A DNA stretch of 34,671 nucleotides from a virus. Under the pieces are notes generated by a model. The model saw only the letters and a list, made by a program, of their open reading frames with translations. It did not search any database and was not told where the DNA came from. This document shows positions 1-34,671 of the stretch, piece by piece. Numbering within the stretch: the stretch's first letter is position 1; the number at the start of each line of letters is the position of its first letter. A program made the translations under genes and the position numbers. The stretch covers positions 1 to 34,671 of the IMG/VR virus record IMGVR_UViG_3300046321_000284; one strand, given 5' to 3'.

Positions 1-510
1 ACGTTCGAGATGCTCCATGCCTGGAATGGCATGCCATACAGCGTCAAAGACGCCATCACCCCACTGAAGGGGTACACCGGGGTGGACACCTACGTTCTCA
101 AAGAAGAATCAAATGTCGTCGACCGGGAGGTGAGTCAGTTCTTGACAAAGAAAATACCGCAGGTGCCTGCCACAAACGTCTCTGTGATCCCAAAGAAGTA
201 TGCGGTTTACAGCCCGTTCATCTGCAAGATCATGATGGATCTGAAGGCAGGCATCTTTGCCCCGGCGTTTCTGAACGGACAGTACACCAATGCGGATGTG
301 GCGAGCAGTGTGGTGGGTTATTTGAGGTTGTTGAAACACGACCCCATCTTGCCCGAGAATCAACCACAACAAGATTTTGTGAGCATCCATCCGCATTGCT
401 TCAAGACACAGGTCAACCTCACTGTCCAGCAGTATGCGTTCATCAATCGGTTGATTTTGATTTACGCGTCTGGTCTGATGACACTCTCCGCCCACGCGAT
501 GATCAATTAA
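1..510 (+). CDS. 3' part of an unrecognised phage gene (partial)
   Basis: The frame is open from the first base of the window, so the gene probably begins upstream; the first ATG at 10 has no ribosome binding site and is likely internal. The visible 169 or so residues contain no domain I recognise. The C-terminal half has short hydrophobic helices and there is no signal peptide. It ends 16 bases before the next gene, which begins with its own AGGAAG site, so the two are probably co-transcribed. In phiKZ-type phages the genes next to the terminase are mostly virion proteins, and a structural role is possible, but this is only inferred from position. Confidence 0.75.
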   Translation, partial: TFEMLHAWNGMPYSVKDAITPLKGYTGVDTYVLKEESNVVDREVSQFLTKKIPQVPATNVSVIPKKYAVYSPFICKIMMDLKAGIFAPAFLNGQYTNADVASSVVGYLRLLKHDPILPENQPQQDFVSIHPHCFKTQVNLTVQQYAFINRLILIYASGLMTLSAHAMIN

Positions 511-526
511 GGAAGAAGAGAACACC

Positions 527-2242
527 ATGCCCAATCCACTCAACGTAGGCGGAGTTGTCGGTACCGACAACATCTCCCCGATTTACAACCCAGACGGCCG
601 GTGGCAAGTCTGGAATATGAAAGACATCTACCTCGGAACGATCGGACGAAACAAGCACGTTCCGAAGATCGAAGACGTGGTGATGGACATCACCGGAAAC
701 ACCATTGTCCGCTACATTGTCAAGGACATCAATCCGGCAACCATGGTGCCGGAACTCTGGCGAGAAAGCATCAACCCGGACGGTGGTATCTTCGAACAAG
801 AAGATGTGCTGATCGGCGTGGGTCCTGGTCAAGCCTCCGACACTTACCGGGTGTTCTTGGATAAGAGCGTGACACCTTTTGTTCTGAATGTAGATCGGCG
901 TCTCTACGTGCACGGAACGATGTGCCGGTGGTGCAAGATCTTCCAAGGCTCGGATGTTTCCACCAGTGGCAAAGTCATCAGTCGAGTCTACGATACCTCT
1001 GGCAACATCGTCAGCGAGAACATTCCGTTGGAGCTGGTGGCGAATGAGAAGCTCAACAACGCAGCGATCAAGGCCATCGGATCAGCCCACACCACCGTCG
1101 ATCTCCGGGATGGTGAGCTGGTGACCGCGGTCATCTACGATGACAACGGGCACGTCGTGTCGAAGCGACAACTGCTGGTGGAAAACACCGCATTCATTCG
1201 CCCGACAGATGCCAATGCACGGTACATTGTCGGCATCTCGATGCGCTCGCCGTTCATTTCGAGCGCCGATCCGAAAACAATTCGCTATCCCCTGAACGTT
1301 CCTCTGGAAGGGCTGAACCTGACAGGGGTGGTTCACTTCAGCAACGGGGACACAGCAGAATACCCTGTCGACGGGACTCGGTTCAAGCTGATGGGTTTCG
1401 ATGAATACGTCGCAACTCAAGTTGGGCAAACCCTGTACCCTGTGCTGAAATATGCGCTTGGTCAGAATGAGTTCAATTACGTTGGCATGGTTGGTGGAGA
1501 CGGGCATATTGCGGAATACTACACCGCAGTGACCCTGAAAGCTGACGGCACTTATGGCGTGAAACTCTACCCGAGTCTCGTGTGGGTCGACCCGATCGTC
1601 GGGTACCGACTGAAGTGGTGGCTGTACAACCTCAACCGGGACATTGTTTACGATGTCACGAGTTATGTGAGGATCAACGCAAGCTACTCGGCGTACGATC
1701 CAGTCGCTTATGGCATGTTACAACGTTTGAGTGTCTCGATCAATCTGCGAGATGTGAATCCCATCTATCGCAGTTACGTTCACACGCAAACAGTGAGCAT
1801 TGTCATCGAACGTCAAGGAACTGAGCGCACCACCAACTGGACACTAGGCTACACTCCCGATCAATCCCCAAGGTACGGTGTTGATGTTTTCATGGCCACG
1901 CAAAAACTGGCTGTGAACAACTTCAAGCTCCGAGTGGATTGCAAACAAACTACTCAGGCAGCATGGCTTGCAAAGCTGTATTACAGCACGAAGCCGCTCT
2001 TTGATCCTTCGAAAGAACTGGGCCCGCTGGAACCGACCCACTTCGCCATTGTGATAGGTGCTACGCGCACCGAGTATGCACTGAGCGACTGGAACGCGAC
2101 GCTGACGTGGGTGCAGAACGTACCAGATTACTCGACGGCCCACATTCAATTCATCCGCAAGTCTGGTGGGGTGGATCTGAACTTGGCAGTGGCGGGTCTG
2201 CCGGTCTACTACGTGGATCAGAACTGGGCAGCTATCGCTTAA
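527..2242 (+). CDS. Probable virion structural protein, beta-rich, 571 aa
   Basis: A complete frame with an AGGAAG ribosome binding site about 10 bases before the ATG. The protein is rich in alternating hydrophobic and polar stretches, Val, Thr, Tyr and Asp-Gly/Asn-Gly turns (for example VIYDDNGHVVSKR and VHFSNGDTAEYP), a pattern typical of stacked beta-sandwich modules in phage tail, baseplate or decoration proteins. There is no signal peptide, membrane segment or catalytic motif. It is the last gene of a plus-strand unit that ends at a strong palindromic terminator and faces the terminase gene from the other strand. I infer a virion component. I do not recognise the family, and a non-structural role cannot be excluded. 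Confidence 0.8.
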   Translation: MPNPLNVGGVVGTDNISPIYNPDGRWQVWNMKDIYLGTIGRNKHVPKIEDVVMDITGNTIVRYIVKDINPATMVPELWRESINPDGGIFEQEDVLIGVGPGQASDTYRVFLDKSVTPFVLNVDRRLYVHGTMCRWCKIFQGSDVSTSGKVISRVYDTSGNIVSENIPLELVANEKLNNAAIKAIGSAHTTVDLRDGELVTAVIYDDNGHVVSKRQLLVENTAFIRPTDANARYIVGISMRSPFISSADPKTIRYPLNVPLEGLNLTGVVHFSNGDTAEYPVDGTRFKLMGFDEYVATQVGQTLYPVLKYALGQNEFNYVGMVGGDGHIAEYYTAVTLKADGTYGVKLYPSLVWVDPIVGYRLKWWLYNLNRDIVYDVTSYVRINASYSAYDPVAYGMLQRLSVSINLRDVNPIYRSYVHTQTVSIVIERQGTERTTNWTLGYTPDQSPRYGVDVFMATQKLAVNNFKLRVDCKQTTQAAWLAKLYYSTKPLFDPSKELGPLEPTHFAIVIGATRTEYALSDWNATLTWVQNVPDYSTAHIQFIRKSGGVDLNLAVAGLPVYYVDQNWAAIA

Positions 2243-2260
2243 CACCGACGATGTAACCGT

Positions 2261-2291
2261 CATAAATGGGAGGCCCGGCCTCCCATTTATG
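2261..2291. terminator. Bidirectional terminator, 31-base perfect palindrome (copy 1)
   Basis: Two 14-base arms, CATAAATGGGAGGC and its complement, surround the loop CCG. It lies between the stop codons of two converging genes (2242 and 2301) and gives an A-tract/hairpin/TTTATG arrangement on both strands, as expected for a two-way terminator. The same 31 bases recur exactly at 29206-29236, again between converging genes. Confidence 0.88.
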
Positions 2292-2300
2292 CTGCTCATG

Positions 2301-4448
2301 TCACCGAACACCGCTGTAGTAGTTTCGACGAGCTTGAGCCTCTTCGTCTTTCTTCTTTTGCTTGAGTTGATTGAGAACTGTGTCGATGTTGAATGCCTCA
2401 GTTTCACCAAGGATCAAACGACGACTGAGTTGCCGCATTTCCAACTCGTAGCGAGCGAGAACCACTTGGGAGCGTTCATCGTCCATGAGCTTGATCAACT
2501 CACGAATACGAACACGCAGCCGGTCCTGTTCTGTCTTTGTGAAAGCTTCTTGCCTGGAAAGAACCTTCGTTTCGATTTTCTCAGTGAGCACTTCTGAGGC
2601 ATGAATGCCGTAGCTGTGCAAGTTCTGCGCAGCAGTAAGAAGCCATTGCGAGAGAAGCCACCCAATCACCAAGTCATCGTTACCGTCCTCTTGGTGATCG
2701 ATGCGACCCTTCCGATCCACCAGTCCAGTGATCTGTGCTGCAAGTTCATGGTCACGAACGGTGGTGGCACTGCTCTTACATGCACTCATCAGGGTCGTGG
2801 AGTACAATTCTGAGCGACTTGTCTTTCCAGATCCAGAGGTGGCAAAGCCGAAATACTTCTTAGCGCGCACGTAGAGTGAATCATCCCGACGTGTCATCGG
2901 CAGACTGGCTTCCCGGTAGAGTGAATCGTGCTCGATCGGGTCATTCATCACCCAGTTGAAGAGGCGTTCAAACGGATCGATTCCGTGCTCTGGGAGCATC
3001 AGGAGCAAATAGTCAATGATGACGATTGCAGAAGACCTGCGCTCAATGATCATCGTGGCCAGTGGCATGGTCTCAAGAACATGGACCAAGAACTTGGCGA
3101 ACACGATCAGGTTTGTTTCGTTGAATTTACCCTTGGCAATAACCTCACCAGTCCCCACGTCACGTTGGACGAAGGAAATATCATCCCCACCCGTGCCGTC
3201 AGATGTGTCAATACCAATCACACTTGGGCGGGTTGAGAGATAGTGCTTGATGTGAGCTTGCGGGATATACCAGTACAGTATGTATCCTTGTGGGTAGATT
3301 TGATCATGCAGGGCTGGCGTAACCGAATTCGAGATGGCTTCGAGCAAATGAACTGGAATGGGGGACTTTGATGTACCCGATGTCCAGCGATTGAAGTAGT
3401 CACGATTGGCTTCCTCAGGAGTAGGGTTGGTTTCTTCCAAGTTCTCCTTGAGCCATTTGTCAGTCTTGCCAAGCTGACGGTGTGAGAACACGCCATAAAT
3501 CCGACTCACTCCACCTCTGGAATTGCGACGCACCATCTCATCGAGTTCTTCTGGTCCTTCAGCATCGTAGAAGCGCTCAGACCAAAGGGCAGAATCTTCA
3601 ACCAGACTGTAGATGTATTTCCCACTGTCATCGTCTCGCTTGCCTGCGGTGGTTGTCAGGGAGATACCGTAGGGCTCGCCTTCGCGCTGCGCTTTTTCAC
3701 GCACGGCACCCATCGCGGCCATGGCGGCCGGATATGCCAAACGAATGTTGACTTGGAAAGGACCTTCATCTACCCGGAAAACTGGGCTGGTCTGTCCCCG
3801 TGCAGCGTTGGCTGCTTTCTTCACAGAAGCCTGAGGGACATGCACCCGCATGAGGTTGTGAAACTTGTTGACTGAAAAAGCTTCTGTGTTGTTCACGTCT
3901 GATCTCAATTTGAAATTGAGATAGTCGGGCAGCTCTTCGTAAATATCCTTCATGTCTCGGATAGTTGCTGCTCGAAGCGTGTCGTCTTTTGTCAATAAAT
4001 TGATTTCAGTATTCTGACAACGGAAGTTCATCAGGTCAGCAGTCATTACGTTCGTACAGAACGTCTTACCTGTTTGACGAGGTTGTGTCAGAATGAAGGT
4101 GATGTGGTTCAGAAAAGCCCACCATGCCGCCAGATTCCCACGGTTGGCTTCGATCGGACTTGAAATAACGCCAGTTTTTGGCGGGACCCGCCAAACATTA
4201 CGAACAGCGTACCAGAAGTTTTGACGACACTCCACAGCGATCATCGCCATTTGCTCGACCGTCAGGTACGGCGAATGCGGATCTACTCCTAAGAGTTTCG
4301 GATTGTGCAGCGCTAACATGAACAAATGGTTCTTTACCCCCATTTGTTTTAGCATGTAAGCTTTCTCAAGAAACGTTTTGTTGAGTTGACTGGTGTCAAC
4401 GATCGCATTGGGGTATTTTTCCCAATCTTTTTGGAAAATAATGGTCAT
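2301..4448 (-). CDS. terL: Terminase large subunit (DNA packaging ATPase/nuclease), 715 aa
   Basis: This is the motor that pumps phage DNA into the prohead and cuts it. Residues 122-129 form a Walker A loop (QPRQTGKT), D227-E228 in FRVDEG form Walker B, and TTTAGK near 265-270 fits the coupling motif. The C-terminal nuclease domain shows the expected acidic residues: D414 in IGIDTSDG, E469 in MIIER and an aspartate in GNDDLVIG. The length is slightly above T4 gp17. I chose the ATG at 4448, not the upstream in-frame ATG at 4529, because GGAG lies about 10 bases before it and the extra 27 residues cross a terminator hairpin. It lies downstream of four minus-strand genes but is separated from them by that hairpin. 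It corresponds to phiKZ gp25. Confidence 0.95.
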   Translation of the reverse strand: MTIIFQKDWEKYPNAIVDTSQLNKTFLEKAYMLKQMGVKNHLFMLALHNPKLLGVDPHSPYLTVEQMAMIAVECRQNFWYAVRNVWRVPPKTGVISSPIEANRGNLAAWWAFLNHITFILTQPRQTGKTFCTNVMTADLMNFRCQNTEINLLTKDDTLRAATIRDMKDIYEELPDYLNFKLRSDVNNTEAFSVNKFHNLMRVHVPQASVKKAANAARGQTSPVFRVDEGPFQVNIRLAYPAAMAAMGAVREKAQREGEPYGISLTTTAGKRDDDSGKYIYSLVEDSALWSERFYDAEGPEELDEMVRRNSRGGVSRIYGVFSHRQLGKTDKWLKENLEETNPTPEEANRDYFNRWTSGTSKSPIPVHLLEAISNSVTPALHDQIYPQGYILYWYIPQAHIKHYLSTRPSVIGIDTSDGTGGDDISFVQRDVGTGEVIAKGKFNETNLIVFAKFLVHVLETMPLATMIIERRSSAIVIIDYLLLMLPEHGIDPFERLFNWVMNDPIEHDSLYREASLPMTRRDDSLYVRAKKYFGFATSGSGKTSRSELYSTTLMSACKSSATTVRDHELAAQITGLVDRKGRIDHQEDGNDDLVIGWLLSQWLLTAAQNLHSYGIHASEVLTEKIETKVLSRQEAFTKTEQDRLRVRIRELIKLMDDERSQVVLARYELEMRQLSRRLILGETEAFNIDTVLNQLKQKKKDEEAQARRNYYSGVR

Positions 4449-4467
4449 TTTTGCGGTTCTCCAAGAT

Positions 4468-4503
4468 GGCATAAAGGATCTATACGATGTTTGCGGCATA
4501 AAT
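4468..4503 (-). promoter_or_regulatory. Two TTTATGCC motifs upstream of terL (candidate late promoter)
   Basis: Read on the minus strand, TTTATGCCGC (complement of 4493-4502) and TTTATGCC (complement of 4468-4475) lie between the terminator hairpin and the terL start. phiKZ late promoters used by the non-virion RNA polymerase have the core TATG, so either copy could restart transcription after the hairpin. Promoter activity is inferred. Confidence 0.5.
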
Positions 4504-4534
4504 GCCCTGCTGAACAGCGAGCAGGGCATTTATG
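4497..4534 (-). terminator. Terminator hairpin between the 4541 gene and terL
   Basis: Perfect 14-base arms (CATAAATGCCCTGC and complement) with a 10-base loop. It lies in the 92-base gap between two minus-strand genes, so terL probably has its own promoter. The arms begin and end with the CATAAA/TTTATG seen in the other terminators of the window. Confidence 0.8.
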
Positions 4535-4540
4535 TTTCTC

Positions 4541-4918
4541 TCAGGTGCTGAACACCAAATCCAAATAAGCGTTGATTGCCTCTTTTCGCTTTCGTTCACG
4601 ACCCGTATAGCGATTGGTTAGGAGCGGAAACACCATGACTTTACTCAGATGTTCTTTCAGCGTTGTAGGCGCCGCCTCATCGCACTCACAGTACACGGTG
4701 TAAACAACCCGCTTGCGGTCCCTGGAGAACCACCGGTTATAGAGACACCTGATTGTCGATTCTTGGCAGAGGATTCGGAAGGAAAACCCAGCGTCTGTTC
4801 GGATTAAATAGCTCGACAAATCGTCGCTACTTGTCTCACGAACGTAGACCTTTGCTCCTTTGAGATCCTCGTATTTATTGAATGCTGCCTCGATGACGTG
4901 TTGAAGAAGTACCCGCAT
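4541..4918 (-). CDS. Unrecognised small protein, 125 aa
   Basis: A complete frame whose ATG is 6 bases after the stop of the upstream 4925-6250 gene, indicating translational coupling in one operon. No clear ribosome binding site is visible. The protein has a mixed alpha/beta look, with four cysteines (CQES, CLYN, CECD) and a basic stretch (RERKRKE) near the C-terminus. I recognise no family. It is the last gene before the terminator at 4497-4534. Confidence 0.75.
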   Translation of the reverse strand: MRVLLQHVIEAAFNKYEDLKGAKVYVRETSSDDLSSYLIRTDAGFSFRILCQESTIRCLYNRWFSRDRKRVVYTVYCECDEAAPTTLKEHLSKVMVFPLLTNRYTGRERKRKEAINAYLDLVFST

Positions 4919-4924
4919 GACATT

Positions 4925-6250
4925 TCACTTGGAGAGGTAGTGCCGCATGGTGAACGCACGTGCAATCAGATACAAGCAGAACGCCGTGCGAACCGATGCG
5001 ATCACTGCTTCGTTTTTGACCTTCGTCCCATCTCGGACATATCTTTCGACTTTGTCTTTGATTTCCATGAGCTTCGGATCATTTGCTCTGGATGAGGTGT
5101 AGGTCCCTCGAATCTTCGAGAGGATGCTGACCAATCCCTCTTTATGCCTGAGCAACTTGCTGTTCTCACTCAGGTACTCGAATGCATGTTCCATGATCAA
5201 GTTGACGAGCTTGTCTGCTTCGTTATTCTTGAAATGGGTGTAGTTTGCGCTGAACCAATAAAGGAAATCTTTGGTGACGTGTGGCGGTGCTGTTTGAACA
5301 GCGTTTGCAGTTACGTCTAAAAGCTCTTCTCGCACAAAGGAGTTTTTGTCAGGGATGACAGTTTTGATATAACGCGTATAAGACGATAGGCTGTTGACTT
5401 TGTCTTTGAGGATGGTCTCCCCATCGATCTCGGTCATCGTCGAACTGGAGCCGATTTTGGTGCCTTGCTGGTGCACATTAATGAACACCGAGTAGATGTT
5501 GCGCACCATGGACTTGATTCGACCCTGGATATCGTTGAGCATCCGCACCACGGCATAGTCATCATCGAGTTTGTCGATGGTCTTGTACCAGATGCTGGAT
5601 TCGTCAATGATGTCTTCTGAGCGCATTCGAAGCGCAGCGCCCCAGCTCCCGGTTGCCTTCAAAATGAACCGGTTGCTCAACTGAGCGTAAGTGGCTTTGG
5701 CGGTTTCTTCGTTGGCCGGGTACTTGAAGAAGTTGTAAAGAATCGAGGTCAAGAACCTGTAATTCAAATACAGCGCGACACGAATCTTCGCTTCTCGCTT
5801 TTGTTCTTTTGACAATTGCGGTGAATGATGAATAGCATGCATCAACCACACACAAGAGATGTTGAAAATGTTCGACGAGATCTTGAATTCAGGATTGATG
5901 TCTGGGAGACGATGCACCTGTTCTTTGATCACTTCTTCGTCGACTTGGAGAAGATCGAGGAAAAAGCGATCAAACTCTTGGTCAGTGAATCGGATGACAT
6001 GCACACCCGTTAGTGTTCCACCGAAGAATTCGATGTGTTCAGGCTTCTTGGTGACGAACGCTTGCTCTATCTCAATCACATCTTTGACGAACGTCCGATT
6101 GAGTTCGAGATGCGCGCATTCCTTTTCGTAGATTGCTCGGATTGACTGGGGTTGTTCACCCAGATCGTTTTCGAGGCTGATGCTCAGTGGGTGATATCCA
6201 GCAACCCCGGCATCGATTTCTCGATCTAAAAGCAGGTCAACGTAGCTCAT
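4925..6250 (-). CDS. Unrecognised helical phage protein, 441 aa
   Basis: The start codon directly abuts the stop of the upstream gene, and GAGGGG lies 6 bases before the ATG, so the start is well supported. The protein is predicted to be almost entirely helical from its composition, with charged amphipathic segments and no membrane span or signal peptide. No catalytic motif is visible. It belongs to the minus-strand operon that runs from 7580 to 4541. A virion or packaging role is possible because of the neighbouring terminase, but I see no direct evidence. Confidence 0.8.
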   Translation of the reverse strand: MSYVDLLLDREIDAGVAGYHPLSISLENDLGEQPQSIRAIYEKECAHLELNRTFVKDVIEIEQAFVTKKPEHIEFFGGTLTGVHVIRFTDQEFDRFFLDLLQVDEEVIKEQVHRLPDINPEFKISSNIFNISCVWLMHAIHHSPQLSKEQKREAKIRVALYLNYRFLTSILYNFFKYPANEETAKATYAQLSNRFILKATGSWGAALRMRSEDIIDESSIWYKTIDKLDDDYAVVRMLNDIQGRIKSMVRNIYSVFINVHQQGTKIGSSSTMTEIDGETILKDKVNSLSSYTRYIKTVIPDKNSFVREELLDVTANAVQTAPPHVTKDFLYWFSANYTHFKNNEADKLVNLIMEHAFEYLSENSKLLRHKEGLVSILSKIRGTYTSSRANDPKLMEIKDKVERYVRDGTKVKNEAVIASVRTAFCLYLIARAFTMRHYLSK

Positions 6251-6715
6251 TTAGATCCCCTCCTCGATGAAGTTGCTGATGGTCATTGCACGAATATCGT
6301 TCTCAATTGCCAGTCGGATGAGTTCCTGACCGTAACAATTGTGGTCTTCACTGTCCGCTGTCACCAGACACGACTTGGCCCGCTGTTCATCATTCATTGA
6401 AATGACAGCGCTATAGAACCGTGTCACATCCGTGAAATCTGCTTGAGTGGTATCAGTGGCATAAACCAGCCCAAGCGGGTTAGCGACAGGGGTCTCGTAG
6501 TAGTTGACCATCGCTGCGAATAAACCGATTCGATTTGCATCGTCGATTTGTTGGGACTCCAGGACGATGCCCTTGTCAGTCACTTCTTTCTTGTATTCTT
6601 TGTTTAATAAATCAGCGCATTGCTTGGCCAAGTCTCCTTGGACTACCAGGCCGGTGCCTAACAGAAAATCCTTGAGTACCCCAGTTTTGTTTTCTTGAGT
6701 GGCGTTTGTCGACAT
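6251..6715 (-). CDS. Unrecognised protein, 154 aa
   Basis: The start at 6715 (MSTNATQ) is preferred over the in-frame ATG at 6763 because GAGGA lies 7 bases upstream and because the longer version would overlap the end of the preceding gene. The first 10-15 residues look disordered (Thr/Asn/Gln-rich); the rest is a compact alpha/beta sequence ending in a helix (MTISNFIEEG). No family was recognised. The stop abuts the start of the next gene, so these genes are tightly coupled. Confidence 0.75.
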   Translation of the reverse strand: MSTNATQENKTGVLKDFLLGTGLVVQGDLAKQCADLLNKEYKKEVTDKGIVLESQQIDDANRIGLFAAMVNYYETPVANPLGLVYATDTTQADFTDVTRFYSAVISMNDEQRAKSCLVTADSEDHNCYGQELIRLAIENDIRAMTISNFIEEGI

Positions 6716-6746
6716 GTCTGTTCCTCGTTTCTTTTTTTCGGGCTGA

Positions 6747-7580
6747 TCAGCGGTAGCCGCCAATCAACAGCCTGAGATACCGGCGATATGTCGTTTCATC
6801 ATTCATGAAAGCCACAGCTTGCCAGTTGTTCAGTAGGTAGTCCTGATAGTTCTGTTCGGCTTCTTCGTACTTCTCAAGAATACCCTTGAAGATTCCGATG
6901 TTAAAACCACCTCTCAACTCACCGACATCGATTTCTATGACAAGTGTGTTGTAGATGTAGCTTTTGACGGCATGCTCAACCAACTTGCAAAACGCAGGGT
7001 AGCTTTTGGGTTGGATGTCCGAGAGTTCGTCGTCATTGGAGACGATGCATCGCACGAATGCGTTGGAAGGAACACTCACCACGTCTCGGATCATCACGGT
7101 GTTTTCAGCAACCAACCGAGCCGCAGCAGTAGAGACAACAGGGATCTTGTCGAGAGCAGCCATCATCCCGAAGGCGTTTGACATGGCTGCTGAGTTGTCT
7201 GCTGTGTCGTAGGAACTGCCCCATCCACCAGACACGCCGCCGTTGATACCTGCGACCTGAAGCGGGCTGAGGTATGCCACGTGAAGCACACTCATGATGC
7301 TTCGTCCTTGCGTCCTGCTCTTGGGGATGTGAACCACTGTGGTTTGCGCATCCGGTTGTTGGAAGCTGAGACCCGCCAGAGGGATCAATACCTGAATGCC
7401 ACCGACTAAATTACAATCCACCAACACACGGGGCTTCACCACGAGTGTCATGATTTGTTCGTCGATGTTACTCCTGGAAAGCACACCCCACGTGGTTTGT
7501 CGATCAATGAAAGCTTTTTCAAGTAAAGCTCGCGGAATTCTGTAGTGCAGTTCTGCTATTGCTTTGCGAATGGCGGACAT
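6747..7580 (-). CDS. Unrecognised, possibly structural protein, 277 aa
   Basis: First gene of the minus-strand operon. GGAG lies about 11 bases before the ATG, and a good sigma70-like promoter lies just upstream. The protein has beta-type segments in the first third (TLVVKPRVLVDCNLVGGIQVLIPLAG), a glycine-rich flexible patch around residues 113-126 (GGVSGGWGSSYD), then alternating strands and helices. No signal peptide or catalytic motif. The pattern resembles phage neck or connector-type proteins, but I cannot name a family. Confidence 0.78.
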   Translation of the reverse strand: MSAIRKAIAELHYRIPRALLEKAFIDRQTTWGVLSRSNIDEQIMTLVVKPRVLVDCNLVGGIQVLIPLAGLSFQQPDAQTTVVHIPKSRTQGRSIMSVLHVAYLSPLQVAGINGGVSGGWGSSYDTADNSAAMSNAFGMMAALDKIPVVSTAAARLVAENTVMIRDVVSVPSNAFVRCIVSNDDELSDIQPKSYPAFCKLVEHAVKSYIYNTLVIEIDVGELRGGFNIGIFKGILEKYEEAEQNYQDYLLNNWQAVAFMNDETTYRRYLRLLIGGYR

Positions 7581-7603
7581 ATCTGGGTCACTCCAATTTT
7601 TTA

Positions 7604-7715
7604 CACTACTACATTATAAGGTAGTGGTTGATAAATGGCAAAGCCCTTGCCATCATCGTTGCATCAAATGATTCAACGACTACCCCAAAAGGTAGGTCTG
7701 CTCGCAGACCTTTTT
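7604..7715 (+). ncRNA. Structured leader or small RNA upstream of the 7742 gene
   Basis: The plus strand can fold as an outer stem GGTAGT (7620-7625) with ACTACC (7679-7684), enclosing a hairpin ATGGCAA-AGCCC-TTGCCAT (7635-7653) and a second hairpin CGTTG/CAACG (7657-7678). It is followed by GGTCTG-CTCG-CAGACC and a T-run (7695-7715), which looks like an intrinsic terminator. An upstream CACTAC can compete for GTAGTG. This could be a short RNA or an attenuating leader for the next gene. Inferred only from base pairing. Confidence 0.45.
7613..7641 (-). promoter_or_regulatory. Sigma70-like promoter for the minus-strand operon
   Basis: On the minus strand TTGCCA (complement of 7636-7641) is followed after exactly 17 bases by TATAAT (complement of 7613-7618). 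The expected start site near 7605 is about 25 bases before the ATG at 7580. phiKZ-type phages use their own polymerases, so use by host RNA polymerase would be unusual; a chance match is possible. Confidence 0.45.
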
Positions 7716-7741
7716 CTTTAACAAACAGACCTCAGTCGAAC

Positions 7742-8296
7742 ATGACCCAATCCAAACCTACTACGCTGGACCTTCCTTTTAATGCGTGCGAAGTTCCAAA
7801 AAGAATGGCAAGAGCTGGTATGTGGGAGTACGCTATTCCTACGGGCAATGCTGGTAAATTCTCGAAGGAGAAGGGTAGCCTGCTGACTATCAAGGATCTG
7901 GTCAACAAAGCGGTTCTCAAACCTGAACTAATGACCATGCTGTATCAGATGGCATATAGTCGTTCAAACTGCGTCTTTTGTGGCAAGATAGTTGAGCGAG
8001 AAGGTACGTTGTATCTGGACATGGCCATGTACGACAAAATCCGCTTGAACGCCATGGAGGAGATCACACTCACTGCGACGGAGCGAATGCAGATGAGCCT
8101 GATCAATTCTCGCTCGCAATGGTATCGTTACGATGAGCTTTGGTTTGAATTTAAGTCGACGGGCAATCCCAGTATCCCTGAGAGCATATCGATTGATTTC
8201 TACTACGATTACATGCCTGGGTACATGGACGATTTCCTGGTCAACCAAGGCAAACCCATCGTTTCACTCAATATTGTTTTGAAAACTGGGGACTAA
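7742..8296 (+). CDS. Unrecognised protein, 184 aa
   Basis: I chose the ATG at 7742 because the in-frame start at 7628 would place 38 poor-quality residues across the structured leader and terminator. No strong ribosome binding site is visible, which fits a leader-controlled gene. The protein has mixed alpha/beta character, a CVFC pair (SNCVFCGKIV) followed by a short hairpin, and an aromatic C-terminal stretch (DFYYDYMPGYMDDF). The single CxxC without a partner pair argues against a full zinc ribbon. I recognise no family. Confidence 0.75.
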   Translation: MTQSKPTTLDLPFNACEVPKRMARAGMWEYAIPTGNAGKFSKEKGSLLTIKDLVNKAVLKPELMTMLYQMAYSRSNCVFCGKIVEREGTLYLDMAMYDKIRLNAMEEITLTATERMQMSLINSRSQWYRYDELWFEFKSTGNPSIPESISIDFYYDYMPGYMDDFLVNQGKPIVSLNIVLKTGD

Positions 8297-8331
8297 ATCG
8301 ACAAAGACTTTAGTAAAAAACTACGCTGAGC

Positions 8332-8360
8332 GGACATCCCTTGAAGGGGTGTCCCTTATG
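8332..8360 (+). terminator. Hairpin followed by CTTATG
   Basis: GGACATCCC and GGGGTGTCC pair (one G-T) around a TTGAA loop, followed directly by CTTATGC. It lies between the 7742 and 8398 genes and shares the hairpin-plus-TATG design of the other terminators here. Confidence 0.6.
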
Positions 8361-8397
8361 CAGTTAACCAACACATGTTTATCCAACAGGAGTTTTT

Positions 8398-9198
8398 GTG
8401 CGTTTACCCAATGATTTCAACCCGTTCGCTGAGCTGCAAGTTTACGCCCGCGAGACTCTGGACCTTGAAGACACCGGCACACTTATCGAGCAGCGTCTCG
8501 GTGACAAGCTACTGCCTCCGCCACAAGGTGTCTACGTGACAGGTGTCCTGGAACCGATCATGGTGCCGGGTGGGCGATATTTCGCACGTGTTCGTGACCC
8601 AGCCACTGGTAGCGTGCGGGTGCTCGAAGTCAAGACGCTCAAGGGGTTGAAGAATACTTCGGTGTTCAAAGTGAACGGCAACCCAGATACCTACTTCCAA
8701 CCGACAAAGGACTGTACTGGCTCTTTCATGGATCAGATGGTTCGCTGCACGGATGAAGAGCTTGTTCTCACACAAACACATGTGAACAATGCCAACTATC
8801 AAGTGTCCAATTATCCGTTCTTACCTTACCGGGGCATCTACCTGGCAGAACTGATGATCCAGGACACCATCGCGTTTGCGGTTGACTACCCTTATGCCGA
8901 TTTCGGTCTTTTCGTGGATGGGTTGAGAAAACACATTCGTGAAGAATACTGGGAAGACTGGGATTCGATTAGGAGTGACCTCGAAGCAATCACTTCAGAC
9001 CTAAAGGCACAAGTTCTGGAGTTCATCGGGAATTACAAGTGGCATCTGTACTTCTGCACCAATCGACCTGGCGGTGCTATCATGATCGAGAAATCGATCG
9101 ATTGGCGAGCACATCAGTGGAATCAAGAGCAAGCCCGCGAGCAGCAGCTCGCTGAGTTGGCTGAGCTACCCTCCAACGAATTCTTACGGAAGAAATAA
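8398..9198 (+). CDS. Unrecognised protein, 266 aa
   Basis: The frame opens with GTG, supported by AGGAG only 5 bases upstream. The first half has beta-type stretches (GVYVTGVLEPIMVPGGRYFARVRD, shown in part), the second half is helical and acidic, ending in a Gln/Glu/Ala-rich helix (EQQLAELAELP) and a basic tail. No membrane span, signal peptide or known motif. The next gene starts 3 bases after the stop, so it heads the operon 8398-11894. Confidence 0.78.
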   Translation: MRLPNDFNPFAELQVYARETLDLEDTGTLIEQRLGDKLLPPPQGVYVTGVLEPIMVPGGRYFARVRDPATGSVRVLEVKTLKGLKNTSVFKVNGNPDTYFQPTKDCTGSFMDQMVRCTDEELVLTQTHVNNANYQVSNYPFLPYRGIYLAELMIQDTIAFAVDYPYADFGLFVDGLRKHIREEYWEDWDSIRSDLEAITSDLKAQVLEFIGNYKWHLYFCTNRPGGAIMIEKSIDWRAHQWNQEQAREQQLAELAELPSNEFLRKK

Positions 9199-9201
9199 AC
9201 C

Positions 9202-9573
9202 ATGACCGTCAAGCATTATGTCTTGTCGTTCGAGGCAGCCAAGGCATGTCTGGAGATGTGCTTGACGCAAGGTTATCGCTGCCACGACGATGCATGCATT
9301 GAAGAAATCAATGCATGCTTGAAGCAATTCATCGACACCGTACTCCGTGTCAACTCCACGCACTCCGAGATGGTGGCGGTTATACTCGCGGAGCTGATCA
9401 ACTCTGGTAACTCGACCGACACTGCTCATGATGTTTGCGACCGCCTCATCGCTCTCGTCATGAACGACATTTACAAGTGGGTCGATGACCCGCAAGCCAT
9501 CACCCGCATCGGAGTAACCAAGGTGTTGTTTGAGGGGAGTTTCGTAATCGAGGTGCACTACGAGGGTTGGTAA
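9202..9573 (+). CDS. Array protein A, first of six short paralogue-like proteins, 123 aa
   Basis: The layout is a short N-terminal strand (HYVLSFEAA), a central set of helices (CLKQFIDTVL; CDRLIALVMNDIYKW) and a C-terminal strand (FVIEVHYEGW). The same order is seen in the next five genes, although residue identity is low. This member has five cysteines in the first 40 residues. It starts 3 bases after the upstream stop and ends 5 bases before the next start. No known family was recognised; a small globular phage accessory protein is the most that can be said. Confidence 0.75.
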   Translation: MTVKHYVLSFEAAKACLEMCLTQGYRCHDDACIEEINACLKQFIDTVLRVNSTHSEMVAVILAELINSGNSTDTAHDVCDRLIALVMNDIYKWVDDPQAITRIGVTKVLFEGSFVIEVHYEGW

Positions 9574-9578
9574 CAGAG

Positions 9579-10019
9579 ATGCGTACGTTTTTGATTGACT
9601 TTGAAGACGCCCGTGATTTAATTGACCGATGTATTTTAGTTGCGGCGAGAAAGCCTAACCCTGACCGATTCTTTGAACTCGTATTGAAAAGTGTGCTGTG
9701 CACAAATTCCTTGGACATCAGTAGCCGGGAGATGTTCAAAATGCTGTTCGATGACAACTTCTTGGACGGGCATTTTGACAGGGCACTGTACGACAGAATT
9801 TACACGACGGTACTTAGTCGTGTGACGGATCATTTCCCAAACTACACCACCACCTACCGAGGATACTGTGCACTTTACAAAGACATCATCCCAAAAAACC
9901 AATACGCCACTATACACCTCAGTGAGCCCACCTATCATCGCGTATCCCGTTGTGATGGACATGGAAGAGTTCCAGCATTTCTCAGGCCCTTTCCAAGAGG
10001 GCTTGTGTCTCACGACTGA
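9579..10019 (+). CDS. Array protein B, 146 aa
   Basis: The ATG at 9579 gives the N-terminal strand and helix RTFLIDFEDARDLIDRC, which aligns well by pattern with array protein A (YVLSFEAAKACLEMC). The central helices (FFELVLKSVL; YDRIYTTVLSRV) also match. After the last strand (YATIHLSE) the frame continues for about 33 residues with an unusual Arg/Pro-rich composition; this tail overlaps the start of array gene C by up to 98 bases and is probably read mainly because no stop occurs. Function unknown. Confidence 0.72.
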   Translation: MRTFLIDFEDARDLIDRCILVAARKPNPDRFFELVLKSVLCTNSLDISSREMFKMLFDDNFLDGHFDRALYDRIYTTVLSRVTDHFPNYTTTYRGYCALYKDIIPKNQYATIHLSEPTYHRVSRCDGHGRVPAFLRPFPRGLVSHD

Positions 10020-10383
10020 CCTGTTCCCAAACTTTCTAGAATCTGCGGTCTTGTTGATTGTTCAAGACTACCACCCTGAGAAATCACCCGAGGACTATTT
10101 CGACAGCTATACGCGACTCATGGACACCTGTGAGTACGAAATTGGTCAAGGAATCGGTCGCTTCGGAACAGGCATTACTGAGGGCGTTTCTAAGGAACTG
10201 TACGGTGGGGTGTTTTTCGATCTGATGCATCGGCTCACGATGTTTGCCATCGACTACATTCGTGATCGTTTAGGCGATCAGTGGGTGGTGGACATTAATA
10301 CACCCGTCAAGGTCACCACGACCTGTTGCAATGATCTACTGTCTTTTAAGGTAGCAGTACGAGATGACTCGGATATTTATTGA
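9922..10383 (+). CDS. Array protein C, 153 aa
   Basis: The start is uncertain. I prefer GTG at 9922, which gives a strand-helix opening (PVVMDMEEF) at the position where the siblings have theirs and places the start right after the final strand of gene B, as in the other overlaps. ATG at 9955 is the alternative. Neither has a clear ribosome binding site. The centre is helical (FFDLMHRLTMFAIDYIRD), and the end has the family-type strand (LLSFKVAVRDD). It overlaps gene D by 20 bases. Function unknown. Confidence 0.68.
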   Translation: MSPPIIAYPVVMDMEEFQHFSGPFQEGLCLTTDLFPNFLESAVLLIVQDYHPEKSPEDYFDSYTRLMDTCEYEIGQGIGRFGTGITEGVSKELYGGVFFDLMHRLTMFAIDYIRDRLGDQWVVDINTPVKVTTTCCNDLLSFKVAVRDDSDIY

Positions 10384-10768
10384 AGTGGATGATCTGGAAG
10401 ACACGGTTAGAAGAATAGCAAATGATCCTCGTCTTCCTACCATCGATGTGGGCGCTGTTATCAGTAGCGTCCTCGACTTAATGTTTTACCAACCCGCATA
10501 TGACGATGAGCAGATCTGCGAGTTCTTACTGCAGTTTGGCATCATCAGCGACCGTTTAGCCCCGACTTCATCAATGGGTTTGCTCGTTGTAGAGATTTTG
10601 GGCCCATTAATCTTCAAGCTACGATCCGCGTTCATGTCGGTGGTGAACATCAACGACATGGAAAACGCGTACATGGATATACGTTACGAAAGGCATTGGC
10701 AGGGAAATGTCGTCATCCGAACAGAAGCCAGGGCAAGTCCCAGAGATACTGACGGTTTGCCTTATTGA
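10364..10768 (+). CDS. Array protein D, 134 aa
   Basis: Starts inside the end of gene C with MTRIFIEVDDLEDTV, the same strand-then-acidic-helix opening as its siblings. The centre has two hydrophobic helices (AVISSVLDLMF; LLVVEILGPLIFKLRSAF), and the last strand is NVVIRTEA, after which 12 residues overlap gene E. The second helix is hydrophobic enough to be considered a membrane segment, but it contains charged residues and the siblings do not share that trait. Function unknown. Confidence 0.73.
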   Translation: MTRIFIEVDDLEDTVRRIANDPRLPTIDVGAVISSVLDLMFYQPAYDDEQICEFLLQFGIISDRLAPTSSMGLLVVEILGPLIFKLRSAFMSVVNINDMENAYMDIRYERHWQGNVVIRTEARASPRDTDGLPY

Positions 10769-11120
10769 TCCTGATGAAAGAGTAGTGGAGATTGAGGCAG
10801 ATCACGACGCTAAAGAGCTGACCATTGATACGTTGATGGAGTGGCTCGTATTCGCAGGTGAGCACGGGGTGGAATCGCTTAAGAAAAAACTTGAGCAAGA
10901 TCTATCAAATGAACTGCCACTAGCAAAGATCGATGCAATCAAGGTCATGGTTAGCTACTACGCAATGTTGATTGGGACATTGCTGGTGGATTTCCATGAT
11001 TTTGGGGTGGTGGTCAAAGGGCGCATCTTGTTCGCCCCGTTCAAGATCAAAAACAACCTAATCTACCTGGTGAACCATGACAGCGTCACGCCCGATCATC
11101 TTGGACATCACCTGCGCTGA
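10707..11120 (+). CDS. Array protein E, 137 aa
   Basis: ATG at 10707 with AGGG shortly upstream; it overlaps gene D by 62 bases. A short polar leader (SSSEQKPGQ) precedes the family-type strand EILTVCLIDPDE, then come helices (TIDTLMEWLVFAG; IKVMVSYYAMLIGTLLVDF) and the last strand (NNLIYLVNHD), after which the tail overlaps gene F. Function unknown. Confidence 0.72.
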   Translation: MSSSEQKPGQVPEILTVCLIDPDERVVEIEADHDAKELTIDTLMEWLVFAGEHGVESLKKKLEQDLSNELPLAKIDAIKVMVSYYAMLIGTLLVDFHDFGVVVKGRILFAPFKIKNNLIYLVNHDSVTPDHLGHHLR

Positions 11121-11496
11121 TGAAGCATTTCGTGACAGCGCAGCGTGCGTGGGCGTTCAGATCTACCCTTACGAAGGTGGTCTTTACGCCGATGCATTTT
11201 ACCAAGCGATGAAGCTGATTGAAAACCCAGCCATCGCAATCCAATTCAGCCTATTCCTTAATAAGGTGGCCCCTAATCCGCTCGACATCAACTCGGGCGA
11301 GCTTTCTTTTGCTTATTGGACGATGTGTCGACTCTACACACACCTAGTGTGCGGCATTCGGCAAGTCATTCTTCAGAGTGAAAGAATGCTCGCCTTAGGC
11401 ACAACTGAAATGGTCCAGCGCTGTGCTTTTGAAAAGTACAAGCTGGGGTGTATCTACGTTCAACCAGGAATCCCATGCTCTACGACCTCAAGCTGA
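11077..11496 (+). CDS. Array protein F, 139 aa
   Basis: The opening MTASRPIILDITCADEAF fits the shared strand-helix start. Helices follow (YADAFYQAMKLIE; FAYWTMCRLYTHLVCGIRQV) and then the final strand (LGCIYVQPG). It overlaps gene E by 44 bases and the next gene by 22 bases. This is the last member of the array as far as I can see; the following gene has a different pattern. Function unknown. Confidence 0.73.
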   Translation: MTASRPIILDITCADEAFRDSAACVGVQIYPYEGGLYADAFYQAMKLIENPAIAIQFSLFLNKVAPNPLDINSGELSFAYWTMCRLYTHLVCGIRQVILQSERMLALGTTEMVQRCAFEKYKLGCIYVQPGIPCSTTSS

Positions 11497-11894
11497 AGTC
11501 CAGCTACAACTTCTCCCTGCTTGCACCGAACATCATTGGTGCAAGCTACCTCAACGCGACGGTCGTTTCTTTTTTTGACTATGCGACTGCTTCAGCGTTT
11601 GCTGGTGATCTGGCAGCAACCCATGCTGCAGTGTATCCGAGCTTACCGGTGGGTACACCGAAGAATGCGAAAGATCTAGATTACGTCCGGATCAAGACAA
11701 GCGCCGGGGACTACCGGGTCCTGGCACTGAATTGGATTGCATCACAACCCGTACTGGTGGTCAACAAGGTCGCTCAAATTCTGGTTCGAGATGCTTCGGC
11801 AGAAGATCTTTCCAGACTGCGCTCGATGATGGTGCAGAACGGCTTCACTGATTTCTCTGTCCAATTCATCGAAACTGGGACAGGAACCCCCTGA
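11475..11894 (+). CDS. Unrecognised small protein, beta-rich N-terminal part, 139 aa
   Basis: ATG at 11475 with AGGA about 6 bases upstream; the in-frame ATG at 11448 lacks one. The sequence LDYVRIKTSAGDYRVLALNW with the following PVLVV strand looks like part of a small beta barrel (SH3-like), followed by a helix-strand end (SRLRSMMVQNGFTDFSVQF). The barrel idea is inferred from the strand pattern only. The stop codon lies inside a GC-rich hairpin with a T-run, so it ends the operon. Confidence 0.75.
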   Translation: MLYDLKLKSSYNFSLLAPNIIGASYLNATVVSFFDYATASAFAGDLAATHAAVYPSLPVGTPKNAKDLDYVRIKTSAGDYRVLALNWIASQPVLVVNKVAQILVRDASAEDLSRLRSMMVQNGFTDFSVQFIETGTGTP

Positions 11895-11906
11895 TGTAGG
11901 GGTTTT
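11885..11906 (+). terminator. Intrinsic terminator after the 8398-11894 operon
   Basis: AACCCC (11885-11890) pairs with GGGGTT (11899-11904) around an 8-base loop and is followed by TTTT. The stop codon of the preceding gene lies in the loop. Confidence 0.6.
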
Positions 11907-11909
11907 ACC

Positions 11910-11921
11910 CTATATGTTATG
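11910..11921 (+). promoter_or_regulatory. CTATATGTTRTG motif before the noncoding region (copy 1)
   Basis: CTATATGTTATG lies just after a terminator and 40 bases before the structured RNA. A near-identical CTATATGTTGTG occurs at 15930-15941, again at the head of a structured noncoding stretch. The TATG core fits a phiKZ late-type promoter. Function inferred. Confidence 0.4.
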
Positions 11922-11961
11922 CACCACGCTCCATGCCGGGGAAGGTGTGAAAGAAAGCGAC

Positions 11962-12123
11962 TCTTAGGGGGAGCAAGCATTGCCGACGCGGAACACGCAT
12001 TTGGCAGGAACGACCGACACCTAGACAGGCACGCTCTTATAGTGTACACACCCTTGTCTCTAGCCGATTGTTCCTTAGTCACGTGCCTTGGAGAGGCTCC
12101 GTGATGCTTGTATCCCCCTAAGA
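11962..12123 (+). ncRNA. Candidate structured noncoding RNA 1 (multibranch, about 162 nt)
   Basis: The ends pair over long range: TCTTAGGGGG (11962-11971) with CCCCCTAAGA (12114-12123), continued by CAAGCAT (11974-11980) with ATGCTTG (12104-12110), 17 pairs in all with a small internal loop. Inside are three further stems: TGCC/GGCA with GCG/CGC (11981-12006); GGAACGA/TTGTTCC plus CTAG/CTAG and ACA/TGT (12007-12074); and TCACG/CGTGA enclosing GCCT/AGGC (12079-12104). No convincing protein frame crosses the region. The strand is inferred from the neighbouring genes and signals. It matches no RNA class I know. Confidence 0.6.
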
Positions 12124-12124
12124 C

Positions 12125-12202
12125 TAGCCTATGCCGGCTATATAAAACATATGTTTTGGGTTACTTGCTAAAGCAAATGCTGTTGATCTTGGCCGTTTTT
12201 TT
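12125..12202 (+). terminator. Probable 3' end of noncoding RNA 1
   Basis: CGGCTA (12135-12140) can pair with TGGCCG (12190-12195), followed by seven T. Inside are the palindrome AAAACATATGTTTT (12144-12157) and a TTGC/GCAA hairpin (12165-12176). A competing local hairpin TAGCC/GGCTA (12125-12140) has TATGCC in its loop. The long loop makes this a weaker terminator call than the others. Confidence 0.4.
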
Positions 12203-12469
12203 ATGCCGATTCATGCGAGCCGCGCGATCGTTTACGAAGCGCAGCGCAAGACGTACGCCCTAAGTGACCAAAGCGGTGGTGATGGCAGGGTGGTGGTTTG
12301 GCGCCAGGGCGGGAAGCGGGATGCCTCTGCGTGGATGAATCGGGTCCCCGGTTTGTGCGGCCGGCATGAGCACAGGGTCAAAAACCCATCAGCTCCGGGC
12401 AAGAAAGAGACAGTGCAATGGCAAGTATCCTGCATAGGGAGTGATGGGGAGGCAACTCCCCATCACTCC
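12202..12469 (+). ncRNA. Candidate noncoding RNA 2 (about 270 nt, GC-rich)
   Basis: The unit is bounded by a TATGCCG motif (12202-12208) and a 13-pair terminator hairpin (12438-12469). It is clearly more GC-rich than its surroundings and contains good local stems: TACG-GCG/CGC-CGTA near 12232-12256, and CCGG-GAGC-GGGT/ACCC-GCTC-CGG near 12362-12399 with a CAAAA loop. The open frame starting at 12203 runs through the terminator, has no ribosome binding site and an unnatural composition, so I do not treat it as a gene. Transcription is inferred. Confidence 0.45.
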
Positions 12470-12479
12470 TTTTATGCCG
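12438..12479 (+). terminator. Strong terminator with TTTTATGCCG upstream of the DNA polymerase
   Basis: GGAGTGATGGGGA (12438-12450) pairs perfectly with TCCCCATCACTCC (12457-12469) around GGCAAC, followed by TTTTATGCCG. The TATGCCG part may also serve as the late-type promoter of the DNA polymerase gene 73 bases further on. Confidence 0.82.
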
Positions 12480-12551
12480 TATTTTTTTGTGGCCTCAAGA
12501 AAAACTACCCACTCTCTGAATCTACTGAGCTAAACCTGCCTGAGAAAAAAC

Positions 12552-14684
12552 ATGGAAAACCCGTTTGTTGATCATGTCGATAATTACAAGAGAAACCTCA
12601 ATCCCCTTAAGCACTATGCTCAACAACAAGCCTATTATCTCAGCGTCACCACAGGTGATCGGTATGACGATTGCTTGAATTTTGTTAGAACTTCTCTTAG
12701 GCCGGGCGGCATCTTCGAGTATAAAGATGTCAAGATGGACTACCTCCAGCGAGACGAAACAGGAGATCGGCATCTGGTCGAATCTACTGTTCGAGAGTTT
12801 CTGACGGAGGTCATCAAAAACGAAGAAATACTGGCCCCAACTTTTACAACCTACATCCCGACAAAAAAGAAAAGGTCGTACCTTGGAGTGGAGATTGGTG
12901 AAAACATCAAAGCACGTAACGTTGCCAAGAAAGCGATGTTCGCGGCTGAAGCTGCTGAGGATAAGTTCGGGTATCAGTTCTACCATTCGGAACAAACGAA
13001 TCGAAAACTGTCGAATAACGCTGTGAGCGGCGCGCACGTCACGCCGTCGACCCCACTCTACAACAAGACCGCGCACTCTACGCTTACAAGTATCTGTAGG
13101 TCGACCAGCGGTTACGGGAACGCTAACAATGAGAGGCTCTTGACGGGTAACCGACATTACCGAAACTGGCTGATCACAAAGAACAACATTGTTTCGATCA
13201 TTGCAAACACGGACTATGATCAGCTCGATGCTGCCATTACGAGGTACGGTCTCGCCTACCCTACTGCTGAACAAGCTTCTGAATGCATCAAGTATTCAAC
13301 CGATCTCTATTGGCTCAACAAGACGCGTACTGCTGAGATATATGAACTCTTGAAAAAACTAACGCCGTCCCAAAGAGCGGCTGTGGTTTACACAGGTGAC
13401 TTCTACCACCTGATGAAATACAACGAAGAGTTCATCAGAACGTTTTTGACGAAGCTGATTGCTAAAATACAGCTGCCATGCGAATTTCCTTTGGCGGTGA
13501 TCAAGGCTGCTCCTGAGAGTTACGTCGAACTGGCTCACCAAATCTGCACCCTCGAAGTTGTGGGGATTGGTAAGAAATACGCATTGATCGAAGAAGATGA
13601 TCGAATTCACACACTGGCTTCGACGATCCTGAACATTGGTCGGGTAGTGGTGGAGTATGCCGACCTGATCAAAACATTCATTCGGACAAACAACCTACCT
13701 CCTTCAGTAGCATATTTCCCGGAAAGCATTCGCAGAGCTGCGGTGACTTCCGACACAGACTCTACCATTTTCACAGTGCAGGACTGGATTATCTGGTATT
13801 GTGGTGGGATCGATTTCACCCCTACTGGTATTTCTATTGAAGCGGCGATGACGTTCATTGCATCGTCCTCAATCACACATGTGCTGGCGGTGATGTCAGC
13901 AAACATTGGGGTTGATAAAAGCAAGTTGTTCGACATTGCCATGAAGAGTGAGTTTCGCTTCGATGTGTTTGTTCCGACGTTATTGGGTAAGCACTATTAC
14001 GCGGCGATTGGTTGTCAAGAAGGAAACGTGTACGCCAAACACAAAACTGAAATCAAGGGCGTGCATTTGAAGAATTCCAACATCACCAAGAAACTGACTT
14101 CTCGTGCAGAAGAGATGATGGTCGAGATCATGCAAACCGTGATGAGTGGAAAGAAGATCAGTCTGTTGAAGTATTTGAAGGAGATCGCTGACATCGAACG
14201 CATGGTCATGCGTGGTGTACACGAGGGCGATAGTGATTTCCTGAGGTCGGGAAGTATTAAAGATCCGGAATCCTACACCAAAGATGAGGAAGACAGCCCT
14301 TATCAACATCACACATTCTGGAACACCGTCTTCGGATGGAAGTATGGCGAAATGGAAACGCCCCCGTATTCCACGCTGAAGGTTAGTCTTAATTTGAGCA
14401 GTCGGAAAAAACTACTGGCTTGGATTGAGGGCATTGAAGACAAAACGCTGGCGGATAAGCTCTCAGTCTGGATGAGCAGCAAAGAAAAAACAAACTTCAA
14501 TACGTTCTATATCCCGGTGGACATTCTGGAAGCGAGGGGATTCCCGATCGAGTTGGTATCTGTGATTGACTCTAGGCGCACGGCGCAGGAGCTTTGCAAA
14601 GCGTTCTACATCATCTTGGAGACTCTAGGGTTCTTCACGATGGGGGAAGGGCGCGTCCAACGTCTCGTCTCTGACTATTACTGA
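12552..14684 (+). CDS. Family B-like DNA polymerase, palm motifs B and C and thumb, 710 aa
   Basis: Synthesises phage DNA. Motif C is SDTDST with D401 and D403 as metal-binding aspartates. Residues 152-160 (K..NN..SG, in KLSNNAVSG) match motif B KxxxNSxYG with the tyrosine replaced by serine. KHYYAA and the later KGVHLKN near residue 500 match the K-rich DNA-binding region between palm and thumb. There is no 3'-5' exonuclease domain and no motif A (DxxSLYP) before motif B, so the N-terminal half of the enzyme must be encoded elsewhere or motif A is unrecognisable. B and C are about 240 residues apart, longer than in T4-type enzymes. The ribosome binding site is weak. Identification is firm for the polymerase fold, less for completeness. 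Confidence 0.82.
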   Translation: MENPFVDHVDNYKRNLNPLKHYAQQQAYYLSVTTGDRYDDCLNFVRTSLRPGGIFEYKDVKMDYLQRDETGDRHLVESTVREFLTEVIKNEEILAPTFTTYIPTKKKRSYLGVEIGENIKARNVAKKAMFAAEAAEDKFGYQFYHSEQTNRKLSNNAVSGAHVTPSTPLYNKTAHSTLTSICRSTSGYGNANNERLLTGNRHYRNWLITKNNIVSIIANTDYDQLDAAITRYGLAYPTAEQASECIKYSTDLYWLNKTRTAEIYELLKKLTPSQRAAVVYTGDFYHLMKYNEEFIRTFLTKLIAKIQLPCEFPLAVIKAAPESYVELAHQICTLEVVGIGKKYALIEEDDRIHTLASTILNIGRVVVEYADLIKTFIRTNNLPPSVAYFPESIRRAAVTSDTDSTIFTVQDWIIWYCGGIDFTPTGISIEAAMTFIASSSITHVLAVMSANIGVDKSKLFDIAMKSEFRFDVFVPTLLGKHYYAAIGCQEGNVYAKHKTEIKGVHLKNSNITKKLTSRAEEMMVEIMQTVMSGKKISLLKYLKEIADIERMVMRGVHEGDSDFLRSGSIKDPESYTKDEEDSPYQHHTFWNTVFGWKYGEMETPPYSTLKVSLNLSSRKKLLAWIEGIEDKTLADKLSVWMSSKEKTNFNTFYIPVDILEARGFPIELVSVIDSRRTAQELCKAFYIILETLGFFTMGEGRVQRLVSDYY

Positions 14685-14691
14685 TACGTCA

Positions 14692-14734
14692 GAAAACCCA
14701 GTTCGCAGCCACCATCGGCACGAACTGGGTTTTC
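14692..14734. terminator. Terminator between convergent genes
   Basis: Perfect 14-base arms GAAAACCCAGTTCG (14692-14705) and complement (14721-14734). It has A-rich and T-rich flanks and can stop both the DNA polymerase transcript and the facing 14740 gene transcript. CTTATG follows at 14739, partly because of the stop codon of the minus-strand gene. Confidence 0.82.
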
Positions 14735-14739
14735 ACAAC

Positions 14740-15861
14740 TTATGTCGTCAAAATGCGAGTGCCTGTTTTCTCCTCGATGTTTGAGATGTATCCTAGAAAC
14801 AGCTGATGAATCTCTTTACCCATCTGAGCGAGCACCATGTCTGCCGCACCCCAAGACCGAATTGCTCTTGCGAATGAGTTCACCGTGTCTTGATTTCCCT
14901 TGTACTCCTGGTCATGCGCGACATCGCACAAAAACGAGAAGTGCTTTATTCTGCTCAAGAATAAAGTCCAATCAACCTGTCGAGTAGGCATGATGTCTGG
15001 GATCACCAATGCTTCGGACATGTCTTCGAAATCAAATGCCTTCAAGTTCTGGAGGATACCTGCAAACTCTGGAGCTTTGCGTGTGATATTGATCAGCATT
15101 TTATCGACTGCAACGTCGACATAATACGTGATGTCAGGAATGGCGATCTGCAATCCCTTCTGTGGATCGATTGGCTCCGCTTCCGTCCCCGTGTAACGAT
15201 TGATGATTTTGTTCATCAGCTGTAACTCGACTTGTCGCCTCAGCATGTTTGGTAGAACGTACCCACCAATAAATTCACGGACACCCCTGCGCTGCGTGAT
15301 GGGTTGTGCAAGCTGATGTCGAACAAAACAATACCACTGAACCATCAACAGGGGTACGTGGATAGAAATGACAGAGGGTAGCGATGTGAAATCAGCCGCG
15401 GGATAGTTGCTGCCCTTCGGCACACGGTAGTGAATACTGTCGTCGTGTATCAGAACGGGGTTCACTGCGGCGATATCTTGCCAATCCAGGCGCGCTGCTT
15501 CTAGGTCGAAGTAGTCTTTATACGCCAGTGTGATTTCAGGGCCTTCTTGACGATAATACGCCGCCTTGTAGTTGCGCCCTGGAGAGTCGAATGTTGTATA
15601 GCCCAGGACTTTTGCAGTACCCACAGCTTCGACATTCACTGCATCTAAATAACGATCAAGTGGGAGACGTAGCGGGGTAGCAATCGTGTTGATCAGTGTG
15701 ATGAGGGGGTGTCCTCCATTCACTGGGGTCCTTGCAGTACGATGGTATTGAACAACCTGCTCAACAATGCCGGCGATTCTGCCGCGCACGACAGGCCACT
15801 GTTCTGGAGTTGAGCTTGGGTATTCCAAATAAGTGGCTGTTCTAAAAAGAGGGATGGACAT
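14740..15861 (-). CDS. Unrecognised protein, 373 aa
   Basis: A single minus-strand gene between the DNA polymerase and the chimallin gene. A weak AGG lies 8 bases before the ATG. The protein is mixed alpha/beta, with a central hydrophobic stretch (VISIHVPLLMVQWYCFVRHQLAQ, about residues 165-187) that is probably a buried helix, since charged residues surround it. No signal peptide or catalytic motif. I do not recognise the family. Its promoter should lie in the divergent region 15862-16190. Confidence 0.78.
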   Translation of the reverse strand: MSIPLFRTATYLEYPSSTPEQWPVVRGRIAGIVEQVVQYHRTARTPVNGGHPLITLINTIATPLRLPLDRYLDAVNVEAVGTAKVLGYTTFDSPGRNYKAAYYRQEGPEITLAYKDYFDLEAARLDWQDIAAVNPVLIHDDSIHYRVPKGSNYPAADFTSLPSVISIHVPLLMVQWYCFVRHQLAQPITQRRGVREFIGGYVLPNMLRRQVELQLMNKIINRYTGTEAEPIDPQKGLQIAIPDITYYVDVAVDKMLINITRKAPEFAGILQNLKAFDFEDMSEALVIPDIMPTRQVDWTLFLSRIKHFSFLCDVAHDQEYKGNQDTVNSFARAIRSWGAADMVLAQMGKEIHQLFLGYISNIEEKTGTRILTT

Positions 15862-15929
15862 GCTGCAGACCTGGGTTGTATTTTCTTGGCGTTGATGAAC
15901 GACTCAGTTTATTTCTTTTTTCTACACGC

Positions 15930-15941
15930 CTATATGTTGTG
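15930..15941 (+). promoter_or_regulatory. CTATATGTTRTG motif (copy 2)
   Basis: CTATATGTTGTG, one base different from the copy at 11910-11921. It is followed by a structured segment and then by the chimallin promoter motif. Inferred promoter of a leader or small RNA. Confidence 0.4.
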
Positions 15942-15974
15942 AGGAGTGGGTGACTTAATCGTTATCGCTTTTCC

Positions 15975-16064
15975 GCCTAGGGTGAAAGCCTTGGGTGTAT
16001 CACTTGCGGTGATGTCAAGTACAGCTTTTTCGGTTTTAGGCAAACCTCATGCGTGAAAAAGTAC
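15975..16064 (+). ncRNA. Structured RNA region upstream of chimallin
   Basis: GTAC (16019-16022) and TTTTTC (16026-16031) pair with GAAAAAGTAC (16055-16064), enclosing GGTTT/AAACC (16032-16046). The loop of that hairpin, TAGGC, is complementary to GCCTA at 15975-15979, which would make a pseudoknot. An ATCAC/GTGAT hairpin lies between (15999-16013). It could be a separate small RNA or a regulated leader. The remaining bases of the 329-base gene-free stretch 15862-16190 hold two promoter-like motifs and one palindrome. Confidence 0.4.
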
Positions 16065-16084
16065 AATGCAGAATTTTATAGCAC

Positions 16085-16100
16085 TGTACTATACAAATGA
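16085..16100 (+). promoter_or_regulatory. TGTACTATA-type promoter, variant, for chimallin
   Basis: TGTACTATACAAATGA, 13 of 16 bases like the three identical copies at 18077, 24420 and 29654. The A-tract that precedes the other copies is missing here. It leaves a leader of about 90 bases before the ATG. Confidence 0.55.
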
Positions 16101-16137
16101 GGACCTGCACACAAATGCATGCGCCTTAACCTTTCTT

Positions 16138-16155
16138 GCTGTGATGCATCACAGC
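16138..16155 (+). promoter_or_regulatory. Perfect 18-base palindrome in the chimallin leader
   Basis: GCTGTGATGCATCACAGC lies 35 bases before the start codon. As RNA it is a 7-pair hairpin with a UGCA loop; as DNA it is a symmetric operator candidate. No ribosome binding site is obvious between it and the ATG. Confidence 0.5.
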
Positions 16156-16190
16156 CTCTTCCCCGGCATTTTCTAGAAAGCCAAAGAATC

Positions 16191-17945
16191 ATGACGACGC
16201 AAATTCCCGAACTCGATCTGCTCGGCTCCACATTCGGCCCCGCCGCGATCAGCCAGATCGACGGCCTCATGCAGCAGGCCCACCAAGCCGTGAAGAAGGC
16301 ATGCGATGAGCTGAGCCTGCCCGCCGTCGGCATCCTCTCGACCATGGTCTATGACCACCGCGCACAAGGCCAAGGCGCCATCAGCGCCATCTACGTGGTT
16401 CTGGCACGCGATACCCGCCGTGCTGTCGCCCCGATCTGCCTGGCTGCCACGAGCAGCGAACTGGCCCCGCAGATGGCCGAGCACGCCGGCACCCGGTACG
16501 AAGTCCCCACCTTCGCCGCCGATGCCCTGGACGACGTGCTCTATCAGCTGCTGGGCAATTACGCCCAAGTCACGCTGAAGGCGCAAGATCCGGCCGTGAG
16601 CGTCGGCGTCGATCGTGCGCTGATCGTCCAAGCTGCTCCGATCTTCCGCTGGGATGACGAGGCGGCCGTCAAGCGCCTGGTCGCCGATGTGGTCATCAAG
16701 CTCTCCAACCGGCTGACGCAGAAGGTCGAACTCGACCTGTCCAAGCTGACCCGCAGCCAAATGCTGGTCAGCACGGTGGAAACCGGCGGTCACACGCTGG
16801 TGGCCTCCGACGGTCGCCCGGTCCGCTCGGATCTGTCGGTCCGCACGACGGTGAACTCGACCCAGAGCCAGCCGAAGAACGGCAGTCGCAACAGCGGCGC
16901 GGTCTCACGTCCGCTGGGTGAAGTCCACGGCTACATCGACTTCTTCCACGTCGGCCGTCAACCCAACCCGCATGGTCAGCTCGATGCCAGTGGTCGACTG
17001 GTTCTCCAGAACCCGTTCCAGGCTCGGATGGTGATCACGCAAGTGACGCCGCGCATCAACGCTGGTCTGGCTGGCGTGATGCTGACCCTGGCATCGATGA
17101 CGGCTGTGGCGACGAACGGTTCGTGGATGGGCAGCCTGGCCAATCGCTCGGGCGGCCAGAAGTTCCGCGACATCGGTTCGCTCAACATCGAAGGCAACCT
17201 GGCCCAGGACACCAGCGGCTACGGTGAAAAGGTCATCACGCAATCGGCCAGCTTCAGCAACCAGGAACTGCACCAGTTCCTGTCGGCAATGCTGCGCCCG
17301 AGCCTGATGTTCTCGATCCGGCTGAGCCGCGGCTCGGTGGACTCGCTGCATCTGGACGTGCTGACGCGGGCCGCGCAAGGCGATCCGCGCTCGATCGACC
17401 TGGTGCGTGCGGCATGTGACGAACTGACGGGGGGTGCGTTCTCGAACCACTTCAAGTCGGGCTCGATCTTCGTGTCGAACGGCCGCGAGCCGGAGTACAC
17501 CCATCAGGGCTACTTCACCGACAGCAACGGCGTGCTGCGTGACATCGCTGAGCTGGACTACCTGACGCTGGTGGGCATGGCTCCCACGGACAAGACGCTG
17601 GGTCGTCGCTACGCCGAGACCGTGCGGCGTGACGAGCTGCCGTCGTCGATGCGCATGGCTGCGCGCAAGAACCTCATCACCGAGGTGTGCGGCGCGCAGA
17701 TCACGATCACCGATCACGATCGTGTCGCCACGTTCACCAACGACCTGATCTGGTCGCTGATGAAGAGCCTCGAAGAAACGCGTGTGGCACGTCAAGTGAA
17801 CGCCACCAACCCGTTCGCAGACTACGTCGGCGAGCTGCAAGCACCGACCTGGCTCAACCAGGCTGTGTACGACAGCAACGCCGGCAACGTGTGGCAGAAC
17901 ACGCGCGGTCCGGGCAACTTCCAAGCCAGCCTGTCGGCCTGGTAA
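16191..17945 (+). CDS. chmA: Probable chimallin, phage nucleus shell protein (phiKZ gp54 type), 584 aa
   Basis: Chimallin builds the protein lattice that encloses replicating phage DNA and shields it from host nucleases. The call rests on position (directly upstream of the RNA polymerase beta' N gene, as phiKZ gp54 precedes gp55), on size (family members are about 600 residues), and on signs of very high expression: GC content and codon choice differ sharply from all neighbours, with almost only C- or G-ending codons. The sequence starts with a short segment (MTTQIPELDLLG), has a central alpha/beta body, and a flexible tail ending GPGNFQASLSAW that could make lattice contacts. I prefer ATG 16191 over 16119, since the longer version would translate the leader palindrome. 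A major capsid protein is the main alternative. Confidence 0.78.
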   Translation: MTTQIPELDLLGSTFGPAAISQIDGLMQQAHQAVKKACDELSLPAVGILSTMVYDHRAQGQGAISAIYVVLARDTRRAVAPICLAATSSELAPQMAEHAGTRYEVPTFAADALDDVLYQLLGNYAQVTLKAQDPAVSVGVDRALIVQAAPIFRWDDEAAVKRLVADVVIKLSNRLTQKVELDLSKLTRSQMLVSTVETGGHTLVASDGRPVRSDLSVRTTVNSTQSQPKNGSRNSGAVSRPLGEVHGYIDFFHVGRQPNPHGQLDASGRLVLQNPFQARMVITQVTPRINAGLAGVMLTLASMTAVATNGSWMGSLANRSGGQKFRDIGSLNIEGNLAQDTSGYGEKVITQSASFSNQELHQFLSAMLRPSLMFSIRLSRGSVDSLHLDVLTRAAQGDPRSIDLVRAACDELTGGAFSNHFKSGSIFVSNGREPEYTHQGYFTDSNGVLRDIAELDYLTLVGMAPTDKTLGRRYAETVRRDELPSSMRMAARKNLITEVCGAQITITDHDRVATFTNDLIWSLMKSLEETRVARQVNATNPFADYVGELQAPTWLNQAVYDSNAGNVWQNTRGPGNFQASLSAW

Positions 17946-17958
17946 GCTGGTCCGAAGA

Positions 17959-17992
17959 TAACCGTCATAGAGACTCGTCTTTGCGACGGTTA
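17959..17992 (+). other. Hairpin in the chimallin 3' untranslated region
   Basis: TAACCGTC (17959-17966) pairs with GACGGTTA (17985-17992), enclosing AGAC/GTCT. With the following terminator it could protect the 3' end of a highly expressed mRNA. The TAACCGTCATA part also occurs before the palindrome at 2261. Confidence 0.5.
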
Positions 17993-18001
17993 CAGCAAAC
18001 T

Positions 18002-18032
18002 GGGAGGGGCTCGCGCCCCTCCCTTTTATGCC
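18002..18032 (+). terminator. Terminator after chimallin, with TTTTATGCC
   Basis: GGGAGGGGC and GCCCCTCCC form nine pairs around a TCGC loop, followed by TTTTATGCC. Confidence 0.88.
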
Positions 18033-18061
18033 TTAGCTTTCTTTTTTTTTGCACTCACTGC

Positions 18062-18092
18062 AAAAAACCATGGACATGTACTATAGAGATGA
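18062..18092 (+). promoter_or_regulatory. TGTACTATAGAGATGA promoter for the beta' N gene
   Basis: AAAAAACCA, six bases, then TGTACTATAGAGATGA. The element at 24405-24435 has the same A-tract, the same spacing and the same core. It lies 55 bases before the start codon. Confidence 0.72.
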
Positions 18093-18147
18093 AGTGTATT
18101 CTTTATGATGCGCTTCACAATTGAAATCCTTTCACCGAGGCAACCCA

Positions 18148-19647
18148 ATGGGCGTCATTCTTCGAACCATCGACCAGCAAAAGTTGTATGAATCGATACA
18201 AGGGACTACAGGGGTAGTGATACTCAACGATGTCTTAACGGTCACGGAAGCAGACAGGGCAAAGGCACAACGCCTGACCATGCATGTTCACGAACGTGAC
18301 CTGATGACGAACGAAGCAACGTGTTTCTGCGAGAACCTTCGCACAACACGAAAGATCGGGATGATCTGCCCAGAGTGCAAAACTGCTGTGGCTGAGCCGT
18401 TCTCCAAGAAACTGAGGAGTCGAGTGTGGTTCCGTGCACCCGAGGGTACGCGTAGCCTGATGAACCCACACATTCTCGGCATGATCGCTGAGCACTTCAA
18501 GAAGAGTGGCTTCAGCTTCATCGAGTGGATTGTCAACCCGAGCTACACCACGAACAAAGAAGCCCGTCTGAGGGACTGTCAGACGCTTCTCGACCAAGGA
18601 ATCCAGCGCGGCTGGAATAACTTTGTCGACAACTTCGATCGCTACATGGGAATCATGTTCAGCAGTCGGCTGTTTCGAGACAAAGACGGGACTGACTTGA
18701 AAGAGTTACTGTCCCTCAAGCGTGATCAAATCTTCACGCAATTCATTCCACTGCCGAACAAGGCAACACTGATTGTGGAGAAATCCAACAGTGGTGTGTA
18801 TGTGGACAAAATCATCGCTGGTGCGATTGACGTTCTGAAAACAATCACAGGCATTGACACTCCGTTGTCGTCCTTGTCACCGAGACACAAGGAACGACGA
18901 GCTGCGACGGCGTTGTTGAGGCTGAGTGAGTTCTACACTGACTTCTTCAAAGATTTCTTCGCATCGAAGAGTGGCGTGTTTCGCCGGCACGTTTACGGCA
19001 CACGAGGTGACTTGACCATGCGGTCGGTGATTGTGTCGATCACTGTGGCACACGAATACGACGAGCTACACTTGCCCTGGGCGCCGTCAGTCGTGACGTT
19101 CAAGCTGCACCTGACCAACAAGCTGATGAAGCTTGGGTACACGGTGTTGGAGATCGAGGAAATCCTCAGGACCGTGGTGAAACGGCCTGCGGCTGGGAAT
19201 CAGAAGCATCACGAATGGCACCAACTCATTCGCGTCTTGCTCGACGAGCTGATCGCGGAAGCGCCTGGCGGCTACTTGCCATTCTACTGGAATCGAAACC
19301 CTATCCTTGGGCGAGCCAGTTGTGAGCTGATGCGCGCGACACGGATCAAGGACGATCCGGATGATCAAACCATCGGGATGAGCATTCTGGCCGTTACTGG
19401 CTTCAATGCTGACTTTGATGGAGACCAAATGGCTGGCGGTTATATCGCTGACGTTTGGATGGCTGATCGAATGAAGAATTTGAGGCCCCACAAAAACATG
19501 TTCGATCCGATGAAGCCTCGCCAGCTCAACCGAATGATCAACATGCCCAAGCCTGTAGCAGCCACCATTGATTCCTGGTGGAGATGGCCGAACGAGCGTC
19601 CGCCGAATCAAGAGGAAATTGCATTCGCCTCCCAATTCGAATGCTAA
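18148..19647 (+). CDS. Non-virion RNA polymerase beta' subunit, N-terminal part (phiKZ gp55 type), 499 aa
   Basis: Carries the catalytic centre of the phage late RNA polymerase: NADFDGD at residues 420-426 holds the magnesium ions. A four-cysteine site near the N-terminus (C59, C61, C74, C77) corresponds to the beta' zinc-binding domain. The chain stops shortly after the active site, as in phiKZ where beta' is split into two proteins; the C-terminal part is encoded at 31936-33954. ATG 18148 has GAGG 7 bases upstream and is preferred over the upstream TTG at 18121. Adjacent upstream is chimallin. The catalytic aspartates are intact, so it should be active within the multisubunit complex. Confidence 0.92.
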   Translation: MGVILRTIDQQKLYESIQGTTGVVILNDVLTVTEADRAKAQRLTMHVHERDLMTNEATCFCENLRTTRKIGMICPECKTAVAEPFSKKLRSRVWFRAPEGTRSLMNPHILGMIAEHFKKSGFSFIEWIVNPSYTTNKEARLRDCQTLLDQGIQRGWNNFVDNFDRYMGIMFSSRLFRDKDGTDLKELLSLKRDQIFTQFIPLPNKATLIVEKSNSGVYVDKIIAGAIDVLKTITGIDTPLSSLSPRHKERRAATALLRLSEFYTDFFKDFFASKSGVFRRHVYGTRGDLTMRSVIVSITVAHEYDELHLPWAPSVVTFKLHLTNKLMKLGYTVLEIEEILRTVVKRPAAGNQKHHEWHQLIRVLLDELIAEAPGGYLPFYWNRNPILGRASCELMRATRIKDDPDDQTIGMSILAVTGFNADFDGDQMAGGYIADVWMADRMKNLRPHKNMFDPMKPRQLNRMINMPKPVAATIDSWWRWPNERPPNQEEIAFASQFEC

Positions 19648-19679
19648 AGACCGTGAACTGAAAACAAGAAGGAACCCGC

Positions 19680-20321
19680 ATGCAACTTTCTACATGGGCA
19701 CCTAACGGACAAGCGGAATTCAATGCCCTGCTTTATCCGCAGCAGCACCCGAATGTAAAGAGATATTTGGAAAGGCAATACGAAAATCTCCGGGTTGGGG
19801 CGCCAGAATACGAATTCTACATGCAGGCCAAGGTCGTGCATGATTCGTACTACAGTGATCAAGCGGCTGAATTTGCGCGACAAGTCGCACTCAGTGCTGC
19901 ACAACCACACAACAAGGAACACGTGGGCGCCACGTACATCTTACCGCTTTTTGAACTGCAGGAATTCCAAGAAGCGGGCCCGGCAATGCAGCGCTGGGCG
20001 ATGGCCAATCCTGTTGTGCGTGAACGCTGGCATGGAAATCTATGCGACGGTTGGAGTGACACTTACTTCGACCAGCATCCGGGTGATGTTGGAAAGACGC
20101 ATTACGACTTCATGATGGTCACCGACGGGGTTGTGCAGACCTCCGTAAATGAAAAGGATGAGGCTGGTTGGTCCTACACCAACTACTCGTTTGAAATGAT
20201 GGAGGGCGATCGCCCGCTGACAATCGCTGAAAAGAGTGATCTGCAAGCGTGCTGGTTGGCGATTGAAGAACTCATGAAAGGTGAGATCGACCCAACCAGC
20301 GTCTATGGTGAGCGGTTGTAA
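19680..20321 (+). CDS. Unrecognised protein, 213 aa
   Basis: ATG with AGAAGGA about 7 bases upstream, 32 bases after the beta' N gene, so it is probably in the same transcript. The protein is soluble, rich in Tyr, Trp, Glu and Gln, with several helices and no motif I recognise. The transcript ends at the strong hairpin at 20355-20392. Confidence 0.8.
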   Translation: MQLSTWAPNGQAEFNALLYPQQHPNVKRYLERQYENLRVGAPEYEFYMQAKVVHDSYYSDQAAEFARQVALSAAQPHNKEHVGATYILPLFELQEFQEAGPAMQRWAMANPVVRERWHGNLCDGWSDTYFDQHPGDVGKTHYDFMMVTDGVVQTSVNEKDEAGWSYTNYSFEMMEGDRPLTIAEKSDLQACWLAIEELMKGEIDPTSVYGERL

Positions 20322-20354
20322 CCTGATCATTTGAGCCAAGCACCATAAGACTAT

Positions 20355-20400
20355 GCTGCAGGTGGGCTGGATACGCTCCACCCACCTGCAGCTTTATGTC
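20355..20400 (+). terminator. Terminator with TTTATGTC
   Basis: GCTGCAGGTGGG (20355-20366) pairs with CCCACCTGCAGC (20381-20392), followed by TTTATGTC. The next gene starts 34 bases later, so TATG here may also act as a promoter. Confidence 0.82.
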
Positions 20401-20433
20401 TGAGGTTCTTTTTTCTACACAAGAAAGGCACTT

Positions 20434-20832
20434 ATGACTGCAATTGTTGTCCCCACTTTCACGACACAAGGCTGGGTTACCGATTTACCAAGCAAGGTGG
20501 ATTCTTTGCTGGCCCATGCATTGGTCGCCGAAGACATTCAAACCTACTGCTACCCTGGTGAGATTTGCTCGATCACCAAACAACTCCAACTCACTGGAAA
20601 CAAAGCAATCCCTTCGGCGAGAATGCTAGAGGATCGCTTAGGAACATTTTTCAAACGACATTTCGACAGCGCCCGAGTCAGCGTGGAAGTGGCGGATGAG
20701 GATGATTTAAGCAAGACTGCAAAGTTGCGGATCTTGATTGAAGTCAACGACAATGGCGTCAAGCGGGTGGTGGGTAAGCTACTCGAAAGCAGTGACGGTA
20801 AAGTCAAGCAGTTCATCGACTTAAATAACTAG
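20434..20832 (+). CDS. Unrecognised protein, 132 aa
   Basis: ATG with AGAAAGG 5-6 bases upstream. The N-terminal 80 residues are mixed helix and turn; the C-terminal 50 contain two clear strands (KLRILIEVND and VKRVVGKLLES) joined by an NG turn. The general pattern (small alpha/beta, strand pair at the end) resembles small phage baseplate proteins, but no motif confirms that. It lies between two hairpins. Confidence 0.75.
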   Translation: MTAIVVPTFTTQGWVTDLPSKVDSLLAHALVAEDIQTYCYPGEICSITKQLQLTGNKAIPSARMLEDRLGTFFKRHFDSARVSVEVADEDDLSKTAKLRILIEVNDNGVKRVVGKLLESSDGKVKQFIDLNN

Positions 20833-20849
20833 CACGACATATCTAGTGT

Positions 20850-20870
20850 AGCGGCATGTCTGCTGCTTTT
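20850..20870 (+). terminator. Weak terminator or attenuator
   Basis: AGCGGCA and TGCTGCT form seven pairs (one G-T) around TGTC and are followed by TTT. It lies between the 20434 and 20895 genes. Confidence 0.45.
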
Positions 20871-20894
20871 AGGTACGTTCATCAGGAGTGAGAA

Positions 20895-21512
20895 ATGGAA
20901 CTGAGTAAACTCAAGTCAGTGGTTGCAGAAGACACGCTCGACCCGATCACGCGTTCCCGGCGCAAAGAGCTGGCGCAGCGCGTACAGTTTGCGCGAAAAC
21001 ACATGAATGAAGGCAATCAAGCCCTCATTCGCACATTCCCTGAATTCCTGTTCAAGCGGGATTTCTTGGATTGGATTTCTGGGCAACCCGTCACCTATCC
21101 CGACCAACGCATGGCGATGTGGATCGAACTCACGGGAAGTCCCTGGATGCCGATCAACCTGACGGGTCCGGACGGCAAGGTCACGATTCAAGTGCCTGCC
21201 CTGCACAATTCGTTCAAATTCCAGCCGCAAAACAACCTGGAGAACCGCGGCAGTGCTGGAGCTGGCGCAATGCGCGCGCACCTGTACGCGCAGGTTTCGC
21301 CCACCCAGGCCAACACGATGTTGGAAAACGTGCTCTATGAGCGCGTGCTGAACATCGTGGCGCCCGAAGAAGACATCGCGGAGCATGAGAAATGGCGAAA
21401 GCTGTACGCTCACTTCGGTATCGATATCGACAGCATCGGCAAGGTCAAGCCGAATGAAGCAAAGCCGGCTGCCGATAAGCCGAGTGATGATGGTTTGGAG
21501 ATTGAGTGGTAA
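20895..21512 (+). CDS. Unrecognised protein with acidic tail, 205 aa
   Basis: ATG with AGGAG 6 bases upstream. A basic, helical N-terminus is followed by an alpha/beta core (WIELTGSPWMPINLTGPDGKV) and an Ala/Lys/Pro linker that ends in the acidic tail SDDGLEIEW. Such a short acidic, aromatic-ended tail is also used by ssDNA-binding and replication partners to recruit other proteins. Its stop overlaps the start of the SbcD-like gene by 7 bases, so the two are translationally coupled and may act together in DNA metabolism. No family was recognised. Confidence 0.78.
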   Translation: MELSKLKSVVAEDTLDPITRSRRKELAQRVQFARKHMNEGNQALIRTFPEFLFKRDFLDWISGQPVTYPDQRMAMWIELTGSPWMPINLTGPDGKVTIQVPALHNSFKFQPQNNLENRGSAGAGAMRAHLYAQVSPTQANTMLENVLYERVLNIVAPEEDIAEHEKWRKLYAHFGIDIDSIGKVKPNEAKPAADKPSDDGLEIEW

Positions 21513-22636
21513 AGCGAGTTCGTTGGGGTTTGGTGAGTGATGTTCATCTGTTCCACAAGAACACCCCGACTACACACACGCTGGCTGGGTTAGACAAGTA
21601 CATCACAAACAGCGACTTTCTATCGACGATCGACATTCTTGCGATTGTTGGGGATTTATTCGACGATCAAGAAAGCTTTGAGTCCGAAGACGCGCAGGCC
21701 GTGCTTGTCTGGATTTCAAAGATGCTCTGGCTGTGCTCTAGACACAACGTGATACTGTTGGTTCTTGAAGGGACTATTAGCCACGACTGGGGGCAGTCGA
21801 CAAACATCATGACAATCCACGAGATTCTCAAGCAGAATCCTGAGTATCGTGGGAACGTCAGGTATGTGAAGACAGTCAGTATTGAAAGAATTGAGCCGTT
21901 CGGTATAGACGTGCTCTACATTCCGGACGAAGTACACCACGACAATGCGGACACTTGGTCGGATGTGGTGGAACTCATGCAGTCCAAGCAACTGACCGCT
22001 GTGGATGTCGCGCTGATGCATGGGATGTTCAAATACCAAGCACCGCCAATGACCAAGCCACATGCGACGCATGATGAAGCTAACTACTTGGGCATTGTTC
22101 GGTACTTCATCTCCATCGGACACATTCACCAATATTCAAGCTACGAGCACATCTACGCTCAAGGCTCGTTTGATCGTGGTTGTCATGGTGATGAAAAACC
22201 AAAGGGGTTCTTGAGAATTTGCATGGGTGGTGGTGAGCCACTGGATGTTGAATTCATCGAGAACAAAACGGCTAAGAAGTACGTCACTTACACGTGGCTT
22301 GGCACTGATCTTGAAGATGGGTTCCAATACATCTTCAAGAAAATAATGAAGCTGCCGGACTACAGCCATGTGAGAATCAAAACGACGCGAAGCAACCCGA
22401 TGTACCAAGCATTGGGTGTACTCAAAGATAGATGGCCTTTTATTCATTGGAAGATCGAAGCCAATGACGAGAAGGAAGTCGCAAGCGATGTAGCAATTGT
22501 CGAGGAAGACGAGTACACCGCACTGGTGATCAACTCTACTTCTATTTCAAAGCTGGTGAGTGACCGTTTGCTCAAGCAGCAGCATTCCCCTGGAATGATC
22601 GAAACCATTCTGAATAAACTCGATGAGGTGATTTAA
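21506..22636 (+). CDS. SbcD/Mre11-like metallophosphoesterase (nuclease subunit), 376 aa
   Basis: Probable DNA end-processing nuclease. Metal-binding motifs appear in the right order: D12-x-H14 in SDVH, G49-D50 in GDLFDD, H93-D94 in GTISHD, an LMHGMF histidine near residue 170 and GHIHQY near 206. The third motif is normally GNHD; here the asparagine is replaced and two residues are inserted. The length fits SbcD. The GTG start has GGAG 5 bases upstream and overlaps the previous stop. The usual ATPase partner SbcC is not in this window. The C-terminal 100 residues would be the SbcC-binding or capping domain. Confidence 0.88.
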   Translation: MVKRVRWGLVSDVHLFHKNTPTTHTLAGLDKYITNSDFLSTIDILAIVGDLFDDQESFESEDAQAVLVWISKMLWLCSRHNVILLVLEGTISHDWGQSTNIMTIHEILKQNPEYRGNVRYVKTVSIERIEPFGIDVLYIPDEVHHDNADTWSDVVELMQSKQLTAVDVALMHGMFKYQAPPMTKPHATHDEANYLGIVRYFISIGHIHQYSSYEHIYAQGSFDRGCHGDEKPKGFLRICMGGGEPLDVEFIENKTAKKYVTYTWLGTDLEDGFQYIFKKIMKLPDYSHVRIKTTRSNPMYQALGVLKDRWPFIHWKIEANDEKEVASDVAIVEEDEYTALVINSTSISKLVSDRLLKQQHSPGMIETILNKLDEVI

Positions 22637-23490
22637 TGGACTACGCGGCCCTGTCCAAGAGGACGATGAGTTCTTATCCGCTGTCGATCGGGACGGCAAT
22701 TTCTTTTGAGTCATTTGGGATGGGGCCCAATCCGGCGTATGATGCGGCCAGACCCATTCCAAATCACGTCGAGTTGGCGAAGTATGACCAGTTCTGGGTC
22801 AATCTGCTGACGCTGTTTAGAAACATGATGGGAGCTATTGCTCCACAAGGATCGGGCTATAGCATCGATGCGGCAGATCTGGCCGAAGCATTGTTGCAGG
22901 AAGCTGAAACAATTGTGGAGATTGCAAAGCAGTACAGCCCATCAACAAAAGTGATATTCTATAGCTCAAATTACGAAAGCATGAAGAGCAAGTATCCGCA
23001 TGCAAGAATACGCGGAGACATCACTGAAAACCAGAAGCTGTACACGGCGCATGCTTCGAAGACTCTGTCGGCGCTCTATAAGCGTCGGCCGAAATCTTTG
23101 GACGTTCGACACTTCACCCGCTTGCTCGAACCCACTCAACGAGGGTCGGCGTTGATCTTGACGAACTACGCTTACGATCTGCTGGCGTGGAAGAAATTCG
23201 AAACATTAGATCTTCTAGAAAGTCACACGGGTGTTTTGAAAACCCGTGCGCTTTGGTACACCAAATTCCTCAGTGCGGATGTCACTGCAAGAATACCACT
23301 GAATAAGATGTTCCTGCAAGTATTTGGGGACAGTACCTTATTCTTTGCGTTTGATTCGCGTTCTCGCAAAGACGTAGTGGAGCTGGCTGAGAAGCACAAA
23401 TGGACCTACGCAACCAGCGAAACAACCATCAGAATGAGCTTAGGTGAGTTGAAAAACCCACTGTTGGTATCTATTCTGAAAAGCATGTAG
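22636..23490 (+). CDS. Unrecognised protein coupled to the SbcD-like gene, 284 aa
   Basis: The ATG overlaps the stop of the SbcD-like gene (TAATG), with AGGTGA upstream: tight translational coupling. The protein has a Rossmann-like mix, with VIFYSSNYESM, SALILTNYAYDLL and STLFFAFDSRSRKD as strand-turn segments. No Walker loop or catalytic motif is visible. The neighbours (nuclease before, SSB-like protein after) suggest a role in replication or repair. Unknown family. Confidence 0.78.
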   Translation: MDYAALSKRTMSSYPLSIGTAISFESFGMGPNPAYDAARPIPNHVELAKYDQFWVNLLTLFRNMMGAIAPQGSGYSIDAADLAEALLQEAETIVEIAKQYSPSTKVIFYSSNYESMKSKYPHARIRGDITENQKLYTAHASKTLSALYKRRPKSLDVRHFTRLLEPTQRGSALILTNYAYDLLAWKKFETLDLLESHTGVLKTRALWYTKFLSADVTARIPLNKMFLQVFGDSTLFFAFDSRSRKDVVELAEKHKWTYATSETTIRMSLGELKNPLLVSILKSM

Positions 23491-23549
23491 AAAATACCCT
23501 ACCGCACCATTAGGTGTATCCCCTTACCATCCAAGAAACGGAGTCCCCA

Positions 23550-24320
23550 ATGGATGACCAGACCCAAGAAGCACCCAAAAAGAGCATTTTCACGAGTGCA
23601 TCGATGCGTCTTCGTGCACCCTGCCCGACTGCTCCTGGGAAGACCAGTGAATTCAGCCTGGACTTTTACAAGGGCAACCCCCGCCTGAAAGTTCGCACGG
23701 GCGACCCGGCTGACGAAGGCAACACCTACGGCATGATCGAAGCGCCGATGGACATCAGCACACTGCTGACCCTCAGCCAACTCATCCGTGACCTGGTGGC
23801 CACTGGCGAAAAGAAGAAGTTCAAAGTCACCTGCAACACCGGGAAAGACCCGGTGCTGCTGTCCTCCATTATCCTGGGGCGACACGACGATGGCCGGATC
23901 TACATCGGTATCCGCTCGGCCGATACTTCCCGTCCTGTGATCGAGTTCGTGTTCGCGCTGACGAATCAGCGTTATCACGCGATCTACGGGCAAGATGGCA
24001 AGGAAATGCCGATCCCCGAACTGAGCCAGCGCACGGCGCTGGCATGGTGCGTGGTGTTCGAAACAATGGCCACCAACATGGCTATGCAAACCTACGAAGC
24101 ACCCAAGCCGCCTGAAGGTGGTTTCAAGAAGGGTGGCTTCAATCGTGGTGGTCAAGGTGGGGGGTTCAATCGTGGCGGTGGGCAAGGCGGGTTCAATCGT
24201 GGCGGTGGCGGTGGTTACAACCGTGGCGGTGCTGGCGGCAATTATGGTGGCCGACCTGCCAATAGTGGCGGTGCTGGGCAAGGTGGTCAAATGGCCGATG
24301 ATGGTGACATCACGTTCTAA
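23550..24320 (+). CDS. Probable single-stranded DNA-binding protein with Gly-rich tail, 256 aa
   Basis: The C-terminus MADDGDITF closely imitates the SSB tip DDDIPF that recruits repair and replication proteins. Before it, residues about 188-245 are a Gly/Arg/Asn low-complexity linker with GGFNRGG three times and GGYNRGG once. Residues 1-180 are beta-rich (SEFSLDFYKGNPRLKVRTG; KKFKVTCN), compatible with an OB-type fold. ATG 23550 has CGGAG upstream and is preferred over 23514. The gene is GC-richer than its neighbours, in line with high expression. It follows the nuclease pair and ends in a strong terminator. The fold itself is not proven. Confidence 0.72.
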   Translation: MDDQTQEAPKKSIFTSASMRLRAPCPTAPGKTSEFSLDFYKGNPRLKVRTGDPADEGNTYGMIEAPMDISTLLTLSQLIRDLVATGEKKKFKVTCNTGKDPVLLSSIILGRHDDGRIYIGIRSADTSRPVIEFVFALTNQRYHAIYGQDGKEMPIPELSQRTALAWCVVFETMATNMAMQTYEAPKPPEGGFKKGGFNRGGQGGGFNRGGGQGGFNRGGGGGYNRGGAGGNYGGRPANSGGAGQGGQMADDGDITF

Positions 24321-24353
24321 TTGACGAGAGGTCAACTAGAGGAGTAGCTAGTA

Positions 24354-24398
24354 GTACGGGTGTGTTTGGTTACACACCCGTACTCGGCATTTATGCCG
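24354..24398 (+). terminator. Terminator with TTTATGCCG after the SSB-like gene
   Basis: GTACGGGTGTGT (24354-24365) pairs with ACACACCCGTAC (24372-24383) around TTGGTT. It is followed by CGGCATTTATGCCG, itself a palindrome. A small TTGAC/GTCAA hairpin precedes it at 24321-24335. Confidence 0.85.
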
Positions 24399-24404
24399 TA
24401 TTGT

Positions 24405-24435
24405 AAAAAACCACAGTGATGTACTATAGAGATGA
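24405..24435 (+). promoter_or_regulatory. TGTACTATAGAGATGA promoter for the gp68-like gene
   Basis: AAAAAACCA, six bases, TGTACTATAGAGATGA, identical in all fixed positions to 18062-18092. It lies 49 bases before the start codon. Confidence 0.72.
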
Positions 24436-24484
24436 CAAGCTAAAAGCCATCTCGCCCCCCACCTTCGTAAAAAAGGAAACCTTC

Positions 24485-26038
24485 GTGCAAATTGACTTGA
24501 TCTCGACATCCGTACGCGGAAGCACAGTAGTGGTCTCTCATGGGACTGAGAGCATTGCGTGGCGCGTCAGTGAACGCGGCGACGAGCGGGTTCTGCTTGA
24601 TGAGTTGGAGCCGACATTTCAACTATGCAACGAGATCTACGCAAAGATGCCTGGCGCCACACAGGCGGCGATCTTTGCTGTGATGCAGCGAATCAAAGTG
24701 CTGATCAGTGAAGAGTTTCGAACTGAAGCACTGATCCACGGTATCCGTCTACTGGCTGTCGAGCTGATGAACGCGCATGACTATGCGTTCATTCGCCGAG
24801 AAATCGGTTACGACATCCGGATCATCGTGCCGACAAAGTGCGATGTGGACTACATTGATAGCGATGAAAAACCAGGTAGTCGTGCGCAGACATTCACGCG
24901 CGGAGATTACCTGGATCAGGTCGCCGCGAGCGTCCTGATAAAACCAATGATCCCGATTTGGCTGGAGTTCGCTCACTACACCAAGGGTGAGACTGGACGT
25001 GGGTCGCGGGAAAGCTATGCGTGGGGGTTGCTAAACCTCACGTACGTGCCTGATCTACCGGGAGTGACCAAGTTGAAGGAGTACATCCAGTGCTTCTTGC
25101 AGAAAACACCCTCGTCATTGTCGGTGATGGTCACGGGGGTCGGGACTGAGGACTACCCTGAGTTGCTGCTGGCCAACGTGATGGTCAACCGTGTTGCGTA
25201 TATTGATGCACTGAAAGCGAACGTCAATAGCAACGGAAAAGAAAGCAACGTCATCACCGGTATTTACTACTATATCCGCGGTGCAGCGGAAGGTGGGGGT
25301 GCGCAACGAACTGGGGCCAGCGTCAAAGAAAAGCGACCACCGACAGACTCGGACACAGGCGATAACCGGGGCTCTGTTCTTGAATCTTACAAGATGCAAG
25401 AAACCCTTGATCCTGGCATGGTCACGGCTTTGCGAGTAGAGGCCGACAACCTAGAGTTGATCTCCAGACGTTTGTTTGGGGAACTGGATGCCCACAAACA
25501 AAAGTTACTTGACATCTTCTTGGAACGAGCAGGTGAGCATGTCAACAGACACAAGCATGATTGCCAGACCATCATTGCGCAGTATGTATTGGCTGGTCTG
25601 ATCCCGTGCCGTGCTTGGTCAAATTACACGGAACCGCAAACTTGCAATCTGATCGCGATCGCACAGACGTGGTTGTGGGTTGAAAACTTTCAAGTGTTGG
25701 CTGCGCTGATAGGCGCATCCGCATTGGGGGACAATCACTCCACCTACATCAGCGGCATGACATCCAGAACGCGGATACCACAAACCCATTTGGACGAGAT
25801 CGAGAAGATCTTTCCGATGGCATTCGCTGAGAATGCGCAACGTGTGCGTCAAGTCAATCCCATCACGAAAGCGATCGACGCCTTGAACGACGGTCTCAGT
25901 GCTTGTGATTGGGAGATTCATTTAACCCCACAAATGACGGAGTTGTTAACCGGACATCCACAAATCAATACGCTGCAAACACCAAGCGACATCAAGAAAA
26001 CACTGGCGGAACTCATCATTCGCCTGAACAAACCCTAA
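24485..26038 (+). CDS. Probable fifth subunit of the non-virion RNA polymerase (phiKZ gp68 type), 517 aa
   Basis: phiKZ gp68 is a subunit without cellular relatives that is needed for promoter recognition by the late RNA polymerase. I assign this gene by order (gp68, gp69, gp70, beta C, beta' C are consecutive in phiKZ and match the next four large genes), by size (about 520 residues), and because it shares its promoter motif with the two RNA polymerase subunit genes. GTG 24485 with AGGAAA 6 bases upstream is the best start; the longer frame from 24416 would begin inside the promoter. The protein is mixed helical, with a charged loop near residues 285-315 (TGASVKEKRPPTDSDTGDN). No known domain is directly visible. 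Confidence 0.6.
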   Translation: MQIDLISTSVRGSTVVVSHGTESIAWRVSERGDERVLLDELEPTFQLCNEIYAKMPGATQAAIFAVMQRIKVLISEEFRTEALIHGIRLLAVELMNAHDYAFIRREIGYDIRIIVPTKCDVDYIDSDEKPGSRAQTFTRGDYLDQVAASVLIKPMIPIWLEFAHYTKGETGRGSRESYAWGLLNLTYVPDLPGVTKLKEYIQCFLQKTPSSLSVMVTGVGTEDYPELLLANVMVNRVAYIDALKANVNSNGKESNVITGIYYYIRGAAEGGGAQRTGASVKEKRPPTDSDTGDNRGSVLESYKMQETLDPGMVTALRVEADNLELISRRLFGELDAHKQKLLDIFLERAGEHVNRHKHDCQTIIAQYVLAGLIPCRAWSNYTEPQTCNLIAIAQTWLWVENFQVLAALIGASALGDNHSTYISGMTSRTRIPQTHLDEIEKIFPMAFAENAQRVRQVNPITKAIDALNDGLSACDWEIHLTPQMTELLTGHPQINTLQTPSDIKKTLAELIIRLNKP

Positions 26039-26066
26039 CCCACCCAAAAAAAAGAGAACCCGCAAC

Positions 26067-27449
26067 ATGTATCCTATCGCCAACCACTCCATGTACTCCG
26101 TCAACGGCGTCGAGATCGTTCGAATTCTGATCCAGACAGCCACGGAAATGGCACCCTCGTACACACGCCCCTACGTGGCCAATGTCACCGACGAAGCCCT
26201 TCAAGTGCTGATGTCGGACATCAATGGCAGCTCGGCTATCGTGCCGGGTACGGTTGCCACGGCAGCCGGCATGATTCTGCAGCCGAGCACAGCCGCGACA
26301 GGTGAAGTCCAGATCCCCCATGGCTGGCATACTCCGCGGTATCGCTTCGTGTTGTTCGCTCGACTGCACAAACACAACGCACCACCCGTGATGCAGGTGG
26401 TGAGTGGCTACACCGAATACAAAGGCGTCTCGCACACGGGGCGACTTGACCCGGAGATGTGTTTCTTCGTCAACGGGACTGACGTGTACACCGATACATC
26501 GTCGGGAGCGCATTCTCGTGCACTGGAATCCAGCCAAGTCTTGTACAGCTTGTCCGGGCAAGGGGTCGGTGATCCGAGTCGTGAATGTCTCCAGCGACCG
26601 CAAGATGTGCTGATGTACTTCAGCAGCGATCTCGACCCGACCATGGATTTCACCGGAAACACCACGAAGTTCCTGGGAACGGTACCGATCAAGAACCACA
26701 CGCGCCACAACTCTCCGGCACGCTACATGGCCGATTTGCTCTCGACAGCCAGGGCGGTTTCGAGCGAAGATGCGCTTTATGGTGCCCGTGAGCAGATCAG
26801 TGCGACCATGCATGCCAACCCGCTGATTCGAAACACGGCAGTCAGCCGTGACGGATTGATCGCGACGATCGCGGCGAAGAACGGCACCAACATGATGCGT
26901 GGTTACTTCACCATGAATGATCTCATGCTGTTGGACCCCAATGCACCCAACGTGGTGCATCCGATGAGCATGGAGATGAGCGGCGCGGGCGGACGAGACG
27001 GTATTGATTGGCGTTCTGAAGATCCCAGCACGGTGTTTGCCACGGTGATGGCTTCTGGTATTTCCTCATACATGCGCGACATGGGTGTTCACCAAATGCA
27101 CTTTGTCGTGGCAACAGGAGCCGAGCCGAACATCGTCACCTGTAACAGCCTGATGGCGCAATACGACTACTCCACCCAACTGGATCGTTGGAAGTTCATC
27201 GTGAATACCGAGCTGCTCACCGCTGCATCTCAGTGCTACCCGTACGGAACTTATGTGCGGGTGGATATGACGGTGGATTTGTTTGGCATCACCACGATTC
27301 ACATGTGGGTGGATGGGATTGCTGGTGAGATGATCTACAGCTGGCCGTCATTCTGCGACTCACTGAACTCACTGGCCATCAGCCGTGATCACTCTGGTGT
27401 GCAAAATCTGTACAACCAGATCGGCATTTGTCTGTCACAGGTTTCCTAA
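26067..27449 (+). CDS. Candidate phage-nucleus import factor (phiKZ gp69, Imp1/PicA type), 460 aa
   Basis: In phiKZ the gene between gp68 and gp70 is gp69, known as Imp1 and, in related phages, PicA, which selects proteins for import through the chimallin shell. This gene has the same place and is of suitable size. The sequence is soluble and alpha/beta, somewhat GC-rich, with frequent Met and small residues and no membrane segment or catalytic motif. It begins 28 bases after the gp68-like stop, with AGAGAA upstream, so the genes form one operon. The functional name depends on synteny alone. Confidence 0.5.
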   Translation: MYPIANHSMYSVNGVEIVRILIQTATEMAPSYTRPYVANVTDEALQVLMSDINGSSAIVPGTVATAAGMILQPSTAATGEVQIPHGWHTPRYRFVLFARLHKHNAPPVMQVVSGYTEYKGVSHTGRLDPEMCFFVNGTDVYTDTSSGAHSRALESSQVLYSLSGQGVGDPSRECLQRPQDVLMYFSSDLDPTMDFTGNTTKFLGTVPIKNHTRHNSPARYMADLLSTARAVSSEDALYGAREQISATMHANPLIRNTAVSRDGLIATIAAKNGTNMMRGYFTMNDLMLLDPNAPNVVHPMSMEMSGAGGRDGIDWRSEDPSTVFATVMASGISSYMRDMGVHQMHFVVATGAEPNIVTCNSLMAQYDYSTQLDRWKFIVNTELLTAASQCYPYGTYVRVDMTVDLFGITTIHMWVDGIAGEMIYSWPSFCDSLNSLAISRDHSGVQNLYNQIGICLSQVS

Positions 27450-27459
27450 ACCGTGACCA

Positions 27460-27477
27460 GGGGTGCTCAGGCACCCC
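27460..27477 (+). other. Intergenic hairpin between the gp69-like and gp70-like genes
   Basis: GGGGTGC-TCAG-GCACCCC, without a following T-run, so it is more likely an mRNA processing or stability element than a terminator. Confidence 0.55.
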
Positions 27478-27500
27478 GCCCTCTTCTCTCGAAAGCATCT

Positions 27501-29171
27501 ATGGAACAGACTACCAATCCAACACGTGAAATCCCGCCCGGTGACGAGCCTCTGACGAAGAACAAAGTGTGGGTGGCACTGGATGACATGCTGACACAGT
27601 GCTCTTTCTTCAGGAAGGAATCCAAGCTGGTATATCATCCCAGCGAGCAGCGCCCATACGAGATCGACGACAAGGCGCTGGTGATCCCTACGCTGAATCC
27701 GAAGATTCGCAATGATGCCAACTTCATGATGTTCAACCCGCTGATCGACGGGGGTGGTGGCGTCAACAAGTGCGTGGACTTGCTCATGACCAACATGGGG
27801 AAGACACTGCATGTGCGCATGCTCCAGTTCATCAGCGAGTGCATCAGTTTGGGTGTGAACACTGGCAGTCATGCGCAATTCGTGTCTACCCAGTATGACA
27901 TCCTTCAAATTCTGAAAGATGTTGACCAAACCCTGATGGATAACTGGCTGAAGGTTTTGCAAAAGCGCACCTTCAGCCAAGAAGCAGCATGCGTGTCTTT
28001 CCATCTGCGTCGCAATGGAAACGTACGTGGGAAAAACTACGGTCGAGTCTGTGTGGCCAGGTTTCCGTTCTACGAGGTCTGTGCCAAGGGAGAGCGGCGC
28101 ATCGCTGGGGTTTCTTTTCGCAAGAAGGATTTCGAGACCTTCAAGAAGCTCTTCGAGTATGTCTTCCCTGGTCTGAACGATCTGGAACGGTGGTCGTTTG
28201 GCATGAACGGCATGAGCAGTGTGCAAGCCAAGGCACTGACTGTTGGCTTCCGTGAAGTGGCTACCGCCATCAACGAAGTCACAACGATGCTGGCCGATCG
28301 AATGGCGATGCCCGAGAAGTGCCTGACCAATCTGGATTGGGTGGGCACCATTCTGAGCATCGAAAACCCAGACCTGCTGGCAGACCTGCATGCATTGCCG
28401 ACCATGCTGGTCTCGAAAGAAACAACAGCGGTGACACCGGTTGCCGCTCCGGCGATTATTCCGCCGAAGCGCATGGGTGAAATCCCTCCTGCTCCAGCAA
28501 TCATTCCACCTCCCGAAAAGAAATTCATCAACCAACAAGTAGCACGCCCGCCCGCTCCATCAACTCCTGTGCGAGCAGCAACACCCATGACTGAAACAAC
28601 CACTTCGCCTGCTGAGAAGACCGACGGGATCAGTCTGACCGAGCTTCTGAAGAAACGGGCGACAACTACGGTGATGGCTCCCTCGGTCCACCCGCAATCG
28701 ACAGCTGGCGCTGCACGGATGACTGTCGATGCATCAGGACAAAGTTGGGTAGTACATCCCGACGGTCGAATGGTGGCACTGGTTACGGGTGCTGTGAATT
28801 TACCCGCCGCTGCTCCCCAAGCGCCTGTGATTGATGCCACAACGCCGGTCGACCAAGGTCCAGACGGACGGCATTACTTCCGGACGAACATGGGTCCCGT
28901 TCCTGCACGATGGGAAAACAACCGTTGGGTTCCGGCTGGTCCTCCAGTCCAGAACACGCTACCGCAAAATGGGTCACTGCCACCGACCCATCAAGTCATG
29001 CGTCAGCCTGCTTGGGCAGCGACAAACAGTGTCACGACACTCGGATCATCACTGCCACCGGCTTCTACGGGCTGGGGTGCTCCTGTTAATCCGAATGTGT
29101 CAACTGGTTGGCTACCTTCGGCTCCGGCTGCAGCAATCAACCGAGGTGGATCGGGCTGGTACAACCAGTAA
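27501..29171 (+). CDS. gp70-like protein with long disordered Pro/Ala/Thr-rich tail, 556 aa
   Basis: The first 310 or so residues look globular and mostly helical (LLMTNMGKTLHVRMLQF; FKKLFEYVFPGL). From about residue 310 to the end the chain is Pro/Ala/Thr/Gly-rich low complexity with repeated short motifs (AAPAIIPP twice, PPAP, WGAP, GWLPS) and ends in GGSGWYNQ. By gene order it corresponds to phiKZ gp70, whose function I do not know for certain; a role in RNA or condensate binding near the phage nucleus is conceivable given the tail. ATG 27501 is preferred, since the upstream GTG at 27453 would translate through a hairpin. The palindrome terminator follows. Confidence 0.65.
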   Translation: MEQTTNPTREIPPGDEPLTKNKVWVALDDMLTQCSFFRKESKLVYHPSEQRPYEIDDKALVIPTLNPKIRNDANFMMFNPLIDGGGGVNKCVDLLMTNMGKTLHVRMLQFISECISLGVNTGSHAQFVSTQYDILQILKDVDQTLMDNWLKVLQKRTFSQEAACVSFHLRRNGNVRGKNYGRVCVARFPFYEVCAKGERRIAGVSFRKKDFETFKKLFEYVFPGLNDLERWSFGMNGMSSVQAKALTVGFREVATAINEVTTMLADRMAMPEKCLTNLDWVGTILSIENPDLLADLHALPTMLVSKETTAVTPVAAPAIIPPKRMGEIPPAPAIIPPPEKKFINQQVARPPAPSTPVRAATPMTETTTSPAEKTDGISLTELLKKRATTTVMAPSVHPQSTAGAARMTVDASGQSWVVHPDGRMVALVTGAVNLPAAAPQAPVIDATTPVDQGPDGRHYFRTNMGPVPARWENNRWVPAGPPVQNTLPQNGSLPPTHQVMRQPAWAATNSVTTLGSSLPPASTGWGAPVNPNVSTGWLPSAPAAAINRGGSGWYNQ

Positions 29172-29205
29172 CCGGGTAGTGACTTCCCCATAAGGGACGT
29201 GCAAC

Positions 29206-29236
29206 ATAAATGGGAGGCCCGGCCTCCCATTTATGC
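29206..29236. terminator. Bidirectional terminator, 31-base palindrome (copy 2)
   Basis: Base for base the same as 2261-2291, again between two converging genes (stops at 29171 and 29253). Followed on the plus strand by CCTCACC and a T-run. Confidence 0.9.
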
Positions 29237-29252
29237 CTCACCTTTCTTTTTT

Positions 29253-29597
29253 TTAAATGAGCAAACCTTCTTGAGAATACTGCTGAAGGATACGAATTTT
29301 ATTGACAGCACCCTCACTGGGGAGGTACAACATTAATTTATCGGGAGTGAACTCACTTGGGTGGAGCATGGAGTTCACACGCATGATGATCCAATGAAAT
29401 TTGACCGCCACGCCTATCTGTAAAAGATATCTGTAAAAGTCCCCGTAGTGTGGGTGGGCTTTTTCTTTGTCAATGGCCACCACTTTTGTGTCGGGGTGGG
29501 CTCGAAGGAACTCCAGGTGCGCACTCAAGACATCGAAGAACTCTTTCTTGAAGAAGATATCATCGTCTACCGCAGCCATCATGCTGTCAATCTTCAT
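29253..29597 (-). CDS. Small unrecognised minus-strand gene inside the RNA polymerase cluster, 114 aa
   Basis: ATG 29597 has AGGAG 7 bases upstream; a GTG three bases earlier is the alternative start. The protein is alpha/beta with a hydrophobic middle (LLQIGVAVKFHWIIMRV) and a histidine/lysine patch (KEKAHPHYGD). It interrupts an otherwise conserved plus-strand order and is closed off by the palindromic terminator, which suggests a later insertion or a strain-specific gene. Function unknown. Confidence 0.7.
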   Translation of the reverse strand: MKIDSMMAAVDDDIFFKKEFFDVLSAHLEFLRAHPDTKVVAIDKEKAHPHYGDFYRYLLQIGVAVKFHWIIMRVNSMLHPSEFTPDKLMLYLPSEGAVNKIRILQQYSQEGLLI

Positions 29598-29638
29598 CAC
29601 AAAACTCCTAAAATTTGCCGCAAGATCATTATGATTGG

Positions 29639-29669
29639 AAAAATATACAGGCGTGTACTATAGAGATGA
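29639..29669 (+). promoter_or_regulatory. TGTACTATAGAGATGA promoter for the beta C gene
   Basis: AAAAATATA, six bases, TGTACTATAGAGATGA. The core is identical to the copies at 18077 and 24420; the A-tract differs in two bases. It lies 52 bases before the chosen start codon. Confidence 0.72.
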
Positions 29670-29721
29670 ACGCATGTTCACTTTGTCTTACTCCACTGGC
29701 TGGGAATACGGAAGAAACCGC

Positions 29722-31923
29722 ATGGTAAAGCAAGACTATACACCTAAGAAGACGTACACCGCAGAAGAGCTTGAGAATTACTACAAAAGCCCAGACGGCG
29801 AGAAAGTTCAACTGCACCCGTCGCTGCTGAGTATCACCAGCATGACTCCGATTCCGCGAGCACTGAGTTCCAGTCGGGCTCAGATGTTCAATGCGCACAT
29901 CGGCGCATGCGCGGTTGTGAAAGGTGCCAACGTCCGCACCCTCCAAACGGGTGTTGAAATGGATGTGGGGAAGTACACATTCAACATTAAGATGCCTTTC
30001 GACGGCATCGTGCTGGCTGTACTGGAGCGTTACAGCAAACAAACACTCGCAAAAGATCGAATCGAGGAGTCCCCTGAGATTGTGGTGGTAGTGGAGAATG
30101 CAGAGACCGGTGAGGTTGATGCAATCGTTCTGCCGAAGTATTGCAGCCATCACACTTACTTCGGGTTCAAGTACCGCCATGGACCAGGCATGAGCATGCT
30201 GGTCCCCAAGATGGGTATCCCGAAAGGGACCGTCTTCTTGGAGTCGCCGAACGTGACGGAAGAAGGCGACTACATGTTTGGTGCTGAGGTGAATGTTGCT
30301 TTGGCAACGCTGCCTGCTGGCGCTGAGGATTCGGTTTTGTTTCGGCGAGGGGCGCTGAAGAAATTCACGTACAACGTATACTACAGTGTGGTGGTGGAAT
30401 ACGGTCGTGACGACTACCCACTCAACTGCTACGGGAATGACGAAGTCTACAAACCTCACCCGGACATTGGTGAGTACATTCGGCCAGACGGCTTGCTCAT
30501 GGCCACGCGCTCGTTTGAGCCGAGCATCCTTGCGCCAGCGCTGATGAGTGTGAAAGCTTGTCAGAAAGTTGATCCAATATTCGACAACACGATCTACGTT
30601 CAAGGTCATGGTGGGAAGGTGATTGACATCATCGTCCACCACGATCAAGATACGGTTAGTCGTGCTCCCTTTGTTGAACAACAAGGGATGAAATACCACA
30701 ACAGTCGCTTACAGTTCTGTGAGAAACTGATTGCGTTGGATGAAGAACTCACCCGGCGAATCGGCACGAACCTCAAGCGCCTACCAAAGTACCATTCGCT
30801 GGTGGTGGAAGCCATCAGCGTCGCGAACCCCAGACGAACGGAACGAGAAGGCGCTGGTCGCACTGGCGCACGTGTTCGAAAGATTCACCGGCAAGACAGG
30901 ATTGCTCGGTTCTTCACGGAATTCATCATCGAGTACGAGCTGACTCCGGGAATCGGATCAAAGGTCACTGGTGCACACGGTGACAAAGGGGTGAACTGCC
31001 AGATCGCCGAAGATCATGAAATGCCCATGGACAGCGATGGAAACATTGCAGACGTGGTGTTCGATCCGGCTGGCACCGCAAACCGAATGAATCCGTCACG
31101 CACCTACGAGCAGTATTTCACTGGTGCTTCTCGTGATGCTCGGAAACATATTTGCAAGGAACTTGGAGTTCCTGTTGACGAAAAGAAGCATGTTGCTGCA
31201 TCGAAGTTGATGCGCATGCCAATTGAAAAGGTCCGGTGGGCACTCGACTACTGCATGGGGCTGCACCGAATCATCAACCCAACCATTGGCAAGTGGTATG
31301 ACGAAGGGGTCATTGGCAGAGACCCGGTGGATTACGTTGCCACCATCATTTCGTCCGGATTGACAATCCACATGCCCACGGACAATCAAAAGGAAATCAC
31401 GGACACTGTCCTTGAAATTGAAAAGACATGCTATCGTCCGGTGTATGGTCCGATCACGTACATCGGCAACAGCGGCAAGCGTGTGACCACTAAGCGACCC
31501 ATTCGAATTGGGGGCATCTACTTGATGTTGCTCGATAAAGACGGTCGGGATGGCAATGCGTGTGGTATCAGTCGGCGGAACCATTCAGGTGTGCCAGCTC
31601 AGATGCGCAAGGACATGAAGCGCAGCTCCCCCACACGCGAGCAAGCAGTGCGGTGCTGGGACGAAGCCGGTATTCGTGTGGTGTCCAGTTACTGTGGTGG
31701 AGATGTGGCTGCTGAAGTAATTGACCGCAATAACAGCTACCAGTCAACTCTGGCGCTGGCGTTGAATATCATCAAGGCAGACAAGCCTAGTTACATCCAA
31801 CGTGTGGTGGATCGAAGTGTGGTTCCGATTGGTGGCGCTGCACCGCTTCAATTGGTGAAGCACATTTGTGAGTGTGCGGGCTTTGAGTTTGCCTACATTC
31901 CACACAACTACCAAACAAAATAA
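29722..31923 (+). CDS. Non-virion RNA polymerase beta subunit, C-terminal part (phiKZ gp71-73 type), 733 aa
   Basis: Residues 52-80 (RAQMFNAHIGACAVVKGANV and on) correspond to the beta block that ends in LVGTGME. GDKG at 420-423, in GSKVTGAHGDKGV, and the following DIVxxPxGxxxRMN-type stretch (DVVFDPAGTANRMN) are the beta hallmarks near the active site. The start at 29722 (GGAAG 8 bases upstream) is chosen over ATG 29674 and 29635, which lie at or within the promoter. In phiKZ this gene is interrupted by a self-splicing intron with an endonuclease gene; here the frame is continuous. The beta' C gene follows after 12 bases. Confidence 0.92.
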   Translation: MVKQDYTPKKTYTAEELENYYKSPDGEKVQLHPSLLSITSMTPIPRALSSSRAQMFNAHIGACAVVKGANVRTLQTGVEMDVGKYTFNIKMPFDGIVLAVLERYSKQTLAKDRIEESPEIVVVVENAETGEVDAIVLPKYCSHHTYFGFKYRHGPGMSMLVPKMGIPKGTVFLESPNVTEEGDYMFGAEVNVALATLPAGAEDSVLFRRGALKKFTYNVYYSVVVEYGRDDYPLNCYGNDEVYKPHPDIGEYIRPDGLLMATRSFEPSILAPALMSVKACQKVDPIFDNTIYVQGHGGKVIDIIVHHDQDTVSRAPFVEQQGMKYHNSRLQFCEKLIALDEELTRRIGTNLKRLPKYHSLVVEAISVANPRRTEREGAGRTGARVRKIHRQDRIARFFTEFIIEYELTPGIGSKVTGAHGDKGVNCQIAEDHEMPMDSDGNIADVVFDPAGTANRMNPSRTYEQYFTGASRDARKHICKELGVPVDEKKHVAASKLMRMPIEKVRWALDYCMGLHRIINPTIGKWYDEGVIGRDPVDYVATIISSGLTIHMPTDNQKEITDTVLEIEKTCYRPVYGPITYIGNSGKRVTTKRPIRIGGIYLMLLDKDGRDGNACGISRRNHSGVPAQMRKDMKRSSPTREQAVRCWDEAGIRVVSSYCGGDVAAEVIDRNNSYQSTLALALNIIKADKPSYIQRVVDRSVVPIGGAAPLQLVKHICECAGFEFAYIPHNYQTK

Positions 31924-31935
31924 AAGGAGCATCGC

Positions 31936-33954
31936 ATGTTTCGCCAACGCCTGTCTGCTCGTAAACTCCTGAACGCTGACATTGAAAACCTTTGGAGAAA
32001 TCTGAAGGGTAATTTCACCGTGGTCTTCGATGACGGTGAAGTGGACTGTAACGAAAAAGGCATCCAGTTCAGTCATTACATCTGGGAATACCACCGGCAG
32101 TACCCGAGGACGCCACTGCTGATGAAGCATTTCTTACCGAAGCTGCTGAAAAGCAACACGGTGAATGCGGATGCACACATCAGCTTACTTCGGGAGGCTG
32201 TGTTTGATACCTACGATGCATACAAGGACTCAGTTGACGACCCTCACGTCTTCCTCGACCAACTGGCGGAGCTGACCTACCGGATCGCAAACAAACTCTA
32301 CAACGAGCTGAGCTACCGACTGGAAGAGTACGTTAGCTCAATCGACATTCTGGACTTCTTGGAGTTGGCATGTCATCCAGAAATCAAGAAGGCAGTTGCC
32401 GAAGCACCGCATAACCAAACAGGTATTGACCAGCTGTACAAGTTCGCAAAAGAACTCATGGTCACTGACGCGGGGCTGCGTGAAAACAACCTGGTGTGTT
32501 GTGCGACGGCTGGCATCATCAAAATGCCTCAGGTGCTTCAATGCTGCGTGGTACGTGGCTACCTGACGGACATTAATTCGAGGATCTACCCCGTCCCCAT
32601 CATGCGCGGCTTTGTGCATGGTCTGGTATCTCTGCCGGACTATGCCATGGAAAGCCGCTCTGCTGCCAAAGCACTGGCGTTCTCGGAAGAGCCGTTACAA
32701 AATGCGGAATTCTTCTCAAGACGCCAGCAGCTGATCTGCATGAAGATCGAGCGGCTGCACCGGGGGGATTGTGGATCACAAAGCTATCTGACTTGGCGTG
32801 TTCAAGACGCCGTAGTCATCGATGGCATCAAGCTCTCCAACTGCGATCTGGAAACCATCGTCGGGAAATACTACCTGGGTGATGATGGCAGATTGCATGT
32901 CATTAAACTGACCGACCGGCATTTGATCGGAAAGACGCTCAAGCTTCGCTCAGTCATGGCGGGTTGCAGGCATCCTGATCCCTATGGGATTTGTGAGACT
33001 TGCTTTGGGCAACTCGGGGAGACTATTCCTCCGGAAACAAACATTGGCCACCACTGCTGTGTTACCGAAAAGGAACTGGTGGTTCAAAACGTGCTGAGCA
33101 CCAAACACTACGACGGCTCGTCAGTGGTGGAAGGTATTCGCTTACAAAGCAGGGCACGCAAGTACCTGTGGTCGCGAACAAACGGTAGCGAGTACCATAT
33201 CAACCGCTCCTTGAAGTACAAGAAGTTGGTCCTTCTGGTGAAAACAGAACAGGCGCCTTCTCTTACTGACTTGGAAAAAGTAGATGACTGTGGTATTCTG
33301 AACATCGAGCGCATCAGCTCGTTCGAAACAGTTCATTTCATCATCACTTGGGAAAACGGCAAGAGCGAAGAAATCGAGCTGCAACTGGTGCTCAACAAAC
33401 GCTGTGCCAGCATGACGCATGATTTTTTAACATACGTGAAACAAAAGGGCTGGCGCGTGGGTGAGGACCGGAACTACCGGATCGACATCAGCGACTGGAC
33501 GCCAGAAAAGCCAATGTTCTCGCTGCCGATCCGTCACTTCAACATGGCGGATCATCAAAAGGCCATGGAAGACTTCCTTGAAAAAGAAGACCCCATCAAG
33601 GTCAGCGAAGGCAAAAGCCAAAGTCAGCTGGTGCGGGAATACCACGATCTGGTGAATCGCAAGATTCCGGTGAATCTGGCCGTGCTCGAAGTCATTTTGC
33701 TTGCCAACCTGGTGACTGACGCTGGTAATCAAGCTGGCCTCTTTAAGGAGGGCATGCAGGTCGCCAAGGGGGTCTTGAGAGAAATCTACGAGACGGGCAG
33801 TGTGAGCGCTCTGATGGCCTTCCAGGGCCATAAGCGTGCACTGACCTCGGCCAGGCAAATGATCATGACTCAAAGGCCCGATCACATCTTCGATGATCTG
33901 ATCATGCCGTACGAGTGCAGCGTCTGGCGATCGGATCGGATCGTCTACGCCTGA
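31936..33954 (+). CDS. Non-virion RNA polymerase beta' subunit, C-terminal part (phiKZ gp74 type), 672 aa
   Basis: Completes the beta' chain begun at 18148. Cysteines C344, C353 and C356 in GCRHPDPYGICETCFG match the second beta' zinc site (CxxxYGxCxxCYG), and TNIGHHCCVTEKELVVQNVLS corresponds to the conserved VNIGEAVGIIAAQSIGEP region. The C-terminal LMAFQGHKRALTS would be in the final rim helices. AAGGAG lies 9 bases before the ATG, and the gene directly follows beta C. The large first part (residues 1-330) is poorly conserved. It ends at a strong terminator. Confidence 0.88.
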   Translation: MFRQRLSARKLLNADIENLWRNLKGNFTVVFDDGEVDCNEKGIQFSHYIWEYHRQYPRTPLLMKHFLPKLLKSNTVNADAHISLLREAVFDTYDAYKDSVDDPHVFLDQLAELTYRIANKLYNELSYRLEEYVSSIDILDFLELACHPEIKKAVAEAPHNQTGIDQLYKFAKELMVTDAGLRENNLVCCATAGIIKMPQVLQCCVVRGYLTDINSRIYPVPIMRGFVHGLVSLPDYAMESRSAAKALAFSEEPLQNAEFFSRRQQLICMKIERLHRGDCGSQSYLTWRVQDAVVIDGIKLSNCDLETIVGKYYLGDDGRLHVIKLTDRHLIGKTLKLRSVMAGCRHPDPYGICETCFGQLGETIPPETNIGHHCCVTEKELVVQNVLSTKHYDGSSVVEGIRLQSRARKYLWSRTNGSEYHINRSLKYKKLVLLVKTEQAPSLTDLEKVDDCGILNIERISSFETVHFIITWENGKSEEIELQLVLNKRCASMTHDFLTYVKQKGWRVGEDRNYRIDISDWTPEKPMFSLPIRHFNMADHQKAMEDFLEKEDPIKVSEGKSQSQLVREYHDLVNRKIPVNLAVLEVILLANLVTDAGNQAGLFKEGMQVAKGVLREIYETGSVSALMAFQGHKRALTSARQMIMTQRPDHIFDDLIMPYECSVWRSDRIVYA

Positions 33955-33973
33955 CACCTAGAGTGCTGAGATT

Positions 33974-34037
33974 CGTCAGTGGGATGCGTGCAGCTGAGGC
34001 TGCATTCACTTCACTGACGTTTCTTTTTCTATGCCGC
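33974..34037 (+). terminator. Terminator after the RNA polymerase operon
   Basis: CGTCAGTG (33974-33981) pairs with CACTGACG (34012-34019), enclosing TGCAGC/GCTGCA; it is followed by TTTCTTTTTCTATGCCGC, which again carries TATGCC. Confidence 0.85.
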
Positions 34038-34095
34038 AAATAACAAAGGAGCACTAAAAACTTAAAGGCACAACTCATAACTTGATGAGCAGCCC

Positions 34096-34131
34096 ATACC
34101 CTCGATAAAGAGAGTATCTTTTAAGAGGTAT
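34096..34131 (+). promoter_or_regulatory. Possible switching leader before the helicase gene
   Basis: ATACCCTC (34096-34103) can pair with GAGAGTAT (34110-34117), giving a terminator-like hairpin followed by CTTTT, or alternatively with GAGGTAT (34125-34131). The two pairings exclude each other. Short stems, so weakly supported. Confidence 0.3.
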
Positions 34132-34177
34132 GATCTCTACTTCATCTTCAATACTCGCCCACCCAGAGGAGAAATAA

Positions 34178-34671
34178 ATGAAACACATGCGAATCCGCAT
34201 CTATTCACATCACTTTGTGGTGGATCAACTTAGCTACCATGGCAAAAATGCATGCATTGCCATGAAAAACACGACTGTCCAATGGGGGATGGTCCCTGAA
34301 CGCGGAGGGATGGTTAGAAAACCACTGCGTGAATTCTGTACGACAAATGAGCCAAAGACTGAGTGGAGATTTCATATCAACCACTTGGAGAAATTCAAGA
34401 CAATTCTGCTGAAATTCAGCATACATGAAAACCTGATCGATGTCGCCAAGGTGGAGTTGTACACACCTACAAAGACAGAGCTGGTTATACGTGATGGATG
34501 GGTGTCGCATGACTATCAAATCCCCATCATTGAGTATTTGATTCGAGAAGCCCCCCTGAATAAGTTCTTGTCTCTACAGACAGGCAAGGGAAAGTCGTAT
34601 TGCGCTGCAAGGGCAGTATCGATGCTAGGGACTCGATTTGTTGTTCTTGTTCGTTCAGGTTACGTCTCTAA
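34178..34671 (+). CDS. SF2 helicase, UvsW-like, N-terminal part (partial)
   Basis: ATG 34178 has GAGGAG 6 bases upstream, and the frame is open to the end of the window (164 residues visible). Residues 1-110 are a beta-rich N-terminal domain; then YQIPIIEYLI resembles the Q-motif region, and LQTGKGKSYCA (T135 to S140 of the Walker A loop) is motif I of superfamily 2 helicases. In T4, UvsW acts in recombination-dependent replication and fork regression. It is placed after the RNA polymerase operon and has its own leader. Later helicase motifs lie beyond the window, so the subfamily is uncertain. Confidence 0.82.
   Translation, partial: MKHMRIRIYSHHFVVDQLSYHGKNACIAMKNTTVQWGMVPERGGMVRKPLREFCTTNEPKTEWRFHINHLEKFKTILLKFSIHENLIDVAKVELYTPTKTELVIRDGWVSHDYQIPIIEYLIREAPLNKFLSLQTGKGKSYCAARAVSMLGTRFVVLVRSGYVS

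Follow-up and report, generated by a model that had tools for sequence, protein, structure and literature searches.

Which RNA polymerase reads the short element that recurs ahead of RNA polymerase subunit genes in this DNA, and does the element define a promoter class of its own? The window, that is, the whole stretch of 34,671 bases analyzed here (IMG/VR record IMGVR_UViG_3300046321_000284), is a fragment of a phage genome and is without the virion polymerase genes. Judging from its sequence, the source is an uncultivated, giant, phiKZ-like phage of the nucleus-forming group (Chimalliviridae), and a deeply branching one among these phages. Homologs of phiKZ gp54 (chimallin), gp55, gp68, gp71-73 and gp74 were present in the same gene order as in relatives, and four of the proteins matched chains A-D of 7ogp, the solved structure of the phiKZ non-virion RNA polymerase (nvRNAP):

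16191..17945, + strand: chimallin, phiKZ gp54 homolog (PHROG 4795, E 3e-50; alignment)
18148..19647, + strand: nvRNAP subunit, phiKZ gp55 homolog (7ogp_A, E 8e-76)
24485..26038, + strand: nvRNAP fifth subunit, phiKZ gp68 homolog (7ogp_B, E 3.5e-28)
29722..31923, + strand: nvRNAP beta C-terminal part, phiKZ gp71-73 homolog (7ogp_C, E 6e-98)
31936..33954, + strand: nvRNAP subunit, phiKZ gp74 homolog (7ogp_D, E 6.5e-73)

The chimallin open reading frame opens at 16119, and the ATG at 16191 is equally compatible with the alignment. By its gp71-73 protein the phage was placed on a long branch next to two viruses, L021 and L092, both uncultivated, with a top identity of 43%. BLAST found no relative of the window at the DNA level, and no second contig of its phage turned up when viral contigs and the genomes of bacteria and archaea were scanned for exact patterns. 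A single-protein scan for close relatives was unsuccessful; an alignment-based search for relatives yielded 80 loci.

The element, the 16-mer TGTACTATAGAGATGA, occurs in exact copies at 18077-18092, 24420-24435 and 29654-29669, all on the + strand, which agrees with the preliminary description. The variant that it had reported ahead of chimallin is also there, as the two-mismatch form TGTACTATACAAATGA at 16085-16100 (+). When up to three mismatches were allowed, only one further match appeared, on the minus strand at 22107; 0.13 such matches are expected by chance, and none of 100 shuffles reached five. Within the window, TGTACTATA is confined to the four sites, all on the + strand, and a blind repeat search returned the same sites as the top direct-repeat family of the window (4 copies, 34 nt):

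16067-16100, 18059-18092, 24402-24435 and 29636-29669, + strand: copies of the 34-nt repeat

Numbered from the predicted start, the layout is W-tract(-29..-21)-TGTACTAT(-14..-7)-6N-G(+1). The core at -14..-7, including its two G/C bases, is conserved in all four sites, and the AT-tract at -29..-21 in three of them. Six bases upstream of the motif, the polymerase sites carry the A-tract AAAAAACCA (two sites) or the close form AAAAATATA (one site), just as had been claimed, whereas the chimallin copy has no A-tract and shows a GAATTTTA-like sequence in its position. Spacer and predicted start base read AGAGAT-G at three sites and ACAAAT-G at one. The gaps between motif and start codon are 55 bases (ATG 18148), 49 bases (GTG 24485) and 52 bases (ATG 29722), so the proposed distance of 49-55 bases to RNA polymerase subunit genes holds, and the genes concerned are those matching phiKZ nvRNAP (gp55, gp68 and gp71-73). 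The gp74-like gene has no motif or promoter of its own and, lying 12 nt behind gp71-73, needs none. The element precedes nvRNAP subunit genes and chimallin, and in relatives it is found at the same genes.

We consider it highly probable (about 0.9) that the four sites are phiKZ-like early promoters, which the multisubunit RNA polymerase injected together with the DNA is predicted to use as infection begins. This assignment is based on the anatomy of the sites (AT-tract, core, six-base spacer and G+1) and on a blind matrix test. For the latter, a weight matrix was trained on 40 sites upstream of gp54, gp68 and gp71 in 14 other phages, with no sequence from the window; it should be noted that some of these phages are related and that the best site per upstream region was picked with the starting guess TATATTAC-6N-G. 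When both strands of the window (69,268 positions) were scanned, the three exact copies took ranks 1, 2 and 3 (scores 12.6, 9.8 and 9.5), and the third-best score in 300 dinucleotide shuffles never exceeded 5.3. With the 8-base core masked they still occupied ranks 1-3; therefore, the A-tract and the start-site bases alone find the three copies, and this evidence is independent of the core pointed out in the preliminary description. The core, which is less AT-rich than that of relatives, scored poorly by itself (rank 535), and a matrix restricted to the upstream part ranked the exact copies 10, 1 and 3 and the chimallin site 469. Upstream of the same genes, nearly all of the 14 phages showed an AT-tract close to -29, followed by TATATTAC or a similar sequence at -14..-7, a six-base spacer, and TG with its G at +1. 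Across 77 relative loci, 226 strong sites were counted, of which 225 were oriented with the early genes. The resulting map is as follows:

16070..16099, + strand: variant predicted early promoter of chimallin, with AT-rich GAATTTTATA replacing the A-tract and the core TGTACTAT at 16085-16092; transcription predicted to start at G 16099; core and spacing the same as in the others, matrix rank 18
18062..18091, + strand: predicted early promoter for the gp55-like gene, with an A-tract at 18062-18070, the core TGTACTAT at 18077-18084 and the spacer AGAGAT; transcription predicted to start at G 18091; second of 69,268 in the matrix scan and again second when the core was masked
24405..24434, + strand: predicted early promoter for the gp68-like gene, with an A-tract at 24405-24413 and the core at 24420-24427; transcription predicted to start at G 24434; third in the matrix scan and again third when the core was masked
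29639..29668, + strand: predicted early promoter for the gp71-73/gp74 operon, with an A-tract at 29639-29647 and the core at 29654-29661; transcription predicted to start at G 29668; first in the matrix scan and again first when the core was masked
7595..7624, + strand: possible fifth early promoter, with the core TACATTAT at 7610-7617; transcription predicted to start at G 7624; fourth in the matrix scan, same place as early promoters of relatives

The chimallin copy is the weaker one, with core, spacing and G+1 present but no A-tract; it is accepted as a predicted early promoter because its core and spacing are identical to those of the other sites and the gene has an early promoter in relatives. 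The candidate at 7624, which precedes the gp43-50-like block, is uncertain. About 70 nt downstream of it, and ahead of the likely ATG near 7743, is the terminator-like hairpin AGGTCTGCTCGCAGACCTTTTTCTTT, and therefore this promoter may give a short RNA or be attenuated. The small-gene block at 7628-12571 (+) lies between a gp42-like gene and DNA polymerase; eight of its ten open reading frames had no PHROG match, one had a weak match and one a strong match (phrog_3235). No PhuZ-like tubulin was found in this block, which is its place in relatives.

The element closely resembles the early promoters of phiKZ, which carry TATATTAC, number about 28 per genome and are read by the virion polymerase (vRNAP). 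Core at -14..-7, six-base spacer, T-1 and G+1, A-tract near -29..-21 and position before gp54, gp68 and gp71 homologs are all shared, and TGTACTATAGAGATG of the window aligns with phiKZ TATATTACTAACATG without gaps, G+1 included. The window core TGTACTAT differs from TATATTAC by G-13, C-10 and T-7. Early promoters of the phiKZ type have a conserved AT-rich element, about 10 nt long and centered near -10. In both phiKZ and AR9, an AT-rich element is followed by six nucleotides and then the start (PMC5312081 for AR9); AR9 early promoters read AAATATATATTAT-6N-G or ...TATTAT-6N-G (PMC5312081). Compared with AR9 TATATTAT-6N-G, TGTACTAT-6N-G of the window shows two transitions and shares the spacing and start base, whereas AR9 is a uracil-DNA phage without a nucleus and its promoter element is wholly AT. 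Extended early promoters have also been published for OBP, N1M2, 201phi2-1 and EL (PMC7058600, Table 2); these are similar in their AT-tract, TTTYARR-like stretch, core and TG, but none of their cores (KATATTAT, TATATTAC and TACATTAT) has G as the second base. Considering these published promoters and the known early expression of the phiKZ polymerase genes, the element is a known promoter type with a diverged core, not a new class. One difference concerns gene organization. The gp55-like gene of the window has its own predicted promoter, whereas phiKZ has none directly before gp55; among the 14 relatives, only Burkholderia phage SURPRISE13 has an early promoter between gp54 and gp55 (start site 3746 of locus L011, +), and its core is TATATCAT, unlike that of the window. 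In phiKZ, the early promoter core at 120657 is followed, in third place, by gp123, the gene for the beta N-terminal subunit.

The divergence of the core was examined in about 90 relatives. G-13 and C-10 are present in all four window sites. In relatives, with the respective positions masked in scoring, A was found at -13 in 213 of 216 sites (T in 2 and G in 1), C-10 in 4 of 219 and T-7 in 74 of 218; the two nearest relatives, L021 and L092, have the core CATATTAC. As a repeated class, TGTACTATA was absent from 15 relative genomes (0-2 copies per genome, like a reversed control). Exact-pattern searches in viral contigs and in the genomes of bacteria and archaea gave only single matches per stretch, in unrelated sequence and near chance level, with poor matrix scores where scored. 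The differences in the core suggest that in the window lineage the virion polymerase may have shifted its specificity so that G-13 and C-10 are tolerated. This shift may concern only some promoters of the genome, because the candidate at 7624 has the more usual core TACATTAT. Thus, the promoter architecture appears to be kept, while the core has drifted at position -13, where A is nearly invariant elsewhere. The residues that read the -13 base might be revealed by comparing virion polymerase genes between this lineage and its relatives; we know of no report identifying them.

A non-virion polymerase cannot act until it has been synthesized, and its first copies need another polymerase. In the proposed scheme, the virion polymerase, with its shifted specificity, would bind the core and start transcription at G+1; the second polymerase, in the form of its subunits, and the shell protein would be made before the DNA enters the phage nucleus, inside which the second polymerase would take over. 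All nvRNAP subunits of phiKZ are made early (PMC4666361), and the chimallin gene is one of the earliest to be transcribed (PMC13282480). The anatomy and the blind matrix test give good support, as a prediction, to the suggestion that the injected virion polymerase might read the element. The idea of a coordinated class is well supported by the same evidence, but the class is the general early class of the family, which serves many early genes and is not specific to polymerase genes. What is gained is a testable map of predicted early promoters for an uncultivated, deeply branching nucleus-forming phage.

Other readings were weighed against this one. There might be two early types, with the G-13 core TGTACTAT serving the second polymerase and chimallin, and the ordinary TACATTAT, as at 7624, serving other early operons. 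If so, the virion polymerase or an injected partner would separate a nucleus-and-polymerase programme from the other early genes; we consider this unlikely. The proposal that the polymerase genes and chimallin have a separate class, for which the virion polymerase would be modified or aided by an extra factor, alongside ordinary promoters such as 7624, seems quite unlikely. The 16-mer is identical at three sites including the spacer while the flanks differ, whereas spacers vary within relatives, and the 7624 core is an ordinary one, equal to that of phage EL (PMC7058600). However, relatives use the general early promoter at the same genes, 7624 is only rank 4 and is followed by the hairpin, and a single site is not enough to establish a second class.

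It is very unlikely that the sites are promoters of the non-virion polymerase (late TATG or middle type), by which the polymerase genes would feed back on themselves. There is a loose resemblance between AAAAAACCA, with its center near -25, and AAanTTACc, the middle motif of phiKZ, with its center near -24 (PMC4666361), but an A-tract stands at the same place in early promoters of relatives. The A-tract was accordingly dropped as a middle-promoter element, its presence in those promoters explaining AAAAAACCA. The bases at -3..+1 are GATG (three sites) or AATG (one site), and TATG, which phiKZ nvRNAP strictly needs (PMC7598289), is absent; the preliminary description had rightly set the element apart from TATG late promoters. 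This feedback would also leave the first copies of the enzyme to another polymerase.

Recognition by the host as sigma-70-type promoters is highly improbable. TACTAT, with TG before it, is a weak -10 look-alike, but no -35/-10 hexamer pair with 16-18 nt spacing was found at any of the four sites, sigma-70-like sites in the region numbered 7 against 8.9 expected, and phiKZ-type phages resist rifampicin (PMC4666361, PMC13282480). Finally, a negligible chance is left for action in reverse, for although the reverse complement, TATAGTAC, differs from TATATTAC by a single base and a minus-strand gene (29253-29600) lies downstream at 29654 (minus-strand matrix score 0.2), transcription would run antisense into chimallin from 18077 and into a gp67-like gene from 24420, and the A-tract and G+1 fit the + strand only (scores 9.5-12.6).

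Directly before the predicted promoter of the gp55-like gene lies the following feature, which would explain the need for a separate promoter:

18002..18049, + strand: intrinsic-terminator-like hairpin (18002-18023) with downstream T-run

A 32-nt palindrome, CATAAATGGGAGGCCCGGCCTCCCATTTATGC, is identical at 2261-2292 and 29205-29236, 27 kb apart. Both copies are probably terminators, as each lies at a gene end and the 29205 copy is followed by a T-run; the T-run stretch behind the 18002 hairpin is 91% like that behind the 29205 copy. In addition, GGTGGCGGTGG-type repeats are present at 24180-24277, near the end of the gp67-like gene, and agree with the 'glycine rich protein' annotation of its 201phi2-1 relative.
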